Shown piece after piece: positions 1 through 64,000 of a DNA stretch of 64,000 bases (position 1 is the stretch's first letter; every line of letters starts with the position of its first letter). The position numbers and the translations under genes were made by a program. Where the stretch lies: positions 1-64,000 of the forward strand of contig JAUCGI010000002.1 in the NCBI GenBank assembly GCA_030378035.1. Direction: 5' to 3'. Source of the DNA: Desulfobacterales bacterium HSG2 (GTDB taxonomy: Bacteria; Desulfobacterota; Desulfobacteria; Desulfobacterales; 4be13). The notes beneath the pieces were generated by a model. That model worked only from the letters and a program-made list of their open reading frames with translations. It was not told the DNA's origin and made no database searches.

Positions 1-505
1 TCGTTTTACAGGAAAAGCAGTTTACGCTTTTCCGACCGCGGGACAGTTTTGCAGACTGTTTTCCGAACGATTTGAAAAATCGTTTTACAGGAAAAGCAGT
101 TTACACTTTTTCCGACCGCGGGACAGTTTTGCAGACTGTTTTCCGAACGATTTGAAAAAGCAGTTTACACTTTTCCGAACGATTTGAAAAATCGTTTTAC
201 AGGAAAAGTAGTTTACACTTTTTCCGACCCGCGGGACAGTTTTGCAGACTGTTTTCCGAACGATTTGAAAAATCGTTTTACAGGAAAAGTAGTTTACACT
301 TTTCCGACCCGCGGGACAGTTTTGCAGACTGTTTTCCGAACGATTTGAAAAATCATTTTACAGGAAAAGCGGTTTACACCTTTTCCGAACGATTTGAAAA
401 ATCGTTTTACAGGAAAAGCGGTTTACACCTTTTCCGAACGATTTGAAAAATCGTTTTACAGGAAAAGCGGTTTACACTTTTTCCGAACGATTTGAAAAAT
501 CGTTC
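1..505. repeat. Tandem repeat block upstream of secA
   Basis: Four units of about 80 bp are followed by three shorter units of about 49 bp. All share the core GTTTACACTTTTTCCG, and each unit joins the next through the small palindrome CGATTTGAAAAATCG. The long units add a segment around CGCGGGACAGTTTTGCAGAC. The block begins before the window. It ends in GTAAACTGGCAAATGAAGGA, which matches the right ends of the elements at 10931-11052 and 11180-11331. The block therefore looks like an internally expanded copy of that element. No credible gene lies in it. Confidence 0.85.
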
Positions 506-527
506 TACAGTAAACTGGCAAATGAAG

Positions 528-690
528 GACGCCCCGGTCAGAATCAGAAAAATTCCTGACCGAAATTTTTCTGATCCTGCCCGGAATGACAGGGACTGCA
601 TCATTCTGATTGCCGGCCATTCAGGTGCAAGCATCCCTGCTGCTGAGGATGACAGCAGAAAATTTTTCTTTCAATTCAAAAAGGAATAGT
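528..690. other. Short intergenic hairpin region before secA
   Basis: This stretch holds an inverted repeat (TCAGAAAAATT against AATTTTTCTGA, about 540-575) followed by GCCCGGAATGACAGGG. That string recurs at about 38953 and 48436, so the segment looks like a degraded member of a dispersed hairpin family. A 65-codon frame crosses it, but it starts inside the repeat block and resembles nothing known. The secA promoter should lie here, but no clear -35/-10 pair was recognised. Confidence 0.4.
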
Positions 691-696
691 TTATAA

Positions 697-3309
697 ATGG
701 TTCTAAATTTTTTAACAAAGGTTTTTGGAAGCAAGAATGAACGGGAATTAAGAAAACTTCAGCCTGCCATGGAGAGAATCAATACGCTGGAACCTGAAAT
801 GCAGGCCATGAGCGACGGACAACTGAAAAATCAGACCATTTTGTTCAAAGAGCGTTTCAGTAAAGGGGAATCCTTGGATGATCTGCTCCCGGAAGCCTTT
901 GCAACCGTAAGAGAAGCCTCTGTCCGCACACTCGGTATGCGGCATTTTGACGTTCAGTTGATCGGGGGAATGGTGCTCCACCAGGGGAAAATTGCGGAAA
1001 TGAAGACCGGCGAGGGAAAAACCCTGGTCTCCACGCTCCCTGCCTATCTGAACGCTATCGAAGGCCGGGGGGTGCATATTATCACGGTGAACGATTACCT
1101 GGCAAAACGTGACACCGAATGGATGGGGCAGATTTATAATTTTCTGGATCTTTCCGTGGGAACCGTAATGCACGGTCTGGATGATGATGAACGCTATGAG
1201 GCATACTCCGCGGATATCACATATGGCACAAACAATGAGTTCGGTTTTGATTATCTGAGAGATAATATGAAGTTTGATCGGAGATCGCTGGTCCAAGGCG
1301 AACTCAATTTTGCCATCGTGGATGAGGTCGATAGCATACTGATCGATGAGGCAAGGACGCCGCTGATCATATCCGGTCCCGCCGAAAAATCAACAAGCCT
1401 GTACTACCAAGTCAACAAAATCATCCCCCGCCTCAAACGTGACGATGATTTCACCATTGATGAAAAAGCCCGGACCGTGGTTCTGACCGAAGACGGGGTT
1501 GCGAAAGCTGAAGGAATTCTCAAGGTTGATAATCTGTACGACGCGAAATATATTGAACTGTTGCATCATATCAACCAGGCCCTGAAAGCCCACACCCTTT
1601 TCAAGCGTGATGTGGATTATATTGTCACAGACGGGGAAGTTGTCATTGTTGACGAGTTCACAGGCCGACTGATGCCCGGCCGGCGTTACAGTGAGGGGCT
1701 GCACCAGGCGCTTGAGGCCAAAGAGAACGTCAAGATAGAAAATGAAAATCAGACGCTTGCCACTGTCACATTTCAGAATTACTTTAGAATGTACAACAAG
1801 CTTGCCGGCATGACAGGCACAGCAGACACAGAGGCTGCCGAATTCAAGAAAATATACAGTCTGGATGTTGTTGTTGTACCAACAAACCAGTCCATGATCC
1901 GGAAGGATTATCCGGATGTGATTTATAAGACCAGGAAGGAAAAATTTAATGCGGTCTTAGATGAAATTGAGGAATTATCTAAAAAAGGTCAGCCAGTTTT
2001 GGTCGGCACAATTTCCATTGATGTTTCAGAGGACCTGAGCAAAAAGCTGAAAAGGCGGAATATCCCGCATACGGTTCTGAATGCCAAGCACCACGAACAG
2101 GAGGCGGAAATCATTGCCATGGCCGGCCGGAAGGGAGCGGTGACCATTTCCACAAACATGGCGGGCCGGGGTACGGATATCCTGCTGGGCGGCAACTGGG
2201 AGGCCGAAGTGGCCGCTATCGAGGAGCCGAGTCCGGAGCAGATTGAGGAAATCAAAGCGCGATGGGAAAAGGAGCATGAAGAAGTCAAGGCGGCGGGCGG
2301 TTTGCATATTATCGGTACGGAGCGCCATGAATCCCGGCGAATTGACAATCAGCTCAGAGGCCGCTCCGGAAGGCAGGGAGATAAGGGCTCATCCCGTTTC
2401 TATCTGGCGCTTGAGGATGATCTTCTCCGGATATTCGGGGGAGACCGCATCACCGGCGCGATGGAATGGATCGGAATGGAAGAGAATGAGCCGATTGAGC
2501 ACAACTGGATCAGCAAAGCCATTGAAAATTCCCAGGCAAAGGTTGAGGGACGCAACTTTGATATCCGAAAACAGCTCCTTGAATACGATGATGTGATGAA
2601 TCAGCAGCGGGAGGTGATCTATGAGCAGCGGCGCGAGGCTCTGAGCGGGGAGAGCCTGAAAGAGTCTGTGGAGGAGATGATTTCTGAAAAAGCCGAATCT
2701 GTCGCGAACATGTTTGCAGATGACATGGCCCCTGCCGAAGAGTGGGATCTGAAAGGGCTGAAAGATGCGGTGTATAAGCAGTTCAACTTCCGTTTGAAGA
2801 TTGACAATGACACATTGGATGGGTTAAACAGTGAGGGACTGGCCCAACTGATTTTCGATGAAGCCAGCAAGGTGTATGATGAAAAAGAGGCTGAAGTCGG
2901 GGCTGCCCATTTCAGGGAAATGGAACGCGCATTCATGCTCCAGACGGTCGATAGCCTGTGGAAAGATCACCTCCTCAGCATGGATCATCTGAAAGAGGGA
3001 ATCGGTCTCAGGGGGTATGCCCAGCAGAATCCTTTGATTGTTTACAAAAAAGAGGGATTCGAAATGTTCCAGAATATGATCGACAGGATCAAGGAGGAGA
3101 CGCTGAACCTTCTTTTCAGGGTACACGTTTCCGATCCTGAAATGATGCGGGCGCTGAGGCAGCCGCAAGAGAAGAGGAACCTTGTATATTCCGGGGATGT
3201 TGAGGAAAAAAAGAGGGAACCTGTCAAGCGGACTGAAAAAAAGATCGGAAGAAACGTAAAATGTCCGTGCGGAAGCGGAAAGAAATATAAGAAGTGTTGC
3301 GGGAAATAA
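697..3309 (+). CDS. secA: Preprotein translocase ATPase SecA
   Basis: SecA is the cytosolic motor ATPase that drives unfolded preproteins through SecYEG. The protein has 870 residues, normal for the family. The Walker A motif MKTGEGKT lies at residues 102-109 and the DEAD-like Walker B stretch [15 protein letters not shown] at 209-223. NBD2 motifs are visible near [10 protein letters not shown] and RGRSGRQGD. The extreme C-terminus carries the SecB/lipid-binding zinc motif [13 protein letters not shown]. The ATG at 697 follows a purine-rich AAAAAGGAATAG. The gene stands alone behind a repeat block, and its stop codon is followed almost at once by a heptamer repeat array. No defects are seen. 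Confidence 0.98.
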
Positions 3310-3312
3310 TCC

Positions 3313-3378
3313 GGTTTACGGTTTACGGTTTACGGTTTACGGTTTACGGTTTACGGTTTACGGTTTACGGTTTACGGT
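3313..3378. repeat. GGTTTAC heptamer tandem array
   Basis: Nine perfect head-to-tail copies of GGTTTAC plus a partial tenth start three bases after the secA stop codon. The array resembles the telomere-like heptamers of eukaryotes in form only. It belongs to the simple-repeat intergenic arrays seen throughout this window. Confidence 0.95.
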
Positions 3379-3707
3379 TGAACTTCGGTTCAGGTAAATC
3401 CGAACCGCCTTATCCGGCAGGTACTGCCAGACGCTATCTCCGATTTATAAATGGCGCAATTAAATTGATCGACTTACGGTTTCTATGGTGTATATATTTG
3501 CAGAGTGTCAAATCTGGCAAGTACATCATTTAATTGTGCCAGTCCCAAATATGAATTAAGGGTTGAGAATCTTGTGCAACTTTTAAACACAGCGTTCCGC
3601 GGAGAGACTCCGCGACCCTCTGGTGTTCTCTGTAGTTTGAAAAAGCTGCATATAACATTCATTTATAATTCCTAATCCCTAATTCCCCAATTTTTAAGGA
3701 TATAACG
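3379..3707. other. Intergenic region secA-clpS, no gene seen
   Basis: No coding frame with family resemblance is visible. The stretch holds a short imperfect palindrome CCGCGGAGAGACTCCGCG at about 3596-3613. Variants of this palindrome recur at about 13275 and 19195, always in intergenic DNA. AT-rich sequence precedes the clpS ribosome site TTTAAGGATATAACG. Confidence 0.5.
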
Positions 3708-4028
3708 ATGAGTTTGTATGAGCCTGACATAGAGGAAGAGGTCATTTCCGAGATTGAGGAGGATATCAAAGAGCCTCCCATGTACAAGGTTCTGCTCCAT
3801 AATGATGATTATACGACAATGGAATTTGTCGTATACATATTGATGCGTGTCTTTAACAAACCGACAGAAACAGCGGTGCAGATTATGCTGAATGTCCACG
3901 AACAGGGAATCGGTCTCTGCGGTGTTTACACTTATGATGTGGCTGAAACCAAAGTTAACACGGTTCACGGTCTGGCCCGGGAAAACGGTTTTCCGTTAAG
4001 ATGTAGCATGGAGGAAGATGAACCATGA
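3708..4028 (+). CDS. clpS: ATP-dependent Clp protease adaptor ClpS
   Basis: ClpS is the N-recognin that binds proteins with bulky hydrophobic N-terminal residues and hands them to ClpA(P) for degradation. The 106-residue protein has the family core [20 protein letters not shown] at about residues 24-43. It includes the NDDYT and M residues that form the N-degron pocket, and an acidic N-terminal tail follows the usual pattern. The start is supported by AAGGATATAACG upstream of the ATG. The stop overlaps the clpA start (ATGA at 4025-4028), which implies translational coupling of adaptor and unfoldase. Confidence 0.97.
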
Positions 4029-6259
4029 TTAGTAAAGAATTAAGCGCGACCCTCGGATTTGCTGTAAGGGAAGCTAAAAAAAGACGCCATGGCTATGTTT
4101 GTATTGAGCACATATTGTTTGCCATTCTGCACGACGCTGAAGGGATTGAAATCATAGAAAGCTGCGGAGGGAGTGTTGAAAAACTGAAAAACGCGGTTAC
4201 CGGTTTTTTCAATGAGCGCGTGGAGAGCATTCCTGACGGACATGAATATGTGTTCCAACAAACAAACGGTTTTCAGAGAGTTATCCAGCGAGCGGTGAAT
4301 CATGCGCGTTCTGCTGAAAAGCAGGCGGTGGACGTGGGGGATATTCTGGCCTCCATGTTTCATGAAAAAGAGTGTCATGCCACATATTTTCTGAGCACGG
4401 AGGGAATTTCGCGGCTTGATATTCTGAATTACATCTCCCATGAAGTGTCCAAAGGGGGAAGGGCGGATAACAAATCCGGGAAGGCAGGTGAGGCAAAGAA
4501 AAAGAAGAAGGTGAACCCCCTCAAAGCGTTCACCATTGACCTGATTGAGATGGCTGAAAAGGGAAAGCTGGATCCGCTGATCGGGCGTGAGGCTGAAATA
4601 GAACGCACCATTCAGGTGCTTTGCCGGCGGCGCAAAAACAATCCGGTTTTTGTGGGAGATCCGGGTGTGGGGAAGACAGCAATGGCTGAGGGACTCGCGC
4701 TGAAGGTGCAGAGCGGCGGCATTCCTGACCTGCTCAAGGAGGTTCGGATATTTTCCCTTGACCTCGGCTCTCTGCTGGCAGGCACAAAATTCCGCGGGGA
4801 CTTTGAGCAGCGTCTGAAAGCGGTGATTGCCGCGCTGAAAAAGAAAAAGGACGCGATTTTGTTTATTGACGAAATTCATACGATTGTGGGTGCCGGGGCC
4901 ACCAGCAGCGGGTCCATGGACGCGTCCAATATTATGAAGCCCTTTCTTGCAACCGGCGAACTCCGATGCATTGGCTCGACCACTTATGAAGAATATCAGA
5001 ATCATTTTGAAAAGGATCGGGCATTGTCCCGGCGTTTTGAAAAGATCGAGATTCCCGAGCCGTCGGTCGGGGAGACGGTCAAAATACTGAAGGGGCTGAA
5101 ACCCTGTTACGAAGAGCACCATGGCATTATTTATACAGAACCGGCTCTGAAAGCGGCTGCCGAACTCTCTGCCAAATTTATCAATGACCGGTTCCTCCCG
5201 GACAAAGCCATTGATGTGATTGATGAAACCGGAGCGTTTATCCGGCTTTCCGGAGACCCCCGGCGAAAGAAGATTCACCCGTCCGATATTGAAAAAATCG
5301 TGGCCAAAATGGCCAAAATTCCGCCCGTCAGCGTATCCACTTCTGACAAAACAAAACTGGAAGGCCTCGGCGACAATCTGAAGCTGGTCGTTTTCGGGCA
5401 GGATGACGCGATCAAATCGCTTGTCACGTCGATCAAGCGTTCCCGGGCCGGACTCGGCACGCCCGGGCGGCCGGTGGGTTCCTTTCTGTTCACAGGTCCG
5501 ACAGGTGTGGGAAAAACAGAGGTCGCCAGGCAGCTTGCTTCCCATCTCGGGGTACAGTTTATGCGGTTCGATATGAGTGAGTACATGGAAAAACATGCGG
5601 TGGCCCGTCTGATCGGAGCGCCTCCCGGATATATCGGCTTTGATCAGGGCGGACTTCTTACGGACGGCGTCCGAAAACACCCGCACAGCGTCCTGCTGCT
5701 TGACGAGATAGAGAAGGCGCATCCGGATCTGTACAACATTCTGCTCCAGGTTCTGGATTACGCCACTCTGACGGACAATAGCGGGAAAAAGGCCGATTTC
5801 AGAAATATCATTATTATTATGACCTCAAACGCCGGAGCAAGGGAGATGAGCGCGCACAATATCGGCTTCGGCAAATCCGAGTATGATGCCGAAGGCAAAG
5901 GGAAAAAAGCCATAGAGTCCTTTTTCAGTCCCGAATTCAGGAACCGCCTCGACGGCATTGTCGCGTTTAATTCCCTGACCGTTGAGATCATGGAAAAGGT
6001 GGTGGACAAGTTCATAAAAGAACTGAACGGACAATTGGCCCCCAAAAAAGTTTTCCTGACCATTTCACCGGAAGCTCGGACATGGATAGCCAAAAAAGGG
6101 CACGACCCGCGTTACGGCGCGAGACCGCTTTCCAGATTAATACAAACTGAAATCAAGGATAAGCTCTCAGACGAGATACTGTTCGGACGCCTTGAAAAAG
6201 GCGGCACAGTTTTTGTTCATGCGGGAGATGACGAACTGACATTTACAATTGAAAATTAA
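4025..6259 (+). CDS. clpA: Clp protease ATP-binding subunit ClpA
   Basis: ClpA is the hexameric AAA+ unfoldase that feeds substrates into ClpP. The 744 residues give the standard layout: a Clp N-domain (about 1-145), a first AAA+ module with GDPGVGKT at 211-218, and a second module with GPTGVGKT. The ClpP-docking IGF loop ([11 protein letters not shown]) is present in the second module, so it should pair with ClpP, which is not in this window. A lysine-rich linker (AKKKKKV, about 157-163) joins the N-domain to AAA1. It overlaps clpS by four bases. Together with aat downstream it forms a complete N-degron pathway apart from ClpP. Confidence 0.97.
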
Positions 6260-6261
6260 AC

Positions 6262-6401
6262 TGGTCAGTTGTCAGTGGTCGGTGGTCAGTGGTCGGCCAC
6301 TGACAACTGACAACTGACAACTGACAACTGACAACCGACAACCGACAACTGACAACCGACAACCGACAACTGACAACCGACAACCGACAACCGACAACCG
6401 A
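6262..6401. repeat. Low-complexity GTCAGTGGTCG / CAACTGACAACCGA array
   Basis: Heptamer-like units (CAACTGA, CAACCGA) run from just after the clpA stop to the base before the aat start codon. The first 35 bases are the reverse complement of the remainder, so the transcript could fold into a long hairpin centred near 6297. The array leaves no space for a ribosome binding site in front of aat. Confidence 0.9.
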
Positions 6402-6402
6402 C

Positions 6403-7104
6403 ATGCCTGTTTTTCTTTTATCCGACAAAATAGGATTCCCTCCCCCTCATCTTGCCCGGGAAGACGGAGTGCTGGCCGTGGGCGGCGACCTGAGCGAGAA
6501 GCGTCTTCTGCTTGCTTATAAGATGGGCATATTCCCGTGGTTTTCAGGCGATGAGCCGATTATCTGGTGGTCGCCTGACCCGCGGCTTGTGCTCTTTCCA
6601 AAGGATATCCATGTTTCAAGAAGTCTGAAAAAGACGATCAGAAAAGGCGTGTTTCGTTTGACAATGGACACGGCTTTTTCCCGGGTGATCACTTCATGTG
6701 CAGATATCCGGGTACAGAACAACGAAGGAACCTGGATTGTCGATGAGATGATCGAAGCCTACTGCAAGCTTCATGAATCCGGCTTTGCCCATTCGGTGGA
6801 AGCTTGGTGTGACGGGGAACTGGCCGGCGGTTTATACGGGATTTCGCTGGGAAAATGTTTTTTCGGGGAATCCATGTTTTCCCATGTCAGTAATGCTTCA
6901 AAGGTGGCGTTTGTCAGTCTTGTGGAATATCTTAATGCCTTGTCCTTTGATATGATCGACTGCCAAATCAAAACCCAACATCTGATGAGTTTCGGCGCGC
7001 GGGAGATCCCCAGAAAGCGTTTCCTGATGCAGCTTGCAAAATCCTTAAAATCACCGACAAAAAGAGGGAAATGGGGGGTAAAAGGGTTAAGGGTTAAGAG
7101 TTAA
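6403..7104 (+). CDS. aat: Leucyl/phenylalanyl-tRNA--protein transferase
   Basis: Aat transfers Leu or Phe from aminoacyl-tRNA to N-terminal Arg or Lys residues, creating the primary destabilising residues that ClpS recognises. The 233-residue protein shows the family signatures [20 protein letters not shown], the YKMGIFPWF block, WWSPDPR and a GESMFS segment. The position next to clpS-clpA completes a functional cluster. The start is odd: the ATG directly follows a heptamer repeat and has no recognisable Shine-Dalgarno. The last residues (about KGLRVKS) are encoded by the beginning of another GGGTTAA-type repeat, so the C-terminal tail appears repeat-derived. Confidence 0.96.
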
Positions 7105-7330
7105 GGGTTTGAGGGTTAAGGGTATATTATCCTTAACAAACCCAGAAACCCAGAAACCCATAAACTTACAAACTCGCAAACTCGCAAACTCGCAAACCCG
7201 CAAACCCGCAAACCCGCAAACCCGCAAACTCATCAAACTCACAAACTCATCAAACTCACAAACTCACAAACTCATCAAACTCACAAACTCATCAAACTCA
7301 CAAACTCATCAAACTCACAAACTCACAAAC
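7081..7330. repeat. GGGTTAA and CAAACTCA simple-repeat tract
   Basis: The tract begins inside the aat C-terminal codons with GGGTTAA repeats. It then changes to AACCCAGA, AACTCGCA, AACCCGCA and finally AACTCATC/AACTCACA units up to about 7330. A 79-codon frame (7109-7348) reads through it only because the units lack stops, and it is not considered a gene. The tract abuts the end of the convergent LysM-protein gene. Confidence 0.9.
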
Positions 7331-8749
7331 TCAGTTTTCAAAAATTAAAACTTTCCCTGGAAAGATTCTGCCAGGATTTATGCCCATTTTTTCGGCTTCT
7401 TTTCTCCAGTTTAAACTTGTCCCGAGCACTTTTTGGCAAATCCTGGAGAAAACGTCACCGCTGTTTACTTTGTAAGCAATACGGCCGTCGCTCAGTTTGA
7501 GGCTTTCCCCTTTCTTCAGAGACTTTGTTAATTTTGAAATATCCTTTGCTGTAAGTCTCTTTTTAACCTCTGCTTTCGGTTCTTTTGCCGCGGGTGCTGA
7601 TTCTTCGGGAACTATTTTTCCCGGAGCCGGTGATTCAGGTTCGACAGCTTTTTCAGCCAGTTCCGCTTTTTCCTTTATATCTTCTTCGACTGGCTTAACA
7701 GGAGCCTCCGGGACTGCTTTTTCCGGTGATTCAGGCTCGGCAGCTTTTTCAGCCAGTTCCGCCTTTTCCTTTATATCTTCTATATCTTCGGCCGGCTTGA
7801 CAGGAGCCTCCGGGACTGCTTTTTCCGGTGATTCAGGCTCGACAGCTTTTTCAGCCAGTTCCGCCTTCTCCTTTATATCTTCAACCGGCTTGACAGGAGC
7901 CTCCGGAACAGCTTTTCCCGGAGCCGGTGATTCAGTCTCGACCGCTTTTTCAGCCAGTTCCGCCTTTTCCTTTATATCTTCGGCAGGCTTGGCAGGAGCC
8001 TCCGGGACAGCTTTTTCCGGTGATTCAGGCTCGACGGCTTTTTCAGCCAGTTCCGCCTTTTCCTTTATATCTTCGGCAGGCTTGACAGGAGCCTCCGGGA
8101 CAGCTTTTTCCGGTGATTCAGGCTCGACAGCTTTTTCAGCCAGTTCCGCCTTTTCCTTTATATCTTCGACAGAAGCCTCCGGGACCGCTTTTCCCGGAGC
8201 CAGTGATTCAGTCTCGACAGCTTTTCCCGCCTTTTCCTTTATATCTTCGACTGGCTTAACAGGAGCTCCCGGCCCTGTTTCCGGCTCTTCGATAGCGTCT
8301 GGAGGATGCGTTTCTTCAGCCGCTTTCACTGCCGTTTTCTTACCGGCATCCGCTACCAGCATAGGCGCTGTCTTTTTTTCAGCCGGTTCCGCCCCGGCTT
8401 CCTTTACCGCTTCTTCCGGCTGACCGGAATCTGTCTCCGATGGTTCAACTTTCGGCGTCTGAACTTCAACATCCGTTTCAGTCGCTTCATCAGGTACGCT
8501 TTCTGTATCCGATTTAACAGGCGTTCTGTGCTTTTCCGAATCTGTTTTCATCGCAACTTCCGCCGAAGGAGTTTTTTCGGGGACAGACGCCTTTCCTGTC
8601 TGGCTAATATCTGATGACTTTATGGCGGGGTCTGTGTAGTATGATGCGACAGTCCCCCCTATTTCAGGGCATACAAACATTCCCACAAGTGTTATTACAA
8701 TGGCAGACAACGTAAAACATAATACAGCGATCAAAATTTCCTTTTTCAT
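7331..8749 (-). CDS. Membrane-anchored Pro/Glu/Ala-repeat protein with C-terminal LysM-like domain
   Basis: The start was set at 8749 because AAGGAG lies just upstream of that ATG, giving 472 residues. Residues 1-30 form an N-terminal signal anchor (MKKEILIAVLCFTLSAIVIT). The middle is a long acidic, proline-rich region made of seven or so variable copies of a repeat of about 30-35 residues with the core EDIKEKAELAEKAVEPESPE. It resembles the periplasm-spanning linkers of TonB- or SPOR-type envelope proteins. The last 50 residues (YKVNSGDVFSRICQKVLG ... NPGRIFPGKVLIF) look like a divergent LysM peptidoglycan-binding domain. The repeat copies are nearly identical in DNA, so length variation is likely. 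The function is probably envelope spanning, and no enzymatic domain is seen. Confidence 0.7.
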   Translation of the reverse strand: MKKEILIAVLCFTLSAIVITLVGMFVCPEIGGTVASYYTDPAIKSSDISQTGKASVPEKTPSAEVAMKTDSEKHRTPVKSDTESVPDEATETDVEVQTPKVEPSETDSGQPEEAVKEAGAEPAEKKTAPMLVADAGKKTAVKAAEETHPPDAIEEPETGPGAPVKPVEDIKEKAGKAVETESLAPGKAVPEASVEDIKEKAELAEKAVEPESPEKAVPEAPVKPAEDIKEKAELAEKAVEPESPEKAVPEAPAKPAEDIKEKAELAEKAVETESPAPGKAVPEAPVKPVEDIKEKAELAEKAVEPESPEKAVPEAPVKPAEDIEDIKEKAELAEKAAEPESPEKAVPEAPVKPVEEDIKEKAELAEKAVEPESPAPGKIVPEESAPAAKEPKAEVKKRLTAKDISKLTKSLKKGESLKLSDGRIAYKVNSGDVFSRICQKVLGTSLNWRKEAEKMGINPGRIFPGKVLIFEN

Positions 8750-9011
8750 ATCTGTCTCCTTAAAATATGGATAATTGTTGACAATTGCCACATTTTGATC
8801 TGAAGGTTTTAGGTGATTTCCAAGAATGAAATATCCGGGGATTCTTCTCCGGAAATCGCCTTAAACTTTTTGGAAGAAGTTATTGCCTCAGAAGTTTCCC
8901 CAGCTTCAGAACTCGATGAGCCGGATGCAATTTCCGTATCATAAACCCACTAAAAAATGATTATAATGTTTGGTGCATATAAGTCAAGCTTTAATATCAG
9001 GTTTTGGCATT

Positions 9012-9971
9012 TCAGATCATCACAGGGTTGAGCAAACGATAATCAGCAACGCCGGCACCTGCCGCCTCAGCTTTGGCAATATGAGGGAGTTCCCGCACGG
9101 TTTTCCCCAAAAGCGTTGCGGCGAACGCATCTGCCGCCACCTGATCGGTGCTGACAATCATGGTGTCGGTCTGTTTCAGATCCGAAAGCGAGCCGCCGGT
9201 GGGCCCGTTGGTCATCATGGTGGTCATGCCGTCCAGAATCACCAGGGACGGCCTGACCATCATGGCCAGTTCCTTAATAATATTGTGAATATCCTGATGA
9301 AAGATATTTCTGCGTCCGCCTAACAGACCGTACCAGTTTTTCATGCTCATGGACGCGCCGCTCCGATGATGATCCTTGACAGGCGAGATCCCGATGAGTT
9401 TGTCTGTCTTTTCAAAAGGGGTGTAAAGCAGAGGCCAGCGTATGATCAGTTCCGCGCCCGGAACAGTCGCAGGTTTGAAAAAGTCATCCGCGGGCAGCAG
9501 CACCTCCGCGCCGACCGAGCGGGCAGCCTCTCCGATTCCGGTCAGCATGAAACAACTGGCCGGGTCGTTGATGGGATTATCCGTGACCACCACTTCTGAC
9601 GCGCCGGCTTTGAAGCACAGCCGAGCCGTTTCCGCCACAATATCGGGATGGGTGGTCGCGGAGAGCATTGCCGGGGACGCGAAAGCCGCGTTCACTTTCA
9701 ATAGCACCCGATCTCCTTTTTTAACAAAGGTCTCAATCCCCCCCAATGCATCAAACGCCCGCTGAATCGCCCGGGTTCTGTTTTCTCCCCTGACAACACA
9801 CATCCTGCGAGCCTGTCCGCTCACTGAAAAATCGGGCAGAGAGACCGTCGCCTCTTTATCTGAAGACGGGCCCGGACCTGCGGGATCGTAGAAATAGCCG
9901 CAGACCGAACAGGCAGCCGCGACGGACGCGCCGGCCTTGCCCGCACGAATAAGAAATTCTCTTCTGTTCAT
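9012..9971 (-). CDS. DUF362 domain-containing protein with Tat signal
   Basis: The 319-residue protein starts with a twin-arginine signal (NRREFLIRAG, then a hydrophobic AGASVAAACSVCGYF), so it is probably exported folded. The body fits the DUF362 family (KKGDRVLLKVNAAFASP, VVTDNPINDPASCF, and a C-terminal stretch ending in DQVAADAFAATLLGK). These proteins often sit next to iron-sulfur proteins in anaerobes, as here. The reaction is unknown. It lies 12 bases downstream of a ferredoxin-like gene on the same strand, so the two are probably co-transcribed. No strong Shine-Dalgarno precedes the chosen ATG. Confidence 0.8.
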   Translation of the reverse strand: MNRREFLIRAGKAGASVAAACSVCGYFYDPAGPGPSSDKEATVSLPDFSVSGQARRMCVVRGENRTRAIQRAFDALGGIETFVKKGDRVLLKVNAAFASPAMLSATTHPDIVAETARLCFKAGASEVVVTDNPINDPASCFMLTGIGEAARSVGAEVLLPADDFFKPATVPGAELIIRWPLLYTPFEKTDKLIGISPVKDHHRSGASMSMKNWYGLLGGRRNIFHQDIHNIIKELAMMVRPSLVILDGMTTMMTNGPTGGSLSDLKQTDTMIVSTDQVAADAFAATLLGKTVRELPHIAKAEAAGAGVADYRLLNPVMI

Positions 9972-9983
9972 TTGACACCCACA

Positions 9984-10763
9984 TTAGTTTCCCACCGGGC
10001 AGGCCAACTCACACAGCCTGCAATACCTGATGCATTTATAAGGTTCTTCATCGCCCTCAGGTTTCACCATGATGCCTTCGTCAATATCCTTTTGCATCCG
10101 CACATTGCAGGCCACCCGGTCAAAGGTCCCTCTGATGCCGGGCAATACGGACAGGCCCGGCTCATCGGCCGAACAGACGGTGTTCTGAAAAGCATCCTGG
10201 GGACAGGCTTTTCGACAGGGTTGTTTGCAGTCTTCGCAGGGATTGAATTCAACCGGGCCGGCGGCTTTTGTTTCCCTGTCCAACAAAATCGCCCGGAAAC
10301 GGATGCGGGGTCCGTATTCAGGCGTGACCACCAGATTGTTCCTGCCGATACACCCCAGGCCGGCCATCACGGCCGCGTCTTTCAGAAAAATTCCTCCTTT
10401 TTCAACATGATAAGGCAGTTTGTAGGTTCTGATACTGAACGCGTTCTCGATCCATTCGGACAGTCCCCCGCTGATCCGCATCAGGATGCGGTTGCCGGGT
10501 GTTCCTTCCCTGCCATCCCACCAGTCCAGTTCCGGTTCATCCGCCCCGTGCTCAACTCCGATCACCACCGCAGACACGGCATCCGCGGGCCAAGCCACCT
10601 CGCGGGGCTTAACACCGAGGTTCATCCCGATTTTGGGATATATCCGGTGTGAAGGTGACGCTTTCAGCGCGTCTGTGTCTGCGACACCTGCGACGGATGC
10701 GCCCAGTGATCTGGCCTTTTCAACAATTTTTTCCGCTAATTCCGATCCGGAAAGCGCGTTCAT
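9984..10763 (-). CDS. 4Fe-4S ferredoxin-type protein (epoxyqueuosine reductase-like, QueG-related)
   Basis: The 259-residue protein carries two ferredoxin-like cysteine clusters near its C-terminus. One is CEDCKQPCRKACP and the other CIRYCRLCELACP, which ends a few residues before the stop. The N-terminal part (ARSLGASVAGVADTDAL, VIGVEHG) resembles the cobalamin-binding fold of QueG/COG1600 proteins. It is shorter than true QueG (about 350 residues) and lacks the HEAT-repeat tail, so a tRNA function is doubtful and reductive electron transfer is more likely. AAAGGAG precedes the ATG. It forms a two-gene unit with the downstream DUF362 gene. Confidence 0.7.
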   Translation of the reverse strand: MNALSGSELAEKIVEKARSLGASVAGVADTDALKASPSHRIYPKIGMNLGVKPREVAWPADAVSAVVIGVEHGADEPELDWWDGREGTPGNRILMRISGGLSEWIENAFSIRTYKLPYHVEKGGIFLKDAAVMAGLGCIGRNNLVVTPEYGPRIRFRAILLDRETKAAGPVEFNPCEDCKQPCRKACPQDAFQNTVCSADEPGLSVLPGIRGTFDRVACNVRMQKDIDEGIMVKPEGDEEPYKCIRYCRLCELACPVGN

Positions 10764-10930
10764 GGCTTTCTCCTTTCATGTAGTTTTTTCCCCAATGCCG
10801 GGGCCTGTAGCGGTTTCGTATCCGGTTTCCGAAAGCCGCACCGGATTACACATCGAATTGCCGCTGATAAAAGAATCCTGCATATCGTGAGTGACAAAAG
10901 AATCTGAAAGCACCCTGAAAAAATTTTTTC

Positions 10931-11052
10931 AGGCATCCTTCACAAAAGCCGAAAGTGGTTTACACTTTTTCCCGGTCAGGGTTGGCAGGCCGGATGCGGG
11001 AAGCCTTAAAGGTTAAAACCTGAAAGTGTAAACTGACAAATGAAGGATGCCC
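10931..11052. mobile_element. MITE-like element, copy 1
   Basis: The 122-bp segment has inverted ends (GGCATCCTTCA against TGAAGGATGCC) and subterminal GTTTACACTTT against AAAGTGTAAAC. It has no coding capacity. A related element lies at 11180-11331, and the tandem block at 1-505 ends in the same right terminus. No target-site duplication was recognised. Confidence 0.6.
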
Positions 11053-11179
11053 TTTTTCAGAAGAACTAATATTTCCATACAGGGGTATAAAATGAATGTC
11101 AAGCCTAAAGCCTAAAGCCTAAAGCCTAAAGAACACAGCAATTCTAATTTCGGCTGGCAACTTAAAGCGGGACAATTTT

Positions 11180-11331
11180 GGGCATCCTTCATAAAAGCCG
11201 AAAGTAGTTTGCACTTTTTTCCAATCAGAGTCGGCCGGCATTTTACATCTCACACAAAGGCACAAAGGCACAGGGATCAAAAAAAATTAACCCTGACACA
11301 GAAAGTGTAAACCAGCAAATGAAGGATGCCC
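11180..11331. mobile_element. MITE-like element, copy 2
   Basis: The 152-bp segment has the same inverted ends as copy 1 (GGGCATCCTTCA against TGAAGGATGCCC) and the same subterminal GAAAGTGTAAACC motif. The interior differs and contains an ACAAAGGCACAAAGGCAC simple repeat, so only the termini are conserved between copies. Confidence 0.6.
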
Positions 11332-12035
11332 ATTTTTGTAATGATTCATACCGCGAAACCACGAAACACGCGAAATAAGCGAAAGACACGAAAAGGGAAT
11401 CTGAAACCCCTTGTCGGAGCAGGCTCCCAAAGGCGTTATAATCAGCTTTTTTGGAATGCTCCCCTTGTAATTTGAAACTTGGAACTCAGAATTTGAAACT
11501 TGAAATCTGAGACTTGGAATTTGAACTTGAAGGGCCACAAAGCAGTCCGGATAATTTCAATCCACTGTCCGTTTTCGGACGACCGTTTTCGGACAATCGT
11601 CCGATTTCGGACACCCCCATCCACTTCCAATTCCTTGTTTAAAAAAAAGATATGCAATTATAACAGATATATAAGATCAGATTTGGGAATTTCTGGCACG
11701 TCTGGCACAAGATATGCATGCATTAACGTGGGGTATTGTCTTCTGACTTCAGCCTCAGATATGTATATGAAACTGTTATAAGTGTAAACTTGGGGATTCC
11801 CATTTCAAAAGAACAGAACTCCTGCTTTCAAACGGACACGGCAGGATCAAGAGCAGGAAAGTTGTTCATTCACAAGTTTACACTTATGATGAAACTATAT
11901 GGCACAAAACATCAGGCATCTCTTTTCAGGTGACTATGGCTGGGAATGTGGCGAGGAAGTTTGCCATCAAAGCCACAACATGAAAAAAATAATAGTCATC
12001 CTGAAATGAGAGTCTCAAATAAAAGGAGGTTTTCA
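11332..12035. other. Gene-free accessory stretch with simple repeats
   Basis: No credible gene was seen in about 700 bp. The stretch holds CGAAACCACGAAACACGCG-type repeats (about 11355-11395) and TTTGAAACTTGGAA-type repeats (about 11468-11530). A cluster of CGTTTTCGGAC/GTCCGATTTCGGAC inverted motifs lies at about 11566-11612, and an AT-rich segment follows. The phrase GGCGTTATAATCAG at about 11431 recurs near 19437, 23875 and 38990. Confidence 0.5.
11703..11718 (+). promoter_or_regulatory. Possible sigma-54 promoter
   Basis: TGGCAC-AAGAT-ATGCA matches the -24/-12 consensus TGGCAC-N5-TTGCA with one mismatch in the -12 element. It points toward the small Fis-type HTH gene at 12036, about 320 bp downstream. 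A match this short in an AT-rich region can arise by chance. Confidence 0.3.
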
Positions 12036-12290
12036 ATGAAACTGTCTTATGTCAAAGAAAAAGGGTTCCCTTATTCTGCCATGTCCGCTGAAAATATGAG
12101 ATTCGACAGGGAAGGTGAGATGATGTTCCGTTCGTCTGATCTCAGGATCGCTGTGAAAAACTTTGAAATGGAGTTCATTCTCAGGGCATTGGATCGGAAC
12201 CTGTGGCACAGAGGAAAAACAGCAACCGAACTTGGCATCGGTGACAAGACTCTTTACCGGAAAATAAAACAATACCATCTGTCACCATGA
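12036..12290 (+). CDS. Small Fis-type helix-turn-helix protein
   Basis: The start at 12036 is supported by a near-perfect AAAGGAGG seven bases upstream and gives 84 residues. The C-terminal half (FILRALDRNLWHRGKTATEL, then GIGDKTLYRKIKQYHL) matches the Fis/HTH_8 DNA-binding domain that ends NtrC-type sigma-54 activators. There is no AAA+ or receiver domain. It may be a stand-alone DNA-binding protein or a retained tail of a larger regulator. Its stop overlaps (ATGA at 12287-12290) the start of a broken receiver-domain sequence, which suggests both derive from one regulatory locus. Confidence 0.65.
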   Translation: MKLSYVKEKGFPYSAMSAENMRFDREGEMMFRSSDLRIAVKNFEMEFILRALDRNLWHRGKTATELGIGDKTLYRKIKQYHLSP

Positions 12291-12515
12291 AAAAGACGGT
12301 GAAGGCAATGGAATTTCTGCGCCGTGAAGGGGGAGTATGCCGACGCGGCGCGCCCGGACATCATTCTGCTGGACCTGAACCTTCCCAGAAAGGACGGACG
12401 CGAAGTGCTTGCGGAGATCAGAGATGATGAGGGCTGAAACGAATTCCGGTGGTGGTTCTGACCGCATCCCGGGATCATGAAGCCATTGTCAGAAGCTATG
12501 ATCTTCATACCATAA
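12287..12515 (+). pseudogene. Response-regulator receiver domain remnant
   Basis: Translation in shifting frames gives [20 protein letters not shown], then [20 protein letters not shown], then IPVVVLTASRDHEAIVRSYD. This is the middle of a CheY/Rcp1-like receiver domain, including the phospho-acceptor DLNLP and the LTAS switch. One extra G in the GGGGG run near 12333 and one missing G near 12435 shift the frame out and back. The N-terminal strand and the C-terminal KP region are absent, so this is a fragment even if the frameshifts are sequencing errors. Confidence 0.7.
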
Positions 12516-12535
12516 GTAAACTTAAAGATTTCTAA

Positions 12536-12642
12536 ATCTCTTTATCTTGCTCTTGCTCTTTATCTTGCTCTTGCTCCTGCTCTTTATCAGGATAAAGATA
12601 AAGAGCAAGAGCAAGAGCAAGAGCAAGATTAAGATTAAGCCG
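12536..12642. repeat. CTCTTG/CAAGAG hexamer hairpin tract
   Basis: CTCTTG and CTTTAT hexamers run to about 12591 (CTCTTTATCAGGATAAAGAG at the turn) and are then mirrored by GAGCAA hexamers. The whole tract is a long imperfect palindrome of simple repeats. The same hexamer family occurs at 19264-19380 and 35869-36019. Confidence 0.9.
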
Positions 12643-12832
12643 TTGGCCCGAAAATCAGCCGCCTAAAAAATGGCGGGGAACAAAAACGGAATCAGCTTTC
12701 GGGAACATCGGCAACATTTTCATAACCCCAGTGCTGAACTCTGTTGAGGATTTCTGGTTTGGCGTTGTGAAACTGCCAAAAGTCATAAGCGTTAAGGGTT
12801 AAGGTTAATCATTAAAGAAAACAGCGCGTGCC

Positions 12833-13000
12833 TCACATCTCATCCATCTTTTCAAGGCGACGGTGAACGGCCTGGCGGGAGATCCCGAGGTATTCGGCCG
12901 CACGGGTTTTGTTGCCGTCGAACTTCTCCATGGCTTTGCGGATGATCAGGTCTGTCAGTTTTTCAAGATTAAGCTCTCCCTCAGGAGTTCGGCCGCGTTC
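12833..13000 (-). pseudogene. Fis-type HTH remnant of a sigma-54 regulator
   Basis: Read on the minus strand, the sequence gives NLEKLTDLIIRKAMEKFDG, then NKTRAAEYLGISRQAVHRRL and EKM before a stop at 12833. This is a well-preserved Fis-family helix-turn-helix tail of an NtrC-type activator. An in-frame stop lies just upstream, near 13010, and no AAA+ core exists beside it. It is a remnant distinct in sequence from the HTH gene at 12036. Confidence 0.65.
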
Positions 13001-13004
13001 CCAT

Positions 13005-13500
13005 TATTTCAGATTTTATCTGTTGCAAGTTTGACATTTATGATAAGCACTGATATTAATCTTCAAAAGAAACACAAACATTTTAAACATAGTGTCAGAT
13101 TCAGGTTTGTTCAGCGCGTAAATTGCATATTTGGGACTATCCATAAATTTTTTTGTGATCACCTTTGTGCCTTTCTTTGTGCCTCTGTGCCTTTGTGTGG
13201 GACATAAAATCCCGGAAAATTTATGGTCAGATGCTTAATGACGGACCAGTCATTTTGAAAAGTTTTGCAAACCGCAGAGGACACGGAGTCTCCGCGGAAC
13301 CCCGCGCCTTTCTCCGCGCCCTCCGCGTCTGAAAAGCCGCACATCACGCTTGTCTGAAAAATCAGAAATGATTTGTCGGCCATTTTGATTTGGCCAGTCC
13401 CGTTTGTATAAATAACCGCTTTCCGACTGCCTCGGGTTTTTGAATGCAAAAAATTATGATGGAAAAAACCCGGAATCTGACAACCATAAGAAAAAATATA
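13005..13500. other. Intergenic stretch with dispersed repeat motifs
   Basis: No gene is supported. The region includes inverted ends CCATAAATTTTT (about 13140) and AAAATTTATGG (about 13217) around a GTGCCTTTGTGCC-type simple repeat. It also has a CGGAGTCTCCGCGG palindrome at about 13284 that resembles those at 3596 and 19195. Confidence 0.45.
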
Positions 13501-13501
13501 A

Positions 13502-13672
13502 ATGACTTTTTTTAAATACAAGTTCGATTTTGAAATTGGCACTCTCATAAAAAGCCCTTGCAAAAAATGTGACAGAAGGAAGGAATTTCCCAAGTGCATT
13601 GATGATTGCAAGTCACTGGACGAAATACAAACCAGGATGGCCGAAGGGAGATCCTGCTCAAAAAGCGTATGA
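13502..13672 (+). CDS. Cys-rich 56-residue protein, possible zinc binder
   Basis: This short frame encodes a protein with CKKCDRRKEFPKCIDDC at residues 20-36 and another Cys at 52, an arrangement typical of small zinc-binding proteins. The pattern of conserved cysteines in a short frame, and its overlap by ATGA (13669-13672) with the next gene, argue that it is real and translationally coupled to the acyltransferase-esterase. No clear Shine-Dalgarno precedes the ATG. The function is unknown. Confidence 0.6.
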   Translation: MTFFKYKFDFEIGTLIKSPCKKCDRRKEFPKCIDDCKSLDEIQTRMAEGRSCSKSV

Positions 13673-15837
13673 CCCGGGCTAAGTTTATGAACTATTTTGC
13701 ATATCTCACATCAGGTCTTGCTGTAAAAGCGCTTTCCAAGCTTTCAAGAGCCAGGATGATTATCTACGGAGAGAAGAATATTCCGACCGGCCCGATTATC
13801 TTTGCGATTAATCATTTCACCCGGATCGAGACGCTTCTGATGCCGACGTACATCTATCGCATGACGGGCGTTCCGGTATGGTCTCTTGCGGATTACTCTC
13901 TTTTCAGAGGTTCATTAGGCGCTTACTTGGACAAAGTCGGCGCAGTCTCCACGAGAGATCCTGACAGGGATATGATTATCGTAAAAAGCCTGCTTACCGC
14001 CGAAGCCAACTGGATCATCTTTCCCGAAGGCCGCATGGTAAAGAGTAAGAAAATCTTTGAAAAGGGGCGTTTCATGGTATCTTCTCCCAGGGGCAGACAT
14101 CCGCCGCATACGGGAGTCGCCTCACTGGCGATCAGAACGGAGTTCTACCGCCAGCGACTGCTGGGCATGTCGGAAAAATGCCCTGATGAAGTCAGACGCC
14201 TTTTGGATCTCTTCAATGTCGATTCAGTTGAATCGGTGTCTGAAAAAACGACTTATATTGTCCCGGTGAATCTGACCTATTATCCCCTGAGGGCGCGGGA
14301 GAATATTATCAACAAGCTTGCAGCAAGTCTCATAGAAGATATCCCGGAACGGATAACAGAAGAGATTATGACCGAGGGCGCCATGCTTCTTTCAGGGGTC
14401 GATATAGACATCCGGTTCGGCCGGCCGATCCGGATAAGCGATTTCATGGATAACCCCTCAATCAAACAGGATATTTCTGCGACATGCGAAATAAATTTTG
14501 ATGACAACATCCCATCCATACAGACCATGCGGGAAGTCGCACACGATATTATGGAGACTTACATGTCCTCCATCTACAGCATGACCACCGTAAACCACGA
14601 TCATCTCTTTGCCTCATTTCTCAAGCTGATGCCTTTTGAAAAGATTGATCCGAATGACCTGAGACGGAGGGTTTTCCTTGCGGCAAACCAGAATCTCGCC
14701 AAGACGGGAACCTGTCTTCACACCAGTCTCCGTGCAGACCAAGTCCATCTTCTCACGGATGACCGCTACAACAAGTTCAGAGAATTTATGGCCGTCGCTT
14801 TGGAAAAAGGCGTCATAAAAGAAGAAAACGGAGAACTGGTGAAAGATGCATCCAAATTTTCCCCGGACTCTGATTTTCACCGGGTCCGGCTGGACAACCC
14901 GATTTCGGTCATGGCAAACGAAGTGGAGCCGCTGACCCTGCTGCAACGCAGGATACGCCGTCTTGCATGGCGGTCTCCGTCCCGGATCAGGCGTATGACC
15001 GTCAACTGTCTCCTGAAAAAAGCGGTTTTGAAATTTGAAGAGGATTATGAGACGTTTTATATTGAGGGGGAATCAAAAGAAAAAGAGGTCGGCATGCCTG
15101 TTCTTCTGGAAGGAGCATCCGAACATATCGGCGTTGTTCTGATTCACGGATATATGGCGGCACCTCCCGAGGTGAGAGAACTGGCGGATTATCTTGCCAA
15201 CAGGGGGCTTTGGGTATATTGTCTCCGTCTGAAGGGGCATGGGACGTCCCCTGATGATCTCGCCGCAAGGACTTGGAACGACTGGAGAGAATCCGCGGAT
15301 GTCGGTTACGGAATCATCAGCAATATCTGCAAAGAGGTGGTCGTGGGAGGCTTCTCCACCGGAGCGGCCCTGGCCCTTGATCTTGCCGCAAGAGTCGGCG
15401 ATGTGAAGGGCGTTTTTGCAATCAGTCCGCCCTTCCGCCTCCGGGATATTGCTGCGAAATTTGTGCCTGCTGTGGATAAATGGAACCGCCTGATGGGCGC
15501 GGTTCACCTCAACTCAGCCAGAAAGGTCTTTGTTGAAAACAGACCTGAAAATCCCCACATCAATTATTCTCGGAATCCGATTTCAGGAATAAAGGAGATC
15601 GAGAAACTGATGAATGATCTCGAACCCAGATTATCCACAATAAAAGTGCCGGCCCTTGTGGCCCAGTCCTTTAAGGATCCGGTGGTCCACTATAAAGGTT
15701 CAAGCCGGATATTCGAGCTTTTGGGATCGGAGGATAAGCAATATCTTCTCTTTAACCTGGAGCGTCACGGCATACTCTTGGGGGAGGGGTCGCGCAGGGT
15801 TCATGAGGAGATTTGGAGTTTTATAAAATACATATAA
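13669..15837 (+). CDS. PlsC-type acyltransferase fused to alpha/beta hydrolase
   Basis: The start was set at 13669 (722 residues) because this ATG overlaps the stop of the upstream Cys-rich gene. A TTG 63 bases upstream is possible but less likely. Residues about 20-320 resemble lysophosphatidate-type acyltransferases, with NHFTRIE (H49, E54) in place of the usual NHxxxxD and a FPEGR block at 118-122. Residues about 480-722 are an alpha/beta hydrolase with HGYMAAP, the nucleophile elbow GFSTG (S563), D670 in SFKDP and H700 in LERHG. The fusion could couple acyl transfer with ester or lipid hydrolysis in phospholipid or wax-type metabolism. The HX4E variant makes acyltransferase activity uncertain. 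Confidence 0.8.
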   Translation: MTRAKFMNYFAYLTSGLAVKALSKLSRARMIIYGEKNIPTGPIIFAINHFTRIETLLMPTYIYRMTGVPVWSLADYSLFRGSLGAYLDKVGAVSTRDPDRDMIIVKSLLTAEANWIIFPEGRMVKSKKIFEKGRFMVSSPRGRHPPHTGVASLAIRTEFYRQRLLGMSEKCPDEVRRLLDLFNVDSVESVSEKTTYIVPVNLTYYPLRARENIINKLAASLIEDIPERITEEIMTEGAMLLSGVDIDIRFGRPIRISDFMDNPSIKQDISATCEINFDDNIPSIQTMREVAHDIMETYMSSIYSMTTVNHDHLFASFLKLMPFEKIDPNDLRRRVFLAANQNLAKTGTCLHTSLRADQVHLLTDDRYNKFREFMAVALEKGVIKEENGELVKDASKFSPDSDFHRVRLDNPISVMANEVEPLTLLQRRIRRLAWRSPSRIRRMTVNCLLKKAVLKFEEDYETFYIEGESKEKEVGMPVLLEGASEHIGVVLIHGYMAAPPEVRELADYLANRGLWVYCLRLKGHGTSPDDLAARTWNDWRESADVGYGIISNICKEVVVGGFSTGAALALDLAARVGDVKGVFAISPPFRLRDIAAKFVPAVDKWNRLMGAVHLNSARKVFVENRPENPHINYSRNPISGIKEIEKLMNDLEPRLSTIKVPALVAQSFKDPVVHYKGSSRIFELLGSEDKQYLLFNLERHGILLGEGSRRVHEEIWSFIKYI

Positions 15838-15903
15838 TGCTGGGAGAGTATTTTCAGTCCTTGGCGGATAGAAATTGCTTCCCCAAGTTGTGGATACGTC
15901 CTT

Positions 15904-17745
15904 ATGAATCAGACCAGATTAAAAATGAATTGCTCTGTTGAGCAGATCGAAGCGGATCCGGGGCTGTGCATCCCTTATCTGGGGAGCCGGATCAGAGAGA
16001 AGCGATGGTTTGCAGAGAAAGACGCGGCTATCGAAAATATTACCATAGAAGACACATTCCCACTGCCTCCGGGAGACCGGGCTTTTTCAAAAAAAAACGA
16101 TCTCTGCTCCCGAGGAATTATCGCCCGTTTCCAATTGAAAGGAAGCGGCGATAAAAGAATAATAAAATTTTATTTCATCCCTCTCATTCTCTCTCCGGAA
16201 AATATCAGGGAGATACCGGAAGATGACCGTTTTGAGTTAAACCTCTCGGATGGGAAGCGTTATCTTTTCTTTGCGGAACATTCTCCTGCTTTTCAGAACG
16301 CAGTCATTCGCCAATACAGGAAATCGGGCGTCATCCGAACTTGGGGAGGGGGTGCGGTCCGCTTTCGTCCCATTGGGTCCGCGCTGACGGATATCGATGA
16401 AACCTGCGTAACCGTTCGCTCAGCAGGTTCGGAAATTCCCTCATCCAACGTATTAACTCTCATTCAGACGAGTATGCAGACGATGGTGAGCAAAACGTAT
16501 AAAGATGTGAGGGGAATTTCCGTTCAGAACGGCAGCGTGTGGCTTCCCAATCCAGAAGTTCAACGATATGAAGCCCTCGCGGCGGCAGCTTATCCCAATA
16601 TTCCCGCTCTTTATGGCGTCGCCTGTTATCAGTCTCCGAAAGGAGAAGAGACGCCCCTTAACATAATGATGGAAGCGGTATCGTCCGAGGGTCAGGTGGG
16701 AGAGGTTTTCGCCAGATCGCTGGCGCAACTGACAGAGGAGCTGGAAAGGGGCAGACCGGATGCGTATGTTCAGCAATATATGCAGCGCGCAAAGGGGATT
16801 CAGTGGTTCTCCGCTGAAACAGCCAAAACCGTCGCCCGGATGCATACCGCTTTTTCTGCCAGCGGAAAAGCGGGATTCACCTCGGAGCAAGCCGCATCCG
16901 ATGATCTTTTCCGCTGGTCTGACAAGATTCTGGATAATTTTGAGCAGGCAATGACAGCCCTGAAAAAGAGAACCGGGGAAGAACCGAATGCAGACGCGTT
17001 GGCCAACCTGACAAAGCGACTCGATTCCGGTCGGATTGCACAGAGAATTCTCAGTCTCAGGCGTTTCAAAGGCGTTCTGATGAAATCTCAGGTTCACGGC
17101 GATCTTCACGGAGACCAAGGATTAATCAGGACTTCAGGGGATTGCCGAAAAACAGATGAACTGCTGAACTCGATTCAGCAGGGAGAGGAGACAGAAATCC
17201 GGCATCAGGCTTCCCGGCTAGCCGCGATGATCCGATGGCTCGATTTTGAGGGGCCGCCTGCCAAAGAATATGTGAATCCGGATTATGATTCCCGCGAGAA
17301 CCCGCTGACGGATCTGGCCGGCATGATTCAGGCGTTCTGGTATATGCTGAATATAAAACTTTATGACCGTCTGGGACTGACATATCAGAATCCCGACGAT
17401 CATGAAAAACAGCGCGAAGTCTCTCTGGCACTGGCTGGGCAGCTTGCCTGGGAAGATGCCGACATTCCGGGAGTAAATAACAAATTCATCCGGATTCTGA
17501 ACTTATGGCATACAGACGTCACCACGTCATTTATTAACGGCTATCTTGATGAAATCGAGAAACAGAACGCTCAGAATTCGGTTTTGAGAGAATGGGACAG
17601 GGAGACCGCCAGAGATTTGACATACTATTGGGTTTTGGCCAGGGCCGTTCATGAACTGCGCTATGAAACTTATGGAAGAGCATGGGGATGGGAGGCGATT
17701 CCGGGCAGCAGGATCATTCAGTTATCTGGGGTGCTTTGCACATAA
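15904..17745 (+). CDS. Maltokinase-like protein (APH-fold trehalose synthase-associated kinase)
   Basis: The 613-residue protein starts with the maltokinase cap motif RWFAEK (34-39; usual form RWFAGK). Its kinase core follows, with the catalytic loop HGDLHGDQGL starting at residue 398 and the metal-binding WLDFEGPP at 445-452 (D447). Maltokinases phosphorylate maltose to maltose-1-phosphate for GlgE-type glucan synthesis, or are fused to trehalose synthase. Neither GlgE nor TreS is visible here, so the substrate is inferred. The protein is longer than stand-alone maltokinases (about 450 residues). An insert of about 35 residues separates the HGD loop from the LDFEG motif. The ATG at 15904 has no obvious Shine-Dalgarno. 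Confidence 0.75.
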   Translation: MNQTRLKMNCSVEQIEADPGLCIPYLGSRIREKRWFAEKDAAIENITIEDTFPLPPGDRAFSKKNDLCSRGIIARFQLKGSGDKRIIKFYFIPLILSPENIREIPEDDRFELNLSDGKRYLFFAEHSPAFQNAVIRQYRKSGVIRTWGGGAVRFRPIGSALTDIDETCVTVRSAGSEIPSSNVLTLIQTSMQTMVSKTYKDVRGISVQNGSVWLPNPEVQRYEALAAAAYPNIPALYGVACYQSPKGEETPLNIMMEAVSSEGQVGEVFARSLAQLTEELERGRPDAYVQQYMQRAKGIQWFSAETAKTVARMHTAFSASGKAGFTSEQAASDDLFRWSDKILDNFEQAMTALKKRTGEEPNADALANLTKRLDSGRIAQRILSLRRFKGVLMKSQVHGDLHGDQGLIRTSGDCRKTDELLNSIQQGEETEIRHQASRLAAMIRWLDFEGPPAKEYVNPDYDSRENPLTDLAGMIQAFWYMLNIKLYDRLGLTYQNPDDHEKQREVSLALAGQLAWEDADIPGVNNKFIRILNLWHTDVTTSFINGYLDEIEKQNAQNSVLREWDRETARDLTYYWVLARAVHELRYETYGRAWGWEAIPGSRIIQLSGVLCT

Positions 17746-17779
17746 AAAAATCGATGATTAAACGGATTTAGGGGAGGCC

Positions 17780-17873
17780 TCTTAAACTTAAACTTGCACT
17801 TAAACTTGCACTTAAACTTGCACTTAAACTTGCACTTGCACTTGCACTTGCACTTGCACTTAAACTCAGACTT
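17780..17873. repeat. CACTTG/AAACTT hexamer tract
   Basis: Alternating CTTAAA and CTTGCA hexamers extend for about 90 bp after the maltokinase-like gene. A short GGATTTAGGGGAGGCC just before it resembles the end of the 181-bp element at 23707-23887, so a decayed copy may have preceded the tract. Confidence 0.85.
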
Positions 17874-18003
17874 GCCGCACTCAGACCCGCACCGCGCCCA
17901 GACTCCGGCCCGGGCGTGCCCTGTTAATGGAATGTCCGGGGTCTGAGCATAAGTGCAAGTTGGAAATTTATAACCATTAACAGAGGTTAAACGAGTTAAA
18001 GAG

Positions 18004-18366
18004 ATGGCAAACAAAAAACAATCCGGCATTGTAATGACAGATTTCGGGGAACTGCATTTTGACAACCGGGAAAACCCGAGGCTCCCGGCCAGACTTGCGG
18101 GTGCGGATGATCGGGATATCCTGAATTACATGGTTCTCAACGTCAGTCTTCCGGATCTGATGCGATCCGTGGGCGAAAAAGGTTTTTTCGGAGGCGAGCC
18201 TCTGCTGGTGATACCTGACAAGAAAAAAGGCGGTTATACAGTTGTCGAAGGCAACCGGCGACTGGGCGCGGTCAGACTTCTGCACAATCCCGGTCTCTCC
18301 GCGGTGAAAAAAAATTCGCTGCGGGCTGTGGAGACTTTTGATGAGTCGGATGAATGTAATCTTTAA
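18004..18366 (+). CDS. ParB-like N-terminal (ParB/Srx) domain protein
   Basis: The 120-residue protein contains an FDNRENPRLPARLAGADDRD entry motif and the ParB/sulfiredoxin signature VVEGNRRLGAVRLL. It lacks the helix-turn-helix and dimerisation parts of chromosomal ParB and stops 30 residues after the signature. It may be a truncated ParB or a stand-alone nuclease/CTPase-type domain such as those in mobile elements. It is followed 17 bases later by an unknown gene with a good ribosome site, and the two are probably co-transcribed. Confidence 0.65.
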   Translation: MANKKQSGIVMTDFGELHFDNRENPRLPARLAGADDRDILNYMVLNVSLPDLMRSVGEKGFFGGEPLLVIPDKKKGGYTVVEGNRRLGAVRLLHNPGLSAVKKNSLRAVETFDESDECNL

Positions 18367-18383
18367 CAAGAGGAGATTAAAAA

Positions 18384-19136
18384 ATGACAAAAGAAACAAA
18401 AACCGGGAAATACAGGGCTGAAAAAGATTCCTATACCTTGAGAATATACAACCGGAAGAATAACAGGGAGGTCTTCTCCTACACGGTGAATGATGATCCC
18501 TGTTACGCCCATGACACGCGTGACTGGGGAGAAGTACCCAGCCGCATGTTTTTCAATGACTATGCGGTGAGCCCTGATGAGAAACATGTTTTACTAGCCA
18601 TCGAGGAGAGTGGCGGCGGTTGCTGGCATGAAAAACAGACAAGTTCATCTGATTTCTATCTGTTTGAGATAGAAACCGGTGAAAGATGCCGACGTAAGTT
18701 TGAATCCTCTTCAAAGCGTTTCTCTCTCAGTTCTGTCAGTGAGGTGGATTTCAGTTCTGACGGGAAATTTGTCAGGGGAAGTTTCCATGACCGCACAAAT
18801 GCTTCTGACATGATTGTGCTGGTATGGAATTTTGAAAGCGGAAGAATTGTAAAGAAAACCACAAAATCCCATCTGCGCCGCTCCCGATCCGGCAATCAGG
18901 CAGGAGGAATTGTAAGGAAAATCACAGAACCCCGTCTGCCCCGCGTCCGGTCCGCCAATCCGGTCGGAGAGAGAATGAAAGAATCCGGGCGGTTGATCGG
19001 AGTCACGGAAAGGACGGATCAGGGAGATAGCAGTGTGTGGAAATGGGTCCTGGGCGGAGCAGCGGCCGGTCTTGCTCTGTTTGCGGGGAATGCTTTGATA
19101 AAACGCCTGTATGATAACAAGAAAACGACTGAATAA
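18384..19136 (+). CDS. Unknown protein with beta-propeller-like part and C-terminal membrane anchor
   Basis: The start has AAGAGGAG just upstream. The 250-residue protein has WD40/TolB-like strand patterns (AVSPDEKHVLLAI; VDFSSDGKFVRGSF; MIVLVWNFESG) in residues about 45-155. A basic Ser/Arg-rich linker containing a duplicated GGIVRKITEP-type segment follows. The protein ends with a single membrane helix (WVLGGAAAGLALFAGNAL, about 220-238) and a short basic tail. It is probably a tail-anchored protein with its bulk in the cytoplasm. It sits directly behind the ParB-like gene. I do not recognise the family. Confidence 0.55.
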   Translation: MTKETKTGKYRAEKDSYTLRIYNRKNNREVFSYTVNDDPCYAHDTRDWGEVPSRMFFNDYAVSPDEKHVLLAIEESGGGCWHEKQTSSSDFYLFEIETGERCRRKFESSSKRFSLSSVSEVDFSSDGKFVRGSFHDRTNASDMIVLVWNFESGRIVKKTTKSHLRRSRSGNQAGGIVRKITEPRLPRVRSANPVGERMKESGRLIGVTERTDQGDSSVWKWVLGGAAAGLALFAGNALIKRLYDNKKTTE

Positions 19137-19263
19137 TAATAATATCCCTGATTTTAGCGGATTTTGTGGTCCGAATCTGTTTTTTAACGCAGAGGACCGC
19201 GGAGTCTCATTTCTCCTGCTCCTCCCTCCGCCTTTGACAGAGGGTTGCCGTAGAATGCAGGAT

Positions 19264-19380
19264 TAAGAGCGAGAGCGAGAGCAAGAGCAAGAGCAAGAGC
19301 AAGAGCAAGAGCAAGAGCAAGAGCAAGAGCAAGAGCAAGAGCAAGAGCAAGAGCAAGAGCAAGAGCAAGAGCAAGAGTAA
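19264..19380. repeat. GAGCAA hexamer tandem array
   Basis: About eighteen consecutive GAGCAA hexamers follow two GAGCGA units and end in GAGTAA. The frame that reads as a poly-leucine protein on the minus strand is a by-product. The array belongs to the same family as the tracts at 12536 and 35869. Confidence 0.95.
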
Positions 19381-19575
19381 GACTTCGCTTGATGCGTATG
19401 GGGTGTCGGGGCCTCTGAAAAGGAGGTTCTCCAAAAGGCGTTATAATCAGGAAGCAGTAATATCCTTATGGTTGCGCTCTGACTTTTATGAGAGATATCG
19501 AAAAAGCGGGGAAGAATGAATTCTCCGATTGTGGTTGGTTTGAATCATTATGATTTATGTTAAACTCAAATTGTA

Positions 19576-19602
19576 AAAGGAGGTAACTTTATGATACTTT
19601 AA
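19576..19602 (+). promoter_or_regulatory. Orphan ribosome binding site with three-codon frame
   Basis: A strong AAAGGAGGT is followed eight bases later by ATG ATA CTT TAA. It has the form of a gene start whose body was lost, lying just past the end of the last permease gene on the opposite strand. It could also be chance in a region that contains other GGAGG strings. Confidence 0.3.
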
Positions 19603-19612
19603 CATATTGAAA

Positions 19613-20473
19613 TTATAATTTGAAAAGCCATATGAGAGCCATAAGAGCCACACACAGGAAGACCATAAGCATCGGGATAGCTACCGTGATACCGATAAGT
19701 CTCGTTATCGCTTGGAAATTTGTCGGTATTTGTGGATCGAGGCACAGCCCTGACGAATGTCTCATCGCTGTAACGGACCAATCATGGATAGCCAGCGAGA
19801 AAAGGCCGGCCATGATGAGGGGACACCAGAAATCTGATGATCTCACACCGGAGCGGAGCACTTCATACCCCGTTTGCATAATGAACATACAAAAACCGAT
19901 GACTGGCCCTGTCATGGCAACGCTCAAAACAAATACCTGGCTGGATGAGACCGATGCGACGAACAGGGCAAACTGTGTGGCAATGGTGATCGCTATGAAA
20001 GCCATTGCCATGATGACAAAGACAGACGGCAGGTCCACGCCTCTCAGGAGATAGGTCAGGGTCATAAAGGGGAGAAAAGTGCTGAAAATCAGGAGTTCTA
20101 TGATGATGCCTGCAAAGAGATTTCCTCTGATAATGGCAGCGGGTCCGATTGTGGAGATAAAGATAAGGTCCATGTTCTCTCTGGTGCGTTCTCTGAACAG
20201 GCGCGTCCCTGTATAGACAGGCACAAAAATCATGGACGGGACCATGAAAACGGGAAACAGAAAGCTGAACGCCCTGCGACCCATGCCGAGTGATCCGCCC
20301 TTGTCCAGTGCGGTCTCGCCAATAAAAGCAAGCATTGCTGTCAGAAGCGTAAGCAGACAAATCATCAGAATACCCGCCACAAAACGGCTCCGGACAGCCT
20401 GTCGCAGTTCTTTGACCATAATTGGGTTGAGGTTGTCATCAATTTTTTCAATAACATGCTGAATAAACTTCAT
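19613..20473 (-). CDS. ABC-2-like permease paralogue A (short form)
   Basis: The proposed start at 20473 gives 286 residues beginning MKFIQHVIEKIDDNLNP. The conserved opening IDDNLNPIMVKELRQAVRSR and several hydrophobic helices match ABC-type membrane permeases of the multi-copper-enzyme-maturation type, which are linked to MoxR and CcmA-like ATPases. It corresponds to only the N-terminal 60% of paralogues B and C, ending ALMALIWLFKL. A perfect 45-bp tandem duplication encodes GESPMKFIQHVIEK twice, so a second in-frame start with the same upstream sequence exists at 20518. It is the last gene of a four-copy series on this strand. Confidence 0.7.
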   Translation of the reverse strand: MKFIQHVIEKIDDNLNPIMVKELRQAVRSRFVAGILMICLLTLLTAMLAFIGETALDKGGSLGMGRRAFSFLFPVFMVPSMIFVPVYTGTRLFRERTRENMDLIFISTIGPAAIIRGNLFAGIIIELLIFSTFLPFMTLTYLLRGVDLPSVFVIMAMAFIAITIATQFALFVASVSSSQVFVLSVAMTGPVIGFCMFIMQTGYEVLRSGVRSSDFWCPLIMAGLFSLAIHDWSVTAMRHSSGLCLDPQIPTNFQAITRLIGITVAIPMLMVFLCVALMALIWLFKL

Positions 20474-20606
20474 CGGACTTTCCCCTGCTTTTTCAATAAC
20501 ATGCTGAATAAACTTCATCGGACTTTCCCCTGCTTCTGCGGTTTTAAGAGACAAAGCGGAGTTTTGCACTCCGTTTCGGTAAAACAGCGTAATCCTTTTC
20601 TCACCC

Positions 20607-22028
20607 TCAGTCCGTGTGATTTTTCGCAGGAGGAACAAACCCGCGAACCTGCCGGACAAACCACGGCAGATTCAGAAGGATCACAACTGCCGCATATATC
20701 CCCACAAAACCGAAGATATCCCCGCTCTCCAATTTTTTTCCCATCCGCGGAAGGTACTTGGATCCGCTCGTGAATATGCCAACAAACAGCGGGACAACAA
20801 AGGCGAGCGTATGAATCATCAGGACGACCACCCAGGTGAATTTGGGCCGGACCCATTTCTGAAGAAATTTCCTTCTGATGAACAGGCCGAAAAGCGTGTG
20901 ACAATAATGGTAAAGAAAAATTCCGGCAGTTGTCCGGAAATCGCTTTCAGAGATGTCTGAAAAAAGCGTCGCACAAAAGGTGATCACGGTCATCGCCGTT
21001 ACCCATGCGATCCCGTTGGCTGCTCCGCTGAAGAAGAAAAACGCCGTGAACCTTCTGATTCCCGCTTTCGGAATCGTCAGAGCCACCCGGGTGCTTTGTC
21101 CGTCCCGCTCACTAACAGCGCCAGTGAGCCATACCCCCATTGTCAGAACAGACAAAGTGAACCATATCTCAACTGACTCGTAAACGCTGAAATAATGGCC
21201 GCTGACAAACGCCATGATACCGGTGACGATCCAGGCAAATGTTGTGTAAGATCGGAGAGTCTTGGCCCGGTTGCATGAGGAATGACTTATCGCGGCAACG
21301 GAGACCAAATGGACAAATCCCGTGAAAAGACCGGCCAGGATGAGAACAGCGGCTGCGGGATGCCAGAAATCTGATGATCCCAGCCTGCTCCCCACACCGG
21401 AACGGAGCATTTCATGTCCCAGTGCTATGACGGACATGCAGGAGCCAAAAATAAATCCTGCCCCGGCAATGCCCAGAACAGACCTGAACACCCGGTTGAA
21501 TGAGACAGATGCGATGAACAGGGCAAACTGTATGGCAATGGTGATCGCGATGAAAGCCATGGCCAGGATGACAAAGACGGACGGCAGATCCACGCCTCTC
21601 AGGAGATAGGTCAGGGTCATAAAGGGGAGACACGCGCTGAAAATCAGGAGCGTTATGATGATGCCCGCAAGGAGCTTTCCTCTGATAATGGCAGCCGGAC
21701 TGATCGTGGAGATGAAGAGAAGGTCCATGTTCTCCTTGGTGCGTTCTCTGAACATGCGCGTCCCGGTGTAGGCAGGCACAAAAAGCATGGACGGGACCAT
21801 GAAAACGGGAAACAGGAAACTGAATACCTCTCGCCCCATGCCCTTGTACTGTGCGGTTCCGATCATGCCGCTAGTAATAAACGCGGCCATTGTTATCAGA
21901 AGCGTAATTAGAAAAATCATCAGAATACCCGTCACAAAACGGCTCTGCACGGCCTGCCGCAGTTCTTTGACCACAATCGGGTTGAGGTTGTCATCAATTT
22001 TTTCAATTATATGCTGAATGAACTTCAT
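20607..22028 (-). CDS. ABC-2-like permease paralogue B (long form)
   Basis: The start at 22028 has TGGAGGAAATTACA upstream and gives 473 residues. The N-terminal half, with six or so membrane helices, is nearly the same as in paralogues A, C and D. It includes ARRVDLPSVFVILAMAFIA-like and FRERTKENMDLLFISTISP segments. The C-terminal half adds about four further helices (FFFSGAANGIAWVTAMTVIT; YAAVVILLNLPWFV). A matching ABC ATPase (36029-36958) lies upstream on the same strand and is the best candidate partner. The substrate is unknown. Confidence 0.7.
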   Translation of the reverse strand: MKFIQHIIEKIDDNLNPIVVKELRQAVQSRFVTGILMIFLITLLITMAAFITSGMIGTAQYKGMGREVFSFLFPVFMVPSMLFVPAYTGTRMFRERTKENMDLLFISTISPAAIIRGKLLAGIIITLLIFSACLPFMTLTYLLRGVDLPSVFVILAMAFIAITIAIQFALFIASVSFNRVFRSVLGIAGAGFIFGSCMSVIALGHEMLRSGVGSRLGSSDFWHPAAAVLILAGLFTGFVHLVSVAAISHSSCNRAKTLRSYTTFAWIVTGIMAFVSGHYFSVYESVEIWFTLSVLTMGVWLTGAVSERDGQSTRVALTIPKAGIRRFTAFFFFSGAANGIAWVTAMTVITFCATLFSDISESDFRTTAGIFLYHYCHTLFGLFIRRKFLQKWVRPKFTWVVVLMIHTLAFVVPLFVGIFTSGSKYLPRMGKKLESGDIFGFVGIYAAVVILLNLPWFVRQVRGFVPPAKNHTD

Positions 22029-22259
22029 TGTAATTTCCTCCAGAGTTTTAAGAGATACGCACAAAGCGAGCTTCGCACTCCGGAAAATAAATTCCGGCGC
22101 TCAGTCGATATGGGCGTGAAGACCGAACCATAATGAGATTTCCTTTTTTTTCACATGAGTTATTTCGATCCCCGGAACCGGGGTCTTCATGACGCCTCCT
22201 TATTTTTGTCAGAGCCAGCCCCCGGAATCAATTCCGTGGCTGAAAGCGTAATCCTTTTC

Positions 22260-23675
22260 TCACCCGCAATCCGTGTGATTTCTCGCAGGAGGCACAAACC
22301 CGCGAACCTGCTTGACAAACCACGGCAGATTCAGAAGGATCACAACTGCCGCATATATTCCCACAAAACCGAAGATATCCCCGCTCTCCATCCGCGGAAG
22401 GTACCTGAATCCGCTCGTGAATACGGCAACAAACAGCGGGACAACAAGGGAGAGCGTATGAAGCATCAGGACGACCACCCAGGTGAATTTGGGCCGGACC
22501 CATTTCTGAAGAAATTTCCTTCTGATGAACAGCCCGAAAAGCGTGTGACAATAGTGGTAAAGAAAAATTCCGGCAGTTATCCGGAAATCGATTTCGGTGA
22601 AGTGATCTAAAAAAGGCGCCGCGCAAGAGGTGATCGCGGTCATCACCGTTGCCCATGCGATCCCGTTGGCTGCTCCGCTGAAGAAGAAAAACGCCGTGAA
22701 CCTTCTGATTCCCGTTTCCGGAATTGTCAGAGCCACCCGGGTGCTTTGTCCGTCCCGTTCACTAACAGCGCCAGTGAGCCATACCCCCATTGTCAGAACA
22801 GACAGGGCAAACCACATCTCAACCGAGTCGGAAACACTGAAATAACGGCTGACAAACGCCATGATGCCGGTGACGATCCAGGCAAATGTTGTGTAAGATC
22901 GGAGAGTCTTGGCCCGGTTGCATGAGGAATGACTTATTGCGGCAACGGACAGCAAATGGACAAACCCAGTGAAAAGACCGGCCAGGATGAGAACAGCGGC
23001 TGCGGGATGCCAGAAATCTGATGATCCCAGCCTGCTTCCCACACCGTAGCGAAGCATTTCATATCCCCGTGCTATGACGGACGTGCAAAACTTGAAAATA
23101 AATCCTGCCCCGGCAATCCCCAGAACAGACCTGAACACCCGGTTGCCTGAGACAGATGCGATGAACAGGGCAAACTGTATGGCAATGGTGATCGCGATGA
23201 AAGCCATTGTCAGGATGACAAAGACAGACGGCAGATCCACGCCTCTCAGGAGATAGGTCAGGGTCATAAAGGGGAGACACGCGCTGAAAATCAGGAGCGT
23301 TATGATGATGCCCGCAAGGAGCTTTCCTCTGATAATGGCAGCGGGACTGATCGTGGAGATGAAGAGAAGGTCCATGTTCTCCTTGGTGCGTTCTCTGAAC
23401 ATGCGCGTCCCGGTGTAGGCGGGCACAAAAAGCATGGAGGGGACCATGAAAAGGGGAAACAGGAAACTGAATGCCTCTCGCCCCATGCCCTTGTGCTGTG
23501 CGGTTCCGATCATGCCGCTGGTAATAAACGCGGCCATTGTTATCAGAAGCGCAATTAGAAAAATCATCAGAATACCCGTCACAAAACGGCTCTGCACGGC
23601 CTGCCGCAACTCCTTGACCACAATCGGGTTGAGGTTGTCATCAATTTTTTCAATTATATGCCGAATGAATTTCAT
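22260..23675 (-). CDS. ABC-2-like permease paralogue C (long form)
   Basis: The 471-residue protein starts MKFIRHIIEKIDDNLNP and is a close duplicate of paralogue B over its whole length. Differences cluster near residues 190-210 and in the last 80 residues. It has roughly ten hydrophobic helices. The spacing of 231 bp to paralogue B includes a GTTTTAAGAGATACGCACAA leader found before B and D, and in reduced form before A, so the leader was duplicated with the genes. Upstream lies a 181-bp palindromic element. It is probably an integral inner-membrane transporter subunit. Confidence 0.7.
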   Translation of the reverse strand: MKFIRHIIEKIDDNLNPIVVKELRQAVQSRFVTGILMIFLIALLITMAAFITSGMIGTAQHKGMGREAFSFLFPLFMVPSMLFVPAYTGTRMFRERTKENMDLLFISTISPAAIIRGKLLAGIIITLLIFSACLPFMTLTYLLRGVDLPSVFVILTMAFIAITIAIQFALFIASVSGNRVFRSVLGIAGAGFIFKFCTSVIARGYEMLRYGVGSRLGSSDFWHPAAAVLILAGLFTGFVHLLSVAAISHSSCNRAKTLRSYTTFAWIVTGIMAFVSRYFSVSDSVEMWFALSVLTMGVWLTGAVSERDGQSTRVALTIPETGIRRFTAFFFFSGAANGIAWATVMTAITSCAAPFLDHFTEIDFRITAGIFLYHYCHTLFGLFIRRKFLQKWVRPKFTWVVVLMLHTLSLVVPLFVAVFTSGFRYLPRMESGDIFGFVGIYAAVVILLNLPWFVKQVRGFVPPARNHTDCG

Positions 23676-23706
23676 TGTATATTTTTCCAGCGATTCTAAT
23701 TTTGAG

Positions 23707-23887
23707 TTTTCTGATTATAACGGATTTTGGGGAGGCCCGGGAATATGACAGCGGATAGGAGGATTAAACGGATATGTCCGTTTAATCCCCGGAATCCGAT
23801 GTCATGTCTGATCTGGGAATATCCGTTTCATCCCGGAATCCGTTGTCATATTCCCGGGCCTCCCCCAAATCCGTTATAATCAGAAAA
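23707..23887. mobile_element. 181-bp palindromic MITE-like element
   Basis: The segments 23707-23756 and 23838-23887 are inverted copies matching at 48 of 50 positions, with ends TTTTCTGATTATAACGGATT. The interior has a second hairpin (GATTAAACGGATATGTCCGTTTAATC, about 23762-23787). There is no coding capacity. It sits between permease genes C and D, and its transcript would form a long stem that could act as a terminator or mRNA stability element. Partial matches to its ends occur near 11431, 17755, 19437 and 38990. Confidence 0.75.
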
Positions 23888-23890
23888 ATT

Positions 23891-24772
23891 TTATCTTAAA
23901 GCTTCTATCAGAAGCAGAAGAACAAGGGGGATCATACAAAGTATCAGCACGGCTATCGTGACACCGGTAATGATACAGGCAAATGTCTTTATGGATCGGA
24001 AAGCCATGGGCCGTTTAGCTGATGAATAATGGCTTATTGCGGCAACTGACCATTCATGGATAGCTATCGAGAAAAGGCCGGCTATGATGAGAAGAGCGGC
24101 TGCGGGATACCAGAAATCTGATGAGCCCAGTCTGCTCCCCACACCGGAGTGGAGCATTCCGTATCCTATTCCTATGGTAAACATGCAAAATACGAAGATC
24201 AGTCCTGCCGTGACACCCCCCATAAAAAACCTGAATATGAATATCCGGTTGCTTGAAACAGATGCGATGAACAGGGCAAACTGTGTGGCAATGGTGATCG
24301 CTATGAAAGCCATGGCCATGATGACAAAGACAGAGGGCAGATCCACGCCTCTCAGGAGATAGGTCAGGGTCATAAAGGGGAGAAATGCACTGAAAATCAG
24401 GATATCTATAATGATGCCCGCAAAGAGCTTCCCTCTGATAATGGCGGTCGGACTGATCGTGGAGATGAAGAGAAGGTCCATGTTCTCTTTGGCACGCTCT
24501 CTGAACATGCGCGTCCCTGTATAGGCAGGCACAAAAAGCATGGACGGGACCATGAAAACGGAAAACAGGAAACTGAATGCCTCTCGCCCCATGCCCTTGT
24601 TCATTGTGGTTCCGGTGGTAATAAACAAGGCCATTGCTATCAGAAGTGAAACCAGAAAGATCATCAGAACACCCGTCACAAAACGGCTCCGGACGGCCTG
24701 CCGCAGCTCTTTGACCACAATCGGGTTAAGGTTGTCATCAATTTTTTCAATTATATGTTGAATGGACTTCAT
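23891..24772 (-). CDS. ABC-2-like permease paralogue D (short form)
   Basis: The start at 24772 (MKSIQHIIEKIDDNLNP) gives 293 residues, comparable to paralogue A and lacking the C-terminal half of B and C. The body has the conserved VKELRQAVRSRFVTG opening, the FRERAKENMDLLFISTISP loop, and about seven hydrophobic helices ending ILCMIPLVLLLLIEAL. It is the first of the four copies in transcription order. Since both outer copies are short and both inner copies long, the array may have arisen by two rounds of duplication. It may instead reflect two real architectures. Confidence 0.7.
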   Translation of the reverse strand: MKSIQHIIEKIDDNLNPIVVKELRQAVRSRFVTGVLMIFLVSLLIAMALFITTGTTMNKGMGREAFSFLFSVFMVPSMLFVPAYTGTRMFRERAKENMDLLFISTISPTAIIRGKLFAGIIIDILIFSAFLPFMTLTYLLRGVDLPSVFVIMAMAFIAITIATQFALFIASVSSNRIFIFRFFMGGVTAGLIFVFCMFTIGIGYGMLHSGVGSRLGSSDFWYPAAALLIIAGLFSIAIHEWSVAAISHYSSAKRPMAFRSIKTFACIITGVTIAVLILCMIPLVLLLLIEALR

Positions 24773-24865
24773 TGCACTTTCTACGGTTTTAAGAGATACG
24801 CACAAAGCGGAGGTTTGCACTCCGGAGAATAATTGACAAATCCGAACCGCCGGATTTGCCAATCC

Positions 24866-24983
24866 GGCGGGAGCGGAACCGGCGGAAGCGGAACCGGCGG
24901 GAGCGGAACCAGCGGGAGCGGAACCAGCGGGAGCGGAACCAGCGGGAGCGGAACCAGCGGGAGCGGAACCAGCGGGAGCGGAA
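24866..24983. repeat. 15-bp GGCGGGAGCGGAACC tandem array
   Basis: Eight units of 15 bp with the variants GGCGGAAGCGGAACC and AGCGGGAGCGGAACC lie between the permease D leader and the end of the truncated TPS gene. The unit length is a multiple of three, so both strands are open (Ala-Gly-Ser-Ala-Pro or Gly-Ser-Gly-Thr repeats), but no start signal supports a protein. Confidence 0.9.
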
Positions 24984-25029
24984 GGAACGACTCCCATACG
25001 CGTCAAGCTAAGACCGTGACCCCCTGTTT

Positions 25030-28000
25030 TTACCGGCATCCCGGAACGGCGGACCGTGACGGCCCGAAAGTAGGACTCGGCCGCAGATCATCCAAAGGCC
25101 TGGGTGCGGCGTCCGGTCCCTTAATCACAAAGCGGCTTCTCTTTCCGGTCCCCCTCTGTTCGCAGGGCGTCTTTGCCCATTTTGCCGCGTTCAGGTAGGT
25201 TTCGGGCATGACGGTCAGCGTCCCGCTGATATCGGCATCCGGGGCTTCGATCCTCACAGTTCCCTCATTGCCGCGCCTGGATGTTGCGGTCACGCCGCTG
25301 TCCGATGACCTGACGAAGTTCTCGGCGGTGATGAAGATCGCACCGCCGTCACCCTCATCCGCGTTGGCGGAGACGCCGGCCTGATTCAGAACCACGGATT
25401 CCGCGGAGAGGGAGACGTCCCCGCCGTTGCTTCCGCCCTGGCTGACATTGCTGGTGGCCGCAGCGTTCAGCAGGTATATCCGGTTGTCCGCGTCAACGGA
25501 AATCTGCCCGCCACCGGCACTCCGGGCCTCGGCACGGAGCGACGATCCGCCGGTCACTTCCACATTGTCTCCCGCCGAAATGCGGATTCTGCCGGCAGGG
25601 CCGCCGAAATCGGTTGAGTCACTGTCGGTGGTGACGGACGAGTCCGAACCGATCCGGATGTCGCCGGCTTCGATGTCGATGCCCCCGCCGCTGCCGTTTC
25701 CGGAGGTGGCGGTGCTGATGCTGCTTTTGCCGGTCACGCTCACGGAGCCGGCCCGGACAGCGACAGTTCCCGCCCGGCCGGCGGTTTCAAAAGGAACCCA
25801 TCCGCTTCCGTCATGCACAGAATATTTCGTGTCGCCGTCATTCCCGGAGATACGGATCACGTCCCCGGCCCGTGCGACAGGAGTGTCGGCTGTGTCTGAC
25901 ACGGTGAATGTCTGACCGAGCGGCAGCCACTCCTTTCCGGAATAGATCAGTGCGGAAGGGCTGCCCGCCCCGTCATCCGTTATATGCGCCACGTCCCCCG
26001 CCTTTGTCCGGACCAGGGCGTTCATCGCATTCATGTCGCCAACCTGATGCACGCTCCCGAAGGGAATCCATTCCCCGTCCGCATAGAGCAGGCGGGTACT
26101 CATATCCGCGTCGCCGGAGATGTTGGCCCCGGAGATGTTGGCCATGGTCCCGTTTTTAAGATCATACTGTTCCGAAAGGGCTGTCAGTTCCTCCGTGCCG
26201 GCGACTTCAAAATTCATGATTCGGATCACTCTTATTCTGTAAACACCGGGCGCGTCATGACGCTCCGCATAAGTGCAGAAAAACCGTGCCGGTTTTCCGC
26301 CCCCGGCATCCGTCACCTCGATCACCCTGTCCCGGGCCGCGGACGGGATATCCTCCCCCAGATGGCTGTGAATCTGAAAAGGGAGACTGTCCAGTTCGGA
26401 CATGCCGGCCATGGTTACCGTCTGATCCGGATTGTACGGTGCCCATCTTTCATGCCCCTCTGTGGAAGCCCGCATGAAGAGGGCGCTTTCCCCGTTGCCG
26501 GCATCGGTCACTCTTACCACGGCACCTTCGGGAACAATCCTCTGTCCTGGAAGCGATTCCAACGCGTTCATATCCGCCACGGTGTCATCCGCTAAAAACA
26601 GAAAGGTGTTCTCGCCCGTATAGATATAATCCGCGGACCGTCCGCCCTGCGCCTCGCTGATTCGGACAACGTCACCCTTGGTGAGAAACCGGCTGTCCCG
26701 CTCCCGGATGTCGGAAACCTCATGCGCGTTGATCCGGGTGCTTCTCGATGATATGACCGCACCCGATTCCATATCCAGACGGCCGACCCGCAGATCGATA
26801 TTTCCGGCGTTCCCGCCGCCCCCGGTGGCGGTGGACACGGTTCCGCCGTCGGAAAGAAGCAGGCGGTTCGCCTGAATACGGATATTTCCGGCCCGGTCGG
26901 AAAGTCCGCTCTTGTTTTCGGAGCGAATGTAAATTCCGCTTACGGACTTGTCGTAGAGTTCGGTGGAGAAGACCGTCATCCACCACAACTGATACACTCC
27001 CGGTTCAAGCAGCTCGGTTTGCGCGGAATCTCCGGACACGGTAATATCGTCCCGCACGGAGATATCAATGTCCCCGCGGCCGGCCGGAGAGTTGCCTCCC
27101 GAGCTGATGTTTGCGCCGTCCCTCAGTGTCAGGTTCCGCGCGGTCAGGGTGATGTTCCCGGTATCTCCCGATTCCCCGGCTCCGGAGGAAAGGGAGAGGG
27201 TATGAACGCCCGAACCGATGTCAATCGTCATTCCGTGAGGATTCACTCCGGATAATACGGCATCGCCCTCCACATGAACAGTAACATCTCCCCCGTTTCC
27301 GGACGGAAGGTTTGTATCAAATGAGGAAGTTGACGAATAAATGACGGCCCCGTCTGTCAGAACCAGTTCGCCCGCATTCAGTGTCACGTCGCCGGCGTCA
27401 CCGGAAGCATTGAATGTGTCTGTCCTGATCAGAGTGGCCAAACCCAGAATACAGACCCCTTCCAGGGCCACTTTGCCGCCGGCATTGACAATGACGTTTC
27501 CGGAATCTCCTGATCCGGCTGTCACACTGTAAATCTGTCCCCCGTCACGCATCTCCAGATCACCGGTTTCAATCCTGACGTCACCCGAACTGCCCAGGGA
27601 GTGTGACTCACAGGAGATCATGGTTCCCTGTCCGTAGGCGTCGTTTCCGGATAAACGGATGCGTTTTTCGGCCCGGAGGGTAACGTCGCCGCTATTGCCG
27701 GATCCTTTTCTGGAGATTGAATGGATAGATCCGCCGTCCTCAAGCAGAATCTCCTCCGCTTCGATCCGAATGCCGCCTCCGGTGCCCGCGTCCGGTTCCA
27801 TGCTGTCAGTAATCGTCTCAATCCTGCTTTCCGACAGGTTCGGATCGTTCCCTTTCAGTTGAACAACGGTCTCTGCCCGGACGGAGATATCGCCACCCCC
27901 GCCGCTGCCACGGGAGGCTGTGGCGATACGGAATCCGTCGTTCATCAGCAGGCTTTCGCACTCTATGTCAATACCGCGGCCGTCCCGGTCTTCCAAGGTC

Positions 28001-28953
28001 TCTGCACGGATACGGCCGCCTTCGGCAACGATCTTTCCCCCGCGGATAAAAATCCGGCCCCCGCCCCGGCCGGAGGTTTCCAGTACGGCGTTTCCGGACA
28101 GGGTCACATCGCCCATCCGGTCAAAACCGGTCAGGTCCGGATCCGTGTCTGTGAACCGGACCTCTCCGGCCGACCGGACCGCGCACAGACTGATCCGGCC
28201 GTCGGGCGCTTTCACGTCACCCGGAAGTTTCGTATCCGTGACCGGGTTGCCGTCTCCGTCCAGGACCGGCTCGCCGCTTTCATCTCTGCGCACGGCGGTG
28301 AAGCGGGTCCCGTTTCCGATGCTGATGTCACCCCCGGCCAGCATGATCTTCTTTCCCCCGGAAAGATGAAGACCGGTGGGATGATCTTCCCAGTCCCGCT
28401 CTGTGATTTCCCCTCTGCCCTCTGCCCGAATCGGAGCGACATCACCGTCCAGAAAGCCGAAGGCCGCGGGCGCGGCCACGGAGAGCACGTCGTTTGCACG
28501 GGGGAGGGCGTAAAACCGATCATTCCCGCCCATCCGCAGATAGTCGGCCGTGCTGACACGGAACGAACCGCCCAGGTCCAGAGACGCGTTCGGCCCGAAC
28601 ATCACGCCCGCGGGATTCAGGAAATACATATCCGCATCGGGAATTGCCGACGCGAGCCTGCCGTCAATCAGCGAGGCTTCGCCGCCGGTCACGCGGCTGA
28701 TGATGTTCCGCACCGAATCCGGGCCTGTGAAGGTCGCACTTTCGCCGGTGTGAATGTTGAACTGCTGGAAACTGTGGAACAGATTTGCTCCGGCCTGCTT
28801 TCCGTATTCGGCCCGAATATCATAATCCGGTCCCTGCAAATGTGATTCTCCCACGGAGCCGACAGTTCCGTCCAGTGTGATCTGGGCCTGGATCGGAACC
28901 ACGAGACTTATGGACAAAAGAATCATGACGGTCAGTTTTATGCTGTCTTTCAT
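25030..28953 (-). CDS. Two-partner secretion (TPS) domain exoprotein, C-terminally shortened
   Basis: The start at 28953 follows AAGGAGGCAAGATC and gives 1,307 residues. A Sec signal (about 1-28, ending IQA) precedes a filamentous-haemagglutinin-type TPS domain. Its motifs are AGANLFHSFQQFNIHTGESA and FLNPAGVMFGPNASLDLGGS. The rest is a beta-helix-like region rich in GGDISV, SGNVTV and AGNI repeats, with an insert (about 660-870) of IYTGE and VIEVTDAG repeats. It matches the N-terminal 1,290 residues of the neighbouring TPS-CHAT protein and then stops after PTFGPSRSAVPGCR, with the TPR-CHAT part missing. It is probably secreted by a TpsB pore encoded elsewhere. Confidence 0.85.
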   Translation of the reverse strand: MKDSIKLTVMILLSISLVVPIQAQITLDGTVGSVGESHLQGPDYDIRAEYGKQAGANLFHSFQQFNIHTGESATFTGPDSVRNIISRVTGGEASLIDGRLASAIPDADMYFLNPAGVMFGPNASLDLGGSFRVSTADYLRMGGNDRFYALPRANDVLSVAAPAAFGFLDGDVAPIRAEGRGEITERDWEDHPTGLHLSGGKKIMLAGGDISIGNGTRFTAVRRDESGEPVLDGDGNPVTDTKLPGDVKAPDGRISLCAVRSAGEVRFTDTDPDLTGFDRMGDVTLSGNAVLETSGRGGGRIFIRGGKIVAEGGRIRAETLEDRDGRGIDIECESLLMNDGFRIATASRGSGGGGDISVRAETVVQLKGNDPNLSESRIETITDSMEPDAGTGGGIRIEAEEILLEDGGSIHSISRKGSGNSGDVTLRAEKRIRLSGNDAYGQGTMISCESHSLGSSGDVRIETGDLEMRDGGQIYSVTAGSGDSGNVIVNAGGKVALEGVCILGLATLIRTDTFNASGDAGDVTLNAGELVLTDGAVIYSSTSSFDTNLPSGNGGDVTVHVEGDAVLSGVNPHGMTIDIGSGVHTLSLSSGAGESGDTGNITLTARNLTLRDGANISSGGNSPAGRGDIDISVRDDITVSGDSAQTELLEPGVYQLWWMTVFSTELYDKSVSGIYIRSENKSGLSDRAGNIRIQANRLLLSDGGTVSTATGGGGNAGNIDLRVGRLDMESGAVISSRSTRINAHEVSDIRERDSRFLTKGDVVRISEAQGGRSADYIYTGENTFLFLADDTVADMNALESLPGQRIVPEGAVVRVTDAGNGESALFMRASTEGHERWAPYNPDQTVTMAGMSELDSLPFQIHSHLGEDIPSAARDRVIEVTDAGGGKPARFFCTYAERHDAPGVYRIRVIRIMNFEVAGTEELTALSEQYDLKNGTMANISGANISGDADMSTRLLYADGEWIPFGSVHQVGDMNAMNALVRTKAGDVAHITDDGAGSPSALIYSGKEWLPLGQTFTVSDTADTPVARAGDVIRISGNDGDTKYSVHDGSGWVPFETAGRAGTVAVRAGSVSVTGKSSISTATSGNGSGGGIDIEAGDIRIGSDSSVTTDSDSTDFGGPAGRIRISAGDNVEVTGGSSLRAEARSAGGGQISVDADNRIYLLNAAATSNVSQGGSNGGDVSLSAESVVLNQAGVSANADEGDGGAIFITAENFVRSSDSGVTATSRRGNEGTVRIEAPDADISGTLTVMPETYLNAAKWAKTPCEQRGTGKRSRFVIKGPDAAPRPLDDLRPSPTFGPSRSAVPGCR

Positions 28954-29022
28954 GATCTTGCCTCCTTCTTCTCTGTTATGGTATTGGATTTCCGTGTCTG
29001 TAAACATGAACTTTTCCAGTTC

Positions 29023-32000
29023 TCAGAGCCAGTTCCCGATTAGCAGAAACGGGGCCCAGAATGCGGGATGGTCATATTCCGATTCGCTGATAAGCTTTTT
29101 CTGGGCATTCCGCAGGGCTTCTGCTTTTGAAATACCGGGCTGACCGATCTGCCGGTAAAATTCTCTCATCGTCAGAAACGCGGCCTCGTCGCTGACGGGC
29201 CAGAGGGTGGCAAGCACACTCTTCGCACCGGCTTTCAGGGCGGCACCCGCAAGGCCGAAGGCCGCCCGTGCATCCCCCGTGGCCGTTTCGCAGGCGCTCA
29301 GGGTCAGCAGTTCCGGGACCTCCCTCCGGTATCGCCTCAGCCCCACAAGCTCCTCAAGCCCGTCCATTGTCAGTATGCCGTCATAAGTTACCAGAAAAGT
29401 GTCCCGGGAGGTGCTGCCGAACACCGCGTGGCTGGCGATATGGAGGATTCCGTAATTCTGATTTGTGATCTCCGCCCGGAGTCTCTCTGTCGTGAAATCC
29501 CGGTTCATCAGAATTTTTCCGTCCGTGGCTGCCCGGACCGCCTCCAGTTCCCTTTCCACCTCCATCAGCGGAGAAAAGCCCTCTTTTGCTTCGGAAATCC
29601 CGCAGATGAGCGTCCGCCCGGATTCCTCCAGGGTCTGTCCGATATCGGTGAGACTCAGCGACGGAATAGTTCCCAGGGCATATTTTTCCACCAGAAAATG
29701 CTCGCCGTCGTGCAGTGCGGAGAAGGGGAGCAGGGAGAGCGGGCCGTCCGGCACGATGATCAGTGTATCAATGCTCCGGGAAGCGAATTCGCTCTCGGCC
29801 GGACGGATCAGCCAGTTGTAAAGACGCACAGCCTCTTCCTGAAAATCATCCGCTTTCTCTTCCAACAGTTCCCGGAATCTCTTCGCCGTGCTACATAACT
29901 GCCCGGCACTCACCGGAATTCTGATCTGCGTCAGGCGGTCCGGCAGCATCAGCATCAGATACAGGTGATCCGGCATCAGAATCGGACAGATCACCGCGGT
30001 GCCGGGAGAAATGTTCCCCCATATTCCGGTTCTGTCAAGATCGTTCAGACATTCGTCCCGGAAGAAATTCTCCAGTTCGGCTTTTTTCAGAAATTCCACA
30101 GTGTCCCATGCTTCTCTTATCAGGATATGGGAGGTTTCCGAAGTGTCAGCCGCTCTGAGAAGCAGTTCTGCCAGTTCACTGTAAACCGGTCTGACGTCTT
30201 TGTCAAAAATGTCTTTCAGCCCCCGGAATCCCGTGAAGAATTCTGTGCGGATCGGGTTCAGGGTTGCCACCGCGCGCTGATAGGATTCAATCCCTCGGCG
30301 GATGTCACCCTGCTTTGCGAACAGTCTCCCCGACTGTCGCTGCCAGCGATACAGAATTTCCGGGAAATATCCCTGCTGGGCGGAAAATATCGCCTTGCGG
30401 GTCAGTCTCACCGCGTCGTCGTAACGCTCTTTTTTCTCATAATACTGTCCCAGACAGCCATAAGCATAAGAGGCGATCCGGTTGTTCCGTATGTCTTCAC
30501 CGATACGGGCCGCCGCTCTCAGCCAGCCTTCCGTCCCGGCTTCCGAAGTCTCCGCGGCAAGCATGCTCAGAGAAATCAGGTCCGCGGCTTTGCCGTATGT
30601 CTCCGGCTGTCTCCCGATCACTTCCGCGGCCTGTTTCAGAGTGACAACCGCGTTCTGATGTTTCCCTTTTGTCATTTCCGTGCAGGCCGTGTTCAGCAGG
30701 ATTTTCGATTTCAGCGAGAGCGCCGCTTCGGAATCTCCCAAATACGGAAGGTACTCCCGATACGCGGCCAGCGATCTCCGGTAATCCATGTTCGACCGGA
30801 AATTCCCCAAGTTGTTCAGAACGCCCGATATGAGCAGCGGATTTCCGGTCCGGCGGGCATGGTCCAGGGCCTTTTTCAGATACTTCGTTGCCTCCAGCCT
30901 GTTTCCGAGGCAGAGATGAACATCCCCGAGACTGCTGAGAAGAATCGCCATGCCGGACGATCCGCATCTGTTTTCCGCATCCGGCAGTGTTTCCCGAAGG
31001 ATCGCAAGGGCCTTGCGATGATATCCGAGGGCAAGATACGCATGGGAGAGAAGTGCCGCATGATAAGCGGGCTTCTCCTGAAAAATCAGTTTTTCTTTTC
31101 CGGTGTCCTGTAAATTTGTTCTCCCTTCCAGCAGTCTCACCGCACCGGAGAAATCGCCTTTGCGAAAAAATTTGTCTTCCTCGGAATACGGATCAGGGAA
31201 AACGGGACTCGGCTGCAGATCATCCAAAGGTGTGGGCACGGCGTCCCGCCCTCTGATCTCAAAGCGGCTTCTCTTTTCGGCACTTCTCTGTTCGCATGGC
31301 GTCTTTGCCCATTTCGCCGCGTCTAAGTAGGTTCCGGGCATAACGCTCAGAGTCCCGCTGATATCGGCATCCGGGGCTTCGATCCTCACCGTTCCCTCAT
31401 TGCCGCGCCTGGAGGTTGCCGTCACGCTGCTGTCCGATGACCTGACGAAATTCTCAGCGGCGATGAAAACCGCGCCGCCGTCCCCTTCATCCGCGTTCGC
31501 GGAGACGCCGGCATGATTCAGAAGCACGGATTCCGCGGAAAGGGAGACGTCCCCACCGTTGCTTTCGCCCCGGCTGACATTGCTGGTGGCCGACGCGTTC
31601 AGCAGGTATATCCGGTTGTCCGCGTCAGCGGAAATCTGCCCGCCACCGCCACTCCTGGCTTCGGCGCGGAGCGCCGCACCGTCGGTCAGTTCCACAATAT
31701 TTCCTGCCGCAAGGCGAATTTTCCCGGCAGGGCCGCCGAAATCGGTTGAATCGCTGTCGGTGGTGACGGACGAGTCCGAACCGATCCGGATATCGCCGGC
31801 TTCAATGTCGATGCCGCCGCCGCTTCCGCTTCCGGAGGTGGCGGTGCTGATGCTGCTTTTGCCGGTCACGCGCACGGTTCCGGCCCGGATCGCGACAGTT
31901 CCTGCCCGGCCGGCGGTTTCAAAAGGAATCCATCCGCTTCCGTCATACACAGAATATTGCATGTCATCGTCACCGTCGGAGATACGAACCACATCCCCGG

Positions 32001-35000
32001 CCCGGGCATCAAGGGAGTCGGCATCGGCTGTGTCTGACACGGTGAATGTCTGACCGAGCGGAAGCCATTCTTTTCCGGAACAGATCAGTGCGGAAGGGCT
32101 GACGGTACTGTCATCCGCCTTATGCACCACATCCCCCGTCTTTGTCTGAATCAGGGCGTTCATCGTATTCATATCGTCAGTCTGATGCATGCTGCCGAAC
32201 GGAATCCATTCCCCGTCCGCATAGAGTACGCGGGTGTTCATATTCTCATCTTCGGAGATATTGGCCTCGGAAATATTGGCTATGGTTCCGTTTTTAAGAT
32301 CATACCGTTCCGAAAGGGTCGTCAGCTCATCCGTTCCGGTGACTTCGAAATCCATGATTCGGATCACTCTTATTCTGTAAACACCCGGCGCGTCATGACG
32401 CTCCGCATAGGTGCAGAAAAACTGTGCCGGTTTTCCGCCCGCATCCGTCACCTCAATCACCCTGTCCCGGGCTGCGGACGGAATATCCTCCCCCAGTTTG
32501 CTATAAATCTGATAAGGGAGACTGTCCAGCTCGGACATGTCAGCCATTGTTATCATCTGATCCGGATTGTACGGTGCCCATCTTTTATGTCCTTCTATGG
32601 AAACTCTCATAAAACGGGCGACTTCCCCGTTGCCCGCATCGCTTACGCTTACCACGGCGCCTTCGGGAACAATCTGCTGTCCGGGAAGTGCTTCCAAAGC
32701 CTCCATATCCGCCACGGTGTTATTCGCCAGAAACAGAAAGAGGGCCTCGCCTGTATAGATATAATCGGCAGACCGTCCGCTCTCCGCGTCGCTGATTTGG
32801 ACAATATCACCCCTGACGAGAAATCGGCTGTCCCATCCCCGGCTGTCAGAAATTTCATGCGCGTTGATCCGGGTGCTTCTTGACGATATGACCGCACCCG
32901 ATTCCATTTCCAGACGGCCGACCCGCAGATCGATATTTTCGGCGTTTCCTCCGCCCCAGGTCTCGGTGGATATGGTTCCGCCCTTGGAAAGAACCAGGCG
33001 GTCTGCCTGAATACGGATATTTCCGGAGTAATCGGAAAGTCCGATTCTGTTTTTGGAATGGATGTAAACTCCGCTCACGGACTTATCGTAGAGTTCGGTG
33101 GAAATGAGCGTCATCCACCACAACTGATATACCCCCGGTTCAAGCATTTCTATGTGTGCGGAGTCTCCGGACACGGTCATCGTATCCTGCACAAGGATAT
33201 CAATGTCTCCTCCGCTGACCGGAGCGTTGCCTCCCGCGCTTCCCGAGCTGATTTTTGCACCGTCCCGTATTGTCAGGTTTCGGGCAGTCAGGGTGATGTT
33301 TCCGGTATCTCCCGGCTTACCGGTCCCGGAAGAAAGAGAGCCTGTGTGAACGCCTGAACCGATGTTAACCGTCATTCCGTGGGGATTCACTCCGGATAAA
33401 ACGGCATCACCTTCCACATGGACCGTAATGTCACCTGCATTTCCGGATCGAAGGTCTGCATCTAATGCGGAAGTTCCCGAATAAATGGAGGCCCCGCCTG
33501 TCAGAACCAGTTCGCCCGCATTCACGGTCACGTTGCCGGCATCTCCGGTAGCATTGAAGGTGTCCGCTCTGATCAGACTGGGCAAACCCGAAGCAGCCGT
33601 TCCTTCCATCGCCACTTTGCCACCGGCGTTCACAGTGACGTTTCCGGAATCACCTGATCCGGCTGTCACACTGAAAATCTGTCCCCCGTCGCGCATCTCA
33701 AGATCACCGGTTTCAACACTGACATCGCCCGAACGGCCTGACGCTTTTGATTGGCAAGAGATAAAACTTCCCTCTCCGAAGGCATTGTTTCCGGATAAGC
33801 GGATGTGTTTTCCGGCCCGAACAGTAATATCGCCGCCATTCCCGCTTCCTTCCGAGTTTGTGTAAACAACTCCGCCATCCTCAAGCAGAATCTCCTCCGC
33901 ATCGATCTGAATCTTGCCTCCGGTGCCCGCGTCCGGTTCAATGCTGTCAGTAATCGTTGTAATTTCGCTTTTCGACAGGTGGATCGGATTTTTTCCTTTC
34001 AGTTCAACAGTGTCCGCCCGGACGGAGATATCGCCTCCTCTGCCGCTGTCACGGGAACTTGTGATGATACGAGATCCGTCGTTCATCAGCAGGTTTTCGC
34101 ACCCGATATTAATGCCGAGGCCGTCCCGGTCTCCCAGGGTCTCTGAACGGATATGGCCAGTTTCAGCAACGATATTTCCCCCGCGGATAAAAATCCGGCC
34201 CCCGCCCCGGCCGGAAGCATCCAGCAAAGCGTTCCCGGAGAGGGTTACATCGCCTGCCCGGGTGAAATCTGTCAGGACCGGGTCGGTCTCTGTGAACCGA
34301 ACCTCCCCGGCCGACCGGACCGCGCACAGACTGATCTGCCCTGCGGGCGATTTCAGCTCGCCGGGATATTCCGTATCCGTGACCGGATTGCCCTCTCCGT
34401 CCAGGACCGGCTCGCCGCTCTCATCTCTGACCACTGCGGTGTATCGGGTTCCGTTTCCGATGCGGATGTCACCGCCGGCCAGCATGATGTTTTTTCCCTC
34501 GGAAACACGGAGACCGGTGGGGTGATTTTCCCAGTCCTGCTCCGTAATTTCCCCTCTGCCCTCAGCCCGAATCGGAGCGACATCGCTGTCCAGAAAACCG
34601 AAGGCCGCGGGCGCGGCCACGGAGAGCACGTCGTTTGCATGGGGGATGGCATAAAACCGCTCATTCCCGCCCAGCCGCAGATAGTCGGCCGTGCTGACAC
34701 GGAACGAACCGCCCAGATCCAGAGACGCGTTCGGCCCGAACATCACGCCCGCGGGATTCAGGAAATACAGATCCGCATCGGGAATTGCCGACGCGAGCCT
34801 GCCGTCAATCAGCGAGGCTTCGCCGCCGGTCACGCGGCTGATGATGTTTCGCACCGAATCCGGGCCTGTGAAGGTCGCACTTTCGCCGGTGTGAATGCTG
34901 AACTGCTGGAAACTGTGGAACAGATTTGCTCCGGCCTGCTTTCCGTATTCGGCCCGAATATCATAATCCGGCCCCTGCAAATGTGATTCTCCCACAGAGC

Positions 35001-35094
35001 CGATAGTTCCGTCCAGTGTGATCTGGGCCTGGATCGGAACCACGAGACTTATGGACAAAAGAATCATGGCGATCAGTTTTATACCGTTTTTCAT
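29023..35094 (-). CDS. TPS-domain exoprotein with TPR repeats and C-terminal CHAT peptidase domain
   Basis: The start at 35094 is preceded by AAAGAGGCAAGATC and overlaps the stop of the upstream gene (ATGA). The 2,023 residues consist of a Sec signal, a TPS domain (about 28-200), a beta-helix passenger with GGDI/AGNV repeats, a TPR-like helical region (about 1310-1690) and a CHAT caspase-like peptidase domain. The CHAT catalytic pair is visible as His1889 in HIASH and Cys1935 in LSACETATGDARAAFG. CHAT domains are cysteine peptidases of the separase/caspase clan, frequent in bacterial conflict and self-killing systems. The fusion implies a peptidase exported to the surface. A truncated paralogue lies 69 bases downstream. 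Confidence 0.88.
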   Translation of the reverse strand: MKNGIKLIAMILLSISLVVPIQAQITLDGTIGSVGESHLQGPDYDIRAEYGKQAGANLFHSFQQFSIHTGESATFTGPDSVRNIISRVTGGEASLIDGRLASAIPDADLYFLNPAGVMFGPNASLDLGGSFRVSTADYLRLGGNERFYAIPHANDVLSVAAPAAFGFLDSDVAPIRAEGRGEITEQDWENHPTGLRVSEGKNIMLAGGDIRIGNGTRYTAVVRDESGEPVLDGEGNPVTDTEYPGELKSPAGQISLCAVRSAGEVRFTETDPVLTDFTRAGDVTLSGNALLDASGRGGGRIFIRGGNIVAETGHIRSETLGDRDGLGINIGCENLLMNDGSRIITSSRDSGRGGDISVRADTVELKGKNPIHLSKSEITTITDSIEPDAGTGGKIQIDAEEILLEDGGVVYTNSEGSGNGGDITVRAGKHIRLSGNNAFGEGSFISCQSKASGRSGDVSVETGDLEMRDGGQIFSVTAGSGDSGNVTVNAGGKVAMEGTAASGLPSLIRADTFNATGDAGNVTVNAGELVLTGGASIYSGTSALDADLRSGNAGDITVHVEGDAVLSGVNPHGMTVNIGSGVHTGSLSSGTGKPGDTGNITLTARNLTIRDGAKISSGSAGGNAPVSGGDIDILVQDTMTVSGDSAHIEMLEPGVYQLWWMTLISTELYDKSVSGVYIHSKNRIGLSDYSGNIRIQADRLVLSKGGTISTETWGGGNAENIDLRVGRLEMESGAVISSRSTRINAHEISDSRGWDSRFLVRGDIVQISDAESGRSADYIYTGEALFLFLANNTVADMEALEALPGQQIVPEGAVVSVSDAGNGEVARFMRVSIEGHKRWAPYNPDQMITMADMSELDSLPYQIYSKLGEDIPSAARDRVIEVTDAGGKPAQFFCTYAERHDAPGVYRIRVIRIMDFEVTGTDELTTLSERYDLKNGTIANISEANISEDENMNTRVLYADGEWIPFGSMHQTDDMNTMNALIQTKTGDVVHKADDSTVSPSALICSGKEWLPLGQTFTVSDTADADSLDARAGDVVRISDGDDDMQYSVYDGSGWIPFETAGRAGTVAIRAGTVRVTGKSSISTATSGSGSGGGIDIEAGDIRIGSDSSVTTDSDSTDFGGPAGKIRLAAGNIVELTDGAALRAEARSGGGGQISADADNRIYLLNASATSNVSRGESNGGDVSLSAESVLLNHAGVSANADEGDGGAVFIAAENFVRSSDSSVTATSRRGNEGTVRIEAPDADISGTLSVMPGTYLDAAKWAKTPCEQRSAEKRSRFEIRGRDAVPTPLDDLQPSPVFPDPYSEEDKFFRKGDFSGAVRLLEGRTNLQDTGKEKLIFQEKPAYHAALLSHAYLALGYHRKALAILRETLPDAENRCGSSGMAILLSSLGDVHLCLGNRLEATKYLKKALDHARRTGNPLLISGVLNNLGNFRSNMDYRRSLAAYREYLPYLGDSEAALSLKSKILLNTACTEMTKGKHQNAVVTLKQAAEVIGRQPETYGKAADLISLSMLAAETSEAGTEGWLRAAARIGEDIRNNRIASYAYGCLGQYYEKKERYDDAVRLTRKAIFSAQQGYFPEILYRWQRQSGRLFAKQGDIRRGIESYQRAVATLNPIRTEFFTGFRGLKDIFDKDVRPVYSELAELLLRAADTSETSHILIREAWDTVEFLKKAELENFFRDECLNDLDRTGIWGNISPGTAVICPILMPDHLYLMLMLPDRLTQIRIPVSAGQLCSTAKRFRELLEEKADDFQEEAVRLYNWLIRPAESEFASRSIDTLIIVPDGPLSLLPFSALHDGEHFLVEKYALGTIPSLSLTDIGQTLEESGRTLICGISEAKEGFSPLMEVERELEAVRAATDGKILMNRDFTTERLRAEITNQNYGILHIASHAVFGSTSRDTFLVTYDGILTMDGLEELVGLRRYRREVPELLTLSACETATGDARAAFGLAGAALKAGAKSVLATLWPVSDEAAFLTMREFYRQIGQPGISKAEALRNAQKKLISESEYDHPAFWAPFLLIGNWL

Positions 35095-35843
35095 GATCTT
35101 GCCTCTTTCTTTTGTCTGTATTTCATTCTGACAGCGCCGATAGCACTCTTCCACATCATCAGAAACGCGCCTTTCCAGGTGGGACGATACGCGTCGGCAG
35201 ATTCGTCAAAATACAGGTATCCGGTTTTAAGCTGCAAATCCATCTCCCTAATCAGCGAATCTCTCAGATAGTCAAGTTCCCCGCCTTCACGCGGGAGGCG
35301 ATTTTCAGCTTCTCCAATGAATTCGGAAACTTTCTGCTGATGAATGTTGTACAGCGTACCCATATCCTGTTCGCCGGGAAATCGGAATATCCGGCTTTCA
35401 GGAACATCCTTGAAAACCGGAGGCATTCCGTTGTTATTCGTTGAAATCTTATTATCCGTGGAAAAATGGGTACAGAACTCCACATACGCGTTTGTCACCC
35501 GTTTTTCCTGTCCGGAATTTCCCAGTGAGATAATTGTGACCGCCATATCCTTCTCTGTCTGATTGACAAATAATCTGAAATAAGTCGTCGACATCGCCGG
35601 CTCATGCTCAGGCTCAAACACATCGGCAACTGCCTCAAACCCCAGGCTTTTCAGTACATACGTCACCTGAGACAGAAGCTGCGCCACATATTTCGGAAGA
35701 TAGGCAGTATCCATGAGTAATAGTCCGGAATCACGGGGCATACGGATCTTAAAACGGGCGATTATCGGAATCACAATAAAAGGCGGGATGATTATGATCC
35801 CCAAAACAATGATAACCAAAGAAATGATAATTGTGTAAAACAT
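35091..35843 (-). CDS. N-terminally membrane-anchored protein of unknown function
   Basis: The 250-residue protein starts with a long hydrophobic helix (ISLVIIVLGIIIIPPFIVIP, about 7-28). A soluble domain of about 220 residues follows. Conserved-looking features are GLLLMDTAYLPKYVAQLLSQ and a C-terminal WKGAFLMMWKSAIGAVRMKY. The stop overlaps the start of the TPS-CHAT gene (ATGA at 35091-35094), so the two are translationally coupled and probably work together, perhaps as a membrane-bound regulator or immunity partner of the exported peptidase. I do not recognise the family. Confidence 0.65.
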   Translation of the reverse strand: MFYTIIISLVIIVLGIIIIPPFIVIPIIARFKIRMPRDSGLLLMDTAYLPKYVAQLLSQVTYVLKSLGFEAVADVFEPEHEPAMSTTYFRLFVNQTEKDMAVTIISLGNSGQEKRVTNAYVEFCTHFSTDNKISTNNNGMPPVFKDVPESRIFRFPGEQDMGTLYNIHQQKVSEFIGEAENRLPREGGELDYLRDSLIREMDLQLKTGYLYFDESADAYRPTWKGAFLMMWKSAIGAVRMKYRQKKEARS

Positions 35844-35868
35844 TTTGTCTTCTTCTCCTTTAATTTTT

Positions 35869-36019
35869 GTTTACTCTTGCTCTTGCTCTTGCTCTTGCTC
35901 TTTATCTTGCTCTTTATCTTTATCTTGCTCTTTATCTTTATCTTTATCTTTATCTTGCTCCTGATAAGAAACAAGAGCAAGAGAAAGAAAAAGAGAAAGA
36001 GAAAGAGAAAGAGAAAGAT
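35869..36019. repeat. CTCTTG/CTTTAT and GAGAAA hexamer palindromic tract
   Basis: About 80 bp of CTCTTG and CTTTAT hexamers turn at TCCTGATAAGAAACAAG (about 35958) into GAGCAA/GAGAAA hexamers, forming a long imperfect hairpin. It lies between the ABC ATPase gene and the downstream 250-residue gene and might act as a transcript boundary. Confidence 0.9.
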
Positions 36020-36028
36020 TGCCACTTC

Positions 36029-36958
36029 TCACTGAACTTCCCCCTTGGTAACGCGCATGAAGATATCTTCAAGATCGCTTTGTTGCAGTTTGAATTCTGA
36101 AATTCTGTGACCCTGCTGCACGAGGGCCGCCAAAAGATCGCTTCCGTCTTCTTCTCCGCCTTCCAGTTCAACCTGTATTTCTTTCCCGGAATGGCGGACA
36201 TCCTTTACTTTCGGCATTTCCATCAATGCCTTGAAAAGAGCGTCCTGTCTGTTGCATGACCGCACAAGCAGGCTAAGGTGCGGCGTCTTTTTCTCCACCA
36301 GTTGCTCGATAGTACCGGTTTGGAGGATCTTTCCCTGCTCAATAATGATTGCACCGTCGCAAAGCTCTGTAAGCTCCGTCAGAATATGAGAACTGATAAG
36401 GATGGCTTTGTCCTGTCCGGAAAGGATCTTCAGTAATTCCCTAAGCTCAATTCTCGCACGCGGATCAAGTCCTGCCGCGGGTTCATCCATCAGAAGCACA
36501 GGCGGGTCATGGACCAGGGCCCTTGCCAGGCTGACACGTTGCTTCATCCCTTTTGAAAGGGCTTTGAGCATCTTCTCACGGATACCTGTGAGGTTGGTAA
36601 ATTCCTCCACGCCTTCAATGCTCTGTCTGCGTTTTTTCCCTTTGAGTCCGTAAGCACGGGCAAAAAAATCAAGATATTCATGAACGGTAATATCATTATG
36701 CTCGGGCAGGGTGTCCGGCATAAAGCCGATTGTTTTGCGGACTTCTTCGGGATACTGGGTAACGGAGAATCCATTAATGTAAGCGTCTCCTCCCGAGGGA
36801 TCGTCAAGGGTGGCAAGAATTCGCAGGGTCGTGGTCTTACCTGCTCCGTTCGGTCCCACAAACCCGAAAATCTGCTTTGATTGGAACTCGAAAGAGATAT
36901 TTTTCAACGCATGGGTTTTACCGAACTTTTTCTCGAGATTTTTGACTTTGATTTTCAT
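36029..36958 (-). CDS. ABC transporter ATP-binding protein (CcmA/ABC-2 type)
   Basis: The 309-residue ATPase has Walker A GPNGAGKT at 35-42, the signature LSKGMKQR at 134-141 and Walker B VLLMDEP at 154-160, with the D-loop AAGLDP following. The D-loop and a C-terminal accessory domain of about 90 residues (LSLLVRSCNRQDAL ...) place it in the drug/Nod-factor/ABC-2 exporter class. It lies 20 bases after a large membrane protein gene and upstream of four permease paralogues on the same strand, so those are likely partners. A GTTTAGTGTTTGGTGTTTGG simple repeat lies just before its start. Confidence 0.92.
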   Translation of the reverse strand: MKIKVKNLEKKFGKTHALKNISFEFQSKQIFGFVGPNGAGKTTTLRILATLDDPSGGDAYINGFSVTQYPEEVRKTIGFMPDTLPEHNDITVHEYLDFFARAYGLKGKKRRQSIEGVEEFTNLTGIREKMLKALSKGMKQRVSLARALVHDPPVLLMDEPAAGLDPRARIELRELLKILSGQDKAILISSHILTELTELCDGAIIIEQGKILQTGTIEQLVEKKTPHLSLLVRSCNRQDALFKALMEMPKVKDVRHSGKEIQVELEGGEEDGSDLLAALVQQGHRISEFKLQQSDLEDIFMRVTKGEVQ

Positions 36959-36978
36959 TTTTGTTTGGTGTTTGGTGT

Positions 36979-38853
36979 TTAGTGTTTGTTTGTTTGGTTT
37001 TTCATGATGCCGAAAACGACGGCGTCTGTGTTAAGATTATCCGGGTCTGCCAATCCTTTTTCAATGAAGGGGCAGCCTTCCAGCAAGGCAATATAGCTAT
37101 TGGGACGGAGATGTTTGTCTGCCCAGTTTTTCAGATGCTCCGGGTTCTGTTTCCAAGAGAAAGAAGTATATATTTCGCGAAACGGATCCGTGTCTGTCTC
37201 AGGCGCGGCTTTCATTCTTGTGGGCCGAGGAGCGGAACGTGATCCAGCGGGGATATTGTTGTCTGCATATATCCTCCCGTCCTGATCCGAGAGCCAGAGC
37301 TTTTTTATATGCGCCCCTAATCCGTTTACAACCATCGGGTTGCCCCGTTCTGTAAAGCTCAGTTCAAGGCGTTCACGTCTTTTTTCGGTTTTTCTCACCA
37401 TGAAATGCGCGGGCACACGGGCGGTGATCCATCCTGATTTAAGATGCTGATCCGCTGTCCAGTCAATGGAGAGCGGGATCCCTGCTTGGTCATACTTTGA
37501 GATCATCGGGGTCAGTTCTGTCTGATTTGAGAAATGCAGGCCCGCTCCCGGGGTCAGACGGCAATAAAACGCTGTGATGCCCAAGGTGACCGCCTCATGG
37601 GAAGTTTCATCTAAAATGGTGAAGCCGCTTGTTCTGATATCCGAGTCAAATCCCTCTGAAAGAGTCGCATAAGCAAAAATCGAGGCGCATGTGAATAATG
37701 AAATCGCCGGAATGGTCCACATCAGCCATATTTTCTTTTTTTTCCTGGCCAGAATGATGAAATTTACCGGGCCAACCACAATCACAAAGAGAAGCATTCC
37801 TATGAAGAATCCTTTAATGTTTATTCCTGTACTTTCGATAATGGGAAAATATTTGTTTGCCGATTCCGAATCTTTAATGTTCCTCCAGGGAAGCTGGGTT
37901 TTTCTCCATATCTCATCCAGATATTTTAACTGTTCATCCGTAATCTCATCAATGTCTGAGACGGGAAGCACAACACATTGCCCGAAGCCGGTATGATAAA
38001 TAACCGCTCCGCTGTGATGTTTCTGCTCCGTCTGAATCCGGGAAGCAGGCTTATGAAAATCTCCGAGAACCGTCAGGGTTCCGCCGCATTTCACATAAGA
38101 GAACACTGCTGACTTCACAGGCGCGGGCATGGCCTCCATATCCGCATTCTTGAGGATAATGCCGTCATATCGGGAATAACTCAGCCAGTTCCTGCTCCAT
38201 AAATCCGGAGTCTGTTCGGAGTGTATCAGGTTCAGATTATCTTTGTTTGGAAGCAATTGCGTCTCTGTCTGTGTTTTTTTCCTGCGGCTATATCTACGTT
38301 TTCTACGTTTGTCATACCAACTCGGCGGAAGTTCTGATTTACTTTTATCCCAGGGTCTGTTAAGCAGATCATCTCTGTTAAGAGAACTGCTTATCAGTAT
38401 AGATAATGGTTCTCTATATCTATCCGAGATGTGCTTGCTGTAAGGAACGCTTAAAGATTGCTCCTGTCTGTCACCGTCGATATGGATATATCCTTTGTGT
38501 CCCCAAAAGGGGAGGGCCGGCTGGAGCATTGAGGCTGTTACCGTTGACCCGGGAGATACGGCAATCGACCGACTCAGTGTTTGTATATAAGTGCCCCGGT
38601 CATATCTGTCGCTGGAAAATGAGACCGCAACCTGATGAGGGGCTTTCGGAGAATGGTTTGTCACGATCAGCCGGTACTCAAAATATCCATGCCAAGTTTC
38701 TCCTTCGAGCGTATGGCATGCGACAGAGACATCTCCGAACCGTTGTGCCGAAGCGTTATATGTCCATACAAGCAGTAACACAAACAGAATGGCGTAAGTT
38801 AATCGACACGTCAGCGATTTTGAACAATTGTCAGTTGCAAACTGTAAATTCAT
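36979..38853 (-). CDS. Large membrane protein of a MoxR/ABC cluster
   Basis: The start was placed at 38853 (624 residues) because a signal sequence (RLTYAILFVLLLVWTYNASA, ending near residue 37) follows directly and GAGGAAT precedes it. The periplasmic N-terminal part resembles the GATase-like extracellular domain of uncharacterised proteins found between MoxR and ABC transporters. Two membrane helices lie in the middle (FFIGMLLFVIVVGPVNFIIL and IWLMWTIPAISLFTCASIFA), followed by a beta-rich C-terminal domain. It sits between moxR and the ABC ATPase on the same strand, so it probably belongs to that export or gliding-type complex. The exact role is unknown. Confidence 0.7.
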   Translation of the reverse strand: MNLQFATDNCSKSLTCRLTYAILFVLLLVWTYNASAQRFGDVSVACHTLEGETWHGYFEYRLIVTNHSPKAPHQVAVSFSSDRYDRGTYIQTLSRSIAVSPGSTVTASMLQPALPFWGHKGYIHIDGDRQEQSLSVPYSKHISDRYREPLSILISSSLNRDDLLNRPWDKSKSELPPSWYDKRRKRRYSRRKKTQTETQLLPNKDNLNLIHSEQTPDLWSRNWLSYSRYDGIILKNADMEAMPAPVKSAVFSYVKCGGTLTVLGDFHKPASRIQTEQKHHSGAVIYHTGFGQCVVLPVSDIDEITDEQLKYLDEIWRKTQLPWRNIKDSESANKYFPIIESTGINIKGFFIGMLLFVIVVGPVNFIILARKKKKIWLMWTIPAISLFTCASIFAYATLSEGFDSDIRTSGFTILDETSHEAVTLGITAFYCRLTPGAGLHFSNQTELTPMISKYDQAGIPLSIDWTADQHLKSGWITARVPAHFMVRKTEKRRERLELSFTERGNPMVVNGLGAHIKKLWLSDQDGRIYADNNIPAGSRSAPRPTRMKAAPETDTDPFREIYTSFSWKQNPEHLKNWADKHLRPNSYIALLEGCPFIEKGLADPDNLNTDAVVFGIMKNQTNKH

Positions 38854-38907
38854 ATTCCTCACTTTTCTGAAAAAATCCTGATGACAACACCTTTTGGGAA
38901 GCAAGGT

Positions 38908-38967
38908 GGATTCCGGGTCAGAATTGAAAAAATGTCCCATTTTTTCAATTCTGCCCGGAATGACAGG
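38908..38967. repeat. Dispersed hairpin repeat
   Basis: GGATTCCGGGTCAGAATTGA is mirrored by TCAATTCTGCCCGGAATGAC around a TGTCCCATT loop region, giving a stem of about 25 bp. The same hairpin with a few changes occurs inside the MITE at 48326-48468 and, in degraded form, near 540-590. It lies between moxR and the large membrane protein gene. Confidence 0.75.
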
Positions 38968-39032
38968 GCATGATGTCATTCCTGGTAAAGCGTTATAATC
39001 AGAAAAAATCCTCTTCTTATGTGAAATCCTGA

Positions 39033-40049
39033 TCACCTGATCTCTATATTATTCGGAAGATTCATTCCTGTTTCATCCGTTTCTGAGATCAATTCCTGTA
39101 AAACAGCCTGTGAATCCATGCGGTCAATTCGGGCCTTGTAGTTGAGAATGAGGCGGTGATTCAGGGCGTGGGCCGCGACCGCCTTGACATCTTCAAAACC
39201 GACCGCTGGCCGTCCTTCGAGCAGGGCATGGCCACGGGCGGTCTCCGCGATGCCGATGGCTGCTCTGGGCGAGGCACCGAAAGAGACGTAAGCCCGCACT
39301 TTTTCCGTTGCTTCTGCGGACTCGGGATGCGTCGCTCCCACCAGCCGGGAGATATACCGGGCCACCGGCTCGGGGAGGATCATGCGATCCATTACGGCAA
39401 AGAGTTCATTCAGCTTCTCGGCATCCATTGACCAGTCCGGAGACGGCGGCTTTCCGCGCCGCCGCGTGGATATGATGGCACTCAGTATTTCAGGTGCCAC
39501 CGGATTGACATTCAGCTTGAAAAGAAAGCGGTCAATCTGGGCCTCGGGCAGCGGATAAGTGCCCTCCAGCTCAATGGGATTCTGAGTCGCCAGAACAAAA
39601 AACGGATCCGGCAGTTTTCTGGTCGCGCCGAGCAGTGTCACAGACTGTTCCTGCATGGCCTCCAGCAGGGCAGACTGGGTTTTCGGCGTGGCCCTGTTAA
39701 TTTCGTCAGCAAGGAGGATATTCGTAAAGACCGGGCCTTTTTGAAATATCATCTTCCGTGTGCCGTCACCGGTCTCCTGCAAGATATGGTTTCCGAGAAT
39801 ATCGCCCGGCATGAGGTCAGGCGTAAACTGTACCCGGTTATACACGAGACCCAGGAGCTTTGAGAGGGTCTTTACCAGAACCGTCTTGCCCACGCCGGGG
39901 AGACCCTCTAAGAGAACATGGCCTCTGCTGAGAAGAGAGACCAGTATCATCCGGTGAACACGGGAATGTCCCAGGATAATCCGGTCCAGCTCATTCAAAA
40001 GATTTGATGTCAGTTCGTTGGCTGACTTTATTTCCTGTGGTGTAAGCAT
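39033..40049 (-). CDS. MoxR-type AAA+ ATPase (left arm, complete)
   Basis: The 338-residue protein from the ATG at 40049 is a MoxR-family AAA+ chaperone-like ATPase. It has Walker A GLPGVGKT at 49-56, Walker B LLADEINR at 112-119 and the sensor ATQNPIELEGTYPLPEAQID further on. MoxR proteins insert metal cofactors or mature partner complexes, often with vWA proteins, and none is seen next to it here. A longer frame upstream is only the TGATGCTTGA repeat read as codons. That repeat runs up to the start codon and leaves no Shine-Dalgarno. Most of the gene (from 39592) is inside the palindrome, and its partner is at 63543. Confidence 0.92.
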   Translation of the reverse strand: MLTPQEIKSANELTSNLLNELDRIILGHSRVHRMILVSLLSRGHVLLEGLPGVGKTVLVKTLSKLLGLVYNRVQFTPDLMPGDILGNHILQETGDGTRKMIFQKGPVFTNILLADEINRATPKTQSALLEAMQEQSVTLLGATRKLPDPFFVLATQNPIELEGTYPLPEAQIDRFLFKLNVNPVAPEILSAIISTRRRGKPPSPDWSMDAEKLNELFAVMDRMILPEPVARYISRLVGATHPESAEATEKVRAYVSFGASPRAAIGIAETARGHALLEGRPAVGFEDVKAVAAHALNHRLILNYKARIDRMDSQAVLQELISETDETGMNLPNNIEIR

Positions 40050-40313
40050 AATAGTTGATGTTTGATGCTTGATGCTTGATGTTTGATGTTTGATGTTTGA
40101 TGCTTGATACTTGATGCTTGATGCTTGATAGTTGATGCTTGATGCTTGATTCTTGATGCTTGATGCTTGATGCTTGATAGTTGATGCTTGATGCTTGGAA
40201 TTCGGAATCTGATTATCCAGTATCCAGTATCCAGTATCCAGTATCCAGTATCCAGCATCCAGCACCCAGCATCCAGCATCAAGCATCCAGCATCCAGCAT
40301 CCAGCATCAAACA
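40050..40313. repeat. TGATGCTTGA / ATCCAGT simple-repeat tract (left)
   Basis: The tract fills the whole space between the S41 peptidase stop and the moxR start. It holds TGATGCT/TGATGTT-type units near moxR and CCAGTAT/CCAGCAT units near the peptidase gene, with a 20-bp unique hinge (about 40196-40216). The peptidase stop codon TGA is itself the first repeat unit. Long frames in both directions are repeat artefacts. Confidence 0.9.
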
Positions 40314-42383
40314 TCAAAACGCCCCGATATCCCTCTTCAACCCATCCACCCGAATTTCCTCATGGGGATTCCCGGTTTGCTTCGGCCGGGATGAGCCTGA
40401 CTCATCCGTGCAGGTGCCATTTGAAATATAATAGAGGGCCTCTTTGAGAGACGCTTCCTCTGTGTCTCCGAACTGGCGGGTCAGGTCATCATCCGCATAA
40501 CATGCGGGCGGGATGCCCTCGAAGTAGTCGCCTTCGTCCTGAGCGTTTACGGTACTGAATTCGGCCGGAGCGATGTGGATACCGCAAAAATCCCATCCGT
40601 ACATTCCGACAGGTTTGCCTCGGGTGGTATCTCCAATGGAAATCACGTCCACAAACGGCTCAAGGCCATTCATTACCAGCTCGCTGGCAGAGCAGGTGGA
40701 TGCTGTGGTAATGCATACGACCCGATCCAAACTGAGGGCGCTTTCCGGTTTGGTGAAACGGGTTGTCTCGTTCCAACCCATGTATCTGCTGTTATGAACG
40801 GATTTCGCAAACGGTTTTCCAAAAGCGCGGTCTCCTGCAATCAGACTTGCCAGATGACGCGCGACGGAAATCTCTCCGCCCCGATTATATCTCAAATCCA
40901 AAACCAGTTCATCAATCTCACTCTCTTTAAAATAGGCAAATACTGTATCCAGTTCTTCCAGAGCCGTTTCAACAAATGTATTGAATACCAAGTAACCGAC
41001 TTTTAATCCGTTACTCTCCAGTATGTCGTAAAACAGAATCGGGTCTGTTGTCAACCATTCCTTCTCCAGATTCAGTTCCCTGATCCCGCCTTTCGGGTCT
41101 TCGATTTTCAGTTGAACCTTTACGTCCGGTTCATTCTCGCCGAAGATCGTATTCCAGAGATCATCAAGCCGGATTTCCGAAAGTGTTTTGTCATTAATTT
41201 CAAGGAGCTTGTCGCTTCTCTTCAAACCGGCTTTGTCTGCCGGTGAATCTTCATGGACAAAACTGATCCTGCAATCCCCCTTGCGATCAAACTGAGGACT
41301 GAATCCCGCGCCGATGTATCTCCCTTTTTCAAAATAGGCGTAATGTGCTTCTGTCGAAGTAATGTAGCTCCATTTATCCAAGTCCTTGTATTTCATATCC
41401 TCCAACAGCGATTGCGGTGAGGCATAGCTTCTGTAATCAATTTCCGGAACCTTGTCGTACCATAGATATGTATCTTTCATCACTTCATAGACAAATTTGT
41501 TCTGTTCTTCCACCGGACAGCCGGGAGATATCCGATATTCATGTCTGACATATCCGCTATCCGGATCTGTTTTGACATTCTCAAGATATGCGTCGCCATA
41601 AGGGAAATCGGAATAGACCCTGACAACTGTCCCGGACACATGAAAGAAATCCACGGCGGCTTTTCCGCCAATGTCAAAACGGATTTTGACAAAAATATCC
41701 GGGTTGTTCTCGCTTCCCCAACTGACGTCATCCGGGCTGGCATAAAAATATCCCCATATAATTTTATGGCCCTCAGGGGTCGTATCTTCTCCGACTTTGC
41801 GCCAGACAGGATTGATCAGCCCCTTTTCCGGGGTACGGATCAACGCGGCAATGACTATGCCGATCTTCGTGGGATAGCCCGAAAGGCTGCCCGTGGGCCA
41901 GTACAGGTGATCTTCAGACAGATTATCGGCTTCATCATTCTCGTCCGTGTCACTCCGGCCGTTTTCATAATACTGCCGGATATGCCTTTTTGAGAGGGAT
42001 GTGGTTCCATGCTCGTCCGCGGAACCGTCATAAGGATAATCTGAGTAAACATCCATATCCGGCCCCGATATGTGAAAAAAGCTGACGTCCAAGCGTCCGC
42101 TTCTGTCAAACCATATTTTGACAAACATATCCGGGTTATGGGGACTTCCCCAGCCGGCACCGTCAGGATCCGCGTGAAAATAGCCCCAGATCACAGAATC
42201 CCCTTCTTTGTCCGTAGTTTCGCCCCCCTTCTGCCAGACCGCTTCAACCGGGCTTCCTTCCTTCGCATGGATGACTGCTCTGATCCAGAGGTCGGAGGCG
42301 ACCATGTTGCCACTCGCGTAAGCTGTTCCGCCAACTGCAAAAGCCGTAATTAGTATGATGATGAATCGTATGATCTTTTTCAT
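40314..42383 (-). CDS. S41 family peptidase with tandem N-terminal beta domains and PDZ (left)
   Basis: This 689-residue exported serine peptidase has a signal peptide (about 1-24). Two repeats of about 115 residues follow (30-140 and 175-265), each with an IWGYF, DP/SPDD, NPD-FVKI-FD and FFHVS pattern. A PDZ domain comes next (about 355-440), then the S41 catalytic domain. The Ser/Lys dyad is visible as S565 in TCSASE and K590 in RGKPVG, 25 residues apart as in C-terminal processing peptidases. It should cleave C-terminal regions of proteins outside the inner membrane. It lies 204 bp downstream of a paralogue on the same strand. Confidence 0.88.
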   Translation of the reverse strand: MKKIIRFIIILITAFAVGGTAYASGNMVASDLWIRAVIHAKEGSPVEAVWQKGGETTDKEGDSVIWGYFHADPDGAGWGSPHNPDMFVKIWFDRSGRLDVSFFHISGPDMDVYSDYPYDGSADEHGTTSLSKRHIRQYYENGRSDTDENDEADNLSEDHLYWPTGSLSGYPTKIGIVIAALIRTPEKGLINPVWRKVGEDTTPEGHKIIWGYFYASPDDVSWGSENNPDIFVKIRFDIGGKAAVDFFHVSGTVVRVYSDFPYGDAYLENVKTDPDSGYVRHEYRISPGCPVEEQNKFVYEVMKDTYLWYDKVPEIDYRSYASPQSLLEDMKYKDLDKWSYITSTEAHYAYFEKGRYIGAGFSPQFDRKGDCRISFVHEDSPADKAGLKRSDKLLEINDKTLSEIRLDDLWNTIFGENEPDVKVQLKIEDPKGGIRELNLEKEWLTTDPILFYDILESNGLKVGYLVFNTFVETALEELDTVFAYFKESEIDELVLDLRYNRGGEISVARHLASLIAGDRAFGKPFAKSVHNSRYMGWNETTRFTKPESALSLDRVVCITTASTCSASELVMNGLEPFVDVISIGDTTRGKPVGMYGWDFCGIHIAPAEFSTVNAQDEGDYFEGIPPACYADDDLTRQFGDTEEASLKEALYYISNGTCTDESGSSRPKQTGNPHEEIRVDGLKRDIGAF

Positions 42384-42442
42384 AAGCGCATTGCCTGTTC
42401 GTTAGGAATATAATGATAATAAGTACATTTGTCATCTGCTAC

Positions 42443-42582
42443 CTGTCATTCCCGCGGAAGCGGGAATCCACTGTCCGCCTGGCCGACCCACCTGTCATTC
42501 CTGCAAAAGCGGGAATCCACCGATGCCTGGCTGAAAGTCTTGCTTAATCATCAGTGGATTCCTGCTTTCGCAGGAATGACAG
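42443..42582. repeat. TGTCATTCCCGC-type inverted repeats (left)
   Basis: Three copies of a small palindrome related to ATTCCCGCGAAAGCGGGAAT, two in one orientation and one inverted, lie between the two peptidase genes. The pattern is like the dispersed REP/dRS3-type repeats of many bacteria. Inverted copies at both ends make a large stem that could limit read-through between the two genes. Confidence 0.8.
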
Positions 42583-42587
42583 TTGGG

Positions 42588-44729
42588 TCAGAAAGCCCCG
42601 ATTTCTCTCCTAAGACCATGAAGCTCGATTTCCTTATGCTGATAATTTTCGACCCGGCGTGTTCCGGCTCTGTCCGAGTTGTTAAGGCAGGCCCCGTCAG
42701 TGATATAGTGCAGCGCGGCTTTGAGAGAGTCTTCCTGCGCATCTCCGAGCGGTCTGGTCAGATCATCGCCTGAATAGCATAGCGGAGAGATGCCGTTTCC
42801 ATAATCCTCATCAAGGGCGTTCATGCTTTTGAACGTAACAGGGACAATAAATTTGTCACAAAAATCCCATCCGTACATTCCGAAGGGCTTGCCGCAGGTT
42901 ATGTCTCCCACAGAGACAACGTCTATGAACGGTTTCAGACTGTTCATCACCACCTCGCTGGCAGAACAGGATCGTCTGCTGGTAATAAATACCACACGGT
43001 CCAGGTTAAGAGCGTTCTCCGGGTTGGTAAAATATGTCGTGTCGTTCCAGGAACTGTATTCGTCGTTATGCACGGTTTTCATAAATATCTCTCCGTCAAC
43101 CCGATCTCCTCCGATCAGGCTTGCCAGGAACTGGGCAATGGAAGTCTGCCCCCCGCCGTTATATCTTAAATCCAAAATCAGATCGTCGATCCTGTTCTGC
43201 TTGAAATAAGAAAACACAGTGTCTAATTCTGATTCGGCATTTTCGATAAACGTATTGAAAAACAGATAACCGATCTTTAATCCGTTACTCTCCAATATGT
43301 CATAATGCAGGGTCGTATTCACTGTTACCCAGTCTTTCTCCATGGTTAATTCTCTGACAGTCCCGTTTAAGTCTTCGATCTTGAAATCAACCCTTACACC
43401 CGGCTCATCCTCACCGAAGATCGTGTCCCATTGTTGATAGAGGTATATCTCCATAGGTGTCTTGCCGTTAATTTCAAGAATCTTGTCTCCTCTCACCAGA
43501 CCGGCGGTATCCCCGGGCGAGTTCTGATAGACAAAACGGACCCGGAGGTTGTCATTATTATCGAATTTGAGAAAAAAGCCGAGACCGACATATTTGCCTT
43601 CCTGAAAATAGCTGTAATGCTCCTCCTGCGATTCGATATAGCTCCATTTATCCGATTCTTCAAAGATCAGGTCATCTAACAAATCCTCAGGTGAACGGTA
43701 TGCGGTATAATCAGTTTCGGGAACTTCATCACTCCAGAAATATATCTCTTTCATCAGGTTATAAACAAATTCATTCTGTTCTTCCACAGAGCAGACTGTG
43801 TCTGTCCGATACTCATGCCTGCAATATCTTTGATATACGGAGGTTATGTCCGTCTGATCATAGTCCGTGTCATTGGGAGAATCCGAATAGACAAAGATAA
43901 ACGGAACAGAGACATGGAAGAAGTTCACATCTGTTCTTCCGCTGGCGTCAAACCATATTTTCACGAAAAGGTCCGGGTTGTCTTTGTTTCCCCAATTGAC
44001 GTCATCAGGGCTGGCATGAAAATACCCCCATATCACTTTATGCTCTCCCGCGGTCGTATCCTCGCCGCCTTTGTGCCAGACGGCGTTGATCATGCCTTTT
44101 TCCTCGGTGAGGATCCTCGCGCTTATTTGGGGAACGCCAGCCACCAAAGCAGAGGATTCTTCCTCGGAAAAGTCGCCGTCGTCATCTTCTTCCGCATAAG
44201 GCCGAATGCTTTCATAATCGTGCCTGATGTATCTTTCGGACAGTGTGATTCTGTCATAGTTGTTCGCAGCACCGCTGTAAGGATAGTCCGAATAAACATC
44301 TATGTCCGGAACCGATACATGAAAAAAACTGACATCCAGACGCCCGCTGCGGTCAAACCAGATTTTGACGAAAACTTCGGGATTCTGAGGACTTCCCCAG
44401 TTGACGTCATCAGGATTGGCGTAAAAGTAGCCCCAGATCACCCCGTCTCCCCCCTGGGTGACACCATCTCCTCCTTTCTGCCAAACGGCTTCCACCGCGC
44501 CTTTCTCCTCCGTGTGAATAACCGCTCCGATCCAGAGATCGGAGGTAACCATACTGCCGCCAGCGTAAACCGGTCCCACTAAAAAACGGAGGGCAATAAA
44601 AACAAACATCATCTTTTTCATAAACGTAATCGGTTCTCTCTCCGCCATCCTTTCCAATCCTTCTATGAGCGGATCCGAGGTTTCCGCCAGTTCCCTGCGG
44701 CTGTTTGTCATGTTCGATTGATCCATCAT
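42588..44729 (-). CDS. S41 family peptidase paralogue with N-terminal extension (left)
   Basis: The 713-residue paralogue has the same order as the neighbouring peptidase: two IWGYF/FVKIWFD beta repeats (about 62-150 and 205-285), a PDZ domain (about 380-465) and an S41 domain with S589 and K614. The start at 44729 follows AGGAGGTAGGAAAA, which is much better than the ATG at 44621 that directly precedes the signal-like segment MKKMMFVFIALRFLVGPVYA. The protein therefore appears to carry a polar 36-residue N-terminal extension before the hydrophobic signal. It is presumably exported. Confidence 0.86.
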   Translation of the reverse strand: MMDQSNMTNSRRELAETSDPLIEGLERMAEREPITFMKKMMFVFIALRFLVGPVYAGGSMVTSDLWIGAVIHTEEKGAVEAVWQKGGDGVTQGGDGVIWGYFYANPDDVNWGSPQNPEVFVKIWFDRSGRLDVSFFHVSVPDIDVYSDYPYSGAANNYDRITLSERYIRHDYESIRPYAEEDDDGDFSEEESSALVAGVPQISARILTEEKGMINAVWHKGGEDTTAGEHKVIWGYFHASPDDVNWGNKDNPDLFVKIWFDASGRTDVNFFHVSVPFIFVYSDSPNDTDYDQTDITSVYQRYCRHEYRTDTVCSVEEQNEFVYNLMKEIYFWSDEVPETDYTAYRSPEDLLDDLIFEESDKWSYIESQEEHYSYFQEGKYVGLGFFLKFDNNDNLRVRFVYQNSPGDTAGLVRGDKILEINGKTPMEIYLYQQWDTIFGEDEPGVRVDFKIEDLNGTVRELTMEKDWVTVNTTLHYDILESNGLKIGYLFFNTFIENAESELDTVFSYFKQNRIDDLILDLRYNGGGQTSIAQFLASLIGGDRVDGEIFMKTVHNDEYSSWNDTTYFTNPENALNLDRVVFITSRRSCSASEVVMNSLKPFIDVVSVGDITCGKPFGMYGWDFCDKFIVPVTFKSMNALDEDYGNGISPLCYSGDDLTRPLGDAQEDSLKAALHYITDGACLNNSDRAGTRRVENYQHKEIELHGLRREIGAF

Positions 44730-44789
44730 TTTTCCTACCTCCTTTGTACTGAATTCAAAACAGAATTTGAAAAAGAGACCCGTTTGGAT

Positions 44790-44981
44790 TTAGCCATGGA
44801 ATTCTTCAATATGCCTGAGCCAATCCTCTCTTCTCTTGTTCCAGTCCGTCTGTTCCGTTTCTCTCTTTTTCAGGTCTTGTTTCTCAAGAAAAGACTCGAA
44901 ATCCTTATAGATATTTCCGACGATAATGTCATCACCGTTCGGATTGTCAAGCCCTTCACGACCATTATCCCAAGCCATCAT
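44790..44981 (-). CDS. 63-residue acidic protein, unknown (left)
   Basis: The small protein (MMAWDNGREGLDNPNGDDII at its start) is highly charged and has no membrane segment. AAAGGAGG just before ATGATG supports translation. It sits 21 bases after a PD-(D/E)XK-type fragment and 60 bases before the S41 peptidase gene on the same strand, so all three may share a transcript. I do not recognise the family. Confidence 0.55.
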   Translation of the reverse strand: MMAWDNGREGLDNPNGDDIIVGNIYKDFESFLEKQDLKKRETEQTDWNKRREDWLRHIEEFHG

Positions 44982-45002
44982 AATCCTCCTTTCATATTCC
45001 TG

Positions 45003-45446
45003 TCACACCCACACGGCAAATATCTGTTTATCTTCAAACCGGATCTGCTCCTGTTTGTATACCTTGCTCTTATTGAAATCATAAATCAGCAAATACCCCT
45101 CTTTGAGCGAATATATGTCCAGATAGTCGCTCAGTTGTTCCAGCCCCTCCTGATGATATTTCGGGCCATACCAGATTTTCAGTTCAACCACATACCGTTT
45201 GTTCTGCCAGGTGATGACAATATCCATCCGTCGCTCGTGAGACACGTTCGGCTCCTTGAAATCAAAGCCCAGGCCGTTGATGATGGGTCGGAGATAAGCG
45301 AGAAACAGCATGCGGCCTTCCCGCTCCAGGAACCTGGCGTCCCGGTCGGAGTAGTGCTCCTTCATAAAGGCCTGAAAGCGCAACAGGATCAGTTTGACAT
45401 CCAGTCCCTCGGGGCTGTAAAATTCCGGGCCTCGGAAACCGTTCAT
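45003..45446 (-). CDS. PD-(D/E)XK nuclease domain fragment (left)
   Basis: The 147-residue product matches the C-terminal nuclease-like domain of AAA-ATPase proteins (PDDEXK_9 type). It has REGRMLFLAYLRPIINGLG, the catalytic pattern D-IVITWQNKRYVV-ELK and a helix with GLEQLSDYLD. The AAA+ domain normally in front is missing. In-frame similarity continues about 20 codons upstream of the ATG (INDYGKRGNLLQTEYRE) to a stop, so this is probably the tail of a broken gene rather than a natural short protein. Expression as a stand-alone nuclease cannot be excluded. Confidence 0.65.
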   Translation of the reverse strand: MNGFRGPEFYSPEGLDVKLILLRFQAFMKEHYSDRDARFLEREGRMLFLAYLRPIINGLGFDFKEPNVSHERRMDIVITWQNKRYVVELKIWYGPKYHQEGLEQLSDYLDIYSLKEGYLLIYDFNKSKVYKQEQIRFEDKQIFAVWV

Positions 45447-45496
45447 CTCACGATACTCTGTCTGGAGCAGATTTCCTCTTTTTCCATAATCGTTAA

Positions 45497-45664
45497 TCAG
45501 ATTTTTTCAAACTTGTCTATTTTGTCCCGGATACCGATCTTCGCCAATTCCTGCTGAATACGCTCTGCAAAACTGTTTTCGTCTTCTTTCACGGCAATTA
45601 CGGACGCTTTGTTTTTAGCGAACAGGACGGCATAATCATCTGTGTCAGGATGGCCGATGGGCTT
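45497..45664 (-). pseudogene. 56-codon open frame continuing after the ATPase stop (left)
   Basis: Immediately after the TAA of the 432-residue ATPase, the same frame stays open for 55 sense codons (KPIGHPDTDDYAVLFAKNKA ... IRDKIDKFEKI) to a TGA. The composition looks like real protein, but there is no in-frame ATG. It may be an ATPase tail separated by a nonsense change, or the end of another gene fused by deletion. Its end overlaps the upstream extension of the nuclease fragment. Confidence 0.45.
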
Positions 45665-46963
45665 TTACCCTTCTTCGCCGATTTCTTTTTTTTCATGGAT
45701 TTCAAAATACTTTTGCTGAATGTCGGATGAGACATCGCTCAATGTGTCCCATCGAATGCCGTAATCCTCGTCTTTGAGCGAGTGTAACTTGTCATTTTTC
45801 ATTTCGTATGCACTCACCTGGTCCATGGAAAGAAAGGCCCGCGGGTCTTTCAGGTACGATGAGGCGGCCTGTTCCCTCAGTATTTCAGGGGTCTCAACGG
45901 CACCGCTGACCAGATTGTTGAGATGCGCCAGCAGATAGGGGCTGTGGGTTGTGATGAGTATCCTGACCCCGAGACTGATCATGATGCCGAACACCTCCAG
46001 CAGTTTTGCCTGGGATTCCGGGTGCAGGTTCATTTCCGGCTCGTCTATGACAATAAAATCATTTATCTTGGCCCTGTAACGGAGATACAGAATCAGAGGT
46101 GTCAGTTGTCTGATGGCTGATGATGCGTTATATAAATCAATATCAAGTCCCTGCTTCACCCTGATTCTGATCTCTTTCCCTCCGAGCTTCACGGGTTCCA
46201 GATATACCTTATTTCTCTCTTGCATCTGCTGTTCGATGTCATCTGCCAGTTTTCGGAATTCCGGTCCGGCATCAGGTTCTCTGGCCATTTCCACATCGGT
46301 CAGGAAATCCAGAAAATCCTCAATGGGTTGCGGATATCCGATACTCTGGGCTTTCACCAGATCGATATCATTTTTATTGAATCCGCGGTGACTGAAAATC
46401 TGGCGTTGTGTGTCTTTCATAAGTTTGTAGCGTCTGTTGGAAAGCAGCTTATAGGTGAGAATCAGAGTGTTGCGTTCCGCTGGCAAGGCCAGAGGCGTCG
46501 GGAAAAGTAGTTTGGAAATATCAATATCTTCCACTATAATATCCTCATCCCCCATGAAATCCGGGTCAAGACCGGGAATGACGGGAATATTTCGTGAACT
46601 CTGTTGTTTTCTCCGGTCAAAAAGTTTTTTCAAATTTTCTTCTATTTCCTCTTTTGAAATGTTGAAATTCAGTTTTGTATTGTCAAATAACTTGTGGCTG
46701 GAATCCTGGAAAAAATTTCCCAGATCCAATGGGATATACTCTTTTTGGTGTTCGGATAGCTGGGAGAAAATATCCGTCGGTAATGGCTGGAAGTCCTCTT
46801 CGCCAGCTTCAATTTCCGAACTACCGAGCCGTTCCCATAGCGCATAAACGGAATAGGCAATGTATGTTTTGTTCGAGTTGTTCGGGCCGATGATGACCGT
46901 CAGCGGCCGCAAATCCAGTTCGGTTTCCCTGATTTTTCCAAGATTGTAAAATTTGATGTTCAT
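45665..46963 (-). CDS. AAA/ABC-type ATPase of the OLD/AAA_21 kind (left)
   Basis: The 432-residue ATPase has a Walker A at 26-33 reading GPNNSNKT (the usual form is GPNNSGKT/S). It also has a signature-like SSAIRQL at 281-287, Walker B FIVIDEPE at 303-310 and the H-loop TTHSPY at 338-343. These features define the RecF/OLD-like ABC ATPase fold found in many defence systems (Wadjet-, Gabija- and PARIS-type partners), here without a TOPRIM domain. The Gly-to-Asn change in the P-loop is unusual and may affect ATP binding. It follows another such ATPase by 120 bp on the same strand. Confidence 0.8.
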   Translation of the reverse strand: MNIKFYNLGKIRETELDLRPLTVIIGPNNSNKTYIAYSVYALWERLGSSEIEAGEEDFQPLPTDIFSQLSEHQKEYIPLDLGNFFQDSSHKLFDNTKLNFNISKEEIEENLKKLFDRRKQQSSRNIPVIPGLDPDFMGDEDIIVEDIDISKLLFPTPLALPAERNTLILTYKLLSNRRYKLMKDTQRQIFSHRGFNKNDIDLVKAQSIGYPQPIEDFLDFLTDVEMAREPDAGPEFRKLADDIEQQMQERNKVYLEPVKLGGKEIRIRVKQGLDIDLYNASSAIRQLTPLILYLRYRAKINDFIVIDEPEMNLHPESQAKLLEVFGIMISLGVRILITTHSPYLLAHLNNLVSGAVETPEILREQAASSYLKDPRAFLSMDQVSAYEMKNDKLHSLKDEDYGIRWDTLSDVSSDIQQKYFEIHEKKEIGEEG

Positions 46964-47083
46964 TTTTCACCTTCTATATTATTTAGCACCTTTGTCTCAC
47001 AAGTGGTATCTGCACATTCACGTTCCATGAATCGTTTCCAATGATTTGCAGAAAAGCTATCTGCCCTCTGACTCTCAAGCCAT

Positions 47084-48265
47084 CTAAAAATTTTTGGGAA
47101 GACCGCCCAAATATCCCCGCATCCACATCTCAGACAATTTCAATTTCTCATCCGCATCCGGCTTCATCTTTATACGTTTAACCCGTGTTTTCCCTCCTTC
47201 GCCTCTGTCAACAATGAAAAGCCTCTGCTCATTATCATTCAGATTGATACCATCCAGCACAGCAGGGTTATGGGTGGTGATCAGCACCTGCTTGTTGTTC
47301 GTATCTGAAAGATGAGACAATTCTTTGATCAGTGCGCGGCATATTCTCGGGTTCAGGCTGGACTCAATATTGTCTATCGCAAAGAGAGACGGCGTCTTTT
47401 TGCTGATAAACAGGGCCAGATAAAATAAGACATACAGCACACCGTCATTGGCGTTCTCAGCGGAAAAAATGTTGTTCATGTCTTTTTTCTGCATGAATCT
47501 GTCTTTGAAATACAAAATGGAATTGCTTCTGCCCAGTTTGTGTCCTTTGAATTTGAAAACATCTTTTTCATCAATGAGAATCTCATCCAACCAGCGTATC
47601 ATATAATTGTAGCGGATCAGTTGTTCCCATTCCGCTTGGGTAAACTGGGAAAGCAGAATGTCAAGACTTTCTCCGTTAATACCCAGGGGCATTTTCTTAC
47701 TTTCCGATCTGACACCTCTCAGGGCCTTGGTATTCAGATTGAAAATCAGATAGTTTGTCAATCCGGAAAGGTCACTGACAAGCCATTCTGTAAGAATCCG
47801 TTTGTTGCCAATGCCTGTTTTATGTACAATCTTAAATGTCGCATCTTTGCTGATCTTATCCAGCATCGAAGAATGCAGATGTGTTTCAGATTCGTCAATG
47901 AGGAGTATTCCTCCCTCATCCTTCCATTTTGAATATATATCCTCCTCATTTTCACAGTGCAATGCTGTCGGGATATTCACTTTCTCATCCCCTTCCTGAA
48001 ATTCCAGGTCAATAATTATTTTCTTATTCTGCCTTAACCGGGTGAAGGAACTGAAAGTCAGACTCGGCTTGACAACCCTGACTCCTCTGTTATACAGCCC
48101 CTCCACATCCAAATCCGATGCTTTGGAAGCGCCTGCCATTGCCAATGCCTCCAAAATATTTGATTTGCCGCATCCGTTTTCGCCGATAAATATGTTCATT
48201 CTGCCTAACTCAGTCGTAATATCATGGACAGACTTGTAGTTTTTTACGGTTATTTTCCTTAGCAT
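47084..48265 (-). CDS. RecF/OLD-like AAA ATPase (left)
   Basis: The 393-residue protein starts LRKITVKNYKSVHDIT, the standard opening of these ATPases. Walker A GENGCGKS is at 28-35, and near the C-terminus come Walker B LFAIDNIESSLNP and the H-loop ITTHNPAVLDG. In Walker B an Asn stands where the catalytic Glu-rich DEPE is expected (AIDNIE), so hydrolysis chemistry may differ. The middle contains GGILLIDESETHLHSS, which looks like a second D-E motif. It is likely part of the conflict cassette, but the partner nuclease is uncertain. Confidence 0.78.
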   Translation of the reverse strand: MLRKITVKNYKSVHDITTELGRMNIFIGENGCGKSNILEALAMAGASKASDLDVEGLYNRGVRVVKPSLTFSSFTRLRQNKKIIIDLEFQEGDEKVNIPTALHCENEEDIYSKWKDEGGILLIDESETHLHSSMLDKISKDATFKIVHKTGIGNKRILTEWLVSDLSGLTNYLIFNLNTKALRGVRSESKKMPLGINGESLDILLSQFTQAEWEQLIRYNYMIRWLDEILIDEKDVFKFKGHKLGRSNSILYFKDRFMQKKDMNNIFSAENANDGVLYVLFYLALFISKKTPSLFAIDNIESSLNPRICRALIKELSHLSDTNNKQVLITTHNPAVLDGINLNDNEQRLFIVDRGEGGKTRVKRIKMKPDADEKLKLSEMWMRGYLGGLPKNF

Positions 48266-48325
48266 AAATTTTTACAGCCTTTTCCGAATTCTTTAATTAC
48301 CTGGCCATAAATTTTCGGGTATCTT

Positions 48326-48468
48326 GGATGTGTCCCATCTACCCATCATGTCAAATTGAAAGACGGACATTTTCCGACTTCGGTAGCTGTGGATTCCGGG
48401 TCAAAACTGAAAAAATGTCCCATTTTTTCAGTTTTGCCCGGAATGACAGGTGGAGGTGGGACACACCC
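48326..48468. mobile_element. 143-bp MITE with 8-bp target duplication (left)
   Basis: The element begins GGATGTGTCCCATCT and ends in the inverted match AGGTGGGACACACCC. It is flanked by the direct repeat GGTATCTT at 48318-48325 and 48469-48476. Its interior includes the dispersed GGATTCCGGGTC hairpin (48391-48450). There is no coding capacity. It sits between an intact ATPase and a broken one, so insertion or an associated deletion may have destroyed the latter. Confidence 0.8.
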
Positions 48469-48493
48469 GGTATCTTCCTTATAATGGAAAATA

Positions 48494-48670
48494 CTACTGA
48501 AAAACTTTTGGCCAAGTACTTACAAGGAAATTTTTGCCCACTGTCGAGGCCGAGAGCGAGAGCGACCGCTTCCAGAAAGTTCGTCTTTCCGAGTTGTTTT
48601 CGCCGATGAGCACGTTGGCTCTGTCGAGTTTCAGTTCCGGAGATTTTACTGACTTGTAATTTTTTATCAT
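48494..48670 (-). pseudogene. Frameshifted ATPase N-terminus remnant (left)
   Basis: The frame starts MIKNYKSVKSPELKLDRANV and reaches the P-loop as GENNSERRTF. Restoring one G in the TCGGAAAG run turns it into GENNSGKTNFLEAVALALGL, the proper Walker A of a RecF-like ATPase. Similarity ends about 20 codons later. The ATG overlaps the stop of the membrane protein gene (ATGA at 48667-48670), so the ATPase was once the next gene in the operon. Confidence 0.75.
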
Positions 48671-49611
48671 TTCACAAACACCGGGTCCGATTTATCCGAC
48701 CCCCGGAACAGATAAGCCGTGAGTTTCTCCCCGTCCTGTTTCTCATCTGCCGGATTCTCAGGCAGGGGCCACCGAAGGGATTTGTAGAGCAGGTGGCGGT
48801 GCAGGTCGAATGCGGATTCCACCAACTGGCCGTAAGTTTTGGCGGCCTGAAATATCCAGCGATATGCGAGCCACATACCGACGATACTTACGGGAACGGC
48901 CCACAATGTCCAGATTGTCCAGATTATGAACAGTGCGCTCCATGTCCAGATCCGCACGGTTGAATCAAGATGATCCCGTGCTTCCGCGAGTTCTCTTTTC
49001 ACATGATCCGGAAGCACCAGCCACAGCCGGGGCCAGCAGACAAACGCGTTGAGTCCGTATTTCTCCCGGGGACGCAGTTCTGTGGCGCGGAGAAGATTGC
49101 CCAGCCGGGTGGGCATCCGCTCTCTCTCATCATTCGGTATGCATTCCAGACGCCATTCCAGTTGTGCGAGTTCCCTGAGTTCGCTTTTGTTCAGCGTGTC
49201 AGGGGCATCCTCGTGCCTACCCGAGAGTTCCTGATAGCGATTCTCCTGCTCTTCAAATTCCAATTCCCGCCTCCGCATCAGCCAGTTCCAAAACCGGCGG
49301 GGATGGCGGTGGTATCCTTCCAGAAAGCGCAGCACCGGCAAATCAGAGCGGCTGAGTATGCTGGAAAACGCGGCAACCAGCACGATCACCATGAATATGC
49401 CCAGCAGCGCGGGCACGGGTTTCAGGAATCCGCCGAGCCGTTCCCACAGGGTGAGCCATTCGATGTTCCAGAACTCGGATTCCCAGTCCCAGTCGGAAAC
49501 CCACGCGGCAAGTCCGCCGAGCCAGAAGAGTATCCCGGATTTCAGCAGTATCGAGGCCCAGCGTTCCAGGGGGCTGCTGACCCATCCCTCTCCGAAATCA
49601 GATGCCATCAT
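48667..49611 (-). CDS. Membrane protein of the conflict cassette (left)
   Basis: The 314-residue protein has membrane helices at about 22-39, 68-86 and 221-255 (IWTWSALFIIWTIWTLWAVP then VSIVGMWLAYRWIF). A cytoplasmic middle contains RLGNLLRATELRPREKYGLN followed by AFVCWPRLWLVLPDHVKREL. From memory, the pattern RLGN-LRA-E ... KYG ... WPRLW recurs in uncharacterised membrane proteins of cyanobacteria and actinobacteria. The start (ATGATG) overlaps the stop of the upstream zinc protein, and its end overlaps the ATPase remnant. This coupling suggests a membrane effector or anchor of the system. Confidence 0.72.
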   Translation of the reverse strand: MMASDFGEGWVSSPLERWASILLKSGILFWLGGLAAWVSDWDWESEFWNIEWLTLWERLGGFLKPVPALLGIFMVIVLVAAFSSILSRSDLPVLRFLEGYHRHPRRFWNWLMRRRELEFEEQENRYQELSGRHEDAPDTLNKSELRELAQLEWRLECIPNDERERMPTRLGNLLRATELRPREKYGLNAFVCWPRLWLVLPDHVKRELAEARDHLDSTVRIWTWSALFIIWTIWTLWAVPVSIVGMWLAYRWIFQAAKTYGQLVESAFDLHRHLLYKSLRWPLPENPADEKQDGEKLTAYLFRGSDKSDPVFVK

Positions 49612-49997
49612 GACTTAACTCCGTTCGCCGGAACCAGGGCTTCGCTGTTGCAACAGGTCGGAATCCTCTGTCCCACGTTTCTGCGGAACCACCAGCGGTT
49701 GCAGCAGGGGCAGATGTATTTTTCCCGTCCCGGGACATTTCCGCCCTCTCCGGGCAGTTTTTTATAAGATTTTCTCACATCGTCCGGGTTCAGAAACCTG
49801 TGGGTCCATTCCCGTACGGTTTTGTTGCCGCACAGCAGGTTCTCAATCTGTCTTTCCGCGGCTTTGTCTGATTCGGCTTTTGTCAGAAGCGCGTCCAGCT
49901 TGCGGTCAAGTGCCTCTGCCTCTGTGTCATCAAGCAGTTCTCTGAGATGGAAGCGGATGGTGTGTGCCGCGTCCAGAATATCCGGTTCTTTTGACAT
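49608..49997 (-). CDS. CATRA-associated-small-protein-like protein with zinc ribbon (left)
   Basis: The first 70 residues form a helical module (DAAHTIRFHLRELLDDTEAE, LDRKLDALLTKA, VREWTHRFLN). By recall this resembles the CATRA-associated small protein family described in NTP-dependent biological conflict systems. The C-terminal half has Cys96, Cys98, Cys99, Cys115 and Cys116 (CPCC ... TCC), a short zinc-ribbon pattern. AAGGAGGAACAGGC precedes the ATG. The stop overlaps the membrane protein start by four bases. The family match is from memory and needs a profile search. Confidence 0.6.
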   Translation of the reverse strand: MSKEPDILDAAHTIRFHLRELLDDTEAEALDRKLDALLTKAESDKAAERQIENLLCGNKTVREWTHRFLNPDDVRKSYKKLPGEGGNVPGREKYICPCCNRWWFRRNVGQRIPTCCNSEALVPANGVKS

Positions 49998-50036
49998 GCC
50001 TGTTCCTCCTTGGTTGTTGTTCGTTGTTTCCTGAGT

Positions 50037-50612
50037 CTAAATTCTGTCAAAAATCTGATTCAACGCATCGTACATTTCATCGATCCTTAATCCTGATTCT
50101 TTTCCCACATTCGCCCTTTTTCCGTGAGAAAGCCAGTTTCTGTGTTCAATGATCTCCGTCAGCTTCTCAAACAGGTCTTCAGGTATCTTATTCTCCAACA
50201 GTTTTTTCACTCCCGACAAGTTGCGGATATCCTCCCGGTCTTTGACAAATGATGACGAGGCAATGTAAAAAGGGATTGGTTCTCTTTTTGAGAGCCTTTT
50301 CTCATATCCGTCCTCAACAACATTTTTTATCTCTCCGTAAGCATTGCCGATTCTCCGGAACACACTCTTTTCAAAGGTTGCGACAATGTCCAGGATACAA
50401 AATTCTGTGATTTTCCGTTGTAATGAGTCAAAATGCTCATTGATGATATCCCTTTTGTCTCTTTTCCTGATCTTTTTGTCCGTTGAAAATATCTTTCCGG
50501 CAACAGGGCTGTTCGGGGATCTGAGAGCAGCCTCCCGGGATGCGGAGCAAATTTCCCTCAGATCATTATATGTCCGAATCGCCTCTTTCAAAGTCTCTTT
50601 GGTGCCTTTCAT
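50037..50612 (-). CDS. HEPN-like protein, putative RNase (left)
   Basis: The start at 50612 overlaps the stop of the upstream gene (ATGA) and gives 191 residues. Two further in-frame ATGs lie 12 and 24 bases upstream. The all-helical sequence carries EHRNWLSHGKR with R158 and H163, the R-X4-H catalytic motif of HEPN ribonucleases, preceded by long amphipathic helices. HEPN proteins act as RNA-cleaving toxins or effectors in toxin-antitoxin, abortive-infection and CRISPR systems. The upstream neighbour has a ribbon-helix-helix antitoxin-like start, which fits a regulated toxin pair. Confidence 0.7.
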   Translation of the reverse strand: MKGTKETLKEAIRTYNDLREICSASREAALRSPNSPVAGKIFSTDKKIRKRDKRDIINEHFDSLQRKITEFCILDIVATFEKSVFRRIGNAYGEIKNVVEDGYEKRLSKREPIPFYIASSSFVKDREDIRNLSGVKKLLENKIPEDLFEKLTEIIEHRNWLSHGKRANVGKESGLRIDEMYDALNQIFDRI

Positions 50613-51316
50613 ATTTCTGCCCATTTTTCCAACCATCCGTTCAGCAGTTTTTCAAATGTGTTCCGGGTGAACGGAAACTTGTCCCGCTCGTCACTGCTTT
50701 TCCACAGTTCCCATCGTAAATGCCTATCCTCATTCTCGATGAGCAGAAGCAGAACCTTTTCCTCTCTGTGTCCCCTGAAATACAAATCCGCCTTGCCGAA
50801 AGCGCCGATGATGTTTGTTCCTGTGGGTTCGATTATGATCCGGGATCCCCCGGCAAAACACAGTTCCATAATGCTGATGTTTTCAGAAAAATCCTCATGT
50901 TCGATGTGTTCCAACTGAGAATATTCAACAGACATATAGCCCGCCTCGGTCAGTTCTCCGAACCATTCCTCGATGTTTTCATACAGCCTGCGAACCTCGG
51001 CGATCCATGTCATTCTCTCTTTTTCCGTGTCATCCGCACGGTCCCTGTGTTTTTCGGCCAGTCTGGCCACTCTTTCTCTGAATTGCATAGAAATATCCGT
51101 TTTTACTGCATGTTCACTGCTGGAAATGCCCCCGATATGCTCTTCAGGATAATCCGTCAGCGTCTCCTTTTTTTCTTCCGTTTCTCCGCCGGTTTCCGGA
51201 GAGGGAAGAAAATATTCCCGTAACGCTTTAAGCGCAAGGGTATCGGGAGGTAATCCCTGAGTTCTGGCATATTCGGCCAGTGCAGTTTCAATGTCGGATG
51301 TAAGTTGTATTTGCAT
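50609..51316 (-). CDS. RHH-type antitoxin-like N-terminus fused to unknown C-terminal domain (left)
   Basis: The first 40 residues (MQIQLTSDIETALAEYARTQ, LPPDTLALKALREYFLP) match the short ribbon-helix-helix start of antitoxin-like proteins. A charged linker follows. A C-terminal domain of about 120 residues (IEEWFGELTEAGYMSVEYSQ ... GSRIIIEPTGTNIIGAFGKA) resembles nothing I know. It is the first gene of the operon, with AGGGAGAATAAA upstream, and overlaps the HEPN gene. It may repress the operon and bind the HEPN protein. Its promoter must lie in the about 95 bp before the 51-bp repeat array. Confidence 0.7.
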   Translation of the reverse strand: MQIQLTSDIETALAEYARTQGLPPDTLALKALREYFLPSPETGGETEEKKETLTDYPEEHIGGISSSEHAVKTDISMQFRERVARLAEKHRDRADDTEKERMTWIAEVRRLYENIEEWFGELTEAGYMSVEYSQLEHIEHEDFSENISIMELCFAGGSRIIIEPTGTNIIGAFGKADLYFRGHREEKVLLLLIENEDRHLRWELWKSSDERDKFPFTRNTFEKLLNGWLEKWAEI

Positions 51317-51411
51317 TTTATTCTCCCTATTTAAAAATGTGTGTCATTTCACCCTATGAGCTTATCTCCAGATTCTCAAACCTGGGAATGGAACTGATCT
51401 CCTGAAATGTC

Positions 51412-51937
51412 AGTCAGTCAGAGGTCCGTAGGACCGCCATGTTTGTAGAAACCGTCGGATGCCGCCAGTCAGAGGTCCGTAGGACCGCCATGTTTGTAGA
51501 AACCGTCGGATGCCGTCAGTCAGAGGTCCGTAGGACCGCCATGTTTGTAGAAACCGTCGGATGCCGTCAGTCAGAGGTCCGTAGGACCGCCATGTTTGTA
51601 GAAACCGTCGGATGCCGCCAGTCAGAGGTCCGTAGGACCGCCATGTTTGTAGAAACCGTCGGATGCCGTCAGTCAGAGGCCCGTAGGGCCGGCATGTTTG
51701 TAGAAACGACAGATCACCGCCGGACAGAGTAGAAACGGTAGGGCCGCCATGTTTGTAGAAACGGCAGATCACCGCCAGTCAGAGGCCCGTAGGGCTGGCA
51801 TGTTTGTAGAAACGGCAGATCACCGCCAGTCAGAGGCCCGTAGGGCTGGCATGTTTGTAGAAACGGCAGGGCCGGCATGTTTGTAGAAACGGCAGGGTCG
51901 GCATGTTTGTAGAAACGGCAGATCACCGCCGGTCAGA
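51412..51937 (+). repeat. 51-bp tandem repeat array, forward half
   Basis: Five canonical 51-bp units contain a GGTCC-GTA-GGACC hairpin and CATGTTTGTAGAAACC. They are followed by several diverged units (AGGCCCGTAGGGC, GAAACGGCAGATCACCGCC) and partial units. Units alternate between GCCGCCAG and GCCGTCAG variants. The length is divisible by three and free of stops, so frames of 17-residue repeats appear on both strands and are not taken as genes. There are no unique spacers, so it is not a CRISPR array. Confidence 0.9.
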
Positions 51938-52180
51938 TTCTACAAACATGGCGGTCCTACGGACCTCTGACTGGCGGCATCCGACGGTTTCTACAAACAT
52001 GGCGGTCCTACGGACCTCTGACTGACGGCATCCGACGGTTTCTACAAACATGGCGGTCCTACGGACCTCTGACTGGCGGCATCCGACGGTTTCTACAAAC
52101 ATGGCGGTCCTACGGACCTCTGACTGGCGGCATCCGACGGTTTCCACAAACATGGCGGTCCTACGGACCTCTGACTGACT
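51938..52180 (-). repeat. 51-bp tandem repeat array, inverted half
   Basis: About five canonical units in opposite orientation begin at ATTCTACAAACATGGCGG, the point where the array flips. They are fewer than in the forward half, and their GCCGC/GCCGT variant order differs. One base differs in the outermost unit (CCACAAAC instead of CTACAAAC, 52145). These are the only visible differences between the two sides of the palindrome. Confidence 0.9.
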
Positions 52181-52275
52181 GACATTTCAGGAGATCAGTT
52201 CCATTCCCAGGTTTGAGAATCTGGAGATAAGCTCATAGGGTGAAATGACACACATTTTTAAATAGGGAGAATAAA

Positions 52276-52983
52276 ATGCAAATACAACTTACATCCGACA
52301 TTGAAACTGCACTGGCCGAATATGCCAGAACTCAGGGATTACCTCCCGATACCCTTGCGCTTAAAGCGTTACGGGAATATTTTCTTCCCTCTCCGGAAAC
52401 CGGCGGAGAAACGGAAGAAAAAAAGGAGACGCTGACGGATTATCCTGAAGAGCATATCGGGGGCATTTCCAGCAGTGAACATGCAGTAAAAACGGATATT
52501 TCTATGCAATTCAGAGAAAGAGTGGCCAGACTGGCCGAAAAACACAGGGACCGTGCGGATGACACGGAAAAAGAGAGAATGACATGGATCGCCGAGGTTC
52601 GCAGGCTGTATGAAAACATCGAGGAATGGTTCGGAGAACTGACCGAGGCGGGCTATATGTCTGTTGAATATTCTCAGTTGGAACACATCGAACATGAGGA
52701 TTTTTCTGAAAACATCAGCATTATGGAACTGTGTTTTGCCGGGGGATCCCGGATCATAATCGAACCCACAGGAACAAACATCATCGGCGCTTTCGGCAAG
52801 GCGGATTTGTATTTCAGGGGACACAGAGAGGAAAAGGTTCTGCTTCTGCTCATCGAGAATGAGGATAGGCATTTACGATGGGAACTGTGGAAAAGCAGTG
52901 ACGAGCGGGACAAGTTTCCGTTCACCCGGAACACATTTGAAAAACTGCTGAACGGATGGTTGGAAAAATGGGCAGAAATATGA
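52276..52983 (+). CDS. RHH-type antitoxin-like fusion protein (right copy)
   Basis: This 235-residue protein is identical to that at 50609-51316. It has a ribbon-helix-helix-like N-terminus (about 1-40), a charged linker and an unrecognised C-terminal domain rich in charged and aromatic residues. The ribosome site AGGGAGAATAAA and the leader (52181-52275) are also identical, so both copies should be expressed from divergent promoters on either side of the 51-bp array. The last codons overlap the HEPN gene. Confidence 0.7.
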   Translation: MQIQLTSDIETALAEYARTQGLPPDTLALKALREYFLPSPETGGETEEKKETLTDYPEEHIGGISSSEHAVKTDISMQFRERVARLAEKHRDRADDTEKERMTWIAEVRRLYENIEEWFGELTEAGYMSVEYSQLEHIEHEDFSENISIMELCFAGGSRIIIEPTGTNIIGAFGKADLYFRGHREEKVLLLLIENEDRHLRWELWKSSDERDKFPFTRNTFEKLLNGWLEKWAEI

Positions 52984-53555
52984 AAGGCACCAAAGAGACT
53001 TTGAAAGAGGCGATTCGGACATATAATGATCTGAGGGAAATTTGCTCCGCATCCCGGGAGGCTGCTCTCAGATCCCCGAACAGCCCTGTTGCCGGAAAGA
53101 TATTTTCAACGGACAAAAAGATCAGGAAAAGAGACAAAAGGGATATCATCAATGAGCATTTTGACTCATTACAACGGAAAATCACAGAATTTTGTATCCT
53201 GGACATTGTCGCAACCTTTGAAAAGAGTGTGTTCCGGAGAATCGGCAATGCTTACGGAGAGATAAAAAATGTTGTTGAGGACGGATATGAGAAAAGGCTC
53301 TCAAAAAGAGAACCAATCCCTTTTTACATTGCCTCGTCATCATTTGTCAAAGACCGGGAGGATATCCGCAACTTGTCGGGAGTGAAAAAACTGTTGGAGA
53401 ATAAGATACCTGAAGACCTGTTTGAGAAGCTGACGGAGATCATTGAACACAGAAACTGGCTTTCTCACGGAAAAAGGGCGAATGTGGGAAAAGAATCAGG
53501 ATTAAGGATCGATGAAATGTACGATGCGTTGAATCAGATTTTTGACAGAATTTAG
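52980..53555 (+). CDS. HEPN-like protein, putative RNase (right copy)
   Basis: Identical to the protein at 50037-50612, with 191 residues and the R158-X4-H163 motif in RNWLSH. Here the coupling is easy to read on the + strand: the upstream TGA at 52981-52983 lies within ATGA. If HEPN activity is toxic, two identical copies would double both toxin and its presumed RHH partner. Confidence 0.7.
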   Translation: MKGTKETLKEAIRTYNDLREICSASREAALRSPNSPVAGKIFSTDKKIRKRDKRDIINEHFDSLQRKITEFCILDIVATFEKSVFRRIGNAYGEIKNVVEDGYEKRLSKREPIPFYIASSSFVKDREDIRNLSGVKKLLENKIPEDLFEKLTEIIEHRNWLSHGKRANVGKESGLRIDEMYDALNQIFDRI

Positions 53556-53594
53556 ACTCAGGAAACAACGAACAACAACCAAGGAGGAACAGGC

Positions 53595-53984
53595 ATGTCA
53601 AAAGAACCGGATATTCTGGACGCGGCACACACCATCCGCTTCCATCTCAGAGAACTGCTTGATGACACAGAGGCAGAGGCACTTGACCGCAAGCTGGACG
53701 CGCTTCTGACAAAAGCCGAATCAGACAAAGCCGCGGAAAGACAGATTGAGAACCTGCTGTGCGGCAACAAAACCGTACGGGAATGGACCCACAGGTTTCT
53801 GAACCCGGACGATGTGAGAAAATCTTATAAAAAACTGCCCGGAGAGGGCGGAAATGTCCCGGGACGGGAAAAATACATCTGCCCCTGCTGCAACCGCTGG
53901 TGGTTCCGCAGAAACGTGGGACAGAGGATTCCGACCTGTTGCAACAGCGAAGCCCTGGTTCCGGCGAACGGAGTTAAGTCATGA
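53595..53984 (+). CDS. CATRA-associated-small-protein-like zinc protein (right copy)
   Basis: Identical to the product of 49608-49997: a helical module of about 70 residues and a CPCC ... TCC ribbon in 129 residues. A strong AAGGAGGAACAGGC precedes the ATG, 39 bases after the HEPN stop. This is the only strong ribosome site inside the first four genes of the operon, so this gene may be translated at a higher rate than its neighbours. Confidence 0.6.
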   Translation: MSKEPDILDAAHTIRFHLRELLDDTEAEALDRKLDALLTKAESDKAAERQIENLLCGNKTVREWTHRFLNPDDVRKSYKKLPGEGGNVPGREKYICPCCNRWWFRRNVGQRIPTCCNSEALVPANGVKS

Positions 53985-54925
53985 TGGCATCTGATTTCGG
54001 AGAGGGATGGGTCAGCAGCCCCCTGGAACGCTGGGCCTCGATACTGCTGAAATCCGGGATACTCTTCTGGCTCGGCGGACTTGCCGCGTGGGTTTCCGAC
54101 TGGGACTGGGAATCCGAGTTCTGGAACATCGAATGGCTCACCCTGTGGGAACGGCTCGGCGGATTCCTGAAACCCGTGCCCGCGCTGCTGGGCATATTCA
54201 TGGTGATCGTGCTGGTTGCCGCGTTTTCCAGCATACTCAGCCGCTCTGATTTGCCGGTGCTGCGCTTTCTGGAAGGATACCACCGCCATCCCCGCCGGTT
54301 TTGGAACTGGCTGATGCGGAGGCGGGAATTGGAATTTGAAGAGCAGGAGAATCGCTATCAGGAACTCTCGGGTAGGCACGAGGATGCCCCTGACACGCTG
54401 AACAAAAGCGAACTCAGGGAACTCGCACAACTGGAATGGCGTCTGGAATGCATACCGAATGATGAGAGAGAGCGGATGCCCACCCGGCTGGGCAATCTTC
54501 TCCGCGCCACAGAACTGCGTCCCCGGGAGAAATACGGACTCAACGCGTTTGTCTGCTGGCCCCGGCTGTGGCTGGTGCTTCCGGATCATGTGAAAAGAGA
54601 ACTCGCGGAAGCACGGGATCATCTTGATTCAACCGTGCGGATCTGGACATGGAGCGCACTGTTCATAATCTGGACAATCTGGACATTGTGGGCCGTTCCC
54701 GTAAGTATCGTCGGTATGTGGCTCGCATATCGCTGGATATTTCAGGCCGCCAAAACTTACGGCCAGTTGGTGGAATCCGCATTCGACCTGCACCGCCACC
54801 TGCTCTACAAATCCCTTCGGTGGCCCCTGCCTGAGAATCCGGCAGATGAGAAACAGGACGGGGAGAAACTCACGGCTTATCTGTTCCGGGGGTCGGATAA
54901 ATCGGACCCGGTGTTTGTGAAATGA
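53981..54925 (+). CDS. Membrane protein of the conflict cassette (right copy)
   Basis: Identical to 48667-49611, with 314 residues, three hydrophobic regions and a cytoplasmic middle holding the RLGNLLRATE ... CWPRLW motif. It is bounded by ATGA overlaps at both ends, to the zinc protein before and the ATPase remnant after. This reflects an originally four- or five-gene coupled operon. Confidence 0.72.
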   Translation: MMASDFGEGWVSSPLERWASILLKSGILFWLGGLAAWVSDWDWESEFWNIEWLTLWERLGGFLKPVPALLGIFMVIVLVAAFSSILSRSDLPVLRFLEGYHRHPRRFWNWLMRRRELEFEEQENRYQELSGRHEDAPDTLNKSELRELAQLEWRLECIPNDERERMPTRLGNLLRATELRPREKYGLNAFVCWPRLWLVLPDHVKRELAEARDHLDSTVRIWTWSALFIIWTIWTLWAVPVSIVGMWLAYRWIFQAAKTYGQLVESAFDLHRHLLYKSLRWPLPENPADEKQDGEKLTAYLFRGSDKSDPVFVK

Positions 54926-55098
54926 TAAAAAATTACAAGTCAGTAAAATCTCCGGAACTGAAACTCGACAGAGCCAACGTGCTCATCGGCGAAAACAACT
55001 CGGAAAGACGAACTTTCTGGAAGCGGTCGCTCTCGCTCTCGGCCTCGACAGTGGGCAAAAATTTCCTTGTAAGTACTTGGCCAAAAGTTTTTCAGTAG
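54922..55098 (+). pseudogene. Frameshifted ATPase N-terminus remnant (right copy)
   Basis: Carries the same missing G within the P-loop as the left copy (GENNS then ERR instead of GKT). The lesion therefore predates the inverted duplication, or both copies derive from one read set. Similarity to RecF-like ATPases ends near 55076, shortly before the MITE. Confidence 0.75.
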
Positions 55099-55123
55099 TA
55101 TTTTCCATTATAAGGAAGATACC

Positions 55124-55266
55124 GGGTGTGTCCCACCTCCACCTGTCATTCCGGGCAAAACTGAAAAAATGGGACATTTTTTCAGTTTTGACCCGGAATC
55201 CACAGCTACCGAAGTCGGAAAATGTCCGTCTTTCAATTTGACATGATGGGTAGATGGGACACATCC
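55124..55266. mobile_element. 143-bp MITE with 8-bp target duplication (right copy)
   Basis: Reverse complement of the element at 48326-48468, flanked by AAGATACC at 55116-55123 and 55267-55274. The MITE lies at the same place in both arms, so it was inserted before the arms were duplicated. Confidence 0.8.
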
Positions 55267-55326
55267 AAGATACCCGAAAATTTATGGCCAGGTAATTAAA
55301 GAATTCGGAAAAGGCTGTAAAAATTT

Positions 55327-56508
55327 ATGCTAAGGAAAATAACCGTAAAAAACTACAAGTCTGTCCATGATATTACGACTGAGTTAGGCAGAATGAACAT
55401 ATTTATCGGCGAAAACGGATGCGGCAAATCAAATATTTTGGAGGCATTGGCAATGGCAGGCGCTTCCAAAGCATCGGATTTGGATGTGGAGGGGCTGTAT
55501 AACAGAGGAGTCAGGGTTGTCAAGCCGAGTCTGACTTTCAGTTCCTTCACCCGGTTAAGGCAGAATAAGAAAATAATTATTGACCTGGAATTTCAGGAAG
55601 GGGATGAGAAAGTGAATATCCCGACAGCATTGCACTGTGAAAATGAGGAGGATATATATTCAAAATGGAAGGATGAGGGAGGAATACTCCTCATTGACGA
55701 ATCTGAAACACATCTGCATTCTTCGATGCTGGATAAGATCAGCAAAGATGCGACATTTAAGATTGTACATAAAACAGGCATTGGCAACAAACGGATTCTT
55801 ACAGAATGGCTTGTCAGTGACCTTTCCGGATTGACAAACTATCTGATTTTCAATCTGAATACCAAGGCCCTGAGAGGTGTCAGATCGGAAAGTAAGAAAA
55901 TGCCCCTGGGTATTAACGGAGAAAGTCTTGACATTCTGCTTTCCCAGTTTACCCAAGCGGAATGGGAACAACTGATCCGCTACAATTATATGATACGCTG
56001 GTTGGATGAGATTCTCATTGATGAAAAAGATGTTTTCAAATTCAAAGGACACAAACTGGGCAGAAGCAATTCCATTTTGTATTTCAAAGACAGATTCATG
56101 CAGAAAAAAGACATGAACAACATTTTTTCCGCTGAGAACGCCAATGACGGTGTGCTGTATGTCTTATTTTATCTGGCCCTGTTTATCAGCAAAAAGACGC
56201 CGTCTCTCTTTGCGATAGACAATATTGAGTCCAGCCTGAACCCGAGAATATGCCGCGCACTGATCAAAGAATTGTCTCATCTTTCAGATACGAACAACAA
56301 GCAGGTGCTGATCACCACCCATAACCCTGCTGTGCTGGATGGTATCAATCTGAATGATAATGAGCAGAGGCTTTTCATTGTTGACAGAGGCGAAGGAGGG
56401 AAAACACGGGTTAAACGTATAAAGATGAAGCCGGATGCGGATGAGAAATTGAAATTGTCTGAGATGTGGATGCGGGGATATTTGGGCGGTCTTCCCAAAA
56501 ATTTTTAG
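55327..56508 (+). CDS. RecF/OLD-like AAA ATPase (right copy)
   Basis: Identical to 47084-48265: 393 residues, Walker A GENGCGKS at 28-35, H-loop ITTHNP and the atypical AIDNIE Walker B. The start is an ATG with TAAAAATTT before it and no clear Shine-Dalgarno. About 60 bp separates it from the MITE, so its original promoter or coupling may have been altered by the insertion. Confidence 0.78.
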   Translation: MLRKITVKNYKSVHDITTELGRMNIFIGENGCGKSNILEALAMAGASKASDLDVEGLYNRGVRVVKPSLTFSSFTRLRQNKKIIIDLEFQEGDEKVNIPTALHCENEEDIYSKWKDEGGILLIDESETHLHSSMLDKISKDATFKIVHKTGIGNKRILTEWLVSDLSGLTNYLIFNLNTKALRGVRSESKKMPLGINGESLDILLSQFTQAEWEQLIRYNYMIRWLDEILIDEKDVFKFKGHKLGRSNSILYFKDRFMQKKDMNNIFSAENANDGVLYVLFYLALFISKKTPSLFAIDNIESSLNPRICRALIKELSHLSDTNNKQVLITTHNPAVLDGINLNDNEQRLFIVDRGEGGKTRVKRIKMKPDADEKLKLSEMWMRGYLGGLPKNF

Positions 56509-56628
56509 ATGGCTTGAGAGTCAGAGGGCAGATAGCTTTTCTGCAAATCATTGGAAACGATTCATGGAACGTGAATGTGCAGATACCACTTGTGAGACAA
56601 AGGTGCTAAATAATATAGAAGGTGAAAA

Positions 56629-57927
56629 ATGAACATCAAATTTTACAATCTTGGAAAAATCAGGGAAACCGAACTGGATTTGCGGCCGCTGACGGTCATC
56701 ATCGGCCCGAACAACTCGAACAAAACATACATTGCCTATTCCGTTTATGCGCTATGGGAACGGCTCGGTAGTTCGGAAATTGAAGCTGGCGAAGAGGACT
56801 TCCAGCCATTACCGACGGATATTTTCTCCCAGCTATCCGAACACCAAAAAGAGTATATCCCATTGGATCTGGGAAATTTTTTCCAGGATTCCAGCCACAA
56901 GTTATTTGACAATACAAAACTGAATTTCAACATTTCAAAAGAGGAAATAGAAGAAAATTTGAAAAAACTTTTTGACCGGAGAAAACAACAGAGTTCACGA
57001 AATATTCCCGTCATTCCCGGTCTTGACCCGGATTTCATGGGGGATGAGGATATTATAGTGGAAGATATTGATATTTCCAAACTACTTTTCCCGACGCCTC
57101 TGGCCTTGCCAGCGGAACGCAACACTCTGATTCTCACCTATAAGCTGCTTTCCAACAGACGCTACAAACTTATGAAAGACACACAACGCCAGATTTTCAG
57201 TCACCGCGGATTCAATAAAAATGATATCGATCTGGTGAAAGCCCAGAGTATCGGATATCCGCAACCCATTGAGGATTTTCTGGATTTCCTGACCGATGTG
57301 GAAATGGCCAGAGAACCTGATGCCGGACCGGAATTCCGAAAACTGGCAGATGACATCGAACAGCAGATGCAAGAGAGAAATAAGGTATATCTGGAACCCG
57401 TGAAGCTCGGAGGGAAAGAGATCAGAATCAGGGTGAAGCAGGGACTTGATATTGATTTATATAACGCATCATCAGCCATCAGACAACTGACACCTCTGAT
57501 TCTGTATCTCCGTTACAGGGCCAAGATAAATGATTTTATTGTCATAGACGAGCCGGAAATGAACCTGCACCCGGAATCCCAGGCAAAACTGCTGGAGGTG
57601 TTCGGCATCATGATCAGTCTCGGGGTCAGGATACTCATCACAACCCACAGCCCCTATCTGCTGGCGCATCTCAACAATCTGGTCAGCGGTGCCGTTGAGA
57701 CCCCTGAAATACTGAGGGAACAGGCCGCCTCATCGTACCTGAAAGACCCGCGGGCCTTTCTTTCCATGGACCAGGTGAGTGCATACGAAATGAAAAATGA
57801 CAAGTTACACTCGCTCAAAGACGAGGATTACGGCATTCGATGGGACACATTGAGCGATGTCTCATCCGACATTCAGCAAAAGTATTTTGAAATCCATGAA
57901 AAAAAAGAAATCGGCGAAGAAGGGTAA
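56629..57927 (+). CDS. AAA/ABC-type ATPase of the OLD/AAA_21 kind (right copy)
   Basis: Identical to 45665-46963: 432 residues, P-loop GPNNSNKT, FIVIDEPE and TTHSPY. AGAAGGTGAAAA precedes the ATG. The two ATPases in series may form a heteromeric complex or be independent remnants of two systems. They are not close paralogues, sharing only the motifs. Confidence 0.8.
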   Translation: MNIKFYNLGKIRETELDLRPLTVIIGPNNSNKTYIAYSVYALWERLGSSEIEAGEEDFQPLPTDIFSQLSEHQKEYIPLDLGNFFQDSSHKLFDNTKLNFNISKEEIEENLKKLFDRRKQQSSRNIPVIPGLDPDFMGDEDIIVEDIDISKLLFPTPLALPAERNTLILTYKLLSNRRYKLMKDTQRQIFSHRGFNKNDIDLVKAQSIGYPQPIEDFLDFLTDVEMAREPDAGPEFRKLADDIEQQMQERNKVYLEPVKLGGKEIRIRVKQGLDIDLYNASSAIRQLTPLILYLRYRAKINDFIVIDEPEMNLHPESQAKLLEVFGIMISLGVRILITTHSPYLLAHLNNLVSGAVETPEILREQAASSYLKDPRAFLSMDQVSAYEMKNDKLHSLKDEDYGIRWDTLSDVSSDIQQKYFEIHEKKEIGEEG

Positions 57928-58095
57928 AAGCCCATCGGCCATCCTGACACAGATGATTATGCCGTCCTGTTCGCTAAAAACAAAGCGTCCGTAATTGCCG
58001 TGAAAGAAGACGAAAACAGTTTTGCAGAGCGTATTCAGCAGGAATTGGCGAAGATCGGTATCCGGGACAAAATAGACAAGTTTGAAAAAATCTGA
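57928..58095 (+). pseudogene. 56-codon open frame continuing after the ATPase stop (right copy)
   Basis: Identical to 45497-45664. It starts with AAG directly after the ATPase TAA and ends at the TGA at 58093-58095. It shares eleven bases with the frame of the nuclease fragment, which opens after a TGA at 58083-58085. Confidence 0.45.
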
Positions 58096-58145
58096 TTAAC
58101 GATTATGGAAAAAGAGGAAATCTGCTCCAGACAGAGTATCGTGAG

Positions 58146-58589
58146 ATGAACGGTTTCCGAGGCCCGGAATTTTACAGCCCCGAGGGACTGGATGTCAAAC
58201 TGATCCTGTTGCGCTTTCAGGCCTTTATGAAGGAGCACTACTCCGACCGGGACGCCAGGTTCCTGGAGCGGGAAGGCCGCATGCTGTTTCTCGCTTATCT
58301 CCGACCCATCATCAACGGCCTGGGCTTTGATTTCAAGGAGCCGAACGTGTCTCACGAGCGACGGATGGATATTGTCATCACCTGGCAGAACAAACGGTAT
58401 GTGGTTGAACTGAAAATCTGGTATGGCCCGAAATATCATCAGGAGGGGCTGGAACAACTGAGCGACTATCTGGACATATATTCGCTCAAAGAGGGGTATT
58501 TGCTGATTTATGATTTCAATAAGAGCAAGGTATACAAACAGGAGCAGATCCGGTTTGAAGATAAACAGATATTTGCCGTGTGGGTGTGA
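58146..58589 (+). CDS. PD-(D/E)XK nuclease domain fragment (right copy)
   Basis: Identical to 45003-45446. The catalytic pattern D-IVITWQNKRYVV-ELK and the GLEQLSDYLD helix are intact, so the fold could still be active. The AAA+ half is missing. The reading frame is open from 58086, but its first ATG is at 58146, which has no good ribosome site. Confidence 0.65.
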   Translation: MNGFRGPEFYSPEGLDVKLILLRFQAFMKEHYSDRDARFLEREGRMLFLAYLRPIINGLGFDFKEPNVSHERRMDIVITWQNKRYVVELKIWYGPKYHQEGLEQLSDYLDIYSLKEGYLLIYDFNKSKVYKQEQIRFEDKQIFAVWV

Positions 58590-58610
58590 CAGGAATATGA
58601 AAGGAGGATT

Positions 58611-58802
58611 ATGATGGCTTGGGATAATGGTCGTGAAGGGCTTGACAATCCGAACGGTGATGACATTATCGTCGGAAATATCTATAAGGATTTCGAGTCT
58701 TTTCTTGAGAAACAAGACCTGAAAAAGAGAGAAACGGAACAGACGGACTGGAACAAGAGAAGAGAGGATTGGCTCAGGCATATTGAAGAATTCCATGGCT
58801 AA
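58611..58802 (+). CDS. 63-residue acidic protein, unknown (right copy)
   Basis: Identical to 44790-44981. AAAGGAGGATT before ATGATG is one of the best ribosome sites in the arm, so translation is likely despite the small size. Helix-prone C-terminal half (DFESFLEKQDLKKRETEQTD). Confidence 0.55.
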   Translation: MMAWDNGREGLDNPNGDDIIVGNIYKDFESFLEKQDLKKRETEQTDWNKRREDWLRHIEEFHG

Positions 58803-58862
58803 ATCCAAACGGGTCTCTTTTTCAAATTCTGTTTTGAATTCAGTACAAAGGAGGTAGGAAAA

Positions 58863-61004
58863 ATGATGGATCAATCGAACATGACAAACAGCCGCAGGGA
58901 ACTGGCGGAAACCTCGGATCCGCTCATAGAAGGATTGGAAAGGATGGCGGAGAGAGAACCGATTACGTTTATGAAAAAGATGATGTTTGTTTTTATTGCC
59001 CTCCGTTTTTTAGTGGGACCGGTTTACGCTGGCGGCAGTATGGTTACCTCCGATCTCTGGATCGGAGCGGTTATTCACACGGAGGAGAAAGGCGCGGTGG
59101 AAGCCGTTTGGCAGAAAGGAGGAGATGGTGTCACCCAGGGGGGAGACGGGGTGATCTGGGGCTACTTTTACGCCAATCCTGATGACGTCAACTGGGGAAG
59201 TCCTCAGAATCCCGAAGTTTTCGTCAAAATCTGGTTTGACCGCAGCGGGCGTCTGGATGTCAGTTTTTTTCATGTATCGGTTCCGGACATAGATGTTTAT
59301 TCGGACTATCCTTACAGCGGTGCTGCGAACAACTATGACAGAATCACACTGTCCGAAAGATACATCAGGCACGATTATGAAAGCATTCGGCCTTATGCGG
59401 AAGAAGATGACGACGGCGACTTTTCCGAGGAAGAATCCTCTGCTTTGGTGGCTGGCGTTCCCCAAATAAGCGCGAGGATCCTCACCGAGGAAAAAGGCAT
59501 GATCAACGCCGTCTGGCACAAAGGCGGCGAGGATACGACCGCGGGAGAGCATAAAGTGATATGGGGGTATTTTCATGCCAGCCCTGATGACGTCAATTGG
59601 GGAAACAAAGACAACCCGGACCTTTTCGTGAAAATATGGTTTGACGCCAGCGGAAGAACAGATGTGAACTTCTTCCATGTCTCTGTTCCGTTTATCTTTG
59701 TCTATTCGGATTCTCCCAATGACACGGACTATGATCAGACGGACATAACCTCCGTATATCAAAGATATTGCAGGCATGAGTATCGGACAGACACAGTCTG
59801 CTCTGTGGAAGAACAGAATGAATTTGTTTATAACCTGATGAAAGAGATATATTTCTGGAGTGATGAAGTTCCCGAAACTGATTATACCGCATACCGTTCA
59901 CCTGAGGATTTGTTAGATGACCTGATCTTTGAAGAATCGGATAAATGGAGCTATATCGAATCGCAGGAGGAGCATTACAGCTATTTTCAGGAAGGCAAAT
60001 ATGTCGGTCTCGGCTTTTTTCTCAAATTCGATAATAATGACAACCTCCGGGTCCGTTTTGTCTATCAGAACTCGCCCGGGGATACCGCCGGTCTGGTGAG
60101 AGGAGACAAGATTCTTGAAATTAACGGCAAGACACCTATGGAGATATACCTCTATCAACAATGGGACACGATCTTCGGTGAGGATGAGCCGGGTGTAAGG
60201 GTTGATTTCAAGATCGAAGACTTAAACGGGACTGTCAGAGAATTAACCATGGAGAAAGACTGGGTAACAGTGAATACGACCCTGCATTATGACATATTGG
60301 AGAGTAACGGATTAAAGATCGGTTATCTGTTTTTCAATACGTTTATCGAAAATGCCGAATCAGAATTAGACACTGTGTTTTCTTATTTCAAGCAGAACAG
60401 GATCGACGATCTGATTTTGGATTTAAGATATAACGGCGGGGGGCAGACTTCCATTGCCCAGTTCCTGGCAAGCCTGATCGGAGGAGATCGGGTTGACGGA
60501 GAGATATTTATGAAAACCGTGCATAACGACGAATACAGTTCCTGGAACGACACGACATATTTTACCAACCCGGAGAACGCTCTTAACCTGGACCGTGTGG
60601 TATTTATTACCAGCAGACGATCCTGTTCTGCCAGCGAGGTGGTGATGAACAGTCTGAAACCGTTCATAGACGTTGTCTCTGTGGGAGACATAACCTGCGG
60701 CAAGCCCTTCGGAATGTACGGATGGGATTTTTGTGACAAATTTATTGTCCCTGTTACGTTCAAAAGCATGAACGCCCTTGATGAGGATTATGGAAACGGC
60801 ATCTCTCCGCTATGCTATTCAGGCGATGATCTGACCAGACCGCTCGGAGATGCGCAGGAAGACTCTCTCAAAGCCGCGCTGCACTATATCACTGACGGGG
60901 CCTGCCTTAACAACTCGGACAGAGCCGGAACACGCCGGGTCGAAAATTATCAGCATAAGGAAATCGAGCTTCATGGTCTTAGGAGAGAAATCGGGGCTTT
61001 CTGA
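58863..61004 (+). CDS. S41 family peptidase paralogue with N-terminal extension (right copy)
   Basis: Identical to 42588-44729: 713 residues, polar 36-residue extension before the signal segment, two beta repeats, PDZ, S589/K614 dyad. AAAGGAGGTAGGAAAA precedes ATGATG at 58863. It resembles its neighbour at 61209 in domain order, with many differences along the length, so the pair is an older duplication than the palindrome. Confidence 0.86.
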   Translation: MMDQSNMTNSRRELAETSDPLIEGLERMAEREPITFMKKMMFVFIALRFLVGPVYAGGSMVTSDLWIGAVIHTEEKGAVEAVWQKGGDGVTQGGDGVIWGYFYANPDDVNWGSPQNPEVFVKIWFDRSGRLDVSFFHVSVPDIDVYSDYPYSGAANNYDRITLSERYIRHDYESIRPYAEEDDDGDFSEEESSALVAGVPQISARILTEEKGMINAVWHKGGEDTTAGEHKVIWGYFHASPDDVNWGNKDNPDLFVKIWFDASGRTDVNFFHVSVPFIFVYSDSPNDTDYDQTDITSVYQRYCRHEYRTDTVCSVEEQNEFVYNLMKEIYFWSDEVPETDYTAYRSPEDLLDDLIFEESDKWSYIESQEEHYSYFQEGKYVGLGFFLKFDNNDNLRVRFVYQNSPGDTAGLVRGDKILEINGKTPMEIYLYQQWDTIFGEDEPGVRVDFKIEDLNGTVRELTMEKDWVTVNTTLHYDILESNGLKIGYLFFNTFIENAESELDTVFSYFKQNRIDDLILDLRYNGGGQTSIAQFLASLIGGDRVDGEIFMKTVHNDEYSSWNDTTYFTNPENALNLDRVVFITSRRSCSASEVVMNSLKPFIDVVSVGDITCGKPFGMYGWDFCDKFIVPVTFKSMNALDEDYGNGISPLCYSGDDLTRPLGDAQEDSLKAALHYITDGACLNNSDRAGTRRVENYQHKEIELHGLRREIGAF

Positions 61005-61009
61005 CCCAA

Positions 61010-61149
61010 CTGTCATTCCTGCGAAAGCAGGAATCCACTGATGATTAAGCAAGACTTTCAGCCAGGCATCGGTGGATTCCCGCTTTTGCAGGAATGACAG
61101 GTGGGTCGGCCAGGCGGACAGTGGATTCCCGCTTCCGCGGGAATGACAG
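61010..61149. repeat. TGTCATTCCTGC-type inverted repeats (right copy)
   Basis: Reverse complement of 42443-42582. Three palindromic units related to ATTCCCGCGAAAGCGGGAAT fill the space between the two peptidase genes. Confidence 0.8.
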
Positions 61150-61208
61150 GTAGCAGATGACAAATGTACTTATTATCATTATATTCCTAACGAACAGGCA
61201 ATGCGCTT

Positions 61209-63278
61209 ATGAAAAAGATCATACGATTCATCATCATACTAATTACGGCTTTTGCAGTTGGCGGAACAGCTTACGCGAGTGGCAACATGGTCGCCTCCGA
61301 CCTCTGGATCAGAGCAGTCATCCATGCGAAGGAAGGAAGCCCGGTTGAAGCGGTCTGGCAGAAGGGGGGCGAAACTACGGACAAAGAAGGGGATTCTGTG
61401 ATCTGGGGCTATTTTCACGCGGATCCTGACGGTGCCGGCTGGGGAAGTCCCCATAACCCGGATATGTTTGTCAAAATATGGTTTGACAGAAGCGGACGCT
61501 TGGACGTCAGCTTTTTTCACATATCGGGGCCGGATATGGATGTTTACTCAGATTATCCTTATGACGGTTCCGCGGACGAGCATGGAACCACATCCCTCTC
61601 AAAAAGGCATATCCGGCAGTATTATGAAAACGGCCGGAGTGACACGGACGAGAATGATGAAGCCGATAATCTGTCTGAAGATCACCTGTACTGGCCCACG
61701 GGCAGCCTTTCGGGCTATCCCACGAAGATCGGCATAGTCATTGCCGCGTTGATCCGTACCCCGGAAAAGGGGCTGATCAATCCTGTCTGGCGCAAAGTCG
61801 GAGAAGATACGACCCCTGAGGGCCATAAAATTATATGGGGATATTTTTATGCCAGCCCGGATGACGTCAGTTGGGGAAGCGAGAACAACCCGGATATTTT
61901 TGTCAAAATCCGTTTTGACATTGGCGGAAAAGCCGCCGTGGATTTCTTTCATGTGTCCGGGACAGTTGTCAGGGTCTATTCCGATTTCCCTTATGGCGAC
62001 GCATATCTTGAGAATGTCAAAACAGATCCGGATAGCGGATATGTCAGACATGAATATCGGATATCTCCCGGCTGTCCGGTGGAAGAACAGAACAAATTTG
62101 TCTATGAAGTGATGAAAGATACATATCTATGGTACGACAAGGTTCCGGAAATTGATTACAGAAGCTATGCCTCACCGCAATCGCTGTTGGAGGATATGAA
62201 ATACAAGGACTTGGATAAATGGAGCTACATTACTTCGACAGAAGCACATTACGCCTATTTTGAAAAAGGGAGATACATCGGCGCGGGATTCAGTCCTCAG
62301 TTTGATCGCAAGGGGGATTGCAGGATCAGTTTTGTCCATGAAGATTCACCGGCAGACAAAGCCGGTTTGAAGAGAAGCGACAAGCTCCTTGAAATTAATG
62401 ACAAAACACTTTCGGAAATCCGGCTTGATGATCTCTGGAATACGATCTTCGGCGAGAATGAACCGGACGTAAAGGTTCAACTGAAAATCGAAGACCCGAA
62501 AGGCGGGATCAGGGAACTGAATCTGGAGAAGGAATGGTTGACAACAGACCCGATTCTGTTTTACGACATACTGGAGAGTAACGGATTAAAAGTCGGTTAC
62601 TTGGTATTCAATACATTTGTTGAAACGGCTCTGGAAGAACTGGATACAGTATTTGCCTATTTTAAAGAGAGTGAGATTGATGAACTGGTTTTGGATTTGA
62701 GATATAATCGGGGCGGAGAGATTTCCGTCGCGCGTCATCTGGCAAGTCTGATTGCAGGAGACCGCGCTTTTGGAAAACCGTTTGCGAAATCCGTTCATAA
62801 CAGCAGATACATGGGTTGGAACGAGACAACCCGTTTCACCAAACCGGAAAGCGCCCTCAGTTTGGATCGGGTCGTATGCATTACCACAGCATCCACCTGC
62901 TCTGCCAGCGAGCTGGTAATGAATGGCCTTGAGCCGTTTGTGGACGTGATTTCCATTGGAGATACCACCCGAGGCAAACCTGTCGGAATGTACGGATGGG
63001 ATTTTTGCGGTATCCACATCGCTCCGGCCGAATTCAGTACCGTAAACGCTCAGGACGAAGGCGACTACTTCGAGGGCATCCCGCCCGCATGTTATGCGGA
63101 TGATGACCTGACCCGCCAGTTCGGAGACACAGAGGAAGCGTCTCTCAAAGAGGCCCTCTATTATATTTCAAATGGCACCTGCACGGATGAGTCAGGCTCA
63201 TCCCGGCCGAAGCAAACCGGGAATCCCCATGAGGAAATTCGGGTGGATGGGTTGAAGAGGGATATCGGGGCGTTTTGA
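61209..63278 (+). CDS. S41 family peptidase with tandem beta domains and PDZ (right copy)
   Basis: Identical to 40314-42383: 689 residues with signal peptide, two beta repeats of about 115 residues, PDZ, S565/K590 dyad and a final segment DGLKRDIGAF. The gene start MKKIIRFIIILIT has no strong ribosome site (AACAGGCAATGCGCTT upstream). The stop codon runs directly into the TGATGCTGGA repeat. Confidence 0.88.
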   Translation: MKKIIRFIIILITAFAVGGTAYASGNMVASDLWIRAVIHAKEGSPVEAVWQKGGETTDKEGDSVIWGYFHADPDGAGWGSPHNPDMFVKIWFDRSGRLDVSFFHISGPDMDVYSDYPYDGSADEHGTTSLSKRHIRQYYENGRSDTDENDEADNLSEDHLYWPTGSLSGYPTKIGIVIAALIRTPEKGLINPVWRKVGEDTTPEGHKIIWGYFYASPDDVSWGSENNPDIFVKIRFDIGGKAAVDFFHVSGTVVRVYSDFPYGDAYLENVKTDPDSGYVRHEYRISPGCPVEEQNKFVYEVMKDTYLWYDKVPEIDYRSYASPQSLLEDMKYKDLDKWSYITSTEAHYAYFEKGRYIGAGFSPQFDRKGDCRISFVHEDSPADKAGLKRSDKLLEINDKTLSEIRLDDLWNTIFGENEPDVKVQLKIEDPKGGIRELNLEKEWLTTDPILFYDILESNGLKVGYLVFNTFVETALEELDTVFAYFKESEIDELVLDLRYNRGGEISVARHLASLIAGDRAFGKPFAKSVHNSRYMGWNETTRFTKPESALSLDRVVCITTASTCSASELVMNGLEPFVDVISIGDTTRGKPVGMYGWDFCGIHIAPAEFSTVNAQDEGDYFEGIPPACYADDDLTRQFGDTEEASLKEALYYISNGTCTDESGSSRPKQTGNPHEEIRVDGLKRDIGAF

Positions 63279-63542
63279 TGTTTGATGCTGGATGCTGGAT
63301 GCTGGATGCTTGATGCTGGATGCTGGGTGCTGGATGCTGGATACTGGATACTGGATACTGGATACTGGATACTGGATAATCAGATTCCGAATTCCAAGCA
63401 TCAAGCATCAACTATCAAGCATCAAGCATCAAGCATCAAGAATCAAGCATCAAGCATCAACTATCAAGCATCAAGCATCAAGTATCAAGCATCAAACATC
63501 AAACATCAAACATCAAGCATCAAGCATCAAACATCAACTATT
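63279..63542. repeat. TGATGCTGGA / ATCAAGC simple-repeat tract (right copy)
   Basis: Reverse complement of 40050-40313, with the same number and order of variant units. Such tracts normally change length quickly, so identity here implies a very young duplication or a duplicated assembly path. Confidence 0.9.
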
Positions 63543-64000
63543 ATGCTTACACCACAGGAAATAAAGTCAGCCAACGAACTGACATCAAATCTTTTGAATG
63601 AGCTGGACCGGATTATCCTGGGACATTCCCGTGTTCACCGGATGATACTGGTCTCTCTTCTCAGCAGAGGCCATGTTCTCTTAGAGGGTCTCCCCGGCGT
63701 GGGCAAGACGGTTCTGGTAAAGACCCTCTCAAAGCTCCTGGGTCTCGTGTATAACCGGGTACAGTTTACGCCTGACCTCATGCCGGGCGATATTCTCGGA
63801 AACCATATCTTGCAGGAGACCGGTGACGGCACACGGAAGATGATATTTCAAAAAGGCCCGGTCTTTACGAATATCCTCCTTGCTGACGAAATTAACAGGG
63901 CCACGCCGAAAACCCAGTCTGCCCTGCTGGAGGCCATGCAGGAACAGTCTGTGACACTGCTCGGCGCGACCAGAAAACTGCCGGATCCGTTTTTTGTTCT
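63543..64000 (+). CDS. MoxR-type AAA+ ATPase (right copy, 3' end outside window)
   Basis: The first 152 codons are identical to the left copy, including GLPGVGKT (49-56) and LLADEINR (112-119). The window ends before the sensor motifs. The start codon again directly follows the simple repeat (ATCAACTATT-ATG) without a ribosome site. Confidence 0.9.
   Translation, partial: MLTPQEIKSANELTSNLLNELDRIILGHSRVHRMILVSLLSRGHVLLEGLPGVGKTVLVKTLSKLLGLVYNRVQFTPDLMPGDILGNHILQETGDGTRKMIFQKGPVFTNILLADEINRATPKTQSALLEAMQEQSVTLLGATRKLPDPFFV

Follow-up and report, generated by a model that had tools for sequence, protein, structure and literature searches.

Background

Insertion sequences of the IS256 type generate target duplications of 8–9 bp, and the DDE transposases of the wider IS256/Mutator assemblage have a C-x2-H motif after the second conserved D. 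The Pack-MULEs of plants combine constant ends and changing interiors with a MULE-related transposase, and the ERIC and NEMIS palindromes are associated with a TA duplication. In giant sulfur bacteria, the hupL MITE of Ca. Thiomargarita nelsonii is reported to have direct repeats of 10 bp and an inverted repeat of 19 bp, with no likely parent in ISfinder (PMC4853749). A search of the open literature found no description of MITEs for Desulfonema or Desulfobacter.

The palindrome considered here lies in a stretch of 64,000 nucleotides from Desulfobacterales bacterium HSG2 (hereafter the window). Like the T. nelsonii MITEs, it is short, hairpin-forming and present in many copies, with inverted ends and a family tendency to flanking direct repeats; unlike the hupL MITE, with which it is compared by description only, its family has 8-bp duplications, ends of about 27 bp and a parent candidate (PMC4853749). 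Its size, palindromy and intergenic position parallel those of ERIC and NEMIS, whereas its ends are different and its family's duplication is of 8 bp rather than TA. With the Pack-MULEs of plants it has in common constant ends, changing interiors and a MULE-related transposase, but the interiors here are mostly palindromes or repeats, with a single gene-bearing candidate. What makes the family most interesting is the variation of its interiors; otherwise it adds new members to known kinds.

The element and its setting

Judged by its sequence, the palindrome at 23707–23887 is a MITE that properly spans 23711–23883. The features of the locus are:

23707–23887, no strand: palindrome as first described, 181 bp, i.e., the element with 4 flanking bases per side
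23711–23883, no strand: the MITE itself, 173 bp in full, belonging to the interior group with GGGAATATGACA
23711–23737, plus strand: left terminal inverted repeat CTGATTATAACGGATTTTGGGGAGGCC, with near-identical ends in the parent elements
23857–23883, minus strand: right terminal inverted repeat, reading CTGATTATAACGGATTTGGGGGAGGCC on that strand
23703–23710, no strand: left 8-base flank TGAGTTTT, identical to the right flank at 4 of 8 positions
23884–23891, no strand: right 8-base flank AAAAATTT
23761–23788, no strand: inner perfect hairpin GGATTAAACGGA-TATG-TCCGTTTAATCC
22260–23675, minus strand: downstream gene, tandem paralogue with a weak ABC-2 type permease match (ABC2_membrane_3, E 2.4e-5)
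23891–25039, minus strand: upstream gene, permease paralogue, whose stop codon starts 7 bases beyond the element

The initial annotation had reported that 48 of the 50 terminal positions of the 181-bp stretch match in inverted orientation and that a second hairpin lies inside; recomputation gave the same count, and the hairpin was found with its arms (23761–23772 and 23777–23788) pairing at 12 of 12 positions. The inverted arms extend to 69 nt (23707–23775 and 23819–23887; 62 of 69 positions, 90%), and the outer TTTT/AAAA belongs to the flank, outside the MITE. In this interior group the near full-length palindrome consists of a short core between two long inverted arms. The 173-bp element has inverted ends and no transposase gene, and the window copy lacks a clean target duplication, its flanks agreeing at only 4 of 8 positions.

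The element occupies most of the 215-bp gap separating two minus-strand ORFs. Its placement between two permease genes, as originally proposed, stands as regards position, while the permease label is fair but weak, being founded on one Pfam match below the curated cut-off (22260–23675) and one paralogue: frame 23891–25039 has no Pfam match at E 0.01 and is related to its neighbor at the DNA level (82.8% over 820 bp). An empty site was sought through this paralogy, which ends about 20 bp short of the element, and in four family members, where the flanking permease found no match. The simplest view of the element's position between paralogous genes is that it inserted into a tolerated gap; the position needs no function. 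In the surroundings, four tandem minus-strand paralogues of the weak ABC-2 permease family, with up to 93% DNA identity, occupy 19613–25039, and a 15-bp tandem array (24867–24983; 7.8 copies, 97% matches) encodes repeated GSAPA near the start of frame 23891–25039. A 1325-aa frame at 25030–29007 encodes a TPS secretion domain (E 3.8e-31).

Copies and target duplications

The genome of HSG2 is represented by 5.61 Mb in 288 contigs and is 72.6% complete. Queried with the element by blastn, it returned 131 rows at E≤10, scoring having covered 40 of 432 first-look candidates. This total takes in weak hits as well as opposite-strand ones, and since the element is palindromic, many rows are double readings of a single locus, one per strand. 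The 12-base end at ≤1 mismatch gives 694 matches (344+350) as against 9 (3+6) for its reversed control. Together with the 8-base duplications described below, these counts strongly bear out the early impression of a family. Near-full-length copies could be aligned, so that the refuting condition of no other full-length copies does not hold; the best copies with flanks (29 loci) have CTGATTATAACGG...CCGTTATAATCAG in common, and many of them an eight-base flank repeat. The recurrence of end fragments elsewhere was likewise confirmed: in the window the end 16-mer at ≤3 mismatches has 5 matches, two within the element itself, against an expectation of 0.60, and none of 100 shuffles reaches 5. Outside the element it is found exactly at 38991 and with 2 mismatches at 19439, the former because a further MITE lies there:

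38878–39002, no strand: another MITE of the superfamily, by its ends of a different group, bracketed by a perfect 8-base duplication, AAAAAATC
19148–19450, no strand: two ends that differ in subtype around an AAGAGC array, target duplication absent (2 of 8), probably two element fragments

Seen this way, hundreds of unexplained repeat ends in Desulfonema-type genomes become one transposon system with a candidate parent.

The target duplications were measured in two samples. The first comprised 432,018 bp of the HSG2 genome (window 1–51796 and 20 large-contig stretches taken from earlier hit lists, hence not blind to the family), in which 90 ends at ≤2 mismatches form 21 adjacent pairs under 1 kb. 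A perfect 8-base duplication flanks 11 of the 21, and 14 match at 7–8 of 8; perfect duplications of 4, 5, 6 and 7 bases number 1, 1, 1 and 2, and those of 9–12 bases none, so the peak is at 8. The second sample drew on 77 sources with loci chosen for matching the element or its ends, and is accordingly enriched for window-like copies. It yielded 71 end pairs of 60–420 bp, with 34 at 8/8, 14 at 7/8 and 23 lower; among the last are the window copy and two false alternative pairings (L006 and L008) of copies counted otherwise. When flanks were re-paired in 20,000 draws, ≥7/8 arose in 1.3% and 8/8 in 0.17%, against 48/71 and 34/71 observed.

The 48 duplications are 78% A+T versus 60% in the nearby flank. 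For the 24 of these pairs with enough flank sequence, the rejoined flanks fall in a stop-free frame of 200+ codons in 2 cases, as opposed to 75% of 480 random sites. At the level of sequence, the family copies are thus shown to occupy AT-rich sites, mostly between genes, flanked by 8-base target duplications.

A candidate parent and its transposase

The parent of the family is likely an insertion sequence with the same ends, approximately 1.35–1.67 kb long and bearing one transposase of about 420 aa distantly related to IS256/Mutator. Ten parent-like elements were recovered as end pairs 1.1–1.7 kb apart around transposase sequence, of which four have duplications at 7–8 of 8: two from D. magnum (L165, 1367 bp, and L194, 1365 bp), each with the ends around an open transposase frame and a 7/8 duplication; L170 (1671 bp; 8/8), which has the end variant CTCATTCTAACGGATTTTGTGG; and L166 (1348 bp), with near-identical ends and an 8/8 duplication that is poly-A and so weak. 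A good duplication is lacking in the other six, among them L087 (JALWQB010000215.1; 1431 bp with a 434-aa frame), which was found by seeking frames between ends and has near-identical ends flanked by a 3/8 match. The MITE ends are therefore common to autonomous-type elements (L165 and L194, and also L166 and L087). The stop and last codons lie inside the end in 5 of 7 aligned transposases (L165, L087, L164, L166 and L194), reading AAT CCG TTA TAA or like; L167 has the same last codons and breaks off there, and L170 differs.

All seven aligned transposases match the IS256 profile NF033543 (best E 6.9e-11), and weak matches to PF00872 and MULE were obtained for five and four of them, respectively. 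D151, D213, C234–H237, D324 and E348 are invariant in the seven, and the third catalytic acid may, from the spacing, be D rather than E. These profile matches point to IS256/Mutator, and the invariant C234–H237 may correspond to the C-x2-H motif of that assemblage. The 8-bp duplications are shared with IS256 itself, both in the four parent-like elements above and in a cyanobacterial relative (L244, 8/8). Unlike IS256, the parent's scores are far below the curated cut-off (37.4 bits for the first aligned transposase as against 150 for NF033543, with none of the 7 genomes giving a match above it) and the ends begin CTGATT. A structure model built from the seven sequences has a mean pLDDT of 47.2, and a profile search of solved structures gave three hits at E 0.14 or worse. 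On the viral side, PHROGs yielded one weak "transposase" match (E 0.0013), phages had no transposase match at E 1e-5, and the 25-base end pattern had no exact match in viral contigs.

In a protein search at E≤0.001, 33 of the order's 194 genomes matched the transposase, often through a fragment or a weak hit; an alignment search at E≤1e-20, in which few candidates were scored per genome, matched 5 of 395 genomes of the phylum, and the HSG2 genome had no match in it. No complete parent is assembled in this incomplete genome. Its contigs C188 and C140 end inside the 3' part of the transposase, and the start of C11 resembles by eye the D. magnum 5' end and carries a TTGACA-type promoter, a Shine-Dalgarno sequence and an ATG. 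Contig breaks inside the parent are the usual sign of a multi-copy element unbridged by short reads; we infer that complete copies exist in the genome, and contigs ending within the parent would explain some of the assembly breaks.

Taken together, the window element is very probably a MITE, a non-autonomous transposon whose mobilisation in trans depends on a DDE-type transposase; the clade of this enzyme is a distant relative of IS256/Mutator. The element shares about 27 bp of its end with transposase-bearing insertion sequences; the transposase would bind these common ends and act in trans, the element would be joined to a target cut with an 8-base stagger, and the gap would be filled by the host, the MITEs being in effect passengers of the transposase.

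Some further observations concern related proteins. In a Desulfosarcina Grevelingen MAG, three contigs (L234, L239 and L242) have the last 36–37 transposase residues at their edge, which suggests a collapsed multi-copy parent there. Other proteins matching the IS256 profile, with E about 2e-14 and below the cut-off, are encoded in the HSG2 genome (L223, G000:C132:13347-14039) and in another genome (L222, G003). Elements with DDE_Tnp_1 (PF01609) were considered as the parent and rejected: the D. magnum element of this type with 14 aligned copies has other ends, and an end-like match inside it was taken as chance.

Interiors

The 71 interiors, clustered after removal of the outer 26 bp (blastn E≤1e-4 over 40+ bases), fall into groups of 28, 24, 9 and 6 with four singletons, the ends in common being about 27 bp. 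Target duplications are present in each group (17/28, 17/24, 6/9 and 5/6). The group of 28 contains the window copy and comes to 26 copies once the false pairings are left out. The group of 24 has many hexamer-like arrays, and low complexity may be part of what unites it. The interior of the window copy is matched at E≤0.001 in 9 of 40 genomes, HSG2 included, reaching E 4.2e-39 over most of its length in D. magnum. In the 9-member group the ends are somewhat different (CTGATTATAACGCCTTTTGG), as are those of L170 noted above; several related transposases may therefore be involved.

These patterns raise the possibility of a cassette with interchangeable cargo, a bacterial analogue of plant Pack-MULEs, in which one MULE/IS256-related transposase would move DNA that has acquired the 27-bp ends, unrelated interiors such as palindromes and hexamer arrays being repeatedly captured and amplified, and the system having crossed between cohabiting Desulfobacterota and Gammaproteobacteria. 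In its favor are the unrelated interiors, each group with target duplications, and a 1739-bp segment of Ca. Parabeggiatoa (L063) with an SCO1/SenC gene (E 5e-19), whose outer ends are flanked on both sides by AATTTTCG, a perfect 8-base duplication. Against it, L063 has an inner end and may represent neighboring elements whose outer flanks match by chance, the match having emerged among many pairings tried; moreover, the four interior groups could each have arisen once. We regard this extended reading as doubtful. Irrespective of it, common ends around unrelated interiors offer a natural set for studying how MITEs acquire their insides. Tandem arrays with units of 6–8 bp are also seen in the window itself (3312–3379, 6302–6403, 7136–7333, 17786–17866, 19265–19382, 35874–36018 and 40055–40317), and hexamer-like arrays make up the insides of some family MITEs.

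Distribution across genomes

The 25-base end occurs exactly in 67 stretches of the genome collection, including D. magnum, Desulfococcaceae HSG8, Ca. Parabeggiatoa sp. nov. 3 and 1, a Desulfosarcina MAG, Ca. Magnetocorallium and others. For the 16-base end, with ≤1 mismatch allowed, the counts are 243+245 in D. magnum, 211+219 in a Desulfobacterales MAG (that of L073), 74+68 in HSG8, 42+43 in Parabeggiatoa-3, 30+35 in Parabeggiatoa-1 and 3+4 in Desulfosarcina, with 1–2 per strand in three others; the reversed control gives 0 in each genome counted. At all 15 Parabeggiatoa loci with the exact 25-base end (39.8% G+C), 5 of 12 end pairs have duplications; D. magnum and HSG8, sampled at 15 of their 34 loci (45.8% G+C), have them at 9 of 13, and the interiors of the two sets differ by eye. 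A transposase match was found in 5 of 8 genomes bearing the ends, Parabeggiatoa-1 having only broken pieces, and was absent from the other three, Parabeggiatoa-3 among them. TAACTGA heptamers are typical of marine Beggiatoaceae; the Parabeggiatoa contigs contain 45 as against 34 for the reversed control, a small difference. Besides filamentous sulfate reducers, the family, it seems, occurs also in giant sulfur bacteria, these being MAG contigs in which mis-binning is possible. Within Desulfonema, a case for gene exchange with filamentous sulfur oxidisers has been made for D. ishimotonii (PMC6390638), and the family could serve as a marker for possible exchange of this kind between sulfate reducers with filaments and the giant sulfur oxidisers.

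Farther afield, relatives of the transposase were found on 8 of 72,556 plasmids, all cyanobacterial, four of them covering ≥80% of the query at about 44–47% identity. The Leptolyngbya boryana match is in two pieces and two genes annotated "hypothetical protein"; an inverted-repeat scan of it (L244) found the ends CTGATTCCAAATTA / CTAGTTCTAAATTT around which lies the perfect duplication mentioned above. By the same scan the Acaryochloris copy has no convincing ends, and the Kovacikia copy runs to the end of its record, which is unannotated. The Acaryochloris relative is also a "hypothetical protein", as is thus the case on both annotated cyanobacterial plasmids examined, and the family has apparently been spread by a little-described bacterial transposase. 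On three Acaryochloris plasmids (NZ_CP071719, NZ_CP071720 and NZ_CP071722), weak transposase matches overlap genes for a "DUF6431 domain-containing protein". In D. magnum, six same-strand ends spaced exactly 127 bp apart (G002:C1:3021459-3022109), among the matches listed, are possibly a tandem array of the family element.

Alternative explanations

The location between two co-directional genes invites an RNA-level reading, in which an attenuator, RNase III target or stabiliser has been retained in the operon by selection. Indeed, in a transcript the element would form a very stable hairpin: the folding energy on the strand co-directional with the flanking genes is -113.8 kcal/mol, compared with -51.1 (sd 4.3) over 200 shuffles, none of which is as good (z -14.6). 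Yet the processing or attenuation structure suggested in the initial annotation found no support in a terminator-like site (none in 23600–24000), in Rfam (no match at the gathering score in the window) or in compensatory change, which affects 0 of 50 consensus pairs in 20 copies (covariation term +1.45), a test whose power is limited by low divergence. Copies at unrelated loci with 8-base duplications behave, moreover, like transposons, and the structure of transposon ends would account for the palindrome without an RNA function; selection for an RNA role is accordingly improbable.

A palindromic, mostly intergenic and high-copy family might equally call to mind REP/BIME-like or IS200/IS605-derived repeats moved by a single-strand (Y1/HUH) transposase. 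A replication-strand bias of the ends in D. magnum, nearly one-stranded over 3 Mb among the matches listed, was considered and rejected as only apparent, a narrower search having found opposite-strand matches there. With this bias gone, such an origin is very unlikely, being at odds with the paired inverted ends, with the 8-base duplications and with a parent of DDE type that bears the same ends. Scarcely credible is the notion that the palindrome is an assembly artefact of a contig that is itself a giant inverted duplication. Contig C144 (103,591 bp) does mirror itself about 51,796 as far as seen, so that the element appears twice and L001 and L002 are one element, but it lies 28 kb from the axis, and its relatives are spread over numerous further contigs and also occur in other genomes, among them that of D. 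magnum, which is a single contig. Mobilisation as a MITE remains the preferred reading of the locus.

As for the contig itself, its arms at 39592–51654 and 51938–64000 of the window (12,063 bp) are 100% complementary about an axis near 51796, and the mirror copy of the element is at 79699–79892 of C144. This suggests that the inverted duplication takes in the whole 103.6 kb and is probably an artefact of assembly or amplification. At its axis, a tandem array with a 51-bp unit occupies 51415–52177 of the window.

Follow-up and report, generated by a model that had tools for sequence, protein, structure and literature searches.

A putative caspase-like protease joined to a TPS exoprotein in Desulfobacterales bacterium HSG2 apparently belongs to a conserved cell-envelope system and probably acts in the periplasm

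One gene in the 64,000-nucleotide stretch of DNA from the sulfate reducer Desulfobacterales bacterium HSG2 analysed here (the window) encodes a TPS secretion domain and a CHAT peptidase domain in the same chain, which raises the question of where in the cell such a peptidase would act, and on what. A sequence-only reading of the locus had described a single chain of 2,023 residues with a Sec-type start, and had placed the CHAT domain on the cell surface. The frame and the domain matches bear out the single chain (Table 1). E-values are very low for the TPS and CHAT domains, the former also matched by NCBIfam TIGR01901 at residues 59-136 (E 1.8e-21) and the latter scoring 206.5 bits against a cut-off of 24, but not for the TPRs, where the Pfam family TPR_12 (residues 1382-1449, E 5e-7) lies barely above its cut-off. 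The start of the protein looks like a Sec-type signal, and the G-rich repeats of the passenger suggest a beta-helix. Sec signal, N-terminal TPS domain and long repeat passenger are common to the type Vb TPS exoproteins FHA, HMW1 and CdrA, and a TpsB of the ShlB/FhaC type is likewise encoded in the host genome. With a TPS domain behind a Sec signal and a TpsB in the genome, the protein is a predicted TpsA. Unlike FHA, HMW1 and CdrA, it continues past the passenger end into a predicted TPR-CHAT cysteine protease. Both halves are known families that are annotated separately in public records.

Table 1. Features of the TPS-TPR-CHAT locus, in window positions
Feature	Positions	Strand	Basis
TPS-TPR-CHAT gene, 2,023 aa	29023..35094	-	Intact frame from ATG at 35094 to TGA at 29023, no internal stops; Pfam and NCBIfam domains
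Predicted Sec signal peptide, ~residues 1-24	35023..35094	-	MKNGIKLIAMILLSISLVVPIQAQ, judged by eye
TPS secretion domain, residues 23-265	34300..35028	-	PF05860 E 2.3e-31; TIGR01901
Passenger, residues 266-1257, G-rich repeats	31324..34299	-	Sequence; alignment with three paralogues and P0003
Joint with end-of-passenger signature, residues 1258-1298, C1267	31201..31323	-	DAAKWAKTPCEQRSAEKRSRFEIRGRDAVPTPLDDLQPSP; also C-terminal in unfused TpsA
TPR helices, ~residues 1310-1650	30145..31167	-	TPR families; helical pairs in AlphaFold2 model
Cys1682	30049..30051	-	Invariant in TPS-linked CHAT clade, 52/52
CHAT domain, residues 1753-2021	29032..29838	-	PF12770 E 7.8e-61; Craspase TPR-CHAT fold match
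Predicted catalytic His1889	29428..29430	-	Kept in 56/56 complete homologues
Predicted catalytic Cys1935	29290..29292	-	Kept in 56/56 complete homologues
Passenger-only tandem copy, 1,325 aa	25030..29007	-	Ends at same signature; without TPR-CHAT
Upstream 250-aa protein (P0002), N-terminal membrane helix	35091..35843	-	No Pfam match

The putative active site is intact, as the sequence-only reading had stated: His1889 and Cys1935 both sit within CHAT motifs. The conservation of this pair extends to every complete homologue scored (13 fused and 43 without a fused label, although three of the 43, L043, L049 and L055, are fusions whose TPS domain lies outside the frame). Glu1673, like Cys1682, is invariant in the 52 TPS-linked CHATs, and a DEC-like motif is absent from 17 control CHATs. 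Residues 1300-2023 were modelled with AlphaFold2 using 52 homologues; the model reached a pLDDT of 89.7 and predicts a caspase-like fold for the window CHAT. Craspase TPR-CHAT chains are its top solved structural relatives, and separase comes lower in the list; the best Foldseek match, to Craspase TPR-CHAT, has an E-value of 3.4e-14 and a TM of 0.5 at 13-14% identity. Because a PDB sequence search with the CHAT profile alone gave no significant match, the link to Craspase rests on fold.

Architecture, His/Cys dyad and fold are thus shared with the TPR-CHAT of Craspase (Csx29), but the window CHAT has a predicted export signal and its clade is fused to, or encoded beside, TPS genes. No Cas domain or gRAMP-Cas7-11 effector was found in the eight proteins scanned around the fusion, and we do not count it as a Craspase component. 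A defence system was also rejected, as PADLOC returned only weak BovA and TPR matches. A search for viral relatives gave TPR matches and no others.

The point at which the two halves meet is the same point at which unfused passengers stop. A signature, DA..W.KTPC..RS.E..SRFV..GRDA.P...DD..P, lies 0-66 residues from the C-terminus in 50 of 68 unfused TpsA proteins, and at the joint, ahead of the TPRs, in all 15 fusions tested. A looser Cys pattern was found in 54 of the 68 TpsA proteins compared to 33 of 389 control ORFs (8%), both patterns having been defined after inspection of the sequences. Three classic TPS passengers with a distant TpsB (in genomes G011, G015 and G017) lack the signature. 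Since the joint falls where unfused passengers end, the fusion corresponds to an entire TpsA followed by an entire CHAT. The neighbouring passenger-only copy ends in the same way. It is 80% identical to the fusion over 1,302 amino acids, and at the DNA level the similarity (86% over 3,890 nt) stops exactly at the passenger end; a search downstream of the copy found no CHAT remnant.

The unfused relatives give the best indication of where the CHAT resides. A signal-type N-terminal hydrophobic segment is present in 41 of 43 stand-alone TPS-linked CHATs, judged by a hydrophobicity window rather than by SignalP; the same test on internal control stretches was positive in 4 and 8 of 40. The two exceptions are a start cut by the contig end and a borderline case. 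Lipobox-like motifs occur in five of the stand-alone partners, and none of them has a TPS domain. To our knowledge there is no TpsB route for a protein without a TPS domain, and the stand-alone CHATs are therefore expected to be periplasmic. By the same sequence argument the ancestral CHAT should be periplasmic, and if the fusion is a whole TpsA joined to a whole CHAT, parsimony suggests that the CHAT retains that place. Our preferred arrangement is therefore a passenger on the surface and a TPR-CHAT protease in the periplasm, rather than the surface-exposed CHAT of the sequence-only reading. The signal peptide itself is not specific to TPS-linked CHATs, because many other exported CHATs exist: contrary to the premise that CHAT peptidases are usually cytoplasmic, export signals occur in 12 of 17 control CHATs without TPS linkage from the same order, and most of these 12 have a lipobox-like cysteine.

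The best-supported mechanism, which we hold with a confidence just short of even, is that a full TpsA surface passenger is joined to a full TPR-CHAT cysteine protease that acts as a periplasmic processing enzyme dedicated to TPS. Sec would export the chain. The TpsB, whose gene lies on a different contig next to a stand-alone exported CHAT, would then pass the N-terminal TPS domain and the beta-helix out to the surface, and the folded TPR-CHAT would remain in the periplasm, as expected for unfused relatives that have a Sec signal and no TPS domain. There the enzyme would work for the TPS locus as its dedicated protease, most likely on the Cys-containing C-terminal signature of TpsA within its own chain, with the same signature in CHAT-less passengers of the same genome as a further target; position and co-occurrence suggest that the protease may read this signature. 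Cleavage would decide the fate of the passenger, that is, whether it is anchored or is matured or released.

The analogy for such a mechanism is LapG, which cleaves the TPS adhesin CdrA in its periplasmic tail (PMC5422565). Here too a periplasmic cysteine protease would govern a TPS adhesin, but the enzyme is built into its presumed client or encoded beside it. The fusion is not a LapG-type adhesin protease, as its catalytic domain is CHAT and LapG belongs to another peptidase family. A broader reading, which we regard as tentative and on balance doubtful, is that a caspase/separase-like protease is the dedicated processor of a widespread TPS subclass, reading the TpsA signature, setting anchoring or release and maybe reporting to a CHASE2 kinase. 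Within this broader reading, the clade-specific Cys1682 might possibly pair with the signature cysteine.

Relatives of the fusion were collected from a scan of 84,980 species genomes, which yielded 78 loci. Among these, fusions are restricted to Thermodesulfobacteriota; in a tree, 18 of 66 sequences are fused, with four label changes, at least two of them forced. All five sampled genomes of the host's family contain fusions. The complete genome of Desulfonema magnum, a culturable relative, encodes one TpsB together with fused and stand-alone CHATs. Outside Thermodesulfobacteriota, CHAT and TPS are separate neighbouring genes, mostly with TpsB or DUF928 close by, in Pseudomonadota, Nitrospirota, Methylomirabilota, Verrucomicrobiota and Cyanobacteriota. 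CHAT-TPS neighbour pairs with TpsB, DUF928 and CHASE2 thus span at least six phyla, Thermodesulfobacteriota included. Adjacency rates among the 78 loci are inflated, because the ranking used similarity to a fused query and so biases the sample towards loci with both domains; two further samples are free of this bias. In the first, 40 related genomes searched by family, a CHAT lies no more than 4 kb from 8 of the 23 TpsB loci, compared to 0.19 expected (Poisson tail 4e-11); in a genome of another family (G038), a TpsB lies 185 bp ahead of a TPS-CHAT fusion. In the second, a plasmid collection, eight cyanobacterial loci chosen by CHAT sequence alone have DUF928 beside six, CHASE2 beside four and TPS beside three, and one plasmid carries the consecutive row TPS-ShlB-CHAT-DUF928-CHASE2. 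These exported stand-alone CHATs share 32-40% identity with the window CHAT and have the same TPS, ShlB, DUF928 and CHASE2 neighbours, but are separate genes rather than one chain, and their annotation consists of domain names only. The recurrent partners are therefore TpsB, DUF928 and CHASE2, joined in the nearest relatives by FecR/MtxA-type proteins; from gene order, exported CHAT genes are recurrently linked to TpsA, TpsB, DUF928 and CHASE2 genes.

The host genome assembly (5.6 Mb, 72.6% complete) contains 15 CHAT and 14 TPS matches, but one of the former and two of the latter are duplicates created by a palindromic contig. Four TPS-CHAT fusions were found: that of the window (contig C144) and those on C235, C217 and C112. 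A search for the TpsB partner returned a single ShlB-type protein with POTRA, on contig C233 and away from the window fusion, followed directly by a stand-alone CHAT that has a signal of its own, with DUF928 next. In a departure from classic TPS, this single TpsB has about 12 TPS genes to serve. At the window locus, TpsB, MtxA, DUF928 and CHASE2 neighbours are absent, and the passenger-only copy stands beside the fusion instead.

These neighbourhoods bear on the main rival explanation, outside-in signalling, in which the surface passenger would sense contact and activate the periplasmic TPR-CHAT, which would then cut or engage a FecR/MtxA-type protein or DUF928 and so signal to a CHASE2 kinase or a sigma factor. 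It is compatible with the processing model, and we consider it rather unlikely as an explanation in its own right. FecR/MtxA-type and CHASE2 histidine kinase genes adjoin the fusions of the window CHAT's closest relatives, two of them in the same genome (C217 and C112) and one in HSG8 (locus L044), and of the five MtxA_C genes in the 40 genomes, four are no further than about 6 kb from a TPS-linked CHAT. Three of the eight cyanobacterial plasmid loci have a sigma-70 factor with DUF1822, in addition to the CHASE2 genes noted above. The best fold match of a DUF928 model is the MtxA C-terminal domain (E 6.5e-5), but the likeness is one of fold, as sequence comparison gives no significant relationship between the two (hhalign probability 3%). 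The TPR-CHAT of Craspase, furthermore, is an allosterically switched protease (PMC9729208). Against signalling, the partners it calls for are missing from the window locus, and many fusions have no CHASE2 neighbour in the flanking stretch covered.

The model of the sequence-only reading, in which CHAT is secreted and displayed with the rest of the chain to act on extracellular substrates, is unlikely. Crossing TpsB requires an unfolded chain, and the TPR-CHAT would have to stay unfolded for the passage. The TPS domain and CHAT do share one chain, and CHAT might get to the surface because large TpsA proteins can be secreted whole through TpsB; a secreted protease of the TPS type, LepA, is known (PMC5422565). 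However, the stand-alone partners, which have no TPS domain, would have no route through TpsB, and the joint coincides with the normal TpsA C-terminus. No specific support was found for the killing of neighbours, another role suggested for a displayed enzyme. That the CHAT is a non-protease scaffold in vivo, with the TPR-CHAT anchoring the passenger or binding partners, is very improbable: the catalytic role of the TPS-linked clade is a prediction from sequence and the fusion does contain TPRs, which are protein-binding repeats, but the dyad is invariant across phyla and a pure scaffold would not need it.

With periplasmic processing as the preferred reading, the fusion apparently belongs to a conserved gene set that makes up an undescribed cell-envelope protease system, probably acting in the periplasm and not at the surface. 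Among the papers covered we found none that combines CHAT with TPS, hemagglutinin or DUF928, though with incomplete literature coverage this counts as weak evidence. If the reading is correct, a large and mainly environmental subclass of TPS has a caspase-like protease built into it; its organisms include sulfate reducers such as the filamentous Desulfonema, as well as Thioploca, Competibacter, Nitrospira and Nostoc. The maturation enzyme would be encoded inside TPS loci, an envelope role would be added to the separase-like CHAT family, so far mainly known through Craspase, and filamentous and aggregating bacteria would offer a testable C-terminal signature for surface-protein anchoring.

The upstream membrane protein P0002, whose last 4 nt overlap the start of the TPS-CHAT gene, had been suggested as a controller of the fusion. 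Its homologues in two genomes of the same family (G001 and G004, 58-59% identity) lie among unrelated genes, and neither adjoins TPS or CHAT genes. We therefore rejected P0002 as a partner; it is probably a chance neighbour outside the system.

It should also be noted that the sequence-only reading did not include the minus-strand orientation, the passenger-only copy or the structure of the contig. Contig C144 is a hairpin palindrome, and second copies that appear in whole-genome searches (C144:68564-74560) are therefore artefacts rather than true paralogues. Mismatches between the arms are confined to positions 51447-51796.

The 103,591-bp contig consists of two identical arms in inverted orientation, centred on 51796 (39592-64000 within the window), and mismatches between the arms are confined to 51447-51796. 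Genes to the right of the centre are copies of left-arm genes. This arrangement is probably a hairpin generated by amplification or assembly. Closer to the fusion, the intergenic stretch upstream of the membrane-helix protein P0002 (35870-36030) is filled with simple AAGAGC/AAAGAT-like repeats, and similar low-complexity frames of the KRERELKRER type occur at other sites in the genome.

Elsewhere, some TPS-CHAT fusions are adjoined by genes for an MtxA-type protein and a CHASE2 histidine kinase. At stand-alone CHAT loci the partner is DUF928, for which an MtxA-like fold is predicted. A P-loop-like gene (MKIWLKERIGKPELFTGRKKEL...) recurs next to TPS-CHAT, TPS or CHAT genes; the sole copy scanned (L034:4532-6340) had no Pfam match. 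Besides a TPS-CHAT fusion, contig C217 of the window's own genome carries a tandem array of three CHAT genes (L033:496-12061) whose signal peptides are nearly identical.

The other CHAT proteins of the order, which lack a TPS link (L140-L152, e.g. L142, L143 and L149), form a broad class of putative envelope proteins. The majority are predicted to be exported, and many have lipobox-like N-termini. Several families of the order have giant CHAT frames, ~2,820-2,890 aa long, that do not match PF05860.

Features in the window, at compared loci (L) and in related genomes (G, with contig C)
Feature	Position	Remark
MtxA-type (FecR-like) protein and CHASE2 histidine kinase	L032:4267-8216, L034:1-3782, L044:17342-22101	beside TPS-CHAT fusions
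GldA-like ABC ATPase, MoxR-type ATPase, two S41 processing peptidases	window 36029-44729	
GldF-like putative ABC permease	window 23891-25039	past both TPS genes
P-loop-like gene	L032:1580-3352, L032:12525-14270, L034:4532-6340, L036:15714-17048	
Giant CHAT frames	G014:C71, G016:C3, G025:C166, G027:C449, G002:C1:412510	no PF05860 match
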